A stretch of DNA of 64,000 nucleotides, taken from NCBI GenBank assembly GCA_017506865.1, contig JAFCMP010000212.1:372001-436000 (forward strand), read 5' to 3'. Shown piece by piece: positions 1 to 64,000 of this stretch. The notes beneath the pieces were generated by a model that saw only the letters and a list, made by a program, of their open reading frames with translations, made no database searches and was not told the DNA's origin. The stretch's first letter is position 1; the number at the start of each line of letters is the position of its first letter. This DNA comes from Tribonema minus (Eukaryota > Sar > Xanthophyceae > Tribonematales > Tribonemataceae). The position numbers and the translations under genes are program-made.

Positions 1-242
1 CCAGTACCGTCCGGCTGACGATACAATCGCAAACACCTCACAATGAAGTGCGTGCGCCAGTAAGCAGACCTCGGTGCGCCGAGGCTGACAGGAAGAAGAT
101 CCGAACAGTCCTGGATGCCGTTCTGTCCCTGCCACTTGTGAAGTCCGGGCCCCTGTCAGCAGGGAACACCCGAGGAACCTTTGTCTGCGGGCGGGGCGTG
201 CCCGGGACGTAGCGTCCAGATCCTCCTACTCCGGTCACCAAA
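1..242 (-). other. Leader and candidate primer-binding site of an LTR element that runs off the left edge
   Basis: Read on the minus strand, this follows the end of the LTR at 243-690. It is the reverse complement of the leader at 5,413-5,652, with a few differences. A candidate primer-binding site (minus-strand TGGTGACCGGAG) lies at 229-240, two bases after the LTR terminus ending in CA. The element body lies outside the window. The shared leader shows that this is a second copy of the element whose gag starts at 6,623. Confidence 0.6.
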
Positions 243-690
243 TGTGGCCTTGGGCCCAAGAAGTGCGCTGTCAAGTCATGACAGCGATCCAAGCAAGCTC
301 CGTGGCTGAACAAGATGAAGTCTTCATTCCATGATTTTTGGTGTTAGGGTTAAGGGTTAGGGTTAGGGTTAGGGTTAGGGTAAGGTTAGTGATTGTTATC
401 CAGATGACATGCATGCAGCATTGCTCAGCGCGGCCCGCTGAGCATTCACTCCAAATAACTCTCGACCTCAACTGGGAGTGTGTTGAACATTGCACAACGA
501 GTGTGTTGAACATTGCACAACCTCAACTTCAACACTTGTAAAATTTCAACTTAAACTTGAAGTTCAACTTTAACTTCAGCTGTTGCCACAGTGCTCAACA
601 TGCATTTTTGCACGCTTCAGCCTACCGCTGCCACATAACCCCCCTGCATGGTGCTCTTCATGCACAACCTACAGCGGTACAAGCCTACCG
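243..690 (-). repeat. Partial LTR, type R2, minus orientation
   Basis: It matches the LTRs at 27,481-28,322 and 42,650-43,440 in reverse complement. Shared marks are the hairpin-forming GCTCAGCG/CGCTGAGC block, the AAGTTGAA/TTCAACTT tract and the terminal ...GGCCACA. Homology stops near 690, so the U3 part (upstream in its own orientation) is missing. It differs from the other copies by a TTAGGG array at 344-389. Confidence 0.75.
344..389 (+). repeat. Interstitial TTAGGG-like telomeric array inside an LTR
   Basis: About seven TTAGGG-like units, including TTAAGGG and TAAGG variants, replace the short sequence that lies between GGTGTT and GTGATT in the other R2 LTR copies. The array is internal. 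It lies inside a transposon and is not a chromosome end. Confidence 0.85.
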
Positions 691-898
691 CTGCCACACT
701 CTTCGAACGTCAAGAAACTCTGTACCGAGTCGGAAGACGCCGTGTTGGTGCAGGCTGACATCTGGTGCAGGCCACAAGCAGACAGGCAGCCTGACGCCAC
801 ACAAGCAGGAGACTCTGGGGCTGGAGCAGAGCAGGTGCCCAAGTGAGCACTGCACTCAGTCTAGGCTTAGCCTACTCCTTGCCCCAGCTCACCTCAAT

Positions 899-1323
899 GT
901 CACAGGTGCGTGTGTGCTCTCCCGCCAGCGCCGTGCACGCATCTCTGTACTCGTCGTTGGCGGTGCGGCGGGCCGCCTCTTTCTGCTCGTTCAGGGTGGA
1001 CAGCGCCCACGTGCGGTACAACTCGCCGGACACCTCCAACACCTCCACATGCTGACCTGTAGGATCGAGCACGAAGTCTGCCGCATTTTCGCGTCGCCAG
1101 TGCTTCCCATGGCAACAGCTCCACTAACCGCAAGCACCTGCCCGGAATCGACGCCAGTCACCGCGACACCGTTCAGAGCCTTCAGGCGCATCCGGGAGTC
1201 AGCGGGGCCATAGCCCACAGGGTCAGCCCCCACCTCCCTGTGTACTTTCTCCAGGCGGAAAACTCCGTTGCCTCTCTGCAGCACAGCCTCCAGCTGCTTG
1301 TCCTCGTACTCAACCTGTGACAT
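899..1323 (-). pseudogene. Unrecognised host-like coding exon(s) with a frameshift
   Basis: Two minus-strand reading frames join near 1,065. The first begins at 1,323 (VEYEDKQLEAVLQRGNGVF...) just after an acceptor-like TCACAG. The second continues as HVEVLEVSGELYRTWALST... and ends in TCDIE followed by the donor-like GTGAGC at about 898. The mixed hydrophobic and charged composition and the flanking splice-like sites suggest a real exon. A one- or two-base shift, or a very small intron, separates the two parts. The first half loosely recalls an NTF2-like beta domain, which I cannot confirm. It lies directly upstream, in its own direction, of the R2 LTR fragment, so a host gene may have been broken by that element. 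No function is assigned. Confidence 0.4.
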
Positions 1324-2085
1324 CGCACAACACAGCCGCCGGCAGGGGGCAGCTGCCTAGTCATAAAGACTGAGTACTGCCCAAACTTGACCCTAACCCT
1401 AAATGTATATGGCATGGTGTTGAAAGCAGAAGCTCGTAGCGCATGCACTGGCTGCGTGGGTGCATGAATGAATGCTGATTGTTTCATTTACATTGACATC
1501 GATGTTAAGGAAGTGGCAATGCTGCGAATTGACAGGTACGGTATGCTTGTGCTAGTAGAATGTGACTGGTGTTCTGAACTCTTGAAGGTTGACACTGTTG
1601 TGCGCAAAGAAACAACAAATTACGCAAAGGTTGGCTTCAGATCTGGATAGTCTTTACATGAAATTAGATTATTCAGACCTGGATAATCTTTACATGAAAT
1701 TAGATTATACGTGGCTATACGCAGTATACTAGTCGATTATGTATATGTCATAATCATACGTCTCGCACCATGTAGGAAATTTCATTGTACGCTGGGGCAG
1801 CATCACTGTGTCAGCATGAAGGTTGGTGTTGCAATTACTGCTGGTGCTGCAATTACCGCTGGTGCTGCAACACCGTTGGCCACGGAACATGGCTCCAGTC
1901 TGAGACCACTAGTAGCCAGCATAATACTTGAATAATAAAACAGAACAGTCACTGTGCATGATTCATACTGCAGCTGTTCAGACCAGACAACCTCATGTTA
2001 AACACCGCAAAGTCCCAATGACCACTTCATGCACCTTACCTGGTAGCCAGCGCGGTGGAGGTTGGTGAGGCCACGCGTGCCCGTG
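1324..2085. other. Intergenic stretch with short tandem repeats
   Basis: No gene is recognised. It holds a 36-bp direct tandem duplication at 1,638-1,709 and three imperfect 18-bp units (GCAATTACTGCTGGTGCT type) at about 1,830-1,872. A short CCCTAACCCTAAA telomere-like stretch lies near 1,390. Confidence 0.6.
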
Positions 2086-2853
2086 TGGCCTAGCGGCCGT
2101 GATGTGTCTACCAACTACTCATTTCTAGGGCGGGGGCCACATGTACAATGACCAGATCCATGAGAGGTAAGCTTCTAGCTTGATTCAAGGTGTCCAGTGA
2201 TAATATTAGCAGTTGCAAGCAGCGCAGCATTGCTCAGCGCATGACGCTAACCCTGACCCAACATGCGGAGTAACCCTACTTCATCAACCTCAACTTGAAG
2301 TTGAACTTGCAACTTCAACAAATGCATGCAGAGTTGTGCGCTTCTCATAAACCGCTACACATGTGCTGTCGCATTTGCACCTCTGCATTTACCGCTGCCA
2401 CATACCCCCCTTGCATGGTGCTCTCTGCATCCATGCACACAACCGGCAGCGGTCATTGGCTCCTATCTTTTTTCTTGTGCATGCCTGTGCAGGAAAACTG
2501 CATGAATATGTGTGCAAAACGCTCTGTGGCTCATTGGCATCCATCACTGCGCGAGAGCAGGCACCACATGCAGCAGCAATTGTGCAAGGCCGCACACACA
2601 CAGAACTACGCCAAGGCTAGTCACAGACTGCCCAGCGACGGCAAAACATACCCCCCCCATCGCTGAGCCGGTGCAAAAACTATCGCGCTGCGCGTCTGCT
2701 CCTCTTGAGGCCACACCTGATGCTGCTACATCCGCTTGCTCGGCCTTGAGTGCATAGTCTGAAGTACCCTTTCCGCATACAATACAAAACTGATTGCGGC
2801 ATCATGTGCATAGGCAAGCAAATGACCTGCTCGAGGGTGACAACAGAAGGCCG
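2086..2853 (-). repeat. LTR, type R1, minus sense
   Basis: This 768-bp copy is homologous to the repeats at 10,375-11,180, 32,951-33,742 and (inverted) 38,516-39,106. On the plus strand it begins TGGCCTAGCGG and ends near CAACAGAAGGCC, so in minus sense it has LTR-like TG...CA ends. It shares the hairpin and AAGTTGAA tracts with type R2 LTRs in opposite orientation, so R1 and R2 appear to be diverged subfamilies of one LTR family. Confidence 0.7.
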
Positions 2854-3648
2854 TGCCAGCAGTGTTACAACATCAGATGGGCTCCGCTCTCCAGCTCTAG
2901 CACCTCAGCGCTCTGAAGGTCGGCATCAGGCCGCCACTATGGCTACACATTTGAACTTCGCCATTACCAACTTGGTATTGACTCAACGCGGGGCCCTTAA
3001 TTTCCTAATCGCCAGAGCTCCTCCGCGCACGCCCCTGCGCCGCCTGTAGCTGCAACTAGCTGACCCGAACACGCCCTTGTCGCAGCGCAAGCAGCACGTC
3101 TCTCCATTTCCTGAGCACTGTCGCCGTGCTCCCGCGCTCCAGAACAGGTCCTGTTCTGCTGCGTGTCGACCTCAAGCGCCCCGCCGTGTTGTGCACTGTC
3201 CCTGATGCACCTCCACCGTCCGCCATGACCGCCTGAGCGCGTGGATCACCAACAGCGCAGCGCCTACGCCTGCACTGTTACCGCCGCCGCATGTCCACTG
3301 CACCATGGTCACCATCTGTCCCTAGGGTTGCAACGCTCGCACATGCCTGCGCGCCGCTGACCTCCCCCCCATGTACGGGCCGTACATGACACAGCCAGCG
3401 CGCTAAAAGGGTGGGTGGGCGGGATTTGTGGCCTGCACCCCGTCCATGTGGCTCGCTACTGCGTTACGAGCCGCACGCATTAAGGGGTACATGCCACATA
3501 CCCCCCCCAGGATCCAGACGCTGGATGCTGCCAACATGTACCCCTTCTCCAAACAAGGGGCAGAGTGCTGGGGCCTAGCGTGGACAGTACACGACATCCT
3601 GGCGCTGCCATGCTGCTCCGCTCTGGCTAAGCTGGTCCCCCCCAGCTC
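2854..3648. repeat. Non-coding part of a 3-kb duplicated segment
   Basis: It is near-identical to 33,743-34,538. It holds no convincing ORF. A palindrome with 8-bp arms (ATGTACGG/CCGTACAT) at about 3,371-3,387 is kept in both copies. So is the sequence near 3,428 that recurs at 32,860, at the end of the repetitive region. Confidence 0.6.
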
Positions 3649-5084
3649 TTAAACGTCCACCTGCATCCTCGGAGGCTTTGGAAGGCACCGCCGTTCTGTG
3701 CTCATGTAGCTGCGCCAGCACGACAACATGCAGGGGCTGCAAGTTGTAGCGCCATCGTCGCAGCACACTGCATGCACTGCAGGCACTGTCTGCCCTCGGC
3801 AGCGTAGTGGCATGGCTGATGTTGAAGAGCGCCGTCGTACCAGCTGCCAGCGCCATGCTGCTGTTCTCCGCAGAACGCCAAGTGGCGGTGTCTCCCGTGC
3901 TGCTGAGCGTTGTGGCATGTGTACCCCTGCTGCGCCCGGCACCAGATGCCATGGCGGAAGCGTTCACCACTGCTGCGCCTCCGGAGTCACAGCGTACAGC
4001 AGGCCTGCCTGGCTTGCGGCTTTGCGCCGTCCAGTTCGGAGCGGCATCGCTGGTGTTGCGGAGCACAGCCACGCCCCCATCAGAGCTGCGTGCCGTTATG
4101 CCGATACTGGTATGCTCGCATACGCCGGTATCCCGTTGCGCACCAGGCTCCGCTGTCGCTGGCGCCAATGCGGCACTCACGGGCGCACTACGTGTTGCAG
4201 GGGGTGCACTGACAACTTTATGCTTAGGCTGAGACCGAGCCACCCGCTGAGTCGTCCGCACGGCCCTTAGCTGTGACTGAGGCTGCCTTACTGCTATGCC
4301 ATGTGAGGTGTCACCGCGCGCCGTGCCTGTCGCGTTGTCTGCAGCCATGGCGCCTGTGTGCTTTGCTGTCAAGGGTGGTGCGACAGCTACAGGAAGCATG
4401 TCGTCTGCATGCAAGGAGCCAGCAGCAGCTGCGGGTTTCCTCGAAGACGCCTGCTGCCCAGCTACCGTTTGCTGAGCTGAGCCATGTTGACGCCAGCACC
4501 AGCTGCAGTGCGGCGACAAGGAGCAGCCGCTAGTCTCCGCGCAGACGCCGCGACGCTTGCCTTGATCGACGACGTGCCTCCAGGTCAGCTTCCGCGCATG
4601 GCATGGCCGCTGTCCCCAACAGCCGTGCGCGCACCTGTGTTGCAGTGCTCAGAGTTGATGGTGCATGTGGCTTCACCACACACTGAGCTGTTACTGTCAC
4701 TGCTGCTGCATGCTGGTGTCGTCACGCCACTGAACCCGTCCGCGAGCGCACTGTTGAGCATAGCCACTTTTGACGTTGAATCTGCGGCACCTGCCAGCAG
4801 CTGCTGACAAAGCTCCACAATCTCTCGAAGCGCAGTGCTAAAGGCTGTTGACTGCTGCCCACTGCAGCAGGACGCCGCATGCGCATCTGCAGGAACAGCG
4901 GACTCCTTCCCCCGGCTCTCCAATCCCGCCAAGTGTTCGCGCAAGACAGCAGCATCCTGTTTGAGCCGTGCCACCTGCTTGCGCAAAGCGCACTCCTCCT
5001 TGCTGGCTGTATGATTGCTGGCACCTGCTGAACTCTTCGAGCCAGTTGTAGCACGTAGACGCGCACCATCACGACGGTGCGCGT
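3649..5084 (-). pseudogene. Truncated copy of the zinc-knuckle ORF at 34,539-36,314
   Basis: It encodes the same Ala/Ser/Thr-rich protein as 34,539-36,314, with a Leu-zipper-like helical stretch (ECALRKQVARLKQD...). It is broken. A TGA at about 4,585 interrupts the frame where the other copy reads through, a frameshift changes the C-terminal frame near 3,700-3,900, and the N-terminus with the CCHC knuckle is cut off at 5,084, where a type R2 LTR fragment begins. It is best read as a dead copy of a gag-like ORF. Confidence 0.6.
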
Positions 5085-5412
5085 TTGTGGCAGCGGTAGG
5101 CAGAAGTGTGCAAAAATGCATGTTGAGCACTGTGGCAACAGTTGAAGTTGATGTTGAAGATCAAGTTAAAGTTGAAGTTTGTAAAGTGTTGAAGTTGAGG
5201 TTGTGCAATGTTCAACACACTCCAGTTGAGGTTGAGACTGGTGGAATGGATGCTCAGCGGGCCGCGCTGAGCAATGCTGCGTGCATGTCTATCTGGTTAA
5301 TAATCACTGAACACCCAAAATCATGGAATGAAGACTTCTTCTTGTTCAGCCACGGAGCTTGCTTGGATCGCTGTCATGACTTGAAAGCACACTTCTTGGG
5401 CCCAAGGCCACA
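5085..5412 (+). repeat. Partial 5' LTR, type R2, of the nested gypsy element
   Basis: It matches the 3' half of the LTRs at 27,481-28,322 and 42,650-43,440 and ends in the same GGCCACA. The upstream part is missing, and the break with the zinc-knuckle relic falls at about 5,085. It is followed by a primer-binding-site candidate and a long leader, so it is the 5' LTR of the gag at 6,623. Confidence 0.75.
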
Positions 5413-6622
5413 TTTGGTGACCGGAGTTTGCGGATCTGGACGCTACGTCCTGGGGCACGCCCCGCCCGCAGACACAGGTTCCTCGGGTGTTCCCTGCTGA
5501 CAGGGGCCCGGACTTCACAAGTGGCAGGGACAGAACGGCATCCAGGACCGTTCGGACCTTCTTCCTGTCAGCCTCGGCGCACCGAGGTCTCCTTTCTGGC
5601 GCACGCACTTCTTTTTGAGGTGCTTGCGATCGTATCGTCAGCCGGACGGTACTGGGGAGGACCCCAGCCCGCCAGACCCGCCAGTTCAAAGGCTGCTGAC
5701 AGCCTACGTGGTAGTTTGGTTCATTGGGCAACGGCAAACTTTCTACAGGCATCCGTGGGCTTCGCCGCAGCCTTACGCATCGCCATCGCACGCAGTTCAA
5801 CTTTTCCGGTGGGCAGTTACACATCGAACGCGCAGAGTTTTGCAGGGCGGTGTGTGGCTGACGCACAGGGATTGGTGCTTCAGCGTGGCAACCTTCATCT
5901 ACAGGCATTCGCAGGCTCGCATGCCTACGTCGCCTTCTCGCTCATACACTTCAACTTCCGGTGGGCAGTTACACGTCGCACGCGCAGAGTTTTGCAGGAC
6001 GGTGTGTACCAACGCACAGGAGCTGGAGGACCGGCGTGCAGTGCTTTGGAGCTGGTGGGAGCCTTACGGGTCACTGGCTGGCTGAGGAGCTTGGGTGGGC
6101 GGTGGAGCTGGCGCACGGTGGAGAAAACGGAGAACAGGTTAATTGGTTGGCGGTGAGGGACAACGCTGGAGCGGTGGAGAGGCGAAGCTGCAGCTGGTCT
6201 CTGTTTGGTGGTGAGTGCGTTTTCTTGCTCACAGGGGTCTGTTGTAGCTCGTTGCTCCTTCGCAGCGTGCGCTTCTAGTCCTACTTGGCAGGGTTTCGCG
6301 GCGACCATCTTGATATCTGGTATCTTGGCGGTGTCTCGCACAAACGGAGTGAAAATTGTGGTGGGCGCCAATATTCTGGTAGTTCACGGTGCTTCCTACG
6401 GCTGTGGTAACTGGTGGTCACGCTGGTGGTGGTGCCGTGGTATTGCTGTGGCGTGATGGATTGCTACAATTCTGTTGGTCGCAGAGCAGTGCGTGCTCTG
6501 CTGGTGGAATTCAGGGGGACTTCGTGGCTACCGTTACAACTCTGGTTGCTGCGCCGTCTGCAGCTCTCCACCGCCTACGGCGCTGGGAAGGGGGGTGCTG
6601 CAGACATTAATCAACAATAAAC
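5413..6622 (+). promoter_or_regulatory. Retrotransposon leader with candidate primer-binding site
   Basis: TGGTGACCGGAG at 5,415-5,426 lies two bases after the LTR end, the usual place for a tRNA primer-binding site, and begins with TGG, complementary to a tRNA 3' CCA. The tRNA is not identified. The leader is about 1.2 kb and contains two diverged direct repeats of about 150 bp (about 5,743-5,895 and 5,898-6,045), each with GGTGGGCAGTTACAC and GCGCAGAGTTTTGCAGG. Several short ORFs here show no known domain. Confidence 0.55.
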
Positions 6623-8103
6623 ATGGATTCGGCTGGTGATGGCACGGACAAATGTGTGCAAGATGAACGCACAAAAGAAAACTTGGAAGAAAATAAGAGC
6701 CTTGGCACACCCGAGGCATCGGGCGTCGGTTTGGTCACTGATGCAGCGACAGTGGCACAGGCTGTTCTCGCAACTGCTAGTGCAACTCAGGGTGGCGGTG
6801 CACTGCGCGGGCTAGCTAACTTAGCAGATGCAGATGATTCTTTGGCACTACCACGTTGGACGTCGGCTATGGCAGCGGCGCGTCAGCCTAATGCCATCGC
6901 AGAGCTGCTTTGGCAGTACCGTCGCTCGTATGGTGCCGGTGTGCTGGAGAATGAGTATCCAGCTGAAATGCCAGACTACAGATTGGTGGCGCCAGAGAGT
7001 ATCACCAAAAGCTGTTTGGTGACAACTTGGGAGCTGAGGGAGGATCTGGACCGATTCAGGTCTCTTACTGATGATGATGAAGTATCTTCGTCGGCCTACG
7101 AGCGCGTCGTTTGGACAGTGACTGGCATCAACCCGGAGACAGGGTTGACTACTCTCAACCGTGGAGGTGGCGCTGGGCCTGACGATGGGATTCGCCCACA
7201 CCGAAGCTTTGAGGCTGCAGAATGGAAGGAAGCTTGGGCCGACGGCGAGGTGGGGCTGTGGGCTCCACAACTGGGCGAAGTGGTGCTGTGCTACAACAGT
7301 TGCAGCAAGGCGACAAAGAGTTCACCTTCCATCGTCCAAGTGGTGGACTACCCACAGACGGTCCCCGACCCGTGCTTAAAAGCCACTGACAAGGTACGCG
7401 TGTGGCACCCTCGGGTCGGAAAGGTCACTGTCGAACCGGCTTGGCGGCTAGCCCCGTGCTGCTTACCGCGCATCACTCGTTTGCTGGCTTGCAGTGAAAT
7501 TGCAGGGGTGACAAACGGCGTGATCACAATGCTGGTGGAGGTCGAGGAGTCATTTGACGCTCAGTTGCGTCTGGAGGACACACGTACAGGCGCAGGGGGG
7601 GTGCTGGTGCGCCCTGTCATCAATGGCATCAGGCAGCCTCCGCTCGAGCTGCCGTGGCATGTGCTTCAATTCAACCGCTTGGTCGGAGTGTGACCTCCTT
7701 CTGCACGCTCTTCAACAACAAGGGGCTTATGGACTGTTATGTCATAGCTCCGAAAGACGTCGAGGAGTGGGCTCTGCCGCTGGTGTATACCTCTTGCCCC
7801 AGCAGCCTGGACTGGCCTTACCCGACCAAGGCGTCTAGCGCGAGTGATACTGGTTTGGGTTCTCGAAGCTCGTCCAGCTCTGCCAGTCATCAAGCGGCAA
7901 ACAGCCAGAGGCTCGGTTCAAGGGCAACACCTCAGCAGCACTCATCTCGTGCCGGCTCTGTGGCTTCGGAGCTGAGGCTCAGGAATCCTAGCCCAACCAG
8001 CAATGCCACTGTTGCCCGTCTGCAGCTGCGCATCCCACCGCCTTCGCCGCTGAAAAGCGGCGCAGATTCCTATGACAGTTCCAGTGCGGTCAGCACGACT
8101 TGA
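6623..8103 (+). pseudogene. Gag N-terminal region with a conserved beta-rich domain
   Basis: The ATG at 6,623 opens a 356-codon frame. The frame shifts near 7,685 into SVTSFCTLFNNKGL... and ends at a TGA at 8,101. Residues of about 120-340 form a domain (APQLGEVVLCYNS ... VQVVDYP ... DKVRVWHPRVGK ... AWRLAP) that recurs, clearly diverged, in the minus-strand gene at 37,150-38,515. Conservation of the W, G and aromatic positions between the copies argues that the domain was once under selection. It matches no Gag domain I know. The repeated hydrophobic/DKV.V pattern recalls chromatin-reader beta barrels, which is only a guess. It sits directly after the leader, so it is the first product of the element. 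Confidence 0.55.
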
Positions 8104-8106
8104 AGC

Positions 8107-9519
8107 ATGCGCGCATTGGAGCTTCAGGCCAAATTGGACGAGCAGGAGCGACTTCGCGCGCAGGACAGGGCCAAGATGAAGGAGCAGGAACGACTGCATG
8201 CACTGGAAAAGTCAAAGTGGGAAGGACAGATGTGGATGCTCGTTGAGGAGCAAAGCCGACGTGATGCAGCTCGTGGGCCAGTGAGGAGTACTGGTGGGCT
8301 TTGTCGACAGGATGGGCCAGACAGGTTTGCACAGCAGGTCTCGACTAGGCTGCCAATGGGGCATGAGCACAGCAGCAGCGGCCCGGCGCGCCGAGTTGAG
8401 GCTGAACGCCACAGCCGTGTCATAGCAACATCAGACAACGTGCACCCTCAAAGCATTCGAGACATGACCACGGGAGATCGTGCACGGTCGTCATCTCAGA
8501 GGGTGTCATCTCGGCCCATGCAGCAGGCGGCTGCCGCTAGTGAGACGACAGCCATGCTGGGTGTGAGTCCCGTACACACGTCCATCAGCAAGCCGGCAGT
8601 GCCTACGGTGAAAGGAGACTATGGCGCACTCTGCACCCGGACGCTAGCTGACTACCAGGAGAAGGGAGTTCGCCTCGACAGGGATCAGCTCAATAGCCTT
8701 TGGCGCCGTGAAGAGCAAAAGCGGGGCTTGGGCAATGTGGTTGGTGGAGGTTGGGCTTTTGATGTGAGGCCGACTGAGCGCAGGGTTGCCACTGGTGGAG
8801 CTATGGGACTTCAGGCTGACATGCCACCACCTGCCCCACGCGGACTGGACAACAGAGTGGCGGCAACGAAGGACACCGTGGACTTGGTGGGCGATATTGG
8901 CACGGATCCTCGCACTACCATACAGGTCGGTGGTGTATCTCAGCGGGCAGTTGCCAATCAGCAAGCAATTACTGATCAGGAGAGAGAGTTGGCTTACTGG
9001 AAGGAACAGCATGCTAGTCAGTCTGAGGCAATCGCAGGCCTCACTCAGAAGGTGGACATGGTGCAAGTTGCTCTGGAAGACAAGGTCAAGGACGTCCGCG
9101 ATGCTGAACGGGCAGCACGTCAAATTATGGGGCAGGAGCTCGTCAAGACTATGGCACAGGCGAGGGAGGAGAAGACCTCGTCCAACATTCCCTTGCCTCG
9201 ACGTGTTGTGGGTAGCGCTGGGCCAGGTGTGGTCACGCTGTCCTCCAAAGTGCAGGGGGATGTGCCCCTGTTTCGCAGTGATGGCAACCTACAATTGCCG
9301 AGTGGGGCGACGGTGGGCACAGACGTCACAGATGACGCCGTCAAGTACCTGGCGCTGGTACGCGATTTCACGTACAACACCACAAAAGGGGGTCCCCCGG
9401 CACCGTCGCACCTATACACGGTGTTCACAAAGGGGCTGGATCGTATCGCCACTGGCTGGCTTACAGCTACATGGAGAAACCTGGATGAGAGGATGCTGAA
9501 CTTACAGCCATTCAGGTGA
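8107..9519 (+). pseudogene. Gag middle region: coiled coils and start of capsid
   Basis: This 470-codon frame follows the upstream frame in phase across a TGA (8,101-8,103). Residues 1-50 are a charged coiled coil (ELQAKLDEQERLRAQDRAK...). A second coiled coil (QAITDQERELAYWKEQ...) lies at about residues 285-350. The end (FTKGLDRIATGWLTATW..LDERML) matches the start of a Retrotrans_gag (PF03732) capsid domain. The frame then breaks by one base at about 9,516 and the capsid continues in the next frame. Confidence 0.7.
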
Positions 9520-10374
9520 CGGAGGAGTTGTGGGAGCAGCTCAAAAGGGACTTTGTGAAACGCTTCCCGGAGGACCAACGGTGCGCACGGGCAGTGGATG
9601 CATGCCGCCGTTTGCGGCTAGCACCGGGCACGCGTATTCGTGCATTCGTGGAGGAGCTGAAGGTGCTGCACAAACGTTCACTTTCAAGCATTGAGCGCGC
9701 AGAACCAGCAGTGCGCATGGCGGGTTTCATGCGACTCCTGTGGAACACTCTCAGCCTGAGTGCCACGGATGCAGGCTCATCAGCGTTCTCACGGCGTGTG
9801 GGCATCCTTACCAACGTGGTACGTGCCAAGGAGAAAATATTGCAGCGCACCCAGAGCGTGGATCTAGACACTGATGCACTGGGTGCCCTCCTCGAGGACA
9901 AAGAGGAGGAGTTTGTGAACGAGAATTACCTCGAAAGCTGGGAGAGCCTGTTGGTGGCGGAGACCGAGGGCCGGCAGCAGGGAAAAGGGCGCCGCCGCGA
10001 GATACTGGGTGGTAACGCGGCGGATACCCTCAGCTCTCCCAGCTCAGCAACTGATGCAAATGTTGGCATGGGCAGCAATGCAACACCTGGTGCTCCGCCT
10101 GGCCCAAACGGACAGGACGTGCAGCGCCAAACCAACCAAGCCAACCAGCAACTGGCGGATGTGCACAGCAGAATCAACACATTGGTGTCGATGATGCATT
10201 AGTTGCAACAACAGCAACAGATGCAACAGCAAATGCACCAAGCTCAGCAGTACACGGTGCCTCAACAGCGACCGCAGTGGGGCGCAGGAGTTGGTGGCGG
10301 CGGTCGCGGTGGTCAGTATGTGCCTGGTGGGGGCCCCACAGCGTGGAACCAGGGGCCCATCAACGGTGGCATTT
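9516..10374 (+). pseudogene. Gag capsid C-terminal part with Gln-rich tail
   Basis: VTEELWEQLKRDFVKRFP..., followed by ...RIRAFVEELKVLHKRS, continues the gypsy capsid (PF03732) begun in the previous frame. A TAG at 10,201 interrupts a Gln-rich segment (MMH-stop-LQQQQQMQQQM) that stays open to a Gly-rich PQQRPQWGAGVGGGGRGG tail, ending at the LTR of copy A at 10,375. The nucleocapsid part, if there was one, is not present here and was probably cut off by the copy A insertion. Confidence 0.7.
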
Positions 10375-11180
10375 TGGCCTAGCGGCCTTGATGTGTGTAA
10401 ATACTACTCATTCCACAGCGTTTGCCATATAAACAATGACCAGATCCATGAGTAAGCTTTTTGTTGCGTAAGCTTTTTGTTTTTCAGGTGTCCAGTAATT
10501 TTATTGACAGTTGAAAGCAGCGCAGCATTGCTCAGCGCATCACCACGCATAAGCCTGACCCTACCTCTAGCAGCTCAGGGTTACTTCAACTTAAGTTGAA
10601 CTTCAACTTGAAGTTGAACTTGCAACTTCAACAAAACATGCAGAGAATGTGCAGCATCTGCTCATCAACCATCACGCATGTGCTGTCACACTTGCACCCC
10701 TGCATGCACCGCTGCCACATACCCCCCCTGCATGGTGCTCTCTGCATCCATGCATACAACCGGCAGCGGTCGATGACTCCCCTATTTTCCTTGTGCATGT
10801 TTCAACACAACAACTGCATGAACAATGTGCGAAAAACGCTCCGTGGCTCACTGGCAGACATCGCTGCGAAAGAGCAGGCGCCACATGCAGCAGCAATTGC
10901 GCAAAAGGCAGCACACGCACAAACTAGTTGTACTAAGGCTAGTCACAGACTGCCCAGAGACGGCAAAACATGTCCCCCCCCCATCGCTGAGCCAGTGCAA
11001 GGGCTGACTACTGCGCCGCGCGTCTTCTCCTCTCGAGGCCATGCCCAAAACTGCTAGCACTCGCTGGTTTGGCCTTGTAAGCGTAATCTGAAGTACCTTT
11101 GCCACATACAGAACGTAACTCATTGTGGCAGATACATAAGCAAGTCAAATGACCTGCTGAAGGGTGACAACAGAAGGCCA
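10375..11180 (-). repeat. 3' LTR, type R1, of copy A
   Basis: In minus sense the repeat runs from TGGCCTTCTGTTG (11,180) to ...GGCCGCTAGGCCA (10,375), 806 bp with TG...CA ends. It directly follows the integrase frame of copy A, whose stop falls inside it. It is homologous to the R1 repeats at 2,086, 32,951 and 38,516. On its other side it abuts the plus-strand gag, which marks the insertion edge. Confidence 0.8.
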
Positions 11181-13177
11181 TCTGCTCCGTCAATTGGCAC
11201 CAGAGTAACGGCTCCTGCCTCCGGCACCTCCCCTGGCTGACTGCTCACGTCCTCAGCGTCCGCTGAAATCTCCAGCCGCTGCTGCCACCACTCCCGCCAG
11301 TGTGGTAGCTGCTTTCCTGCGTATAGCTGTAAGTACCACGGCCATGCCTGTAGAAAGGCATCACGGTCGCGGAACTCGCGAGGGCAGAGCACATGTAGCA
11401 GCCGGCTCCTTTGGTCAATGTGAGCTATGAACCCTGGCACCAAGTCCTCCGCATGCAGACCTCCACCGCCAGGCGTTATGGTACGCCAAAACGCTCCTCG
11501 TATGTTGATCCACGCACCTTTTTTGAACACCTTGCCAACATTGGGGCCGGCCCGTGCCACGATAGTGTCTTCAGGTGACGTGGAGGGAGTTGCTGCTGTA
11601 TCCGTTGAACCATCCTTGTCAGGCTCAGAGGATGCTGTTCCACACACAACATATGGCCGTAGGCGTATCGCATGAACATAGGGGTTTGCCATGGCTTGGC
11701 CTGGTAGACTATGCCCAGGGGCAGGACGGACCAGGTAGGTATCACTGCCTTGCACCCGCCGCTCAATGACGTAAGGTCCAAACCAGCGCTGGGCTGTGAG
11801 CTTAGGGCTGCGCCCTTTGCGTCTGAGAAAGTGGTATACCCAGACCCGTTCTCCCACAGCATAGCGCCTGTGCCGCGCCTCGGGTGAGTTGGCTGCAAGC
11901 TCACGCAACTGCTGCTGTTCTCGTAGGAAATCCCTCACCAGCTCATGAGAGGCGGCAAGATCTTCCTCCAATACCTCCATATACTCCGCCACATCACGCC
12001 AGCGTGCTGGTAAGCTGCGCCGATCACGATTCAATGCCGCCTCGAAGGGGAGCACCGCTTCTCGTCCATAAAGCAGGCGAAAAGGGCTGATGCCAAAGGT
12101 CAGGTTGGGAGAGGTGCGGTGTGAGAAGAGCACCATGGGAAGCCGTTTGTCCCAGTCCCTCTGGCCACTGTCCGCGATCATGCTGAGCAACGCAACCAGT
12201 GAACCGTTGGCCCGCTCCGTCAAGCCGTTACACTGAGGATGGTATGGGCTTGAGAATCGGCGTGATGTGCCCACGAGCTTGGTCACCTCTCGCAGGAGTG
12301 TGCTGCGGAATTCCGCTCCATTGTCAGACAGCAGTACTCGGGGCGCGCCGTGTCGAGAGACGATCTCCTCGACCAGCAGTCGAGCGATGACGGCTGCTGT
12401 GTGGACTGGCACCGCAAACGCTTCTACCCAACGTGTGGGGTAGTCCGTGAACACCACAATGTAGCGGTTGCCGCGGTCTGACACTGGAAATGGGCCCACA
12501 ACATCCACTCCTACGATGTCAAAGGGCCCGCGTAGCTCCTCGTTGCCAAACCCCAGCACCGGCACGTTGGTTTGCCGCCGAAGCTTCCGCGCCAGGCAGA
12601 CCGGGCATTTGAGGACATGCTCCGCAACACTGGCATACTTACCCACCCAGTAATACCGCTGCGCTACTTTCGCGTATGTGCGATCAAATCCACAGTGCCT
12701 ACCTCCTATTGGGTCATCGTGAGCCCCGTGTAGCACCTGAGGAATTAGTGCTTTGGGGATGACCAGCCGGTCCTCCTCTGGCAGTCGCCGACCGCCCCGG
12801 CGCGTAACAATGTAGAGTCTCCCGCCAGCGACATAGTAGCCTGCATGCTTGGCCGCAAATATTTCTTTGAGCTGCCGGTCTGAATGGCCCGCTGGCACCA
12901 CCCCTCCTTCCAAGTAAGCCATAATAGCGCCTAGCTCGGCAGCATTGCGTTGTGCCGTCGCTATTTCGTCCACCGATGGCAGCCCTGCCGCCCGGCGGCC
13001 CACCACCTCCTGTGCACCACAGTGAACCACGCCATGCCGGAAGCACCCAAACACTTCCAGGGACAGCGCGCAGTGCGTTATGCAAGCACAGGGTGCTACT
13101 GTGGACGCCAAACGCGATGATCGCGGCTCGTCGTCCTGCCAAGAGCCCTCCAACCAGGCGCGACAAAGCGTCAGCAT
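11120..13177 (-). pseudogene. Copy A integrase
   Basis: 685 codons. The zinc-binding HHCC module is visible (GAHDDP, GRHCGFDRT, YYWVGKY, CPVC). The catalytic DDE triad is D in VDVVGPFPVS, D in LLSDNGAEF and E in NGLTERANG. A GPY/F-type region follows (VWVYHFLRRKGRSPK ... RWFGPYVIERR). After that comes a further segment of about 100 residues (GAWINIRGAFWRTITPGGGG ... FIAHIDQRSRLLHVLCPREF) shared with copy B. The frame is open but is separated from RNase H by a one-base shift near 13,170, and its stop lies in the LTR. Integrase would join element cDNA into chromosomes. Confidence 0.85.
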
Positions 13178-14944
13178 TGGCGTTCTTGTGCCCAGGCCTG
13201 TACACGATGGTCATGGCATACTCCTGCAGCACTGTGACATAGCGCTCCTGACGTTTCGTGCGCATGTCACTTGTAGGGTTGAGCAAGTACTTGAGCACCG
13301 CGTGATCAGTCTCCAGTATAAAGGGCCGACCATTGTGAACAAGTGGTCTGAAATGCAGCACCGCCTCCACTGCTGCGAGGGCCTCACGGTCATAGACAGA
13401 GTAATTGCGCTCCGCCTTGTTGAGTGTCCTGCTGTAGTAAGCAAGTGGTTGCTCTCCCCCAGCGCGCCGTTGAGACAAAACCGCCCCCAGTCCCACGTCA
13501 CTGGCGTCTGTCTGCAGCACCAGTTGAGTCGTGCCGCTGCGAATCCCCTCATAATCAGGGTGCGCCAGGAGTGGAGCTGAGCGGAGTGCGTCCTTCAACA
13601 TGGCCCAGGCTGCCACCACATCATCGGAGAGCTCGTGTGTTGCCTCCTTGCGTAACATAGCAGTAATAGGCTCCGCGATGTCACTGTAATGTGGGATGTA
13701 CTCCCTGTAATATGAGGCCATATGAAGGTACGAGCGAGCCTCCGCTATGTTGCGAGGGGGTTGCAGCTTGTCTATTGCTGCCACCTTAGCTGGGTCCACC
13801 TCTCGACCGCCGCCGTGTACGATGTTGCAGAGGAGAAGTATACTGCACCGTCAAGAGCATTGTGCATCTCGTCAGTGCGAGGTAGTGGGTAAGCGTTCAT
13901 GCCGTCCCCATGCTCCACAACGGCCTTGTTGACGGCGCGCAGGTCCTGCACCACTCGCAGACGCCCATCCGGCTTTGGCACCAGAAGGAGCGGAGAGTTC
14001 CATGGCGACGCTGCCGGCTCAATGACTCCTAGCCGCAGGAACCTATCTACCTCCTTCCACAGGGTCTCCAGCTCCAGGATCGAGTAGCGGCGCATCTTTG
14101 CACGAAAGGGCCTTGCATCCCCCACGTCAATGTGATGCCGTACCAGTGGAGTCGGTCGCGGGAGCTTGCCGTCGAAGCAAAACGCGCCTGCCTGTGCCAA
14201 GCGTAGAAGCACAAGGCCCAACTCCACCTGCTCCTCATCCGTGAGGTGGGCAGTCTGTTCTCGAGAGAAGCAAGCCAGAACAGAAAGCTCCTCCGTGGTG
14301 GGTGGCACTGCTGAATCTGTCTGCAGGCGCTCTCGAAGTCGTTGCCACCTCAGCTCACTCCCAGCAGGTAGCTCCGAAGGCGAGGAATGAGGCGGAGGAA
14401 TAGGCAACCCCGGCTGCTGATCAATATCAACATGCTCCACCTTCGTGTCTGCCCCCAAGGCTGATGCGTTCAACCCCGGGAGGCCAGTAGGAGAAGATTG
14501 CTCCTTTGATGTTGACCTACTCGGCTGAACACTTCCTGTGGCGGCGAAGACATTGGTCACACCCCCATTGCTGACTCCGCAGCTCGCACCGCCGTTGATG
14601 CCGCCGTCCGCCCAATGCACCCTTTTTCGTCCTTCACCAATCGCGAAAGGTGTAGTTGCGCTATGCTCCCCCCTGCGCGCACACTGCGCGCACAAGCGCA
14701 ACTTATGGGCGGGGCGGGTGGGCAACCCTTGTCGGGGGGGGGGGCTCATCATCCTCACCAAGGGGCTCCGCCAAGTTGTCGGTGTTTGTGTTGGTGTTGC
14801 TGCCATGGAAGTTTGTCGTTGAGGTATCGGCTGTTGCAGCACATGATTGCGGGTCATGTTGGTAGCGGCAGCAGGCATGCGAACGCAAGCGCCTCGTCGG
14901 ACACGGAAGTAGCTCGTTACGTTGACGGATTGTTGATATTGCAT
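13160..14944 (-). pseudogene. Copy A reverse transcriptase (core deleted) and RNase H
   Basis: The frame from 14,944 reads through a CxxC-containing linker to RT fingers (RRYSILELETLWKEVDRFL, NSPLLLVPKPDGRLRVVQDL, NAYPLPRTDEM, DGAVYFSSA). The next residues align with copy B about 340 bp further on, so the palm with the YIDD motif is missing and the frame changes. The second frame (13,799) gives the RT end (PRNIAEARSYLHMASYYREY) and RNase H (LQTDASDVGLGAVLSQRR, YYSRTLNKAERNYSVYDREALA, NADALSRL). It cannot make active RT. Confidence 0.85.
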
Positions 14945-15410
14945 GTGCAGCAGCAGCTGCAGGAGTCACAGTGGCCAGGGCGTGCTGAGAGCGTTGAGCA
15001 GCGCGATCATAGTGTTGATTCAGCCGTTGGTCGCGTTTAGCGTTGCGCGTGTCCGCCCGGCTTTGACCGCATCGTTGTTGCCATCGCTCAGCCTCCTTGC
15101 AATCAAAGGGGTGCAGCCATGTCACCACTGTCCCTTTCGGAATGCTGTCCATCCCAGCAAAGAAAACGGGGACCTCTACCTGGAGCGTGTCTGACGCTGC
15201 GCGATTCACGCCACCGCCGATCGCCGCCCCAAACTTCCAAAGTATGGTATTGTTGCTCTCAATATAATACAAGCCTGTTGAAACTGCTCCTTTTTTTACA
15301 TTAAAAATCGCTTGTCGGAAGCCACCGTCCTTGGAAGGCGCCCTAATATCCGTGGTTGCCGTAAGTGCGAAGCGCCGCAAAGAGTAGGCTTTGTCTGCCA
15401 TCATCGCCAC
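14703..15410 (-). pseudogene. Copy A dUTPase-like beta domain and linker
   Basis: The frame continues in phase from 15,411 across a TAG that aligns with a Gln codon in copy B. The first 100 residues (RRFALTATTDIRAPSK ... AVSTGLYYIES ... WKFGAAIGGGVN ... VEVPVFFAGMDSIPKGTVV) resemble a trimeric dUTPase in order and spacing: an AxxDIRAP block, a TGL strand, an F/RxGxA..GGV block, and a KG turn before the final strand. Key catalytic residues are not clearly kept. The rest is a Ser/Thr/Gln-rich linker ending at a run of ten G near 14,735-14,745, where the frame is lost. A retropepsin-type D[ST]G motif was looked for and not found. Confidence 0.35.
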
Positions 15411-16037
15411 CTAGTCGAATAGGTGCGCGCTATCTGCCGTGCTCACGTCCTCTGGACTCACCGACACTCCTTTGATTGCGCCTTTGCGCAACAGGTTACG
15501 CTCAGCCTGCAATAGAACAGGCAGCTGCGCAGGATCCGCCGCAAAAGCCCATGCTATGGCAGCCGCTTTGCACTGCTGCAGCGAAGACGCTTCCGGAAAC
15601 TTCAGAGAGCAAGGGGGCACCGCCACTAGGCCTGCTGCCTCACGATCATGTTGAGCTGATGGAGCCGCTTCTTTGTCCGACGCCCCCAGATTGGCAGGGC
15701 TCTGAAAAGCTCCCTCTGAAACCCCACACATTGCTGCCCATGAGAAGCCAGCCTCTGATGACTCAGCCGCGATCGCTGTGGGCCAGTCCACCAAGGTACT
15801 GTCCGCGTAGATGCCATCAATGAGACATGACCCCATCGAAAGCACGTCGGGCAGTGTATCATCCCCTGCCGGCGTAGGGCTTTGCCTTGCAAGCTCGCGA
15901 AGCGCTGGCTGGGCAAATAGGGCCTTAAGGACAGCTGCGCCAACCTGTGGTACCACCATGTCAGCCAAGCCTTGTGCCCAAGTGCTTTTGGTCGTCCCTG
16001 GAGGAGCTTTGAGATACAAAGCCCCCATCACACGCAT
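15411..16037 (-). pseudogene. Copy A methyltransferase C-terminal end and linker
   Basis: The segment begins MRVMGALYLKAPPGTT and includes VVPQVGAAVLKALF, which corresponds to motif X (the GNAV-like block) of C5 methyltransferases. It continues the frame of 16,056-16,475 across a TAA at about 16,050; copy B has ACT (Thr) at that place. The following roughly 170 residues are a helical linker ending HLFD before the TAG at 15,411. Confidence 0.7.
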
Positions 16038-16055
16038 CTTCTGAGCTGGTGTGAA

Positions 16056-18595
16056 TTAGACGTAATCCGCGACCCCCACTTTATCTGCTGGCCGAGGCTG
16101 AAGAGGCCGAGGAGGCTCCTTGCACATCAACATGCGCTTCTGTGCACCGGGATACTGACCTTGCAGTGGATACACCTGTGTCCCCTCACGGCTACGCGGG
16201 GCAGACCACACGCCCTTGGCCCCTGTGCGCAGAAGAGTCTCCATGAACCCCTGTTGCTCTTGTGGTATGCGTGAGTCAATGACTGCCAACGCCATTTGGG
16301 CCAGTGCATCACGAACAGCAGGACCGCCACGAGCAAACACCGCAATAAGCCGGTGCTTCTTGTACGGCGGTCCATGATCAGACGCCCGCATGCGCAAGAA
16401 GCTCACATGATAGCCTGCAGACCGAGCCAGTGCGAAGGCCTGCTGTGCTCTCGGCATAGACTGTGCCTGTAGCACGTTTCCAGCACGATGATGGGCTGCT
16501 TCACATGCACTAACTGTTCGATCAAGTGCGGTGTCAAGGCAGCTCGTGCCCCTTCGCGCCGCTCACCCTTGTTAGCGTCAACGTGCCGTGCAGAGGACCA
16601 GTCTCGACAGGGAGTTCCTGCCACCGCCACGCCAGCCCCAGATGAAACCAACGCCGTCCACGTGTCGGGCAAGTACAGGTCGCTGATCGTCAGCTCGGCG
16701 CCTGCTCCTCGGTTGGCGTCATAAAGCGGTTTCACGGATGCGTTGTTGTCCATAGCATACACAACGCGCCCGCCTGCTAGCTGCACTGCCCTGCTAAAGC
16801 CACCTAAACCAGCACAGAGGTCTGCCACCTTTGGCGCGTCAGGGCCCGGATCCGGAATTTGGTCAAGTGGCTGCTCCCATGAAGCCAAAGGAGCCCAGCC
16901 TGGGTCATGTAACACCCGCCCATCGTCACCAAAATGCGTGTACCAGGACTTCTGCTTCTTGGTGGGGCGAACAGTGGCAACGCCCACCTCAAAAATGCGC
17001 CGCCGCTCCGGCAACTCCAGCCCTCGCAAATACGGTGGCAACGGTTCTTGAGTTGCGTCCCCGCTGTCCGGATCACTGCTGTGAGCAGCAAACCTGTCGC
17101 CTGCAGGTAGACCTGACGGAGGTTGCGCCACCTTGGCGTGCTCTGCAGTCATGGGACTATCCGAAGTGCCCTTGTCCATGTCACAACCCACTGCTGGCTC
17201 ACAGGTGTCATCAGCAGACTGAGCAGACTGAGTGCTGTTGACGCGCCGCCGTACCTGTCGACGGCGGCGACGTTCGCCCTTAGACAGTGACGTGCGACCG
17301 GGGCGATTGCCTTGACCCGCCGCGTCGCCCGCCGGTACTGCATCAGAGTCGCCCTGCTGTTCAGAGGGGCCACTCTCTCGTTGCCCACTCACAGCGTGAC
17401 CATCAGTAGCTGTACTCTGTGCTCGCTCTGCACGGGCGATGGCAATGTGGATGCGCCTGATAGCTGCCAACCGCACCTTTGTGAGTCTGCCCAAGAGCAC
17501 AGGATAAAGGGCTCGTACACAACGAGTATGCCCGTGCCTCGGCAGCTCGATAGCGTGCTCGCGCAATAAAGCATCCACCCATCTGGCGGCGTCTGCACGG
17601 GCCACGCGACGCATTTCTGCAGCATTAGACGCGTCAAAGCCCCTCAAGATCTCCTCCGCCGACATATCGCCTGGAGGCAGGGCACCAGCAGCGCTCATGC
17701 GGACGTCTCTCATCAGAGCATCCACCTCCGTTGTGAGCCTTGCAGACACCGCTGCTTCAGCAGAGGATGCGGTATCTGCGTCTGACTGTTCGCCGCCGTA
17801 ACGCCGTACCAGAAGTGCACGCCGTATGGCCATCACCTCACTTTTGGTCCTGTCATCCACCGGTACCCCTGCAGAAAGGTGCTCTTCCACAAAGGTCTCG
17901 GTGGAGGCATGCATCTGGGCGAGGCGGTCCTTTGCGGCTGCCAGCAAGGCCTGGTGCCTGAGCGCTGCCTCGTCCAAGGCGGGGTCTATACAAGGGAAGG
18001 CCTCGGCCCGAGTCTCAGTGGCCCGGCGAATACGTTGATGCGTTCTGAACCCGACCACTCTGCTGCGACGGCGAGAGCGCGAGGAGCGTGGCTCGAATGT
18101 CTCTGAGCCCACACCGCCAGACGTGTCCTCACTTACGGGCGCAGGCTCCAGATCTGAGTCTTGCGCCATCTCCAGCGGAGCATAAAACCCTGCAGTGCTT
18201 AGATTAGGCACCGCTTCAGCTGCTGCAGAGCCTGCCAGCTTGGGCTGTTCCGCCTCACCACCGACGTTATCGCGCGGCAACCCTTCCGAAATACCACTGT
18301 TTATAGCAGCAGCTGCCCGAGGAGCCCGGCTGGCTACCGCAGGAATATGGTTCTCCTGTGTCAGCGCACTGGCGTCAGCCTCTAGAACGGCGGCAATCAG
18401 TGCCCTGGACTCGCGATCAGGCACGGTCTCCATCAACACCCATCGCAAGGCTGACACTATGGTGCCACCACCCGGCATCTCTTCCACCTCGGCCATAGTG
18501 CTGGGCTCCGCATCTGTGCGAGACGTGTTTACCTCTGCTGTGGCAGTTGAGACACCACTTACACCCATAGCCCTGTTGGTCACATCTGCTTCCAC
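16056..18595 (-). pseudogene. Copy A C5-cytosine DNA methyltransferase (gypsy-encoded)
   Basis: The 730-codon frame from 18,595 has an acidic and basic helical N-terminal part (basic cluster GERRRRRQVRRRVNS at about residue 435). Then comes the catalytic domain: motif I VADLCAGLGGFSRA, the SAM-site acidic region YAMDNN, motif IV AGTPCRDWSSAR (catalytic Cys at about residue 663, codon 16,607-16,609) and motif VI VLE. A one-base deletion at about 16,470 shifts the frame. The second frame (16,475-16,056) supplies motif VI N, motif VIII (PPYKKHRLIAVFARGG) and the recognition region. It would transfer a methyl group from SAM to carbon 5 of cytosine in DNA. As it stands it is frameshifted. Confidence 0.85.
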
Positions 18596-19300
18596 AGGCC
18601 GCTTGTTGTGGCTGTTGGTGCTGCAGAAGCATAGGTCGTCTCAACTGCTACTGCAGTGCTCCGCGCTGCTGTGTCGCCAGTGCTGCAGCTGTCCACCGCC
18701 GCTGGAGCTGCAGATGCATACTTTGCCTCATCTGCCACTGCAGTGCTCCGCTCTGCCGTGCCGCCAGTGCTGCAGTTGTCCACCGCCGCACGAGCGTTTG
18801 CCACTGCTGCAGTGCAGAGTTCAGAAGTCCCTGCGTCAGTCACTGCGCTAAGCTCCGCTGGTGCTGCAGAAGCATACTTTGTCTCATCTGCCACTGCAGT
18901 GCTCCGCTCTGCTGTGCCGTCAGTGCTGCAGCTGCTCACCGCCGCACGAGCATTTGCCACTGCTGCAGTGCAGGGTTCAGAAGTCCCTGCGTCAGTCACT
19001 GCGCTAAGCTGTCCCCCCCCCACGCGTGTTACTGTAGGGGCACGCGTGTGAACGCAGTGACAAGGGAGGGCGGGCGGGCGGTCGTTGCTGTAGATCGCGC
19101 CAGAGCTCGAGCAGCTGGAGTTTAAGCTGATGTCGTTAGTGACTTGCCCCATTGGCTCTACTGCGCCAGCTGCGGATGCAGACAGTGCATGCTCGAGCGC
19201 CGTCATTGCCCCCCCCCACTCGTTAGGGCCAAACTCGGGCAGCAGACGTTTGATGACATCAGGAACAATAGCGCTCCTGGTGCCACAGGCGGTGGCAATG
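18580..19300 (-). pseudogene. Copy A N-terminal region with 53-residue tandem repeats
   Basis: The open minus-strand frame ends close to the start of the methyltransferase ORF. It begins with LPAAIATACGTRSAIVP..., then has about two and a half copies of a 53-residue (159-bp) repeat containing ELSAVTDAGTSE..CTAAV and AERSTAVADE.KYASAAPA. The repeats are seen in the DNA at 18,640-19,020. No known domain. It meets copy B near 19,300. Confidence 0.5.
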
Positions 19301-21144
19301 GCAGCAGGCAGTGAATGACTCGGATGCCACACCTGCTGACTTATTCGCATCTCTGCAGTCAGCAGCAGTGAGGCTGACATCCTTGGACAGCACAGGATCG
19401 GTACAGCTTTCTACGGCTCAGAACGCCGCCAACGTACGCTTCGTGGTGACTGCTGTGCTAGCTGGCAAGGAGGTGCTTCTGGAGGGCATCCCGCTTGCCG
19501 ACATTGCTGGCTGCGGCTCTCCGGACGCCCGCCGTGCTCTTGCTGCGGGCTCAGTTACAGGTGCATCTCTCCATACGTGCAGCCCGCCCTCCCGCCCGCA
19601 GTGTGGGACACACTCGCCGGTGGCTTCGTGTGTGGGGGGGAGGAACACTGCTGGGAACATTGCGGCACCTACCATTGCTGACGCGCCGGCCGGTGCCACC
19701 GCTGCAGCTGACAGTACCGCCTCAACGCCAGAGGTAGAGGGCGTGATCAAAGACGAGACGCGGACAGGCAACAAGAACCCCTCCTCGACTTTGACACGTG
19801 AGAATGCGCTGACTGATTGCTGCGACGACGTTGCGGGGCCCACGAGCGACAGCTTGGTCGGCTGTGGCGCCGAAGGTGGTGAACGCTGTGACAGCGCTGC
19901 CCGCGTTCAGAGCTCTGAGGGTGGTGACAGCAATGAGTACGCAGCCCGCGCTCAGGGCGCAAAGATGGGTGGTGATAGTAATGAGGCCGCAGGCGATCAG
20001 GGGTTAGTGGCCTCCCAGCCGGATGATGGTCTCGTGACAAGCAGGGCAGATAGCCGCTCAAACGCGCACAGCGTCAACCTGGGCGGCAGCAACTCCAGCA
20101 ATGTTGAAATGTCAAACGACCTTGGGGCATCAGCTGCTCAGAGCGATGGCAGTCTGTCAGGGCAAGATGACACAGCCATGCCACTGTCGGCGGAGGACTG
20201 GGTTCTTAGCGACTCAGTTCTGGATCCTGACAGTCGTGATCTCATCAAGGCCATACGGGCCGCGGAACGGGTGGAGCTTGCCAGGCCCCATACGGTGCAC
20301 GTCACGTTGCACAAAACAGCTCGTTGCGTGCAATCACATGCAGTCGACATTGACAGCCCCATACATCATGCATCGCAACCAGAGGTGATTGTCAATGTAC
20401 ATGGTGGGCATGGGTTCTTTGAGCCTTTGGCGTCCCTACCGGAGGGCCTTGGTGATGAGGTGGACCAGATGATGGAGGAGAACATGGGGGATAACTCGGA
20501 GGAGTCCTCAAATAGCAGTTCTACGCTGTCTGGCGAGCGCGTGCAGGCCTACCAACAGCGGGCGGCTCTGCGTCGGCGTCGACGTATGGCGGCGCTCCGT
20601 GAGGCTACGCGGTTGGCATCTGTTGAGGAGAAGCGTACAACGGAGTGGCCTTGCATAGATCCAAAAGTTGGACGAGATGGCCATCAAGCACCAGAAGCTA
20701 CTCGATGCTGCACGTGATGCGTTGGCTAATGCATCGCAAACGACGGAGGCTTTCCTGGAGCAGCATGCGGATAGGCAGAGCCCGCTGGACTTGGAACGCG
20801 CAGCTTGGTCGCAGCCGCACGAAGGGAGCTGCTTCGCCGGCGCTTTGCTGGTGAGCAGTCTCGAGCTCAACCGCTCCCATCTGGTAAGGAGGGTTCGGTG
20901 GCCGTTGAGTTACAGGCAGAAGTAGAGCGCCTGCTGACAGAAGTGCGAGCTGCCAATACCTGTTCCTTGGATGGGGCGGGCTTGAGCTTCGATGATGGGG
21001 GGGTGGCAGCCTTCCCAGAATCTGATGCAGAAAACATGTTAACGGTGGCGAGGGCTGACGCACGCCGTTGGGTGCAGGCTCTATTGCGAGAGCATGTCCT
21101 GGAGATACCTAGGGCAGGCCGACGTCAGCGTATCACTGCACTAA
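19272..21144 (+). pseudogene. Copy B region upstream of the methyltransferase core
   Basis: A 468-codon frame (19,311-20,717; open back to 19,272) is Asp/Ser/Asn-rich and ends with a basic cluster (ALRRRRRMAALREATRL) and TEWPCIDPK, matching copy A (EAFPCIDPA). Homology to copy A then continues in other frames: LDEMAIKHQKLLDAARDAL from 20,665, RRELLRRRFAGEQ from 20,805. At least three frameshifts are needed to follow it to 21,145. It is the N-terminal extension of the methyltransferase polyprotein. Confidence 0.6.
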
Positions 21145-22806
21145 GTGCTTTTGAAACGCTTTACTCGCACACGCCTCCGATCCATTCAGCGCATGCACCG
21201 CGCGGTGCAACAGTCTGAGCAGGAGCAGCCTCGCACCAGGGAACCAACTTCATCGGACACACCAGGCAGCTCTTCGTATATGCCACACCGACGCAGGATG
21301 TCATCAACGAAGCGACGGCGTCGCAGGGAGACTATGGCACGCCGAAACGCTGCACAGACAGATGCCACCACCGCTGGCACTATGGGAGATAACAGAGGAC
21401 GGAAAATGGCCGCTGACAAAGTACCAACAACTCCGTCTACAGTGCTACCAGAGGGTCTGCCGTCGGCTGATCGCTTCGCGGCCCAAGGGCCAGATCACTC
21501 TTCCTCCGAATCTGGCACGCGTGTGGCAGACATCCCACCTTACCTGTTGGGCATGAAGTTGCCGGAACGGCGTTCCATCTTTGAGGTGGGGATCGCCACC
21601 ACGAAGCGTGATTGGCGTCGCGGGGGGTGGTATCAATACTTTGGGTCAGACGGCGCAGTCATACACGAGCCTGGCTGGGCTCCACTACAGGACTGGGAAC
21701 AGCCAGGTGATATGGGGGACCCTGGGCCAGACGCGGTGAAAGTGGCAGACCTCTGTGCCGGTATTGGGGGGTTCAGCCGTGCCGTACAGATGGCAGGAGG
21801 GCGCGTGTATGCCATGGACCGCAACGCAGCAGCGAAGCGCGTCTACGATGCCAATCGTGGTGTTGGTGCTGAGCTCTCCACCAGAGACCTATACACCTCT
21901 GAAATGTGGGAGGAACTGGCGGCCTCCGGCGCTGGCATGGTAGTAACGGGGCCCCCTTGTACAGATTTCACATCAGCACGCTTGGTACGAGCAGACAAAG
22001 GGGAGCGTAGAGAGGGCACCAGAGCAGCCCTCACGCCCTTGCTGGTGCATCAGCTGACGCAAATGCAGTTGCCATTGGTGGTGTTGGAAAACGTGGTGTC
22101 TATTGAGTCAATGACTCGAGGACAGGAGGCCTTCGCATTGGCACGCGAAAGGGGGTATCATCTGTGCTTCCTACGGCTGAACGCCAGTGACTTTGGGCCA
22201 CCATACCAACGGCGGCGCTTATTTGTAGTCATGGCTCGGGGTGGGACTGAGGTGCGTGACGCCCTAGCACAGATGTCTCTGCAACTCCTCAGTGGACGGC
22301 TGCCTCCAGATCAGCAGTGTAGCATTGAGGGTTTGCTGCGTACAGGTTCTACAGGCGTGTGGAACCAACCTCGCAGCAGGGAAGGCTCGCAGGTCTATCC
22401 GACGGCTGGCAAGTATCCCAGTGCTCAGGCCCGCATGTTTACATGCAGCAAACCACAACACCGACTGCAAGCACGGCCTACGGACAAAGTGGGAGTGGAT
22501 GACTTTACGACTCTGTCCCCTTCGCAGAAAATGCGTCTGGTCGGTGCTCTGTACCTGAAAGTGCCGGTTGGCACCACTAAGCAAACCTGGGCACAGGGCT
22601 TGGCAGACATAGTGGTGCCAGAAGTTGGGGCAGCGGTGCTGAAAGCCATATTCGCACAGCCGGCGCTGCTTGAGTTAGCACGGCGTCGTCCAGATCTGGG
22701 CAGCCCAATACAGGCAGACCACGGAGGTATCAATGCAGGGAGTGTGCCTGGTAGATGGCATATACGCAGACTGCCCACCTCTAGGGCTGGGCGGAGAGGC
22801 AGATGA
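21145..22806 (+). CDS. Copy B C5-cytosine DNA methyltransferase domain, open reading frame
   Basis: All the landmark motifs lie in one open frame of 553 codons: motif I KVADLCAGIGGFSRA (about residue 198), YAMDRN, motif IV VTGPPCTDFTSAR (catalytic Cys about residue 272, codon 21,958-21,960), motif VI VVLENVV (about 313), motif VIII YQRRRLFVVMARGG (about 354) and motif X VVPEVGAAVLKAIF (about 490). The roughly 130 residues between VIII and X would be the target-recognition region. The reaction is SAM-dependent 5-methylcytosine formation in DNA. This is the least damaged methyltransferase copy here, but its natural N-terminal part is frameshifted and the frame is lost again at about 22,730. Methyltransferases captured by retrotransposons are reported in dinoflagellates and charophyte algae. 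This is another instance, in an unidentified host. Confidence 0.88.
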   Translation: MLLKRFTRTRLRSIQRMHRAVQQSEQEQPRTREPTSSDTPGSSSYMPHRRRMSSTKRRRRRETMARRNAAQTDATTAGTMGDNRGRKMAADKVPTTPSTVLPEGLPSADRFAAQGPDHSSSESGTRVADIPPYLLGMKLPERRSIFEVGIATTKRDWRRGGWYQYFGSDGAVIHEPGWAPLQDWEQPGDMGDPGPDAVKVADLCAGIGGFSRAVQMAGGRVYAMDRNAAAKRVYDANRGVGAELSTRDLYTSEMWEELAASGAGMVVTGPPCTDFTSARLVRADKGERREGTRAALTPLLVHQLTQMQLPLVVLENVVSIESMTRGQEAFALARERGYHLCFLRLNASDFGPPYQRRRLFVVMARGGTEVRDALAQMSLQLLSGRLPPDQQCSIEGLLRTGSTGVWNQPRSREGSQVYPTAGKYPSAQARMFTCSKPQHRLQARPTDKVGVDDFTTLSPSQKMRLVGALYLKVPVGTTKQTWAQGLADIVVPEVGAAVLKAIFAQPALLELARRRPDLGSPIQADHGGINAGSVPGRWHIRRLPTSRAGRRGR

Positions 22807-23700
22807 GCCCAATGGTGAGCCACAGCAACAAAAGCGTTCAACAGCTAGCATGGCGGAGGCAGATGATGCACATCCGGTTGCTTCAGTTTCGAGCTTTGCG
22901 GCTCTAAGCGCCCGTTCGGCGAAGGGGTCAGTCAAAGACAGAGTAGCAGATGCGGTGGAGGCGGCCGGCTTGGCGGCGGTACCCAAATGCCAAATGCGGA
23001 TGCCGTCACTGTCAACACTGCAACAGTGCAAGGCGCAAGCTGTGGCGTGGGCGTTTGGCTGTGGCGTGGGCGTTTGGAGCAACAGCGACCGCGCAACTGC
23101 CAATACTACTGCAGGCAGAGCTCAATTTGTTGAACAGCGGAGCGATAAAAGGAGTGGACTTGAACGAGGACGTACCGCCTGCCGATGGTATGGACGACGT
23201 CCACCCCTTTGATCAAGTGCCGCTCATGGCCGACCAGCCTTACTCTCGCCAACGGTTCGCTCTTGTGGCAGCCACGGATTTACGGGGCCCGGTTAAAAAC
23301 GCTGGGTGGGCTACGTGCACACTCAAGATCAGGGCAGGAGCGGTTGCCTCAGGGCTGTTTTTCGTGGAGGGCTCCAACACTATGCTGGCCAAATTTGGGG
23401 CTGCTTCTGGCGCAGGAATCGACTTCGCTGCCAGCCCTACCTCTACAGTGTCAGTTCCAATCTTGTTCTCGCGCGCCAATGCAATCATGCCAGAGGGGGC
23501 GGTGGTGGCATGGCTACACCCTTTTTGCAAGGACGAGAACACGCGGCGCATAATGAACCTCCGGAAGAGTTTCGCCCACCCACCCGGCCCAGTGGTTGCG
23601 CTTGTGCACACGCTTCGTGTGCAGGGGGGGAGTATAGCGCAACACTGCCTGCTGTGCAGAAAAATGAGAGCAAGCAGGTGAAATGGGCTGAGGATGTTGA
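22807..23700 (+). pseudogene. Copy B linker and dUTPase-like beta domain
   Basis: The linker is frameshifted by a 19-bp tandem duplication at about 23,040-23,078 (GCTGTGGCGTGGGCGTTTG twice). The beta domain at 23,219-23,524 (RFALVAATDLRGPVK ... GAVASGLFFVEG ... KFGAASGAGIDFA ... VPILFSRANAIMPEGAVVAWL) parallels copy A and is dUTPase-like by motif order only. A CxxxC-type stretch (GCACAHASCAGG) in the next frame precedes RT. The copy B frame change here is -1, while copy A shows +1. Confidence 0.35.
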
Positions 23701-25457
23701 AGTATGGGGGGGTGACTCAGGTACCACGGCCTCAGAAGCAACAGCAGCAACAGCGACGTTGCCTGTCAAATCGATTTTGAGAGTGCAAATCGACACTGCC
23801 TCTCTTGCGCAGGACTGCAATGCGGCAGAACCTCAACCGGCTGTAGACATCAATGAGCCACCAGGACAATATCCGCTTCCGGCAAAGGAGCAACCTACGA
23901 CTTTACCGCATGGCACGGAGGGTCGTTGGCAACGGCTGCGTGAACACCTTAAGACTGGCGTGAGTACACCACCTACAACAGAGGAGATAGCCGTGCTCGC
24001 CTGTTTCACACGAGAACGGACGCCCCACTTGACCGACGATGAGCAGGTGGAGCTCGACCTGGTGCTTTTGCGGCTTGCGCAGGTTGGTGCGTTCAGTTTT
24101 GATGGCAAGCTGCCTCGACCAACGCCCCTGGTCCGACACCATATCAATGTGGGTGATTCTGCGCCTTGAAGGGCCAAGATGCGACGATACTCAATCCTGG
24201 AGTTGGAAACTCTCTGGAAAGAGGTTGACCGGCTCTTGCGGATGGGGGTCATCGAGCCAGCATCATCACCTTGGAATTCTCCACTGCTACTAGTGCCCAA
24301 GCCTGACGGCCGACTACGGGTGGTACAGGACCTACGCGCAGTCAACAAAGCAGTCATGGAGAGGGGTGACGGGTTGGACGCTTACCCGTTGCCGCGCACG
24401 GACGAGATGCACCACGCGCTTGACGGCGCTGTCTACTTTTCCGCCGCAGACGCACAGGATGGGTTTTGACAGATTGAGCTCGACGCAGAGTCACGGCCGA
24501 TCACAGCGTTCCAGACTCGTTGGGGCCAGTTTCAGTGGCAGGTGGGGACCATGGGGCTCATGCGTATGCCAGCCACATTCCAGCGTATAATGGAACTAGC
24601 GGTCGGCCACGACGCTCTGTGGGTATACGCGCTGGTCTACATCGACGACGTGCTCATTTTCTCACGCACATTTAGCGAGCACCTGGTTCACGTGGAGCGG
24701 GTCTTCACGAGGTTAGCACAGGCAGGAGTGGTGCTCAAACCGACCAAGTGCCACTTTGCACAACTTCGAGTGAAGTTTTTGGGGCACATAGTCCACGGCG
24801 GTGGTCGGGAGGTGGACCCGGCCAAGGTGGCGGCGATTGAGAAGCTGGAGCCGCCCCGCAATCTGGCGGAAGCAAGGTCATACCTGCAGATGGCATCGTA
24901 CTATCGCGAGTACATTCCGCACTTTTCGGACATAGCAGAGCCCATCACGGCTTTGTTGCGGAAGGATGCCAGCTTCGAGCTCACAGACGAGGTAGTTGCA
25001 GCCTGGTCCATGCTGAAGGACGCTCTACGGTCAGCCCCTATACTGGCTCACCCTGATTATGAGGGCATCAGAAAGGGCGAGACGCAGTTGGTGCTCCAGA
25101 CCGACGCCAGTGATGTGGGACTGGGGGCGGTGCTATCTTAACGACGTGGTCATGCCGAACAGCAGTTTGCTTACTACAGCCGTACTCTCAACAAGGCGGA
25201 GCGCAACTACTCCGTGTACGACCGGGAAGCGCTGGCAGCGGTGGAAGCAGTTCTTTTCTTTGTTGCACAACGGACGTCCGTTTGTGCTGGAGACGGATCA
25301 CGGCGCACTGAAGTACCTGCTCAATCCCACCAGTGACATACGCACTAAACGGCAGGAACGTTATGTCACAGTGCCGCAGGAGTACGCCATGACAGTTGCG
25401 TACAGGCCTGGGCAAAAAAACGCCAATGCTGACGCTTTGTCGCGCCTGGTTGGATGA
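23700..25457 (+). pseudogene. Copy B reverse transcriptase and RNase H, with stops
   Basis: Conserved RT blocks are LETLWKEVDRLLRMGVIEP, NSPLLLVPKPDGRLRVVQDLRAV, FQTRWGQFQWQVGTMGLM, then the catalytic VYIDDVLIFSRTF, the RT end and connection (NLAEARSYLQMASYYREYIPHFSDIAEPI) and RNase H (LQTDASDVGLGAVLS, DREALAAVEA). The frame is broken by TGA at about 24,166 (copy A codes Phe), TGA at about 24,469 (Gly-Phe-stop-Gln-Ile, where gypsy elements have an aromatic), TAA at 25,139 (copy A codes Gln), a shift near 25,255 and TGA at 25,455. The palm present here is the part missing in copy A. Confidence 0.88.
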
Positions 25458-27472
25458 CACTGGCAGGACACGGCATTGGAGGCAAAGGCGCAGTCACAGG
25501 GCGCCGCGGGCAGGACGGTGGTTTCAGGGGGGGGTGTCTGTCTGACCAGGCGGGGCCTCACTGCAGACGCGGTGGGATGCTTCCAATGTGGCGTGGCACT
25601 ATGTGGCGCACAGGTCTTGATGGGACGTCGCAGGGCGAAGTTACCCGGGAGCGACGATGTGTCAGCAGCTCAGCGTGCCGACCCGTTCCTAGGGGCAACA
25701 ATGGCACATTTGGAGGGCGGAGTGGTGAGCGCTGACCTCTCGGAACAGCAGCTCAAGGAGGTACATGCTGCCAAGTGGGCTGGCTACTATGTTCTAGCAG
25801 GGCGGCTTTATATTGCGGCACGACGCGGCAGGCGGGTACCTGAGGAGGACAGGTTGGTGCTACCGGCAGTGTTGGTCCCCCAGGTCCTGAGTGGAGCACA
25901 CGGCGACCCAGTTGGCGGAGGCCATTGCGGCTTCGATCGCACATATGGCAAGATTGTCCAGCGTTTCTACTGGGTCGGCATGTATGCTGCGGTCGCAGAG
26001 CACGTGCTGAAGTGCCCTACATGCTTGGCGCGGACGCTCCGACAGCAAAGCGGAGTGCCAGTGCGCGGTTTTGGCAGGGAGGAACTCCGAGGGCCGTTTG
26101 ACTTGGTGGGGGTGGATGTTGTTGGGCCTTTCCCAGTTTCCAATCGAGGCAACAACTACATAGTTGTCTTCACAGACTACCTGACTAGATGGGTGGAGGC
26201 GTTTGCAACATCTGACCATACGGCGCCGACAGTAGCACGGCTCCTCGTACAAGAAGTCATTGCGCGACATGGGGCTCCATGCATTCTCCTGTCTGACAAC
26301 GGGGCAGAATTTCGCAGTACGCTGCTGCGAGAGGTGACCCGTCAATGGGAGTTTCACGACGATTCTCAAGCCCATATCATCCACAGTGCAATGGCGTAAC
26401 GGAGCGAGCCAATGGGTCGTTAGTGGCCCTCTTGAGCATGATTGCCGACAGTGGACAGCGTGACTGGGACGAGCGGCTACCTTTGGTCCTCTTCTCACAC
26501 CGCACAGCACTCAACTTGACTTTCGGCGTCAGCCCCTTCCGACTCCTCTATGGTCGAGAGGCAGTGTTATCATTTGAGGCAGCGCTAAAACACCAGCGAA
26601 ACGTGTTGCCTCCGCGCTGGAGGGATGTAGCAGAGTACATGGAGTTGCTGGAGGAGGACTTGCAGGCCTCGCATGAACTTGTCAGGGTCTTCCTGCAAGA
26701 ACAACAGCAATTGCGGAATCAGGCTGCGGGGTCTCCGGAGGCGGTACAACGGCGGTTTGCTGTGGGATCGAAAGTGTGGGTATACCATTTCTTGCGGCGC
26801 AAGGGGCGTAGCCCTAAGTTGACTGCAGAGCGATGGTTTGGCCCATACGTGGTGGAGAGGCGCGTGGCAGGCAGTGATACGTACCTGGTGAAGCCAGCTC
26901 TCGGGCATGATCAATTACCAGGCCCAGCGATGGCGAATCCTTACGTACACGCCATTCGATTCCGCCCCTACGATCCGCATGAGCGCATCACCGCGCAGGC
27001 GGGACCTAATGCTGGACGCATCTTCCAAAAGGGTGACTGGGTATATCTCACAGGCGAATTTTGGCGTTCTCTCTTGCCGGGCGGGGGGGGAGTACACCCA
27101 GAGGACCTGGTACCTGGAGTGATTGCTCACATAGATCAGCGCAACCGACTGCTGCATATACTCTGCCCAAGGGAGTTCCCCGATCAGGATGCTTTTCAAC
27201 AGGCGCTCCCTCGCTACTTGCAGCTCTATAAGGGCATGCAGGTGCAACATTGGCATGTCATTGAGTGGTGGTACAGGAAGCTGGAGGTGGAGGCGGATGA
27301 CCCTCTTATTGCAGAACAGCCTGCCACGGCCCCAGTCGCAGCACTGTGGGTACCTCTGGAGGGGAGGGCGTTAGCAAAGGCGGAGTCGCTGGCGATGGTG
27401 ACCACGGAATGCTCACCGCAGACGGGTCATGAACAGCCACACGCTCATACACGGGGGGGCAACAAGACGTAG
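25458..27472 (+). pseudogene. Copy B integrase
   Basis: Two frames: 25,476-26,399 and 26,345-27,472, separated by a one-base deletion near 26,345. The HHCC module (GAHGDPVGGGHCGFDRT, RFYWVGMY, CPTC), D in VDVVGPFPVS, D in LLSDNGAEF and E in NGVTERANG are all present, followed by the GPY/F region (RWFGPYVVERR). The same roughly 100-residue C-terminal extension as in copy A follows (GDWVYLTGEFWRSLLPGGGG ... VIAHIDQRNRLLHILCPREF). It ends at TAG (27,470-27,472), just before the LTR. The deletion makes it inactive. Confidence 0.88.
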
Positions 27473-27480
27473 TTTTCATA

Positions 27481-28322
27481 TGTGCGCAAGGCGTGCATGT
27501 CGCATACACGGGGGCGACAAGGGGTAGTTTTCATATGTGCACAAGGCGTGCATGTTGCATGTACAATAGTCTTGTGCTGTGACACACTTGTCCCATTCAG
27601 GAGGATGTTGTTATCACGCAGACAACGCCCGAGAATTCTGGCTGCTGACTATTCAGCGCCTGGAACGAGGCCGGGGTTTGGGGTACCAAGAGGTTGATCG
27701 CGACCCTTAGCGTGGTGCAACGGACTATAAAACTGGGCTGCCACCTCAGCCTAGGACATGGGAGCGGGGGGGAGTGTTGTTTGTGCGCGTTTGCGCGAGC
27801 GCAGTGCGTTGGCACCGGCCATTGTGCTGTATGCGTTTTCTGCTTCTGTTTTGCAGCAAGGTGCTAGATGTAACGGATTGTTTGCACGTGATGTGAGGAC
27901 ATCCAGTGATGGCACAGCACATGCGTGTTGCTTGTACCGCTGCAAGTTGTGCATGGATGCAGAGAGCGCCATGCAGGGGGGGTATGTGTGGCAGCGGTAG
28001 GCAGAAGTGTGCAAAAATGCATGTTGAGCACTGTGGTGACAGTTGAAGTTGAAGTTGAACTTCAAGTTGAAATTGAAGTTTGACAAGTGTTGAAGTTGAC
28101 GTTGTGCAATGTTCAACACACTCCAGTTGAGGTTGAGACTGGTGGAGTGGATGCTCAGCGGGCCGCGCTGAGCAATGCTGCATGCATGTCTATCTGGTTT
28201 TAAATTAAAATAATCACTGAACACCCAAAATCATGGAATGAAGACTTCTTCTTGTTCAGCCACGGAGCTTGCTTGGATCGCTGTCATGACTTGACAGCAC
28301 ACTTCTTGGGCCCAAGGCCACA
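27481..28322 (+). repeat. 3' LTR, type R2, of copy B, with TATA box
   Basis: It follows the integrase stop and is homologous to 42,650-43,440 over its whole length, ending ...GGCCACA at 28,322. The start is placed at the TG near 27,481. A 57-bp near-duplication (about 27,455-27,565) blurs it. TATAAAA at 27,726-27,732 is a likely U3 promoter. A hairpin (8-bp arms GCTCAGCG/CGCTGAGC, 28,153-28,173) and AAGTTGAA/TTCAACTT arrays lie in the 3' half. Confidence 0.8.
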
Positions 28323-31300
28323 TTTGCAACAGCGGCGCACCGGGCCAAGTGCAACCGACAGGTGTTCCCGTCGGCTGCTCACTCAGGCTCAACATAGCAA
28401 TGGCGACAGCTGGTCCGAATGGCTGTGCGCCGGATGCAGCGGTGCTGCCTGAAGATCGAGGCAGCAGTGCTCAGTGTTTTGCAGGGGTTGCAGGTGCCGC
28501 GTGTGAGATCAGCAGCATGTCACGGAGTCCGTTGCAGGGCGTGGACGGCAGTGTTCTGCAGCAGCTGTCAGAGTCGTTGATCAACAGGTCTGCTGGCAGT
28601 GCTAGTCGCTCAACTCCGCCGGCGGAGGGTCATGGAAGTATATTCGTGCTCTGAGCAACACACAGGCTCTACGGATCTACCTGGCGGTCATAGACAGAGG
28701 ACAATGCAGCACATCTCAGAGCCACCTGTTCATTGCAGCAGTGCTCACAGCCCCATGCGGTTCTCGGACGCTGTTGGTGGCCATGGCAGCAACGCCCTCA
28801 GCATGGTACCATGGACCGCTGGTGAGCATGGATGCTGCCCTTGGAGCTAGGCATTGGACACAAGTTCTGGCGGCAACTCATCCGACTCGACATCGACAGA
28901 CGGGAGCGCCGATGGCAGCGCTTGCGTCTCGATGCAGCTGACTGCTGGTTATCACAGCAGTGGACAAGACACTCAGTCTGCTCCATTCATGAGTCTTGTT
29001 GAAGGCGGGGGCAGCTGTGAACAGTGCTCAGTGCTGCGGACAGATGATGTTGGTGGCAGCGGCATCGAGGGCTGTGTGCGGTTGTAGGAGTCGGTGCTAC
29101 TCTCAACGAGGAGGCCCTGAGACACGAAGCAACAGCACCGGCGGCTAGGCCAATGGCGGGTGACAGCAACATGGATAACGTCACACAGTCTGCTTGCAGA
29201 GGTAGTGGCAATGGCGGCACAACACACACGCCCGCACCGCTATGCGGTGGTGGTCAAGTCGGCGTTCAGCCGTGTTTTCCAACGGTTACAGGCGCTGCTT
29301 GCGAGCGTGGCGACGCTGCATGCAGCTGCATGGCACTACCGACTACTGGCTCTGTCTGCAGCACATCTGTCTCAGCGCCGCCGACTGGATCTTGTGGCGG
29401 TGGTGCACAGTGCTCCGCAAGGGTGGCTGTTGCAGGCGCTGCTTGCAGGCATGGCAGCAACACACGCAGCTCAGTACCACAATGTCTTGGCTTTGATGGC
29501 AGTGCTCTGCCCACAGTGCCGCTGCTCGATCGTCTTGACGGCACTACTCAGCAATCAACTCCGCTGCTGGACACACATAGCAGCAACCATCAGGGCCTTG
29601 TGCATTTGGCAGGTTGCGCAGGTGGACCTTTATGGTCCGGGCAGTCCTCAATGCGGTCCTGAGAGACTGATGGCAGTGGTGCTCAGGGCTTCGCACATTG
29701 CTCCAACATTGCTGATGGTCTCGGCAGCAGCGCCCTCGGCACAACACCACCGAGTATTTGCGAGCACGAAGGCCATGCACAGAGCTCAGAGCTGCTGACT
29801 GGTTCTTTCAGCACGGCGTCAGGTCCAGGGTCGCTCAGCCTGGGCAACGGTGTCGATGACAGTGCTCAGAGGCTTTTGCAGTGTGCTAACGTGATTGGTG
29901 GTCGCCGCGATGCAACGCACAGCACAGCGGCACTTTCTGGCGGTCAAGGGCATGATACACAGGTTTTGGCGGTGGCCGTAGGGGCTGCTGGAGAACTTGG
30001 CGTCCACAGGCGGAAAGTGGGGCCGTTCACTGGGGCCGATGCGAGTAGCATAGTGCCAACTCAGGGCTTGGCACAGACTGCCGGCATTGCTGACGGTGAC
30101 AGAATGGCTCGCAGTTCAAAGCAGCTACCTGGTCACATATGCAATGCGAGAAGCTCAGCCGCAACCATAGGCGCCAACATACAAAGCTTAGTGCCGCGGA
30201 CAGAGAGAATCGGCAGCAGTGCTCACGGCTTTGCACAGCATGCTGACGCCGGTGGTGGCAATGGCGACGGGGTAGCTGGTTTAGCATTGCTGCCTGCTGG
30301 CGACACGGGGGCGGAAAACTCAACGCAGTTGGCAGGCGATGGTGGTGGTCGTGATGCTATCAGCCCATCACGGAGCCCAACAGTACCATCTGCTGGTAGC
30401 AGCGTTGCAGACAGTACCGCGCAATCCGCCGTCAGTAGTGGTGGTCGTCATAATACGGCGCACGGCTCAGCGCCGCTTTGTGATGGACATGGCCGTGTCA
30501 TTCAGGTGTGCACATGTGCAGCCGTTGATGGTGTCGCAGAACGGTGCGACTGCCACACACAGACACTAAGCTCGGAGCCGCCGATGGAGAGTGCTGGCAG
30601 CAATGCTCAAGGCCTGGCAACGTCTGCTGGCGCTAGCGGCAATCATGGCGACGGGACTTGTAGCTCAGGGCCTGTCTACACAAGGCCTCACACAGTCAGC
30701 TGTCTATGGAGGTGACGGTGGTGTTGGGACCCACAGCTCAGTGCCGCTATCTGTTCTTCTCGATGGCGATACACATGACAGTGGTGTCATCAGCACTGCG
30801 CACGGCTTTGCGCTGACTTCAGGTGTGACAGGTGCTGGGCAATGCAGCAGCTTCTACAGCGCACAGAGCTTGGTATCGCAGTCTGGAATCGCTAGCAACA
30901 GCGCAGCCAACGCAACAACGCTCAGCCTGGTCGGTGGCCATGCCGGCAATCTAAAGGGCTCTCATGCTGCACAGGCGGCAGCGGGTCATGATGTGGTACC
31001 ATGCAGCCAATGGGCATGGGCTCATGCCCGACTAAGAGGGTTGAGCAATCCCGAATGGGGGGGTGCTCTACTCTGCTGCTGGAGGCGGCGAGCAACGCAG
31101 TGCAGGATCTACACACAGGTGCACTGCTTGAGCAGCAGGCCATCAGCTCCCACCCACCCTCTCGCCCTGGCTGCTGTGCGTTGGCACGCTCTCTTCTTTG
31201 CTCTCGAGCGTGGGGGGGAGAGATATCAGCAATAATGACACAGCAGCATCGGGTGGCACTGGCAACGGCAACCTCTTGCTGCAGCAGCGGGTGAGTACAG

Positions 31301-32950
31301 CCTTACAGTATCAGCGACCGCAACTGTCAAACGAGGCTACAGGTACAACATATGCGATCGGCTATCATAGTGGCCACTTGCTGCGCCAGCAACAATGGTT
31401 GGTGGCAGCTGGTCATTCTGGTGGTGATACGACGGCATGTGTGTCAGACAGTGGTGGTACCTCAAGGGCGGCCCTCGACATCAGCCAGACAGCACAACTC
31501 GGTCTGCGGACTGGCAAATATTGCCGCATCAGGCACACAAGGCTCTGCAACAGCAACGCTCAGCCCTGCCACATCAACAGCAAGCGTCCGCAATGCAGCA
31601 GCTGCGGTCAACACCGGTCCAGCATTTATCACCAGCGCAGCACCACATCAGCGGCAGCTCCTCCTCGCAGCACCACAGCAGCAGCAGTACTCTGTTCTGA
31701 CAGGCGGCACTTGTGTTCATCAGGCACTGTGTCCTAAAGTGCAATGGACAGGGTCACCAACACCAACGCACATGGCTGCAGGGCTCACACTAAAGGAGGC
31801 CACTCTTGTGCCCACTAGTGGCATAAATGACGCCTCTGTGCCGTTCGATCCAGGGATCTGTAGCAAGGCATATGCAACAGTCCCTGCTGGCATGGGCGTC
31901 TCTACGCAATCGCCTGCTGCAATGCGCATCAACGACAGCCTCTCAAGCGATGCAAGGCTCAACGGCGAGGTGCAGCGGCTGCTATTGCCTCTGACAGTTC
32001 AACGCTGCACGGAATGCAGAACTGTTGGGTTGCTCAGCAGCGCCAGCAACACAGAAACAGGTGTTGCATCATGCCAAAGCAGTGAACGCTCTGCATCGTT
32101 TGGAGAGAGCGTTGGAGACATCTGTGGCGTCCTAGCACCCTTGACGGCAGCACCCAACAGCCATGATCCTTTCACGGCGGTCAGTAATATGGTGATTGCC
32201 ACGGCTTCTCCTGCACTTGTGTGCAGCAGCGAAGGTGGCGCAGCAGTGTCCATCAACACCACTGGCAGCAACGGGCAACGCTCAATCGCCGGGAGCCCTT
32301 CGGCAGTTGAGTGCATCATGGAGGCAGTTCAGCTCGTTGCAGTGGTAACTACAGCTGGCGCACGTCGGTTGGCGGAGGCCGTGCGACGCAAGGCAATGGT
32401 GCTGGTACAGCAAGGCACTGCACGAGCTGGGATCATGGAGTCTGCGCGATGTGCAGCACTAGTGCCTGCGCAGCATAGTCCAATGGCAGGGCGTACAGCA
32501 ATGACGACACGCAGTATTGACCCCGGAGAGGTAGTCGCACGCAACAACGGCAGCTATACGGGGCATACAAGCGGCGAGGGTGAGGCACACACTGCTGGCA
32601 GCTGCGTCGCAACATGCAACGGCGGAGGCAAGGCATACAGCTACGCTGTGCTGCGTGATGACGAGGTCAGGACGCATGATGTGGTGGTGCCACGCGGCGG
32701 GGATAACGATGTACAGCTGATGGCACACACCGCAGGCATGCGGCGGAAGGTGCATGGTGATGTGGTGGCGCGTTGCTTCGAGGACAAGGAGCCTGACGCG
32801 ACAGGGGAATTTGGCGGCAGAAGCGGAGTACAAACGGTGCCACGGAGAGCAATGATGTGTGGCCTGCACCCCGTCCATGTCGCTCACTACTGCGTTACGA
32901 GCCGCACGCATTAAGCGGTACATGCCACATACTACTCCGGACACCAGATG
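28323..32950 (+). repeat. Degenerate minisatellite-like, Gly/Ser/Ala-rich coding tract
   Basis: It begins directly after an LTR but without a primer-binding site like that at 5,415. Imperfect units of roughly 60-80 bp, built on GGCAGCAGTGCTCA...GGCTTTGCACAG...GGTGGCAATGGCGACGG, recur through 28.4-31.0 kb. Long open frames shift between the three plus frames. The last (31,352-32,914, 520 codons) has no recognised domain. This may be a decayed repeat-containing Gag or other element protein. The end (about 32,860-32,935) repeats sequence found at 3,428 and 34,318. Confidence 0.5.
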
Positions 32951-33742
32951 TGGTCTAGCGGCCTTGATGTGTCTACCAACTACGCATTTCCAGGGCGGGG
33001 GCCATATGCACAATGACCAGATCCATGAGAGGTGAGGTAAGCTTCCAGCTTGTTCAAGGTGTCCAGTGATTTTATTAGCAGTTGCAAGCAGCGCAGCATT
33101 GCTCAGCGCATGACGCTAACCCTAAACCAACATGCGGAGCAACCCTACTTCAACTTCAAGTTGAAAATCAACCTCAACTTGAAGTCAAATGTACAACTTC
33201 AACAAATGCATGCAGAGTTGTGCGTCTCATCAACCGCTACACATGTGCTGTCGCACTTGCACCTCTGCATGCACCGCTGCCACATACCCCCCCTGCATGG
33301 TGCTCTCTGCATCCATGCACACAACCAGCAGCGGTCAATGGCTCCTGTCCTTTTCCTTGTGCATGCCTGTGCAGAACAACTGCATGAATATGTGTGCAAA
33401 ACGCTCTGTGGCTCGCTGGCCACCATCACTGCGCGAGAGCAGGCACCACATGCAGCAGAAATTGTGCAAGGCCGCACACACACGAAAGCTACACACCAAG
33501 GCCAGTGACAGACTGCCCAGCGACGGCAAAACATACCCCCCCCCATCACTGAGCTGGTGCAAGAACTATTGCGCTGCGCGTCTCCTCCTCTTGAGGCCAC
33601 ACCTAATGCTGCTACATTTACTTGCTTGGCCTTGAGTGCATAGTCTGAAGTACCCCTGCCGCATACAATACGAAACTGCTCGCGGCATAATGTGCATAGG
33701 CAAGTCAAATGACCTGCTCGAGGGTGACAACAGAAGGCAACA
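32951..33742 (-). repeat. LTR, type R1, minus sense
   Basis: Homologous to 2,086-2,853 and 10,375-11,180, with TGGTCTAGCGGCC at the plus-strand start and CAACAGAAGGC at the end. It contains CTAACCCTAAAC, a telomere-like stretch. It is the near-identical inverted partner of 38,516-39,106. Confidence 0.7.
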
Positions 33743-34538
33743 TGCCAGCAGTGCTACAGCATCAGATGGGCCCAGTTCTCCAGCTCTAGCACCTCAACGC
33801 GCTGGAAGGTCGGCATAAGGCCGCCACTATGGCTACATAAACGAACCCTGCCATTACACACTTGGTATTGACTAAACCCGGGGCCCTTAATTTCCTAATC
33901 GCCAGAGCTCCTCCGCGCACGCCCCTGCGCCGCCTGTAGCTGCTACTAGCTGACCCGAACACGCCCTTGTCGCAGCGCAAGCAGCACGCCTCTCCATTTC
34001 CTGAGCACTGTCGCCGTGCTCCTGCGCTCCAGAACAGGTCCTGTTCTGCTGCGTGTCGACCTCGAGCGCCCCGCCGTGTTGTGCACTGTCCCTGATGCAC
34101 CTCCACCGTCCGCCATGACCGCCTGAGCGCATGGATCACCAACAGCGCAGCGCCTACGCCTGCACTGATACCGCCGCCGCATGTCCACTGCACCATGGCC
34201 ACCATCTGTCCCTAGGGTTGCAACGCTCGCACATGCCTGCGCGCCGCTGACCTCCCCCCCATGTACGGGCCGTACATGACACAGCCAGCGCGCTAAAAGG
34301 GTGGGTGGGCGGGATTTGTGGCCTGCACCCCGTCCATGTGGCTCGCTACTGCGTTACGAGCCGCACGCATTAAGGGGTACATGCCACATACCCCCCCCAG
34401 GATCCAGACGCTGGATGCTGCCAACATGTACCCCTTCTCCAAACAAGGGGCAGAGTGCTGGGGCCTGGCGTGGACAGTACACGACATCCTGGCGCTGCCA
34501 TGCTGCTCCGCTCTGGCCAAGCTGGTCCCCCCCGGCTC
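33743..34538. repeat. Second copy of the non-coding part of the 3-kb duplication
   Basis: Near-identical to 2,854-3,648 and in the same order between an R1 LTR and the zinc-knuckle ORF. It includes the conserved ATGTACGG/CCGTACAT palindrome. No convincing coding frame. Confidence 0.6.
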
Positions 34539-36314
34539 TTAAACGTCCACCTGCATCCACGGAGGCTTTGGAAGGCACCGCCGTTCTGTGCTCATGTAGC
34601 TGCGCCAGCACGACAACATCCAGGGGCTGCAAGTTGCAGTGACATCGTCGCAGCACACTGCAGTATAGGCACTGACTGCGCTCGGCAGCGAAGTGGCATG
34701 GCTGATGTTGAAGAGCGCCGTCGTGCCAGCTGCCAGCGCCATGCTGCTGTTCTCCGCAGAACGCCAAGTGGCGGTGTCTCCCGTGCTGCTGAGCGTTTTG
34801 GCATGTGTACCCCTGCTGCGCCCGGCACCAGATGCCATGGCGGAAGCGTTCACCACTACTGCGCCTCCAAAATCACAGCGTACAGCAGGCCTGCTTGGCT
34901 TGCGGCTTTGCGCCGTCCAGTTCGGAGCGGCATTGCTGGTGTTGCGGAGCACAGCCACGCCCCCATCATCGCTGTGTGCCGATATGCCGATACTGGGATG
35001 CTCGCATACGCCGGTATCCCGTTGCGCACCAGGCTCCGCTGTCGCTGGCACCAATGCGGCACTCACGGGCGCACTACGTGTTGCAGGCGGTGCACTGCCA
35101 ACTCCATGCTTAGGCTGAGACCGAGCCACCCGCTGAGGCGTCTGCACGGCCCTTAGCTGTGACTGAGGCTGCCTTACTGCTGTGTCATGTGAGGTGTCAC
35201 CGCGCGCCGTGCCTGTCGCGTGGTCTGCAGCCATGGCGCCTGTGTGCTTTGCTGTCAAGGGTGGTGCGACAGCTACAGGAAGCATGTCATCTGCATGCAT
35301 GGAGCCAGCAGCAGCTGCGGGTTTCCTCGAAGACGCCTGCCCAGCTACCGTTTGCTGAGCCATGTTGACACCAGCACCAGCTGCAGTGCGGCGACAAGGA
35401 GCAGCCGCTTTTCTCCGCGCAGACGCCGCGACGCTTGTCTTGATCGACGACTTGCCTTCAGTGCAGCTTCCGCGCATGGCATGGCCGCTGTCCTCAACAG
35501 CCGTGCGCGCACCTGTGTTGCAGTGCTCAGAGTTGATGGTGCTGGGTTTGACTCCACCACACACTGTGCTGCTGCTGCCACTGCTGCCGCGTGCTGGTGT
35601 TGTCACGCCACTGTGCCCGTCCGCGAGCGCACTGTTGAGCAAAGTCACTGTTGACGGTGAATCTGTGGCACCTGGCAGCAGCTGCTGACAAAGCTCCACA
35701 ATCACTTGAAGCGCAGCGCGGAAGGCTGTTGACTGCTGCCCACTGTAGCAGGACGCCGCATGCGCATCTGCAGGAACAGCGGACTCCTTCCCCCGGCTCT
35801 CCAATCCCGCCAAGTGTTCGCGCAAGACAGCAGCATCCTGTTTGAGCTGTGCCACCTGCTTGCGCAAAGCACACTCCTCCTTGCTGGCTGTATGATTGCT
35901 GGCCCCTGCTGAACTCTTCGAGCCAGCTGTAGCACATAGACGCGCACCAGCATGACGGTGTGTTTTGTCACGACCGCGACGCTTTGTGGGAGTCTGAGCC
36001 GCTGAAGACTGCTCCCCCGACGCTGGTGCTGTTGACGCCGCCTCTACAGGTGACGTTTTGCGTCTCAGGTGGGGATGCAGCTTCCAGCAGCGGTCCACCA
36101 AATGTCCGAGCATCCCGCAATGACTACACTGCCTGCTGCAGTATCTGGCCCCACTGCTGCGAGCAGAGGGCGCCTTTGCGACTGAAGTACTTGGGAGGCG
36201 CATCAGGTGCCGATGGCTCCGTTGCAGCAGTGAGTGCAGTTCCAGAGCTGTGGTCGTCAGTTGCCATGACGTGGCCGCTTCCATCTGCAGCATGCTGAAT
36301 CCCAGTATCACCAT
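34539..36314 (-). CDS. Gag-like zinc-knuckle protein, low complexity
   Basis: An open frame of 591 codons. Residues of about 60-80 hold a CCHC knuckle, CSHCGMLGHLVDRC, followed by WKLHPH, the form typical of retrotransposon Gag and especially copia-like Gag. A short Leu/Gln-rich helix follows (ECALRKQVAQLKQDAAVLREHL, about residues 145-167). The remaining roughly 400 residues are Ala/Ser/Thr-rich. The N-terminus may extend upstream. It lies next to an R1 LTR in the sense expected for a 3' LTR. The function would be nucleic-acid binding in particle assembly, if it is real. The 3,649-5,084 copy is broken. No protease, RT or integrase accompanies it. Confidence 0.5.
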   Translation of the reverse strand: MVILGFSMLQMEAATSWQLTTTALELHSLLQRSHRHLMRLPSTSVAKAPSARSSGARYCSRQCSHCGMLGHLVDRCWKLHPHLRRKTSPVEAASTAPASGEQSSAAQTPTKRRGRDKTHRHAGARLCATAGSKSSAGASNHTASKEECALRKQVAQLKQDAAVLREHLAGLESRGKESAVPADAHAASCYSGQQSTAFRAALQVIVELCQQLLPGATDSPSTVTLLNSALADGHSGVTTPARGSSGSSSTVCGGVKPSTINSEHCNTGARTAVEDSGHAMRGSCTEGKSSIKTSVAASARRKAAAPCRRTAAGAGVNMAQQTVAGQASSRKPAAAAGSMHADDMLPVAVAPPLTAKHTGAMAADHATGTARGDTSHDTAVRQPQSQLRAVQTPQRVARSQPKHGVGSAPPATRSAPVSAALVPATAEPGAQRDTGVCEHPSIGISAHSDDGGVAVLRNTSNAAPNWTAQSRKPSRPAVRCDFGGAVVVNASAMASGAGRSRGTHAKTLSSTGDTATWRSAENSSMALAAGTTALFNISHATSLPSAVSAYTAVCCDDVTATCSPWMLSCWRSYMSTERRCLPKPPWMQVDV

Positions 36315-37149
36315 TGTTGCTGAGGCGTGTGGGGTTGACCATGCACCTGCTCAGTGCCGTAGGCGCAGCATGGGTTTCGTTACTGCTGTTGAGCACTGCA
36401 GGGCTGTCCTCCTCATCAGGTCTGCTGCTGTTGGGATCCGACGCCGCTGTTCCGACTGGGCTCGCCGTATCGGTGCTGATCCCAGCAGAACCGCACCGAC
36501 ACCGTTACAATTGACACTAGGTCGTGTCACAGTGCCTGCGCCACTGTCGCCTATTGGATTTGAGAGCACATAGCAAATGTCCGCGCTCACTGCCAAGGCA
36601 GCACAAATATCCTCACTGCAGACAGAGTGCATGGTGGCTGCAGGCATCACGTCGCAGGGCGCTGGTGCGAGGTCAACATCGCTGCCTTCAAGCTGCGCTG
36701 CACAGATGTGCTGCCATCACTGCAGAGCGCTGCTGTCTTGCAGATGTTGTTGCACGATGTGCTGCACTGCTCAGCAATGCCATCACCGCCGTTGAGCACT
36801 GCTGGATCTCCATCGCCAGTGCCAGCTGACTCGTGCCGCACGCAGTTGAGCACCGTTGGATCGCCATCACCAGTGCCAGCTGACTCGTGCCGCACGCAGG
36901 CGCTGCCATCGCTGCCCAGCACTGATGCTTTGCGGATGTTGTTGCATGATGTGCTGGACTGCTCAGCAACGCCATCACCGCCGTTGAGCACTGTTGAATC
37001 GCCATCGCCAGTGCCAGTGCCAGCTGAGTCGTGCGGCGCGAAGGCGCTGCCATCGCTGCTGAGCCGCATCGTGCTGTGGCAGCTGCTGCTGCTGGGGCTG
37101 CATGAAGCGGTGCGCGGATCTGTGGAGACACTTGTGCCGTCGAAAGCTG
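36315..37149 (-). repeat. Tandem-repeat tract, 54-bp and related units
   Basis: The sequence around GCCAGCTGACTCGTGCCGCACGCA recurs with a 54-bp step (36,821 and 36,875) and again near 37,020. Larger units of about 130-180 bp contain GTGCTGCACTGCTCAGCAATGCCATCACCGCC-like blocks. The composition resembles the tract at 28.3-31 kb. Open frames here change with each unit. Confidence 0.55.
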
Positions 37150-38515
37150 TCAAGACCTCATTGCTGCCCTGCGCTCAGAGGCTCGCGCGTGCGTCATCGC
37201 GCTAGCAGTAGAGGAGCTGTCCCTGACCGTTGTGACACGAACACCATGGCGGCTGGTAGGTGATCCCGATACGAGATCGGTTCCATCGCTGCACAGGTCT
37301 GCAGAACCCCCATCGCCGCTGGCAAGCTTTGACGCGTTCGATGAACGCTTACTAAGGACAAGCTTGGAGCAGCAGCTACACAGTGGTCGCACAGCCTGCA
37401 GGTACGAGTGCATGCTGTCATCTGTGCAGAAGTACACGAGCGGCTGTGCCCATGATCGCAGGTCGCGAGGGTTGACGGCGTAGGCGAGCCTGCTTGTCTC
37501 CATTGGTGGCAGGGAGCAGTAGGTGGTGACCGCAGTGTCGATCAGACGCACGTGTGTCCACTTCACTGACACCACGTGAGCCGAGGGCTGTCCGTTGAAG
37601 ATGGGGCGAACCTGACTTCTGAAGGCACCTGTGCACGACTCTGGTAAGTGCAGCTGCGCATCACACCACGTTGCCAACGTGGCCACTACGGCCATTAGTG
37701 GGCCACCGCCATCAGGCTCATTTGCGGGGACAAGCGCAATGACACGGGTCCTTGCAGGCAGTCGAAGCGGTGCTAAACGCCATGCACTCACCCCATACTC
37801 CCTACCATGGCCATTGTGACCAAGAGGATTCCACACAGACACGTGGTCGTCGGCGTGCAGAAGCGGTTGAGACGCCGACTCTCCGTAGCCAATGACTTGT
37901 ACAATGCGCGGCTTCGGTTTCTCGCCGTCAGAGCTGTGCGAGTACATGAGCGTGAGCTCGCCAAGCTGTGGGGAGAATGGCGCAAGGAGCCCATGATGAA
38001 AGCTCACATCCACCTCAACACGCTCCAGCTGACGGACGGTCTGGCCGTAGGTGTCCCTTAGCAGTGCTGCCACCACCCCGCGTCAATGTTATTCGCTCGT
38101 CGTTACGACAGTCACGAACTGTCCATACGACAAGTTCGACGCCATCATAATCTTCAAGTACGGTGCTTTCCGCGGCACCCAGCTCAAAAACGTCGCCGGA
38201 CGCCTCGTTGCGTGGTTCTAACGTCGCCACCATGATGCCACCCACCAAGCAGCCGGTGCCGTATGCACAAAAGTCTGGCAAGTCAGCAGGAACCCCGCCA
38301 GGCCGCATGAACGGCGCGCCAGCGCGCATGTCTGCTAGCTGCTGACAAACTGCAGGATGCTGGCCAGCCAGTGCCGCGCCTCGCGACCACGGCTGTAGAA
38401 CAAGACGGCGTGAGACAGGCTGATCGTGTGCAAGCACTCCCACATCAGTCGTTGCGGCTGAGTTTGTGGTGCCCGATGGCATCCTTGACGCACCTCTCGC
38501 CAGTACACCAGACTG
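37150..38515 (-). pseudogene. Second Gag N-terminal gene, homologous to 6,623-7,850
   Basis: The frames 38,668-38,015 and 38,076-37,150 together follow the gag at 6,623: TVLEDYDGVELVVWTV, ITLTRGGG, then FSPQLGELTLMYSHSS, IVQVIGYGES, DHVSVWNPLG, AWRLAPLRLPARTRVIAL, and RDLRSWAQPLVYF. The first frame begins inside an LTR remnant. A frameshift near 38,070 separates the parts. No coiled-coil or capsid region follows, only the repeat tract. It supports the idea that this first Gag domain is a conserved part of the element family. Confidence 0.55.
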
Positions 38516-39106
38516 CCCCCCCCCCGTATGTTTTGCCGTCGCTGGGCAGTCTGTCACTGGCCTTAGTGTGTAGCTTTCGTGTGTGTGCGGCCTTGCACAA
38601 TTTCTGCTGCATGTGGTGCCTGCTCTCGCGCAGTGATGGTGGCCAGCGAGCCACAGAGCGTTTTGCACACATATTCATGCAGTTGTTCTGCACAGGCATG
38701 CACAAGGAAAAGGACAGGAGCCATTGACCGCTGCTGGTTGTGTGCATGGATGCAGAGAGCACCATGCAGGGGGGGTATGTGGCAGCGGTGCATGCAGAGG
38801 TGCAAGTGCGACAGCACATGTGTAGCGGTTGATGAGACGCACAACTCTGCATGCATTTGTTGAAGTTGTACATTCGACTTCAAGTTGAGGTTGATTTTCA
38901 ACTTGAAGTTGAAGTAGGGTTGCTCCGCATGTTGGTTTAGGGTTAGCGTCATGCGCTGAGCAATGCTGCGCTGCTTGCAACTGCTAATAAAATCACTGGA
39001 CACCTTGAACAAGCTGGAAGCTTACCTCTCATGGATCTGGTCATTGTACATATGGCCCTCGCCCTGGAAATGAGTGGTCTTTAGACACAGCACGGCCGCT
39101 AGGCCA
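38516..39106 (+). repeat. Partial LTR, type R1, inverted relative to 32,951-33,742
   Basis: It reads as the reverse complement of 32,951-33,540 with very few differences, ending GCTAGGCCA at 39,106. It starts at a C-run (38,516-38,525) that matches the homopolymer inside the full LTR, so about 200 bp of one end is lost exactly there. Confidence 0.7.
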
Positions 39107-39473
39107 CAGATGCGCACATCGGTGTACGCATTGAGCGCTAGAGCTCGGGCGACAGTCGCCATTGAAGAGGTTGTGGTGTCCAGCAATCGGGCTCACGTGC
39201 GCAGGTGGCGGCTCACTGCGGACTTGGTGGGTTCAACCAAGTTGCTCACAACGCAGCGGGGCAGCTTGCAGCAGGCAGAATTTGGCGGAGTGCGCGAGGA
39301 GGAGATTGCTCTCAGCTGACACTACAATTGTGGTTCAGCAAGCAGACCTGTTGCTGGCGGCGATAGTAGCACACCTCAAGGGCGGCGTGATGCTGCTGTC
39401 CTCACTACGCAGGTCAGGGAGGTGCATGCGGCCAAGTGTCATGGCTATCATGTGCTGACCGGAGGGTCATACG
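39107..39473 (+). pseudogene. Gypsy integrase N-terminal relic, left of the hAT insertion
   Basis: Fragments VVVSSNRAHVRRWRLTADLVG and VAHLKGGV, and in another frame EVHAAKCHGYHVLTGG, align with copy B (TVVSGGGVCLTRRGLTADAVG, MAHLEGGV, EVHAAKWAGYYVLAG). It is heavily decayed. The match is cut at 39,473 by the hAT element and resumes at 42,106. Confidence 0.7.
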
Positions 39474-42105
39474 TAGGGTTGGCACAATGCGTATATTTGG
39501 ATTTTACATACCCGTTAATATACGTATTTTTGGCGTATAATACGTATATACTGCGTATATTAGCGTATATGACAAAGCCACAATGACATAACTGCCACTT
39601 CCTGTTATTGAATTTCTCTCAAACCAAGTGCATTCGAACAGGCTCAGACTGCAGGCTACAGATATGCAAACATCAGAACAGATTGCACCAAATTCAAAAA
39701 GAAAGAACGAAACAGGTTTGTTGATGGTATTGAGACGTTGTTGGACGTGTGACGTTGACTAGCCTAGGCGCCCTCCTCCAGCAGCTCAAGCATGACCTCC
39801 TCATCAAGCACATCGGCAGCCTTCTTGTCGTTGCCCTTGATGAACACCAGCTTCTCGCCCTTTGCAAGAGCGAGGTTGCTGCGGCACTTGGTGTACACCG
39901 TGCCCCACAGCGACCAGTTCCGTTCAGTGGCGCACGCGGTAGCGTGAAACGATAGAAGTCTCACAGCCACCTTGGACACAAGAGGGAAGTGCTGGCGGCC
40001 TACAGTCTGCCACCAACCGCGGCGCATGGTTCCATTGGCTAGCTGCACCTTACCAGACGCCAGCGTGGTGCGCTCCGTCAGCGTTGGCAGCGACTCCCAC
40101 ATGACCTCTGGCAAGGGCGCCAGCTGCATGCGAACAAGCTCCGCGGTGATAGCCGCCGCATGCTCCGCTCCGCCCAGCTTCAGGATGCAGGCCTTGGCAG
40201 CCGCGAGCTCCATGGCTCCAGCGATCCGAAGGGCAAGAACCACTCGCCGTCCGTCTGCACCGCGTAGCAGGGGTCAACAACGTAGGCGGCCACCCACTCC
40301 TTGGCCCGATGCAACTCGTACCGCTGCTCAAACAGCGGCAGCGCGGCTGCGCGGCCCTCGTTGTCGGGATGGGCGTCAAAGTTGGCGGCGTGCTTCAGCA
40401 GCTGCTTCCAAATGGGAAACAACTGGCTGAGCAGCGCCTTATCAGCCTCCAGCTGGTGGATGGCGTCGCTCACCGGCTGCACCAGCGTCTTCAGCGCACT
40501 GGCCTCGCTGAAGAAGCGGTATGCCGGCGTGCGGCCGCGCGCGGGCACCATGGTGGCAGCACCGGCAAACTCGTCCGCGTGCGTTGTGGTGCCAGAGATG
40601 GTGGGCCAGTCGCGCGCGGACGCCATGCGCCTGATGGCCTCCTCAGACGCCAACAGGTCGCAGATGATGAAGTGCAGGATAGCAAAACGCGTGGGGCAGT
40701 GCGTGCGGACGCCCTTGACGCTGCCGTACATCTCCTTCTGCTGCTCGCGCAGCGCGCGCTTGACCGGCTCGCAGCCGTTGATGGTGTTGGACATCATGAG
40801 GCCGGTGGCGTACGCCTTCTTGGACCAGGGCAGCCGCGTAGTCTTGTCGCCGTGAAGGTCCTTGATGAGCAGGGCCAAAGCATGAGCCTGGCATCCGAGC
40901 AGAATCCACTGAGGGTGCTGCGCCTTCATCATGTCCATGGCTTTTCTGTTAGCCTGCGGGTGCAGCGCGACACATGCACATTGCATGAAGATGTTGAGTC
41001 AAGCACTAAACTTGATCATGATGCGCGCATCAAGACACCATTAGCACACTTCATTTGTCACACTAGGTATGGTCGCATACACATGACAAAAAAGAAGCAT
41101 AGAGAAACTTTGTTACATCAAGAACGGTTGCATAACGTGATATAAGAAGCTTACCTTGGTGTTGTCCATCACCATGCCCAGCATCCGGCTGAGATCACCC
41201 TCCGTGACCTCGTGTGCCCAGCGCAGATGCTGCTCCTTCATCCACTCGGCGTTCTTGCACACGCCCCGCGCTGCCTCCACCTTGACGAAGCGGGACCCTC
41301 CCTTCGGCTTCAGCACCATCACGTTGATGAGGGGCGCGCCATCGGCGCAGTGATTGCGCCGCCACCCGTCTGTTGAAAGCTGGAGCAGGAAGAGCTGACG
41401 GATCTCCTGCCAGACGTCAGCTCTCACCCGCTCGTACTCCGCGTCCAGCATCTTGTTGGCCAGTTGCTTGCGGCTAGGGAGGGTGAGGCCTAGGGCCTTG
41501 AACGAAGCCAGCAGGTCCTCCTGCTCGATAAGGTGCAGAGCCACGCCGCTTTTGTAGAAGAAGCGGGCCAGACAGGTGGTTGCCTGGGTGATCTGATGCG
41601 CTGAGACCATGTGCTGCCTCACGTCCTTTGCAGGCACAGGGCTGGCCAGTCCAGCGGCTGTACGAGGCCGCTTGTGTCCACTCCCACCTTCCTCTTCCAC
41701 ATCAGTCGCAGCGGCCGCTGCTGCAGCAGCTGACGCAGCCTCCGTAGCGACTGCAAAAGCCCTGGTGCAGGCTCGGCTGTTCAGGTGTGAAGTTGCCCGA
41801 GCCGACGGGTTAAGGGCGCTGAGCTGCTCCGGGCAGCGAAGGCATTGCAGGACAACCTCTGTGGCTGAGAGCATCACCACGTCAAAGCTGCTCCACCAAT
41901 GAGCTCCGCCTTTGAGCTTCTGGCCCCTCAGCTTGTCAAACAGAGCCCTAGCTTCCTTGCCCTTGTCGGGCCCAGGGTCAGGGGCGTCGTCCATGGCTTA
42001 AAGTGAATATACGCAAAAATACGCACCCGAATGGCGTCTACGCGTATATATACGCGTATATACCAATATACCGTAAATATACTATCTACGCAAGTGCCAA
42101 CCCTA
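39474..42105 (-). mobile_element. hAT-superfamily DNA transposon, 2.6 kb
   Basis: The ends are inverted: TAGGGTTGGCAC at 39,474-39,485 and its complement GTGCCAACCCTA at 42,094-42,105. They are flanked by the 8-bp target-site duplication gtcatacg (39,466-39,473) and gttatacg (42,106-42,113), one mismatch. Subterminal regions are rich in GTATA/TATACG motifs, as in other hAT elements. It encodes a transposase on the minus strand and has split a gypsy integrase relic, so it is younger than that relic. Confidence 0.9.
39764..41994 (-). pseudogene. hAT transposase, one intron, one frameshift
   Basis: Exon 1 (41,994-41,155, 280 codons) has a BED-type zinc finger (CLRCPEQL ... HLNSRAC), a nuclear-localisation-like GHKRPRT, and the DUF659 start (PSRKQLANKMLDAEYERV, LLQLSTDGWRR with a catalytic-type Asp). 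The intron is 41,154-40,954 (GTAAGC...CCGCAG, 201 bp). Joining is in phase and gives VMDNTK-ANRKAM followed by GCQAHALALLIKDL, a hAT signature. Exon 2 continues to about 40,210, where a one-base shift occurs, then to 39,764 with the C-terminal dimerisation region (HFPLVSKVAVRLLS, ATERNWSLWG). The stop is TAG. About 680 residues, normal for the family. It may be inactive because of the frameshift. Confidence 0.85.
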
Positions 42106-42649
42106 GTTATACGGGTTAGTGGAGCTCAGTACCGCCGACGCCTGAGGCGGCAAGGTGAGAAGGCGGTGCCGGAGGAGGACAGCCTGAGGTGTCGAGGGGT
42201 GGTTGTGCCTCAGACTCTTGTAGGAGCCGTTGGCGTACAACAGTTGTTGTGTTGACCGCAAGTCCGGCGAGGTTGCTTGACGCTAGAGCAAGAGATGACA
42301 CGTGAGTTACAGTGTCGCATGCCTGGCGTGCAAGCTATGGCAACAAGGCAACATGCCGGAGCGTGGTCTTGGCGTTGGCGGGGGGGAAACAAGGAGCCCG
42401 TCTCTGTCATGGGCCCGGGGGGGTAGTTATTATTGGGCCATTTCCAACTATATACGCGGGTAGCAGGAGCATACTGTTGTTTTCAGCGGCTATCTAGCTC
42501 GGCGGTGGGGGCAATCGGATGTCAGGGCTCACGTTAGTGCAGGCGGCACGGCGTCTGGCGGAGGAAGTTGTCGGTACACGATACGGAGTGCCGTAGATTC
42601 TCTGACTGCTTACCCGTAGTCGCTATGGGCTTCAAGCGGGTTTTCAAAT
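42106..42649 (+). pseudogene. Gypsy integrase relic, right of the hAT insertion
   Basis: After the target-site duplication the integrase homology resumes: RRQGEKAVPEEDSLRCRGVVVPQTLVGA matches copy B RRGRRVPEEDRLVLPAVLVPQVLSGA in blocks. Further on, a CLAC-like region and VVIIGPFPT correspond to CLARTLRQQ and DVVGPFPVS. The catalytic D/D/E region is not followable. A type R2 LTR comes next, as expected for the 3' end of this element. Confidence 0.65.
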
Positions 42650-43440
42650 GTGCAAGAGGGCACATGGTGTAGCTTAGCAATGTCTGGCCACACACCCGTT
42701 CCACGCGGCCAAGTGCAGGAGGATGTCGTCATCATGCAGTTAACGCCTGGATTCTATGGCTGCTGGTTGCTCAGCGTCTGAAGCGAGACCGGGGTTTGGG
42801 GGTACTAAGAGGTAGGTCGCAACCCTTAGCGTGGTGCGACGGACTACACAACTGAGCTGCCACCCCAGCCTAGGACATGGGGGGGAGTGTCGTTTATGCG
42901 TTTGCGCGAGCGCAGTGCGTTGGCACCGGCCATTGTGCTGTATGCGTTTTCTGCTTCTATTTTGCAGCAAGGTACTAGGTGTAACGGATTGTTTGCACGT
43001 GATGTGAGGACATATGGATATCCAGTGATGGCACAGCACATGCATATTGCTTGTACCGCTGCAGGTTGTGCATGGATGCAGAGAGCACCATGCAGGGGGT
43101 TTATGTGGCAGCGGTAGGCTGAAGTGTGCAAAAATGCACGTTGAGCACTGTGGCAACAGATGAAGTTGATGTTGAACTTCCAGTTGAAGTTTAAATTTGA
43201 CAAGTGTTGAAGTTGAGGTTGTGCAATGTTCAACACACTCCCAGTTGAGGTTGAGACTGATTTGGAGTGGATGCTCAGCGGGCCGCGCTGAGCAATGCTG
43301 CATGCATGTCATCTGGATACCACTGAACGCGTTAGTGAACACCCAAAATCATGGAATGAAGACTTCTTCTTGTTCAGCCACGCAGCTTGCTTGGATCGCT
43401 GTCACGACTTGACAGCACACTTCTTGGGCCCAAGGCCACA
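42650..43440 (+). repeat. LTR, type R2, 3' LTR of the degraded gypsy relic
   Basis: About 790 bp, homologous to 27,481-28,322 throughout, with the same GGTTTGGGGGTAC, CCTAGGACATGG, GCGTTTGCGCGAGCGCAG and hairpin blocks, ending GGCCACA at 43,440. The TATAAAA of the other copy is TACACAA here, so the promoter is probably lost. It abuts the 3' side of the IFT144-like gene. Confidence 0.75.
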
Positions 43441-45639
43441 GAGCGGCGCCGCCACCCCACACGCATACAGCCAACTTGCATGCGCGCCGACTGGCACCTA
43501 GCAGCTGCTCCTGATGATGGCCGTCTTGGCCGCCTGCTGGTAGTTGCCGAGCGTGAGGTACAGGCGGTAGATGTGGTTGGAGTCCTTGCGGAGTGTGCGT
43601 GAGCATGTGATTGCACGCGCGTCCGACCACGTGGATCCCCGCCGCGACCTCGGCCTCGCCGCGCTGCAGCAGTGGTGCTGCCCGCACGCCGCGTAGTGCC
43701 GCCCCGCCCCGCCCAGGTCCCCCTGCGCCTCATAGTACCGCGCCCCGTGCAGCGCGTCCGCCGGCAGCAGCGCACCTGCCGCCGCCACGCCGCCACCGCC
43801 GCCGCCACGCCGCCACCGCCGCCGCCGCGCTGCCGTCGCGCGCGGTCGCCAACAAATACGCCGCCATCTGCCCGTGCGGCGCGCGCACCAGCTCGCACGC
43901 CTTCTCCCCGCGCTGCGCCATGAGCAGGAGCTCAATGACGCCGCCCCAGTCACAACGGTTGCCGGCGGCCGCGCAGTAGCGCAAGACCATCTCAGCGCCC
44001 GCGGCGCTCGCGGTCACGCGCACGATCGCTAAGGCGTGCTCTGCCTGCAGTGCGGCGGCGGTGGCACGGTGGTGGCAGCGGTGGTGGTATAGCGGCAATC
44101 GCGTACGCGTGAGAGGAGCGCGTGATGCACAGCAGCGGGGGGGAAGGAGGGGGGCGTCGGTGCACAACGGGCGAGCTGTAGTGAGGGTTTGATGAGAGAG
44201 GGTGTGTGCTGCACCGCTGTCGAATTCCGGCAAAGGCGCAACTTTCGCCGGCTGCTGCTGCAGCAGCGTGTAGGCATCGCGATCAACTTGAAGCCGCACA
44301 CTTTAAGTGCACCATGCACGCGCTGGGTGACGCTGCAGTGTGCTGAGAGAGGGTGAACCTGACATGGAGGTAGAGTGGGCGCCCTATGGGCGCCACGTGG
44401 CAAGCGCTCTGTCATGTACGTCGTTCTTCACAAGTTTCATCATGCCATTGCACGCATCGGATCAGGACTCGGAGCGGCATGCGCGCGGGTTCGCCCAGCG
44501 CCACCGCCACACCACAGCGCGTCCACAAGGCGCCGTCAACACGCCCGTCATCTGAGCACTGACGTCCAGCTGACGCGTGTCGCACGCGTTCGGGTAGTTA
44601 GGTAGGTAGGTGGGCCCGGCGCGCAGCAGTGCTCAGCACGCATCAGCGGCAACAAGGGTCGCAGGCACCTGAGCACGCTGCTGCTGAAGCGGGAGCTAGC
44701 ACTCTCCTGCCTGCAGTCCGTGCACTGAGGTGTTTGCCAGAGACACAAAGCGACTTCGGAAGGGGGGCCCTGGAGGGGCGATCCATGCGCTGCGATGCTC
44801 ACCAGAGACACCGCAGTGAAGAGGGGGGGGGGACAGTCACCATGGTCCAGTTGGTCGAGGCACATGCGCACAACGCCGTCCATGTCGCGCGTGCGCTCGT
44901 GCGCCGCCGCGGCCGCGGCCCACTATCCCGCCGCCTCGCACGCGCGTGCGTTCTGCCCCAGCAGCTTGGGCAGCGCCACTTGCGCGGAACGGAGGAGAGA
45001 CAGAGGGGGGGGGGAGGGGGGTTGAGGTTAGAAGGCGGCCATTGTGCTTAGCGGAACGTGAATGCTCGGGGAGGAGAGGGGCGGAGGGGGGGGGGATCAA
45101 AGGAGGGGCATTGTGTGCTCTGTGAGACATGAATGCTCGACTCTAAGCACCGTAGGCTGCACTCCCCATGGTAGTCAGCCCGGCGGAGAGCTGGCACCCG
45201 GAACTGTTTCGAGCTGCACGACAGGGTGCAGAGGGCAATGACGCGCGACCATGATGCGGCAAACAGCACGCAGCGCGGCGGCGCTCTGCGCAGTCAGTAC
45301 TGACAAGCACTGGCCCTCAGGCTCTACCCACGCTCAAACAGGCACTACAAACGCCGTCACCATGTGACACCGAGCAGCGGCAAAAAGGCAACCTGTCCCA
45401 TTCATGCGCAAGTAAGGGGGGGGGGGGGCGGGGGGAAGGCGTGTGCACAGCGCATCGTACCTTCGGCACTACCGCTGCCGCCTGCGGCATGTTACGTGAC
45501 GCCAGGTAGATCGCAAGAGCCCTCTCGAGCTGGCAGCTCGCCACCCACAGCGCCGCCGCCTCCGCGGCCTGGCGGGCTGGCGCATGTCCTCCAGTATCGC
45601 CGTGCACTTGCGCAGCAGCCGCACACCGTAGCTGCCGCC

Positions 45640-45700
45640 GCCGCCGCCCCCGCCGCCGCCGCCGCCGCCCCCGTTGCTGCCGCCACCGCCGCCGCCGCTG
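45640..45700 (-). repeat. CCG/GGC microsatellite inside an IFT144 exon
   Basis: A run of GCCGCC units codes poly-Gly within the 45,461-45,789 exon. Similar Gly/Ala-coding runs occur at 43,780-43,830. Both lie at length-variable loops of the protein and near frame changes. Confidence 0.7.
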
Positions 45701-46254
45701 TCACCGGCCGCTGCTGCCCGCGCCAGCGCGACGCCGCGCCGTGCCCGCAGCGTGCAGCGCACGACGCTGGCAGCGCAGGTGGCGCGCAGCTGCTAGCAAT
45801 ACGCGGCGCCAGCGGCGCCGGCGGCGGTGCTTCCAGCGGAGGCGGCGGCGGCGGCGCCGTTGTTGAGGCCCACAAGCACCTGCTGGATTATACGCAGCGG
45901 CGTGTCGCTCTCGCCGCGGAACTCGAGCTGCTGCGCGCATGCCGCGCTGATCTGCCGCGCGGCCACAGAAACGGAGAGGAGAGGACATGGTCAATCACGC
46001 CTGTGCTCCGCCGGTGGCGGCAGCGCCGCGGCAGCACCTCCAGCACCGCTTCCACATCCCCTGGTGGCATCCATCGGTCGTTGAGTCGAATTCGCAGCCC
46101 AAGGGCGTGCTGACGCCTGGCCCAGTCATGTTTTATCATGATGGTGAGCACAAAGTATAGTACTGTCACGAGGTGAGCATACTGCTCAGACACAAGCAGA
46201 CATCACAAAATAGACAATTCTGCCATCCGCGGTGGCATCCGCTCGAACACCCAG

Positions 46255-46310
46255 GGTTATGGTTAGGGTTTAGGACAGGTCAGGGTTAAGGGTAAGGGTT
46301 AGGTCAGCCT
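46255..46310. repeat. Degenerate telomere-like tract in an intron
   Basis: GGTTATGGTTAGGGTTTAGG, followed by GGGTTAAGGGTAAGGGTTAGG, lies between IFT144 exons. These are variants of TTAGGG, less regular than 344-389. Confidence 0.65.
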
Positions 46311-47930
46311 AGGGCCAGACGCGAGTAGTACACCACCATCAACGCTCACACAAGACTATTGACGCAAGCGTCCGCGCCACGAGCTTCAAGTTGCTGCCTC
46401 TTTTGCCGCGCGCTCCGCATCCATTGCACTGCACTTCAACGCAAAGTTGCAGTTGATAACGACGGCGACGCACCTCGGGCACCGTGCCCGGCCGCAGCGC
46501 CGTCGCGAGCTTGAGCGCCCAGTGCAGCAGGTCGCGCCGCATGTCGAGCGCTGCCAGCGGGCGCGTGCTGCCCAGCATGTCATTGAGCTCCTGCACGAGG
46601 CCGTAGTTGCCGAACAGCGCTGCGACCTCCCCCGCGAGGAGGCACCGGTCCTCCGCCGCCGCCGCGCGCTCAAGGCCGCGCGCCTGCATTGCGCCGGCGC
46701 GTTGCGCATCGCACCACGAGTTGCTGAGCACTGCGCATGAAGGCAGGTATTATGCATGTCATGACGGCCGCGGCGCTGCGCCGAGGCAAGCCCGGCTGTG
46801 CCACGATGGCTGCGCACTGCGCATCACTGTTGGTACGTCGTACTACTGCCGCCACGCGCTCGTGGCTGCGGAGCTGCGACACTGCATGCTGCACACAGGT
46901 ACATGCACATCCAGAGGCCGCGCACGCCCGCTTCACGAGCATTGCACTTCACCAATATGTCATGTGACATTGAAGTGTGGTATTCTGGCGCCGCACGCGG
47001 TGTGCAGCGCTGTCATCACGCCTGCCAGCAGCCGCCTCTCCCGGCCTGGCGCTCTTCGTTGAGTGAGTGCCAACGCACCGATGACAGTCACGCACAGCAT
47101 GCAGGCCCTGGCATGCGAGGACGCGCAGCAGGAGCGGGCACAGTACTACTGAGTACCGACCGTCTGTGACACTGTGGCACTGTGGCACTGCATGTGCCGT
47201 GAGGCGCGACCGCTGTGCCTCCGCGCACCGTTAGCTCGCACCTCCGCAGCTGCGCACTGCACCATGCGCCGCAGCTCTGCGCTGCCCATCATGATGATCT
47301 GCAGGTCTACACACGCATTTGGCCATCGCTGTCTACGCCCCAATATGCATGTATGTGCAGCGCAGTTAAGCGGCTGCATGTGCGTGTGCCTACAGCTCAC
47401 TGGCAGGCTGCTGCGCCCGCCGCCGTCCGACCGTTCATTCGCAGCCTCCGCAATCGCACCCGCTGCAGCGTCGCAGCAACTTGAACAGCGGCAGCGGCGG
47501 CGCTCACCATGCCAGCTTCGCCGCGAGGCGGCGGCCCGGGAATACGCACATCGAGGCCTCCACTGGCACCTCGAGCACCTCCATGATGGCGCGGTTTGCA
47601 AGCGCCAGAAGGTGCTGCTACTAGTCGCCCAGACGCGCCGCCGTCGTCCACGCGTCCTGCAGCGGCAGCAGCGCGAGCGCGCCGCACAGCACGTGCGGCA
47701 TGCAGCTCGGCAGCGTTCGCGTCATCCTTCGCCGCCGCCGCCGCCGCGCCACTGCCACCGCCGCTGCGCTGCCGCCGCCCACGAGCGTGTTGCTGGCGAT
47801 GAACGGCGCCGCCGTCGCCGCCGCCGAAGCGTGCCGTCGGCGAGCTGGCCTGTGACGACGTCTCAGCTTGCGCGCTACAGGCCATCGTAGACGGCACCGC
47901 GGTGTGCAAGCGCTCGCACCGCCGCTTGGC

Positions 47931-49429
47931 ACCATGTCTCTACTTCGCCTGATGGCCGCTGATGCACCGCAACTTGAAGTGCTCGTCTGGCACCTCATTC
48001 AACAAGTTGGCCCAGGACTCCGGCTGCTGTGGCGCCGCACGTGAGCGCTCATCGTCCTCGCCTTCTTTGCGCGCTAATACAAACTTTGAACATGTGCACG
48101 CCAATGAGCCGGCCATTGGCGTCGCCGCCATCGCTGCTGCTGCCGCCGCCGCCGCCGCTGACGCTGTCACCCCGTCGCGCCTTCGCCGTCACCACTAGCC
48201 AGAAAGGAGCGGAAGGCGGAGTGGCCATGGCCTTCCTTGCACAGTGTGTACGGAGCTGCGGCGGCGGTGTGCGCACACGCATGCTGGCAGGGGTGGCGGC
48301 GCGGCGCCATCCTCTCGTTCCTCGCGACGATCGGAGCTGTGCAGCTTTGTCTCCGTCATGGTGCGCCCGGCTGCTCAGGCTGCAGGTGGCGGCAGGATTC
48401 CTGTGCCTAAGTCCATGAAGATGGCCGCACGCGCAGCGATTACGGCGCAGGCAGCAGCAGTGGCAGCCCAGCGGAGGCTGCAGTGGCCAGTGCGGCGGCA
48501 GCGGCTCACGGCGATGACATGAATGAGAATGAAGAAAGTCATGAGCGCGTGTTGGTTCTGGTTGTCGATGAAGGGCATCCTGAATTCAACTTGAAGTTGG
48601 TGATCAGCAGTCGTCACAACGGATGCTGCTGTGCGTGGCGCTGTTGCATATGGCTCAGCTCTACCAAGTCTTGAGATGCTGAACCTGTTATTGTTGTGCG
48701 ATCACCGTGACAGGCTTCCATGCCAAGGGATGATGAGTTGCACACACGGTTGATGGCAAATTTATCATCCCTGCAACTTGCAAACTTTGAAATTTTCACA
48801 ACTCCGGGCTCCAACAAAATACTTTCAAGTATGAGGTAAGATGCCACAGGAATGCATGCCGATACACAACATCCCCAAAATTAATTTATGGGTTCGGGTA
48901 AGCACCTATCACTCCTCAACAGAGGCGACCTACATAGAACTAGTGCAACAAAACGCATTTGAAGTTTGCATGCTGCAAAAAATCAAACGTTTGGCTGCTG
49001 CCAGTGTACGTGCGAGCATCATGCTAGCTTTATGCAGTGCCGATGTGTAATCACACCAGCATCTCGATGGCACCGTGAATGCGGTGTGCAAGCAGCCCCC
49101 GCTACTCCAGAACGCACCTGACACAGCGTCAGCCGCGCCAGGAGATTGGAACTGCAGGTTACGGGTATCAGTGCAGAGAGCAGATCCGGCGCTCTCTGCG
49201 TGCATACTGCAACCTCACAGAGTCCCCGCCATTCCCAGCAGCAGCAGACGTCGGACACTCCAGGCAAACGCAACAGCACATGCTATATATACATATGCTA
49301 TATAGTAGACGAGACGTCACTCTGCCTGCGCTCCCGGAAGAGTCACACCGGGAAGTAGCTGAAGAAGCACACATAGTCCGTGTATGCTTGCGATTTCTAC
49401 GGTTTGCGTTAATCTCGGATGAAGCTAGC
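47931..49429. other. No recognised gene
   Basis: This is where the upstream WD40-coding exons of the IFT144-like gene would be expected on the minus strand. No WD40 blocks could be followed. The first part (to about 48,530) is GC-rich with Ala-coding runs. From about 48,600 it becomes AT-richer and lacks coding signs. Confidence 0.4.
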
Positions 49430-49990
49430 CCCAGCAAGCTCCACACATTGTTAAGGTGTACGCACACCAGGTTCCTGGGGCCGCCCATTGTGGGTGGCAT
49501 TAGCCCAAGGCCAGACCCATCCAAAGTTCAAGCCCTGCTTCAGATGCATGCATGCCCATCCCCTGCAACATCTCTCAGCTGCGTGAGTGGCTTCAAGTTG
49601 GCCTTGCAAACTACTACCGGCACCGGCGGTGTATTCAGAGCATCATGGCCAAGCTGGTAGCACCGCTCACCCACCTGAGAGCAAAGGGGGTGGACTTCAT
49701 AGCTCAGTTGCCAGCGCGCAATAGCAAGCCATCCGCGAAATCAATGAAGCTTTGAAGCGGCTTCACAATTGCATGCAGTACCCCGACTACTAGTAGTACA
49801 CGCGCGCCAGCACCTGCGAGCGTCCCTTTGTCCTTGCCACAGACGCATGCAAGGAGGGCTTTGGCCGGTGACGGCGCAGTGCTCTTGCAGCCTGAGGCCA
49901 ACAATGCCAGCGCGGAACAGCCAATTGCCTTCACATCTTGCGCTGCGCGACTCTACCCAACGTGCAACTTGTCCGACTACGACCGACCTT
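49430..49990 (+). pseudogene. Gypsy RT/RNase H relic, different family from copies A and B
   Basis: Frames give TRFLGPPIVGGISPRPDPSKVQALL, then QLREWLQVGLANYYRHRRCIQSIMAKLVAPLTHL, then RPFVLATDACKEGFG and in a shifted frame GAVLLQPEANNASAEQPIAFTSCAARLYPTCNLSDYD. These are the RT end, connection (L..FLGL.NYYR) and RNase H start (LATDAS..G.GAVL.Q) of a gypsy element. At least three frame changes and a stop are present. The sequence is not close to A or B. Confidence 0.7.
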
Positions 49991-50167
49991 GAAGCTGGCG
50001 TCATCGGCTTCAAGAAGGTCGGCTTCAACATCAATCTTAAGAAGTTCAAGCACATCATGTGGGGAGGCCGTTTGACGTATACTATAGCTATATAGGTGAG
50101 CAAGTTTAAGCCTAGGTGGAGCGTCACTGACACACCGTCACCTCTAAATACATTATAAGTTCAAAAA

Positions 50168-50207
50168 GAAATATATATATATATATATCATTAATATATA
50201 TATATAC
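50168..50207. repeat. AT dinucleotide microsatellite
   Basis: Two (AT)n/(TA)n runs separated by CATTA at 50,188-50,192. Confidence 0.9.
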
Positions 50208-50807
50208 GATTCACTCTCGGTGCCAGCCACAGCAAGCACAGCTGTTGTTGGAATGAGGAAGTGACCGGTCAGGGACGCCCACAGGCAGGGCAGACAGAAG
50301 AGACTATAGAGAGTCGCACTGCTGAGAATGTGAAGTGAATTAGGATAGCTGGGCAAGCAAAGCATGTCCTAAGAAGGAACCAGCTCTGGAGAGCAACATG
50401 GAAAGTGCCAGAAAATATGGGGAAGCCCAGAACTATCTGAAGAATATGCTGTGACCCTGCACTGCATAACTGTAGCCAGTGATAACCCTGCATGACCTAG
50501 ATAACAGCAGACCTATGAGAGCCTGCTATTCCGACAGCTGTTGTGGTCCCACCACCACCTAATCAACAATCAACAAGTCACAGTGTCGGTTCGGTCTCTG
50601 CTCGCGAGCCCCAGTCGCATCATTTTTGGCGATCGAGTATCTCCCCGGGGGTCCAAACTACCCCTCGTGAATTCATGTGGTTTAAATTCATGTGGTTTAC
50701 GGCCACGTGCTTGGCGCGTGAACATAGAGTCGTTTAAACTTTTTTTTTTTTAAGTAAACGCGTACGCAGCCACCGGGGTACTGTTCGGGCCATTACTTTG
50801 ATACAGT

Positions 50808-51287
50808 CGCGCAGCGCCCCGAAAGTTCGACTGTGACCTCTCGGCTCGTCATGTTCCTCAGTGACGAAGCAGTTGCCTGTTGGCTGTGAGAAAATATGGC
50901 TGTAGCACGGGATATTAAAAGAGGCTGCGCGGCAGTGCCAGTGTAAAAAGCAGATGCACGCGCCTGTTGAGCACAGGTGTTAGGCACTGGTCTGATTAAG
51001 CACGCTCCTACACGCTAGCGTCGTCTGTTGAGCACACAATCGTCTGTTGAGCACACAATTGTCGATTGAGCACAAAATCGTCGATTGAGCAGAAGGCGTC
51101 GATACATGCGTCTGTTGAGCGCACAATCAGTCTGTGTTTGGCCGTCTGTTATTGCAGCACATGCTCACGCCGTGCTACATGCCATGATTTACTCACGCGT
51201 TCACAGCCAACAGGCACGCTCAACTGCTTCGTCGCTGAGGAACATGACGAGCCGAGAGGTCACAGTCGAACTTTCGGGGGCGCTGCG
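50808..51287. mobile_element. Snap-back (long inverted repeat) element, about 480 bp
   Basis: Arms of about 80-85 bp (50,808-50,889 and 51,201-51,287) are complementary with few differences. They include GCCCCGAAAGTTCGACTGTG, CTCGGCTCGTCATGTTCCTC and TGGCTGTGA. The centre holds about five imperfect units of 19-21 bp with CGTCTGTTGAGCACACAAT (51,020-51,128). No coding capacity. It is a MITE or foldback element of unknown superfamily, and no clear target-site duplication was found. Confidence 0.65.
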
Positions 51288-54165
51288 ATACATTCGGGTC
51301 AATATACTTAACAAGGCGTTCATGAGTGCTTTGATGGAGCTTTTTTTGGTTGGTCGGCGTTAGCGCGTGGGCGGGAGACGGCTGCTTGCTGCTGGTGTTA
51401 AGGACGCCAAGATCGCTGCAGGTGAGGTCTCATGCCTACACTTGTTCGATGATGAGGAGCAACAAATCATCGGCTTAACTAGCCTAGCCTCGTGCTCAAT
51501 ATCTGCATGTTTGATTGTGAAGTAGTTTTGTACGGGAGTGCGGACGCGGACGGCGATGGCATGCTGGCGAGCTTTTGAGTCATCTCCACTCCCTTTATCA
51601 ATCAGCAGAACAATCCACCCATTTTGCCTCGTGAGATATGTTTCATTGTAAGGGTCCGGACTGCCGCTGGCGACGCGATTGTGAGGGCATTGTGTAAGGG
51701 TCCGGGACTGCCGCTGGCGACGCGATTGCGAGGGCGATGACTGCTGGCTTAAAGTCACCTCCACTCGCTTTATCGATCAACAAAATAATCACTGCGCCTC
51801 GTAAATTTCTATCGATTAATTATTTGCTTCATTGTTTGAGTACATATGAGGGAGTGCGGCTGGCGATGCGGTTGTCGAGGCTGATGAATCAGATGCTGCA
51901 GGCCGTGTCTCAAGTCGCCTCCCACTTGTTCATCGCTGTCCCCAGCATGCGATGCAGGCAACGCGCTGTTTGATTGCGCAACTGGTCAAAAACAATTAAA
52001 TTGTGCTATCAGGCTTCTCCCGAGGACTCCCATCTGTCTCATACAAAACAAATTATAATCACACCAGCGGACACTGCACTGGCAGTCATGTGTATCAGCT
52101 GCGGTGATACAAGTCGCTATCACCTAAACACGCACAACACAATTGCAGAGCGTGAGGCAATGCACACACTTGTGCAGTCGCGCCAATGAAGATGAATCAG
52201 ATTTAACGTTACATGTTGACACACAGCTTACACTGCAATTGTCCTGTCCACATTGCACAGTATAGCTGGCACACCCACCAAATCAAATGTTAATGGCGCA
52301 GGGGTCAATCAGAGACATGTGTCATCGGGTCATGTCTATGAACATAATGTTTACAGAATCTTCGTTGTGTCTCAGCAGCTGTCGCTGCTCAGGGGGAGGT
52401 GTGCACGTTGGCGGGATTGCAGTTGGCCGTGATTCAGAAGAACAAATACATTTTCACGAGACCACCCACCGCAGCCAGTGCCGCCGTATTTGCTGACTGC
52501 TTTGACATCCGTTGTCAGGAGTTCCATTGCGATTATGCAACAGTTCTCACGGGTGTACGCTAATGTACATATTTTTTCTCAGGTGACGCTTTCCAGTTCA
52601 AGTTGGCAATGCCTTCCTTGGTCAACGGAACGTCACTGTACACAGCGCCACTGCCCTGCTCACTGTACATGTTGATGACATCCTCAAGTGTGATCTCACA
52701 CCAAACTGTCGTAGCGAGCCTCATGGGGGGGTCTTAGGGCTTTTGCCATGAGCGGTCGCATTCAAGTTGGTCACCAACCTCCTAAAGGTTCCACGCAAGC
52801 TTATATGATTCTTCTTTGCTCTGTTTCATACACATACCTTGCAAATTGTTATATTACTCTCGAGGAAGTCGTTATGTACTCTCCAGGTGCTGCAAATATT
52901 ACAAAGAGTCATCACGACACCACGCTCCACCTTCTGCCGCATGGGCCTGGCGGCTCTGCGCTTGGTCTTGGGCTTGACTTCGGAAGAGTGGCGCATGCAC
53001 ACTGCCCATCACAGAGGCGGTGCTCACGCTGTCGGTGTGGGTGGCTGTGTACTTGGCCGCCACTGTCTTCGCCACTGTCCACCCAGCTTTCGCATTGAAC
53101 TCTAGCGTGTAAAGAGCGCTGTTGATAACAAGACGGACCTCATCGGCATTAACCCTCTCGATGCTTGCTTGCCAGTCAGATACGCGCAGAAGTCACCCGG
53201 TCCGGAAGTCCGCTATAGATGCAACTTGAATGGTCGGTCTGGGCGCTACAGATGTTTCAAATATTGCAGTGGCAAGTACGGTCTGGTTCATGCTGCGCTT
53301 CTTGGTCCGTGCTTTGGAGTTTGCAGCGAGGGTACTGACGAACCCCATGCAAGTGCTGATACGCACTCTCTGTGCCAGTGCATCGCACTGAGATACCCTC
53401 TTCTCCATTTTGGATAGGGTTCAGCTCAGATAAACATACACACACCACGTTTCATTCACCGTCCAAAAAAATAGAGACAGAGCTACAGCACATCAGTACT
53501 GCTTGCTAACGCTGCTTGCAAAGAGCCGCTACAGTAACTGCTGCTTTAAAGTTTCAGCACTTGCTGCACATCGCTACTGCCGCCAGCCACTGTGACATCT
53601 GATATCAACGCCTCTGCTGCAACGCATCATAGAGCGCTGCTGCTGCCAGTGTGAAGGGCACTGCTTTGTGAGCTGCAAATGGACTTGTTTAGTCCACTCT
53701 GCAATATTGGCATGCCCTCTCGGTAAAAGCACTATTTCAGCTTAGTCAAGCATGATGTGATGTTGCCATTGACGTCATGATTAGTCCATTAGAGCATTGC
53801 CGCCGGGGCATGCACGGGAGTTTTTGGTCACCCTCTGTTTATTGGCGGGCGTCAACGGTCCGCGAGCGAGCACAAACGAGCGCGCGCCGTGCGCACGCCT
53901 TCTACTTCGTGCACGGGAACTAAGGGATGGTGTTAGAAGTTCAAGTCTGTGTGTGCGCAAAAGTTGAACTTCGAAACCGAAAGCACTGAACCGAAGCACC
54001 AGCGCAGCAGAGGCAGTAAGGCGCAGTGTCGGTGACAGCGGCAGCAGCAGTAACAGCAGCCGCAGCGAGCAGCAGTAGCAGTTCATCGGCCGTCGCATCA
54101 GAGCAGCAAGGTCGCAAGCAAAGAGGTGCAAAGAGTGACTAGTCGTGTCCACCGCGATAGAGCAG
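51288..54165. other. No recognised gene; short tandem repeats
   Basis: A 45-bp duplication (AAGGGTCCGGACTGCCGCTG... at about 51,652 and 51,697) lies within a more diverged repeat covering 51,540-51,960. No coding frame longer than about 125 codons looks genuine. The composition is AT-rich with scattered CAACTTGAA motifs. Confidence 0.5.
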
Positions 54166-54362
54166 CGTGAGCAACGGGCTTGCTGGTGACCGTGTTAGGC
54201 GGCCTATGCGAGAGACAACAGCGTAACGTGAGCAACGGTCTGCTTTTGACCGTGCTAGGCGGTCTATGCGAGAATTACCAGAGCAACGTGAGCAACATAT
54301 GCCTTGTGCTAGGCAGTCTGATGCTCTTGCGCGAGAGACACCATAGCAACGTAAGCAGCGAG
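54166..54362 (+). repeat. 60-bp minisatellite, about three units
   Basis: The core AACGTGAGCAACGG...CTTTTGACCGTGCTAGGCGGTCTATGCGAGA recurs at about 54,166, 54,226, 54,286 and 54,348. Steps are 60-62 bp. Confidence 0.8.
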
Positions 54363-54639
54363 TTGTTGCAAATGGTGCCAGGGTGGCTGCTCTTAGAGTG
54401 AACAAATACTTTTTTGGACCAACGCGCAAAATTGAGATGAATTCATCGGTGAATGTCTCACCCAAGGACGCATTCAGTCCTGGTGACTTATCACGTGCGG
54501 ACCCTCAAATTGCACATGTGCAGTTGCTACACGGGCAACCAGCTACAGTAGGATCACCGGATCATCCATGTTGGGCTGCCGCCACATGCAGATTTGCTCG
54601 AGAGGCTTCGTGTTTTAGGGTTCAAGTTGGCAAAGGAGT

Positions 54640-55140
54640 TCTATGACCGTTTGTATTCAAATAACTGACAATCGCAGTTCTTACAATATGGAAGTCAAGT
54701 CTTGCCACGTGTGTCGTGGACCTTGGCCACAGGAGACCTATGACGCGTGTCAGCAAGCTACTTTGAAGTATGCACAACCATGCTCCTTTCGTTCGTCCTG
54801 CAGTTTTCATCTGCAGCAATTGCATAGGTACATACAAAGCCTACCGACAGCGCACATCGAGTGCTGTTATGCCACCAGTCTTCAGCGTTCAGCATCATAT
54901 GGTCCTTGAACCATGTCCCCCTGAACTGTCCGAGCTCACATATTTGAAACAGCTGCTACATAGTATGCACATATGCTTACGTTTGCCCATGGTAAAAGTG
55001 TATCGCCTTCCTGGCTGGTGGACAAGGAGGTTACGCAGGGCATGTGACAACGCTGGACAAAGTGCTCACTGCTCATCATGGTATCCTAACCAACTACAAC
55101 ACTGGTCCCTTCAGCTAATAACCTCAGCATCATGTTAAAA
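54640..55140 (+). pseudogene. Helitron-like protein relic (DUF6570-type N-terminal region)
   Basis: One frame gives SCHVCRGPWPQETYDACQQ. Another gives FICSNCIGTYKAY, then FSVQHHMVLEPCPPELSELTYLKQLLHSM, ICLRLPMVKVYRLPG. A third gives GGQGGYAGHVTTLDK. In order these match the CxxC, N.M....P.EL..LT..E..LI, and GGQ.GY.GHV blocks that precede the Rep domain in Helitron proteins. At least two frameshifts are present. The Rep and helicase domains were not found downstream, so this is a fragment. Confidence 0.5.
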
Positions 55141-56846
55141 CCCAGCAGCGAACGCTGGCAGGGTTCAACCAGACTTCGCCAAAGTGGTTTGATGCTGGGT
55201 CGCGTTTTCCCAATTCAGGTCCCCTTTTCCGCAATTCAATCGTCGCTGTGGCCTGCTCACTGCTGTGCCATATGCTCTGACATTGCCTGTATCCTCCACA
55301 ACAAACCACAATGCTGCACTGCCTGTGCTTGACTGCAACGTCCTGGATGTTACATACCTGCTGATTTGGCGCTGGTGATGCATGACCTACATCAATTCCT
55401 GCTTGATTGACCGTAGTTTACGACCTACTCACCTACACACCCGACACCATCGCCGCATTCACCATAGCTTGCCCTACTTGCATTAGGATTTCATGGTATG
55501 ACGCCCGCCGTCGAAGATCATTCCCTTGTTGACGCTGTCTAAAAAATCAGTAACTGGCCGTTGCAGTGGCGTTATGGTGCACTGCTAATTTGAGATGCCA
55601 GCAAGCTTCTCAGCCTCCGCTTTGTCTTATGTGAAGTCAATGTATTGTGTCATTTATACAGTTTCAGAAATTATTTCAATCAGACACTGTCACGCTGCAG
55701 TCACTTGTATTTACTGCGATTGCTCACAACATACAATTATACTCTCAACACACACAATGCATGCAGTGCTTGAGGCAGTGCTCACTTTGTGCTGCTGCGC
55801 CAACGAAGACAATGATGAGAATGTGTTGCATTTTCTGCAATACAAATCAACAGGGTCACGCTGCAATCATTGAGACCGCTATGACTCTTACAACTTGAAT
55901 GCCAGCCAGTGAAGACATTTGTGCCTGATTGTTTCGCAACCTTACAACACAAATCACCTGGCTGAGCTGCAATGCTTGTACTCACTGTCGCAGGATTTCT
56001 GACCCTGCCAAGTGGTGCTGAATCCAGTGGGTGTCAGAACCCGGAGCACTGCAGTTGGACAGCTTGGGTTCCGTCATAGTGTCTCGTCCACCTACACGGG
56101 TGGTGAAAGGTGAGCTGATTGTGCACAGCAGATGCTTGTCCCTCACAAGTACCGGCGCTCGCTAGGGCAGCCGCTGGTGTTGACAAAGCTGACGACGCTG
56201 ATTCTATTGCGAGTGGTGAGTTTGCTGGTACTACATGCAGTTCACACTTTCGCCACCGCTTATGATTGTGAAAGTATGCTGTCCGTGACTCCTGGGACAA
56301 GCGGCGTCGATTGCACATTTCTGTCACACCGCACACCATGATGCACATATGTGCATTTGCATGGCTTGTTATTGCCGCTCAACTTATCTGCTGTGTCCGT
56401 ACTGCTGCCTTCCAGTTGATGGCTTCGGCGTGTGCCCTGTTCCACAATGTTTTCTGCAACCATCTTATTCATAGCACCGTCGTTGAAAGCATATGTTACT
56501 GCCTGCACCATCTAAGTCCCCTCCCCCGGGCCGGCTTTCATGTGTATTGACTTAGGTTTTTTTAATTGCTTTTCGCACCTGGCATGCACAGATCCTATGA
56601 CATCGAGAAGCACAGGCATCTCGTCTGTAGCCCTTCCATTGCTCCCTGATTCTCTTCCTGAAATTTGAACGAGTGGATTCGATCTTACATTTCATCTAGC
56701 CATTGCTGATAGCCATCTGGTGTGGTCAGTACGTGCACATGTAGATGCGGCCTGCTCTATATTCAGCGCTGTTACACTTTGCGAAGTAAGAAGCTCACCA
56801 GGTAGTGCTGTGCGACCTTGTTCCTCTGCACTGGAAAAGCGTACCG
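55141..56846. other. No recognised gene
   Basis: AT-rich sequence with short ORFs only, none with a known motif. A CAACTTGAA motif is at 55,891. Confidence 0.5.
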
Positions 56847-56848
56847 TA

Positions 56849-57329
56849 TTATCTATAATTAAGCCCATGGGGCGAGTTTTTTATGAGTTTCCGAGCCCTC
56901 ATAAAATGACGCCCCACCCTTATTTTTTGCTCATGTAAATGTGCCCCCCTCCCCTTTATTTTCACATGCATACGCCCCATGTACCCTCTGCGTACGTGTA
57001 CTATGCACACTCAGTGACTCATGCTACATCACCACATTATGTGTGCGCCTGCATGCGCTGTCAGCAACGTGCAGAGCAGACAGAAACGCAGCCAACAATG
57101 TAGCCAAATCCACTAAAAGGCCCTGAGAGGCAGCAGCTGGCTTCCTAGAGTTGAACGGGTTTCAGGAGCGGCGTATAAGCATGCTGGCACCTCATGATGG
57201 TGTTAGATGAGCTGAAATGGCTGAAACATTAATGCTCCCCACCCTTTTTTTCTCCAAATATTAATGGTGCCCCACCCCCCTTTTTTCGCTCTCATAAAAA
57301 ACTCGCCGCATGGGCTTCATTATAGATAA
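56849..57329. mobile_element. Tc1/mariner-like MITE, 481 bp
   Basis: Inverted ends of about 39 bp start TTATCTATAATTAAGCCC on the left and TTATCTATAATGAAGCCC (complement) on the right. Both ends are flanked by TA (56,847-56,848 and 57,330-57,331), the Tc1/mariner target duplication. The body is C/T-homopolymer-rich without an ORF. A diverged relative is at 62,457-63,030. Confidence 0.7.
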
Positions 57330-57331
57330 TA

Positions 57332-58141
57332 GATCAGTACTGAGTGTCCCATGGTTTAAGTTTTCTCAGACAGTATCCAGCCGCGATTCAAACATCGTGT
57401 CAATTTGACTGCTGCCCTCCGCTGCAAGCATTTTCGCATTGCTGTCATCAGTACCTGCTGTGATTAAGGTACGAGCGACTGCCAGGTGCCCGTGCCGAGC
57501 AGCATAGTGAGTGCACTCTATCCATCATGCTGGTCCTATAGGTGCACCATGGAGGAACTGCGGACATGATGGTGCTGCCTTATTGTTGTGGCAGCAGACT
57601 TGCAATGCCCAAGTGTAGCCTGTCGACTACCACTGCTGCCCATGTCAGCGAGAGACTGACTTGTGGTCATGCTACCATAATGGTGGACTGACACGTGGCA
57701 CTGCTTCCCTTCTCAGCGGCCCATGGCTGGTTTTTGGCTCTACTAGTATTTGTGCCAAATTGCCGAAAACTTTGAAAGCTTACAATCCGTTTAGTTTCAG
57801 CTGCACGTCCGTGCCTTGCTAAGTATATTGTGCCAATGTTCGTGTGTACGGTGTGACTAATTATTGTGTGCGTGAAGCTGGTTGTTGTGCGCGTGATGCT
57901 TGGCATGTCCTTCTGGTACTGCCGATTCTGGCATTCATTTGCAGCGGTGCCTGGAGCATGAAGGGCGGATTGTGCAGTATCTGTAGCGGGGTGGTGGATA
58001 GTGCTGACCCTACGCCGGCGTTCAACTCATGCAATTGCTGCAAACTATAGCAAAAAAGTAACATGTGTCATGGTACTAATCTCTTACCATTCACTTGCGT
58101 CTCGTTGCCCTTAGGTTACAGAAAGCACCCCCACGGCCACC
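57332..58141. promoter_or_regulatory. Region upstream of the STELLO-like gene
   Basis: No coding frame. An acceptor-like GGTTACAG lies at about 58,114-58,121, so a 5' untranslated exon could be spliced here. No TATA box or other firm promoter signal was seen. Confidence 0.35.
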
Positions 58142-58960
58142 ATGCGCGGCTTGTTCTGGGCCCAGGAGACAAGGCGCAGGAGGGCTTCAATAGCTTGCAT
58201 CCTCCTTGCAATGCTGGGATGCATGGACGCTGAACCTGGCGTATCGTTCACTGGTGCCTCGTCAAGTGCCGTGTTCCATGGCGGTGCAGTGAGGGTGTTC
58301 CCAGAAGCGAACATCTCATTTGATGCAATGGAGCACACCAGCTGTTATGTTCCCGGAGGACCTGGAGAAGATGAACAGCACGCAAGCCAGCTGCTCTCTG
58401 CCCTGCACGAATACCCTTGGTACCGTGACGCCAAATGCACCCGTTGGGCAGTTGTCACCACAATATTTGCGCCCACCGCTGCCACCAAGGCAGTTGATCA
58501 ATGGTGGCCCAAGTGGTGTCTGCTAGTCATTGCTGATAAAGCGGGCCCTGATGCGGCAGAGTACCCACTTGAGCACGGCATATACGTGTCCGTAGAGGTG
58601 CAGCAGAGCCTTGCTAAGGCTTCCCCTTTCATTGCGGCGCTCCCATGGAACCATTTTGGGAGGAAGAATGTGGGCTACCTGATTGCTGCGTTGCATGGAG
58701 CAGAAGTTGTGTGGGATTTCGATGACGACAACGTCCTCAATGCGGCAAAGGCAGCTGGCCCTCTGTCGTGGGTGCTGGACAGCGAGAGCGGTATTGTCTC
58801 TGCAGCACGGAAGTGCAGAGGGCCAGGGGCGGCTTTTAACCCTTATCCCAGCATGGGTGCGACGGAGTCGCCATGCTGGCCTCGCGGGTTCCCACTCCAG
58901 GACATCAAGTCAGAAGCAGCAAGTGAGCTGGCATGTGGGCACAGCGCGGCAAGCATTGAG
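58142..58960 (+). CDS. STELLO-like (DUF288, PF03385) protein, exon 1
   Basis: The ATG lies in a strong GCCACCATG context. Residues of about 15-28 (ASIACILLAMLGCM) form a hydrophobic segment after an Arg-rich stretch, a likely signal anchor. The DUF288 core is clear: CTRWAVVTTIFAPTAAT, WCLLVIADK, ALPWNHFGRKNVGYLIAALHGAEVV, WDFDDDN (a DxD-like, possible metal/nucleotide-sugar site), then FNPYPSMGA and CWPRGFPLQDIKS. In plants STELLO proteins are Golgi membrane proteins needed for cellulose-synthase complex assembly. Family members in other eukaryotes are putative glycosyltransferases. Exon 1 ends in phase 0 at 58,960 before GTGAGG. The next exon found is at 63,188. Confidence 0.85.
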
Positions 58961-59152
58961 GTGAGGCCAATGTGATGGATAATTTAGCTACACTGCCTGC
59001 TCGCCGTTGCATTAGTGCTGGTTCAAGGGGCGAGATGATATTGTGACAACGTTCCAGAACATCTTTTTCGTAGAGTGTGTTTTCCATTAGCTTGGATGAT
59101 AGACATGGAACACATGACAAAGACAGCAGCGCGTGTATCGATACTTTATACG

Positions 59153-60513
59153 TAGGGTTGCCGGCAGCGTATAACGTATTTATATGTTATATGAATATAT
59201 ACGTTATATATACCGTTATATCGATTTCAATATACGCTTTGGATTATAATGCCTGTTTCGCCGCCTAGGCGTGTTTCCGCGAAGCGGAAGCAGCGCAGAC
59301 TTGCTGCCGCACGCTCCTGCGCCAAACGAAGCATTCAAAGGGTCGGTACATCTTGATAACTCAACAGGTGCACGTTCTAGCCAGTGAGAAGTCCTCACTT
59401 GCCCATCAATCAGCTGCAATCGTGACCTCCTAGCACAAGCCTGGCTTGCCGCTCAGGAGCTGCCTCCTCCAAGCATGGTATACGTAGCAAATGTAAGGCT
59501 ACGATCATCATCAGCTATGTGAAACCTCTGCAGCTATCGTGGTATGTGTGGTGTGTGCTGAGGTCGTGCACGTGAACAGACTTCCGAGAACTTCAACTTG
59601 GCCAAATTGGACGAAATTTGGACATGGATTGCGCCAGCGCTCGGATGGCGCGCCAAGCGCGCGCGCACCGGCGACTTGAGGCTGCCCCCAGGGAAGCTGC
59701 TGGAGTTTGTGAACGACAAAGAGGAGTTGCAAAGTTTAGTCCTGAAGTCGTGCTTGGTGAAGGTTACTGTTGAGACGGATCAAATCTGTGGTGCATGCAC
59801 TGCAGCTGACACCCCTTGATGTTGGAACTGCTGCTGGTGACTGGGTGATGAACCTGAAAGGTACAATTTGCATGAGCAACTGCTAATGCATGACATGTGC
59901 AGCACCACTGTTTGTGCGCTATGCATGAAAACAAGCCTAGCATCATATTTACATAAGGAACGTGTAGCGCATGCACTGGATGCCCAGGTGCATACGAGAA
60001 TATGCATTTTGTTTCACGTGACATCCAAATTGAACAACTGGCGACAGCTGACACCCCTTGATGTTGGAACTGCTGCTGGTGACTGGGTGATGAACCTGAA
60101 AGGTACAATTTGCATGAGCAACTGCTAATGCATGACATGTGCAGCACCACTGTTTGTGCGCTATGCATGAAAACAAGCCTAGCATCATGTTTACATAAGG
60201 AACGTGTAGCGCATGCACTGGATGCCCAGGTGCATACGAGAATATGCATTTTGTTTCACGTGACATCCAAGTTGAACAACTGGCGATGCTGCAAAATCAC
60301 ATTGTATGCTTGCTTGAGTAGAAGGTGACGGATGTTATGGACAGCTGAGAACAGACGCTATGAGGCATGAAGAGAAAAAAATTCAATCGGAGTTTGTCTT
60401 CAGAATTTGGCCAATTAATATACGCTGGCATACGCATTATAGATTATATATACGTTATTTATATATGTTATACGCAGTATATGGATTTTTATATACGCTG
60501 GGCGGCAACCCTA
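59153..60513. mobile_element. Non-autonomous hAT element in the STELLO-like intron
   Basis: The ends TAGGGTTGCCGG (59,153) and GGCGGCAACCCTA (60,501-60,513) are inverted. An exact 8-bp duplication tttatacg flanks both sides (59,145-59,152 and 60,514-60,521). The terminal motif and the TATACG-rich subterminal parts match the autonomous hAT at 39,474-42,105, which is the probable source of its transposase. It has no transposase coding and contains a 242-bp tandem repeat. Confidence 0.9.
59803..60286. repeat. 242-bp tandem duplication, two units
   Basis: Units 59,803-60,044 and 60,045-60,286 both begin CAGCTGACACCCCTTGATG. They differ at only a few bases (for example catatttac/catgtttac). The near-identity implies a recent duplication inside the hAT-derived element. 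Confidence 0.9.
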
Positions 60514-60521
60514 TTTATACG

Positions 60522-62456
60522 CACTGTCATGCGAACATGTGCAGAGCAGGAGCCTGACATTATATCTACTTTAGATGCACTCAGTGGCTCAAATTCTTTG
60601 ATCATACCAATGCAACCTTTTGCAGCAAAACCTGCTTGGTATCATGGATACGTGTTTGTAATTTTTAGAGCTGCAGCGAGCAAACTTTTTCCACACCTTG
60701 TTGCAGTAGGGCCCAGCGGCACCGCGGTACAGCCAGCACCAAAACACCATACTTGCAGGGTCACCGTGCACCATTGAGTGCTGTGCATGATTATCCTGAT
60801 GACACACACAAGAATCAAGTTGAACTTCACAAGCATATCATATTCCTCAGAGGAACAGGAATATTGAAAGTTTCACATCCAATGCAGCGTCAGAGCACAT
60901 TCCTGGACACACTGCAGCATGCAGGCAGTTGGACAGGCTCATGCAGAGACAGCGACTTTTGGCCACAATCAATGGTGTTGGCGTCATGGTTGTTGCGCCG
61001 TGCATATGTCACTGTCTCCGGACGGTCCCTCATGCCGATTGAGGACGAACATAAAACTTGGCCATCTACCCATATTACAAGTAACAGTATACCCCTGCCT
61101 CCATCACGTACATACTTCTTTTGCTCGGATTTATTACTGCTGCTGTGCTCTCTCAAGAGCAGCTCACACCACCCACACAAGTGTAAGTTTAATGATGTGG
61201 TGATTTGGTCAAGTTCAAGCAGGGAGGGCAGCACAGTGATCGCCAACTGGCAAATATCCTGGCCATGACGCTGTGAGAGGAAGCATATTAGCTCTTGCAT
61301 GAGGCAATTGCCAACATACGTACGCACTTGATCTCCGCTTCCACGCTGTCTGCCCATAATTTGGCAGTACCCCCTGCCAGGGCCTTTTAGGATGGTAGCT
61401 GCACCGCTGCATCCTCTCCTGTGCTGAACAGTAGGGGGGAGTGCGGCACATTCAACCCCCTGCACAACTCCAGCTACTCCTGCTGCTTGCTGCAGTACAG
61501 GCGCTGCTGCAGCCAACGCTGCTGCTGCAGCTGCTGCTGCTACTGTCGCTGCTGCCCCCTCAGCAGCAGCAAATGGCGAAGTGGGCAAATTTTCCGTAGG
61601 CAGCGACACAGTGGAGGATAAGCGAAAGGTATACATCCAGTGCGACTTTTGCGACAAGCACTTGACAATGTCTGCAAGCAAGTGCTGAGCACATTCAAAG
61701 CAGTGAATACAGCTGCAAGGGGGGTAGACGAGTCGGGCAGCACTAAGCGCTGCAAGGTGGGCGTCACTTGCAGCATCATTTGCAGGCATCTGTGCCTCTG
61801 ATGTCATGTGCAATGGCAGAGTAAGGGCAGAATTTTTTGTTGGTTAACCCGAATTTTGAGGAGGGCAACCCGGAATTATACCTGTTCGTGCACGAGGCCC
61901 GTAATCCCTAGGGGGCGGTCCGGGCCTCACTCAGTTGACAAGTAACGTCTAGTTGATGAAACTTCTCCAGAACAGTTATGACACAATTCTGGGAAATTGG
62001 CATACTTCAACTTCCACGTGATGTTGAACTGGCGTACATAACACATCATTACGATACTTTCGGCACATACGATATACAACTGAAGGCACAGGTTCACGAT
62101 TATGGTTCAAGTTGATTCAGCCAGTACGATTGTACGGCCACAGGTACAGCTACGATTACAGTAACCGTACGGTACGTGTACGGCCTAAGGGGTATATTTT
62201 GAACAACCTGCAATTCGGTAACTATTACTATATCTCCTTTCCAGCCCCTCGTCACCTGCTTGCTGCTGCTGTGGCATTGCACCTGCACGTTTGACTGCTG
62301 CTACTGCTACATCTGCTGGTCCCATTGCTGCAGCTGCTGCAGCAGCGGCAGTTGCTGCCTGTGACGTGGCACCAGCATAACCTACTGAAGGCCCTGTTGT
62401 TCGCATAAGCTCTACATTCCGCAGACATATTTCTTGTACTAGCCCCCTTTCTTGAA
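60522..62456. other. Intron sequence; possible BED-finger fragment
   Basis: This lies inside the large STELLO-like intron. A plus-strand frame at about 61,440-61,688 reads an Ala-rich stretch and then DKRKVYIQCDFCDKHLTMSASKC, stop, AH. The C..C...H pattern resembles a BED zinc finger of a hAT-type protein, and may be chance. GCT/GCA runs (61,490-61,580; 62,260-62,360) code poly-Ala or poly-Gln by frame. Nothing else is recognised. Confidence 0.3.
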
Positions 62457-63030
62457 GTACCATTTAGGTGATAATGAAGCCCAGGGGCGAGGTCTTGCGA
62501 GTTCCTCTGCTCTCACATATTGCAGTCCCACCCTGTTTTGGTGCTCACAAAAATGCCCCTTCCTCTTCCTTTTCACCCAGAGTGCACTGCATTCTCTATT
62601 GCAACAACACACTGTTCAACTCCCACATTCAACATCAGCTGCTGGTGTTTGCTGCAGATGCTGAGCTGGCCTTTCAGTGCACTAACGCACAGCATACTAC
62701 GTCATTTGACTTCTGCACCTCACACAATGATCAGATGGCCTACCGGCAGCGCCACTACGCCATCCCACACCGCCGTGCCTCTTGCCCCAGTACTTGCAGT
62801 GTCTTCAACAATTTCAAGGTTTCCACAAAACTCTTGTAGTCCACACGCTCAATACCACGCCTGGTAATGAAGGCTGGTGAGGCATGCCAATCAGGCCACT
62901 ACATTACTGCACCCCATTCTTTGTGCAAGCTCACATAAAGGGCATACCAGGCCCCTCTTTCGCATCAACAAAACAATTTCACTTGCCCCATGGGCTTAAT
63001 CATCGATAGTACGGTACTTGATTCTTAGGC
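62457..63030. mobile_element. Diverged second copy of the TTATCTATAAT-end MITE
   Basis: The left end GTGATAATGAAGCCCAGGGGCGAG and the right end (complement) ACTATCGATGATTAAGCCCATGGGGC match the ends of 56,849-57,329 with several changes. The internal CCCCTTCCTCTTCCTTTTCA tract also corresponds. Target duplications cannot be fixed, so the limits are approximate. Confidence 0.5.
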
Positions 63031-63187
63031 TTGATAATGTCCTTGGCAGGCTCATGCCTGCAGACCGTGCCAGCCTAGCCAGAGTCACTTTCCTACACTC
63101 CCTGGATTCCTTGTCCTGAACCATTTGCAATCAATCAGCACGCATCAATCAGCCTGTCGTGCTTTTGTCCTGCTGCGTGCTACACAG

Positions 63188-63414
63188 GTGAATGTCACAA
63201 GCAAGGTGGCTGTGCTGCAGGCGCTGGCTGGCCATGATCCGGATGTGGACGCTATCTATCGCCTCACCCGGCCTCTGCCGCTGTACTTCAACTTCGAACC
63301 GGAGAAGATCTTGCTGGTCTCGCGGCGCACCCTTTCCCCATACAATGCTCAGGCCACACTGCACTTCAAGGCAGGGCTATTCGCGATGCTTCTCCCGGTA
63401 ACCGTCCACGGCAG
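63188..63414 (+). CDS. STELLO-like (DUF288) protein, exon 2 (gene continues past the window)
   Basis: The acceptor CTACACAG at 63,180-63,187 is followed in phase 0 by VNVTSKVAVLQALAGHDPDVDAIYRLTRPLPLYFNFEPEK, then SPYNAQATLHF and AMLLPVTVHGR. HDPDVDAIYRLT and PYNAQATLHF are strong DUF288 landmarks. The phase matches the end of exon 1 (58,960), so the two can be spliced directly across a 4,227-bp intron. The donor GTGAGG at 63,415 leaves a split Arg codon, and the remaining exons lie beyond the window. Confidence 0.85.
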
Positions 63415-64000
63415 GTGAGGCTCGGAATATATGCGTTCAGCATGTGCATGCTGCCTTGCTGTGTTGTTTATATATCAATGACTTACATGTGGTTACCCTG
63501 CTACTAGCAGCATTTTACTTCGTGATTGCGTAATTCAGTGCATGTACCTCTGTACGTCAGCTGAGGTGATTGTGCGAAGTTTTAAGCTTTTTTTTGTTCC
63601 ATCATGAAAGTGAGCTCCCGGAGGCCTCAATTGCCACAGATCAGACCAAGATGGTGCAGGCAGACCGAAACAGGTCCGCACTCAGTGTCAAGAGGAAGGT
63701 TGTACCATCATGCGAAATTCAGCTTGACGGACTGAGCCTGGTACTCACTGTGGCATGTTGGGTGAAGAATTTTCTGTATAAATCGGAAGTTTGTATGTAC
63801 TTCTATGCTACTTCTTTTTGAGTCAGAAAATTGAACTTCTGCTACGGCCACACGTGCTTGAAGTAACTCTGATACTCGCATGTGAAGTTGCGAACGAACT
63901 TTGCGTCAATCGGAAAGAATTTTCAACCCACGTATGCAGCCAATGATGACCTGCAAAATCAGCATAGTCAGTTCGGCTGCATTAGCAAACATCATGGGTA
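63415..64000 (+). other. Start of the next STELLO-like intron
   Basis: No further DUF288 block is recognised before the window ends. A short ORF at 63,570-63,821 has no known motif. Confidence 0.45.

Follow-up and report, generated by a model that had tools for sequence, protein, structure and literature searches.

A predicted C5-cytosine methyltransferase domain carried by Ty3/Gypsy retrotransposon families of the yellow-green alga Tribonema minus

Ty3/Gypsy retrotransposons of Tribonema minus carry a domain that, judged from its sequence, is almost certainly a C5-cytosine methyltransferase (MTase). Comparison of coding sequences showed that this domain, which lies between gag and reverse transcriptase (RT) within the polyprotein, is under purifying selection. 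We tentatively propose that a DNMT2/Dcm-like MTase was captured once, was made a central component of an entire Ty3/Gypsy radiation among yellow-green algae and was inherited strictly as RT was. Its fold may be useful without catalysis, in part as a particle or nucleic-acid-binding module and not solely as an epigenetic enzyme.

Two broken copies and their methyltransferase domain

The window (the whole stretch of 64,000 nucleotides that was analysed) contains two copies, element B and copy A. Both are broken, and neither has an intact polyprotein. Element B is a 14-kb LTR element, split by an 8.9-kb block that holds copy A. Its 5′ LTR (5086..5412, + strand), with the ends TGTGG...CCACA, pairs with the 3′ LTR (27987..28322, +), the identity being 93.5% over 340 bp with 27987-28326. 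No target-site duplication was seen at the LTR edges. The gag-like part (7264..10372, +) shares 96% identity with its counterpart in a sister copy in C312, and PF03732 was matched weakly by the frame 9489-10202 (E 0.0096, below the cut-off). The interrupting block (10373..19250, no strand assigned) consists of the inverse copy A and a piece resembling a long-TIR element. Its ends, read at the edges, are not LTR-like, and no LTR pair was found for copy A. On either side of the block, the window runs collinear with the copy in C312.

Beyond the block, element B resumes with a frame 5′ of the MTase (19272..20717, +), where the family goes on in P0001 and in the copy of C312. A protease-like stretch lies 5′ of the MTase in the sister copy; the corresponding part is absent from element B. 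The MTase frame (21145..22806, +) is followed by an intervening region (23058..23525, +), by RT with the start of RNase H (24470..25141, +; PF00078, 1.9e-17) and by the integrase region in two overlapping frames (25458..27472, +), which has 71% DNA identity with the integrase part of copy A. The RT of element B contains a stop, and a stop lies directly upstream of the frame 24470..25141. The label dUTPase-like, given to the intervening region in the preliminary description, found no support: the frame of this region has no Pfam match at E 0.01, and its strand-rich model has a mean pLDDT of 41.5.

Copy A lies on the minus strand, with an integrase frame (11120..13210; PF17921, 8.7e-14; PF00665, 2.5e-12) and an RNase H frame (12714..13850; PF17917, 1.3e-31). 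Its MTase is spread over three frames and broken directly after the VLE of motif VI. Motif X (15411..16055, −) and motif VIII with the next region (16056..16562, −) align with element B, and the third frame (16403..18640, −) holds an upstream region and motifs I-IV. Ten window frames were searched against Pfam. Besides the MTase, RNase H and integrase were recognized in A, and RT and RNase H in B; the frames for integrase in B and for RT in A were assigned by mutual similarity.

The MTase frame of element B matched PF00145 with 69.1 bits (5.8e-19; profile positions 2-169; window positions 21739-22278), and the frame 16403-18640 of copy A with 36.9 bits (3.6e-9; profile 2-107), the cut-off being 22 bits. 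These matches confirm the earlier claim of a gypsy family with its own C5-MTase. The motifs described for the copies were confirmed: motif I, DLCAG(I/L)GGFSRA, motif IV (GPPC in B, GTPC in A) and the motif X region, GLAD[IM]VVP, are present in both, and in B the VLENV of motif VI lies in an open frame and motif VIII reads QRRRLFVV. In A, motif VIII reads KKHRLIAV, and motif VI is split as described above.

The frame of B also matched TIGR00675 (4e-16, below its cut-off), the nearest NCBIfam model being that of the DNA MTase dcm. In the fold search, the best 50 matches listed were all C5-MTases. When the family profile was compared with solved structures, DNMT2 was the best match (4.4e-26), followed by HhaI (9.7e-20) and DNMT1 (4.8e-18); DNMT3 was absent from the best 60 of 64 profile matches, with E up to 0.14. 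The best-matching DNMT2 structure bears the name tRNA (cytosine(38)-C(5))-methyltransferase, and the best PDB match of B's own domain was HhaI. A chance motif match is ruled out by the Pfam, PDB and fold matches, together with the two opposite-strand copies and eight further loci of the same family. The domain shares with DNMT2/Dcm-type C5-MTases, its best profile and fold matches, the canonical order of motifs I, IV, VI, VIII and X that is common to these domains. It differs from them in being embedded in a retrotransposon polyprotein, and in that the motif VIII-X region of B is not recognized by Pfam and is poorly modelled.

Families, selection and origin

About 287 MTase-bearing loci, fragments included, were found in the 158-Mb genome. 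They were drawn from lists of 120, 118 and 140 matches and from 10 of 82 further ones; matches at most 3 kb apart were merged, and loci were counted by the MTase match. A PF00145 match above the cut-off was obtained in all 123 scored places among 378 candidates, four of which (L001-L004) are separate genes. L001 adjoins a dNMP-kinase-like frame, and this neighbourhood may hint at integrated large-virus DNA. The window family has eight further loci, whose fragments are mostly 87-95% identical, two loci being more degraded. Confinement of the domain to the two window copies is ruled out by these numbers. The earlier description of a single gypsy family was correct as to its existence and too narrow in scope, since the genome holds at least 11 MTase-bearing families in three RT lineages. 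The only stretch checked as a possible MTase-less gypsy, L129, also carried an MTase. In family F5, RT was looked for and not seen. The first two protein searches gave three and five relatives and the last one gave one (P0009).

Open frames among the MTase-bearing elements reach 3561 aa, and in many copies they run through the MTase domain. Neither window copy preserves an unbroken polyprotein; in L031, L032 and L035, MTase, RT, RNase H and integrase lie in a single open frame by Pfam (rve below the cut-off in each), with RT, RNase H and integrase in the Ty3/Gypsy order. A C-terminal chromodomain is present in L032 (8.6e-7, above the cut-off), and a weaker terminal one in L035 (7.9e-5, below the cut-off). 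Simple direct LTRs of the TG...CA type and 4-bp target-site duplications were observed in E31, E33, E35, C312 and C292, the LTRs of the first three being 97-100% identical. A TGG-containing, primer-site-like sequence lies 3′ of the 5′ LTR.

The dN/dS ratio of the MTase was finite in 11 of 12 pairs and lay below 1 in all of these (0.12-0.56), the twelfth pair being saturated at synonymous sites; between families it was 0.17-0.24. Motifs are kept across families whose domains share only 19-23% identity with that of the window. Among 13 family representatives, the Cys of motif IV and the ENV of motif VI are each kept in 12. Pro-Cys is kept in nine, including the window family, and F7b, F9 and F9b are without the Pro.

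The representative lacking both Cys and ENV belongs to F10. In this family, 25 residues including the catalytic Cys are deleted in frame and ENV is changed to ENA, and the domain alone scores 16.2 bits against PF00145, below the cut-off. The deletion junction was found in 29 places, frames extend to 3455 aa, and the LTRs of the copy in C292 are identical. By its sequences, F10 is a young multi-copy family that keeps the domain without the catalytic residue. The remaining domain has changed in protein no faster than in its relatives (branch dN 0.093 vs 0.143 and 0.168, with similar dS). Two F10 copies differ at seven nonsynonymous and four synonymous sites, and constraint after the loss is not evident between them.

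The MTase and RT trees are congruent and contain the same three lineages. The element MTases fall into a single clade, apart from those of phages and bacteria and from other MTases of the host (86/86 support, below the star level of the tool), in a tree without a DNMT1, DNMT3 or DNMT5 row, which included 17 hand-picked loci of 80 viral ones and omitted L003 and any further copies of a family. No close viral donor was found: one search gave none, and another gave 131 relatives, of which 80 were kept, with 26-37% identity in the core. The MTase was probably captured a single time, to judge from these trees. A prokaryote- or phage-like MTase would have entered ahead of the divergence of the three RT lineages and would thereafter have been inherited jointly with RT. 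The MTase precedes the protease in lineage R2 and follows it in R1 and R3, with protease matches below the cut-off or made by eye, and this difference in order could mean two captures.

What the domain may do

Sequence footprints of methylation were sought. No element-specific CpG depletion was found, the values being 0.82-1.02 in element stretches and 0.59-1.04 in sixteen 4-kb window blocks. Transitions at CG and CHH were 0.037/0.019, 0.033/0.015, 0.031/0.028, 0.016/0.016 and 0.048/0.030 in five parts of F4, and 0.047/0.021 in a window repeat that has no MTase match among the matches listed. The CpG transition excess in the F4 parts thus ranged from none to about twofold, and was equally large in a TIR element. 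Short-site depletion had no outlier in 293 kb of the genome, the lowest 4-base ratio being 0.71. Neither CpG depletion nor depletion of any short site speaks for self-methylation. The earlier suggestion that the element methylates its own or the host's DNA gained nothing from these searches, and the young F10 family has lost the Cys.

We consider that the MTase domain may be packaged together with RT and integrase. In the Pro-Cys families it would bind AdoMet and methylate cytosines of the element's own new cDNA, a proposal supported by analogy with SymbioDIRS-Dnmt3 domains, for which de novo CG methylation in yeast is described (PMC5890265). A second, non-catalytic job, in nucleic-acid binding or polyprotein architecture, could be why F10 retains the rest of the domain after the loss of Cys. 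The explanation as a whole, combining capture, cDNA methylation in the Pro-Cys families and the second job, has in our estimate an even chance; for cDNA methylation as the main activity, the chances are somewhat short of even.

The fold might instead be kept chiefly because it serves the polyprotein as a module for structure or nucleic-acid binding, with methylation secondary or being lost. The in-frame loss in F10, its spread to 29 places, long frames, identical LTRs and low branch dN fit this reading, as does the missing Pro of F7b, F9 and F9b. However, Cys in 12 and Pro-Cys in 9 of the 13 representatives are hard to explain without catalysis. The F10 deletion may also have arisen late on its branch, and other families could supply F10 with MTase. 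We regard this reading as rather unlikely. The same tolerance of F10 would suit a functionless passenger carried by chance, but motif conservation across such divergent families, the dN/dS between families and the many frames open through the domain make this hardly credible.

Reverse transcription of LTR elements is primed by tRNA. The substrate could be RNA, either element RNA or the tRNA primer: DNMT2 is the best solved-structure match, a primer-site-like sequence follows the 5′ LTR, and no DNA footprint was found where one was sought. Since the DNA enzymes HhaI and DNMT1 are close behind DNMT2, the nearest NCBIfam model (below its cut-off) is a DNA MTase and B's best PDB match is HhaI, an RNA substrate seems distinctly unlikely. 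A target in host, rival-element or viral DNA, by which host silencing would be bent or fed, would agree with the antiviral role that has been proposed for retrotransposon methylases, as described in PMC6338049, and with a possible viral origin of the L001 surroundings. No depleted site stands out in the 293 kb, however, and F10 is left unexplained; we think such a target very unlikely.

Relation to described elements

C5-MTases of retrotransposons are on record for dinoflagellates and for a single charophyte (PMC5890265), in agreement with the preliminary description. In that account, KnitGypsy-Dnmt3 of Klebsormidium nitens is likewise an LTR Gypsy that has many copies and a C5-MTase in its polyprotein, with purifying selection acting on this enzyme. 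That MTase belongs to the Dnmt3 class, whereas the Tribonema domains, by profile matches and a tree without a Dnmt3 row, appear to resemble DNMT2, HhaI and DNMT1 and not DNMT3. The repeats of KnitGypsy-Dnmt3 are described as DIRS-like, in contrast to the simple LTRs and 4-bp duplications found here. In Symbiodinium, likewise, SymbioDIRS-Dnmt3 and SymbioLINE-Dnmt bring the number of retrotransposon MTases in a single algal genome into the hundreds, and the SymbioDIRS type has two architectures, as here. According to the same source, however, these elements are DIRS and LINE rather than Gypsy and carry Dnmt3 or orphan MTases, and some have reduced CpG, of which no case was seen here (PMC5890265). 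The chromodomain and Tudor Gypsy of Ectocarpus and Tribonema are also stramenopile Gypsy with chromatin-related extra domains, but no C5-MTase is reported in them in the portions of that study available to us (PMC12477816).

At least 11 coexisting families with intact, altered or absent catalytic residues form a natural series for testing the need of catalysis, and with it what such an MTase may do for the element. Elements of this kind can escape notice in gene models: of one element, the public Tribonema minus model JKP88DRAFT_354395 retains the gag and protease portions but no more than shards of the MTase, so surveys of DNA methyltransferases based on gene models can miss them.

Methyltransferase domain and element anatomy in the window

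The preliminary description had claimed a C5-cytosine methyltransferase (MTase) domain in two Ty3/Gypsy copies, and Pfam detected it in both. PF00145 was matched at 69.1 bits (5.8e-19) in copy B (plus strand, frame 21145-22806) and at 36.9 bits (3.6e-9) in copy A (minus strand, frame 16403-18640), above the cut-off of 22 bits. Motifs I, IV, VI, VIII and X, reported for both copies, were all directly readable in copy B. The copy A frame is broken past VLE in motif VI, with motif VIII and motif X each in a different frame. Besides the MTase, Pfam domains for RNase H and integrase were found in copy A, and for RT and RNase H in copy B. The structure model of the B domain (7 rows) had a mean pLDDT of 56.4 and was fair only over about the first 190 residues; in the fold search with this model, all 50 of the matches listed were C5-MTases.

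Element B is an LTR element, of which the 5′ LTR (5086-5412) and the 3′ LTR (27987-28322) are 93.5% identical over 340 bp. A gag-like region occupies 7264-10372 (PF03732, E 0.0096, under the cut-off). Between 10372 and 19251, B is interrupted by an 8.9-kb block composed of copy A, inverted, and a piece resembling a long-TIR element. A sister copy in contig C312 is 15.3 kb long, with a 4-bp duplication (CATG) and with LTRs that share 97.3% identity over 330 bp. It possesses 0.9 kb at this site, containing a protease-like stretch with 38% identity over 55 aa to the related protein P0009 (E 8e-5) and an active-site-like D-P-G-A. The window family is thus ordered gag, protease-like, MTase, unassigned region, RT, RNase H and integrase. 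The unassigned region corresponds to the part labelled dUTPase-like in the preliminary description; it yielded neither a Pfam match nor a usable structure model, and the label is putative.

A tandem duplication (156 bp twice at 93%) was observed at the edge of copy A (18616-19010). A further B-type LTR end region lies at 42716-43440, with 88% identity to 27598-28322. The segment 49417-50082 has 76% DNA identity to the matching polyprotein region of the F3 family elements L031 and L032, and is a predicted remnant of a third MTase-family element.

MTase families across the genome and constraint on the domain

In the genome (158 Mb, 554 contigs), the PF00145 profile search gave 378 candidates, and all 123 that were scored exceeded the cut-off. 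Searches with MTases of the families, with matches merged within 3 kb, gave about 287 MTase-bearing loci, fragments counted in. The domain is not limited to two copies, a limitation that the preliminary description had named as refuting its claim; the finding is genuine and broader than stated there. Among 13 family representatives (F1 to F11, F7b and F9b), the motif IV Cys was present in 12, the preceding Pro in nine and ENV in 12. F7b has Ser-Cys, F9 and F9b have Arg-Cys, and F10 lacks the motif IV segment and has ENA instead of ENV. Complete elements with 4-bp duplications include E31 (LTRs 209 bp, identical), E33 (413 bp, 97.3%) and E35 (214 bp, 97.2%), and open frames of up to 3561 aa occur. 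The frame of locus L034 matches the public T. minus gene model JKP88DRAFT_354395 (99.0% over 208 aa, 100% over 113 aa), in which gag and protease parts are retained and the MTase is reduced to shards; the model omits nearly all of the L034 MTase, as though intronic. By this match, the genome is probably that of T. minus or of a very close relative.

MTase codons gave dN/dS below 1 in every defined pair (0.12-0.56). The values were 0.205 (F1/F5), 0.225 (F3/F8), 0.237 (F7/F7b) and 0.172 (F9/F10), 0.12-0.56 in five closer pairs, and 0.34 and 0.41 in two distant pairs near saturation; one pair was undefined. Between copies A and B, dN was 0.23, 0.34 and 0.16 over 101, 129 and 60 codons, with dS >2 or saturated. 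Where comparable, RT was under stronger constraint than the MTase (RT of F3/F8, 0.09). As for methylation footprints, CpG observed/expected in the elements was not below the rest of the window, and no conspicuous depletion of short sites was detected. The excess of CpG over CHH transitions reached about twofold in some parts of F4, was absent from others and was equally large in a TIR element.

F10 has lost 25 residues in frame, including the catalytic Cys. A 41-base pattern over the junction occurred at 29 places in the genome (28 exact), and the reversed pattern at none. Of the 29 F10 matches with at least 96% identity, 27 cross the junction, two start past it and none contains the deleted segment; four lie within frames of 3452-3455 aa. 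In C292, where RNase H and integrase are present, the F10 LTRs show no difference over 399 bp; in C33 they are 99.0% identical over 398 bp. For F10, F9b and F9, respectively, the 317 shared MTase codons gave a branch dN of 0.093, 0.143 and 0.168 and a branch dS of 0.74, 0.63 and 0.77. F10 had 20 unique amino-acid changes versus 42 in F9 with F9b as the third row, and 12 versus 14 with F4. Three points weaken a strong reading of F10: the deletion is not placeable on the branch, a pair of F10 copies shows 7 nonsynonymous against 4 synonymous differences, and the family may receive help in trans.

Lineages, origin and published context

Three lineages are common to the RT and MTase trees: R1 (F1, F3, F8), R2 (F2, F6, F7, F7b, F11 and the environmental polyproteins P0005-P0007) and R3 (F4, F9, F10), with F5 in R1 and F9b in R3 on the MTase tree only. 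In an MTase tree of 16 retroelement, 17 phage, two bacterial and three other host MTases (no DNMT1, DNMT3 or DNMT5 among the rows), the 16 retroelement MTases stand together on one side of a branch (support 86/86, not starred), and the nearest row beyond them is a phage MTase. The profile from eight family domains matched DNMT2 best (4.4e-26), followed by HhaI (9.7e-20) and DNMT1 (4.8e-18), with no DNMT3 in the best 60 of 64 matches. The MTase lies downstream of the protease in R1 (L035) and R3 and upstream in R2 (L033, L129), with protease matches under the cut-off or by eye. This order is compatible with a single capture and a subsequent move as well as with two captures.

This kind of element is already known. 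The consulted part of de Mendoza et al. 2018 describes KnitGypsy-Dnmt3, SymbioDIRS-Dnmt3 and SymbioLINE-Dnmt, and methylation of DNA in yeast was obtained with the DIRS domains alone (PMC5890265). Excerpts of PMC6338049 state in general terms that retrotransposons with DAM or DCM domains exist, Stramenopiles being among their hosts, which makes the lineage less novel; no Tribonema element of this type is named there. For T. minus, excerpts of PMC10538959 report DNMT5 together with a DNMT4-like protein. Those of PMC12477816 describe Gypsy elements of the chromodomain and Tudor types in Ectocarpus and a Tudor homologue in T. minus; Tribonema is unmentioned in the excerpts of PMC9998398. In the open-access papers searched, no description of C5-MTase gypsy elements of a yellow-green alga was found. 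Nor did the literature examined contain an account of the MTase class, of the diversity within a single genome or of the family that lacks the catalytic residue.

Putative separate MTase genes and other repeats

Among 30 loci excised after the PF00145 search, L001-L004 have frames of 196-390 aa and seem to be genes of their own. L001, L002 (C223) and L003 (C181) are stand-alone MTase frames of 367-390 aa, with PF00145 at 8.4e-38 in L001 and 4.1e-33 in L002. L001 is adjoined by a deoxynucleotide monophosphate kinase frame (PF21448, 2.8e-21), which may point to integrated large-virus DNA.

The segment 32949-39108 (6.2 kb end to end) is bounded by two inverted stretches of 588 bp that share 97% identity, and it resembles a DNA transposon of the long-inverted-repeat type. 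At 2084-5079 lies a related piece of 3 kb (93%), and the window family's copy in C312 is located within such a repeat. A further tandem duplication (242 bp twice at 99%) occupies 59803-60286.
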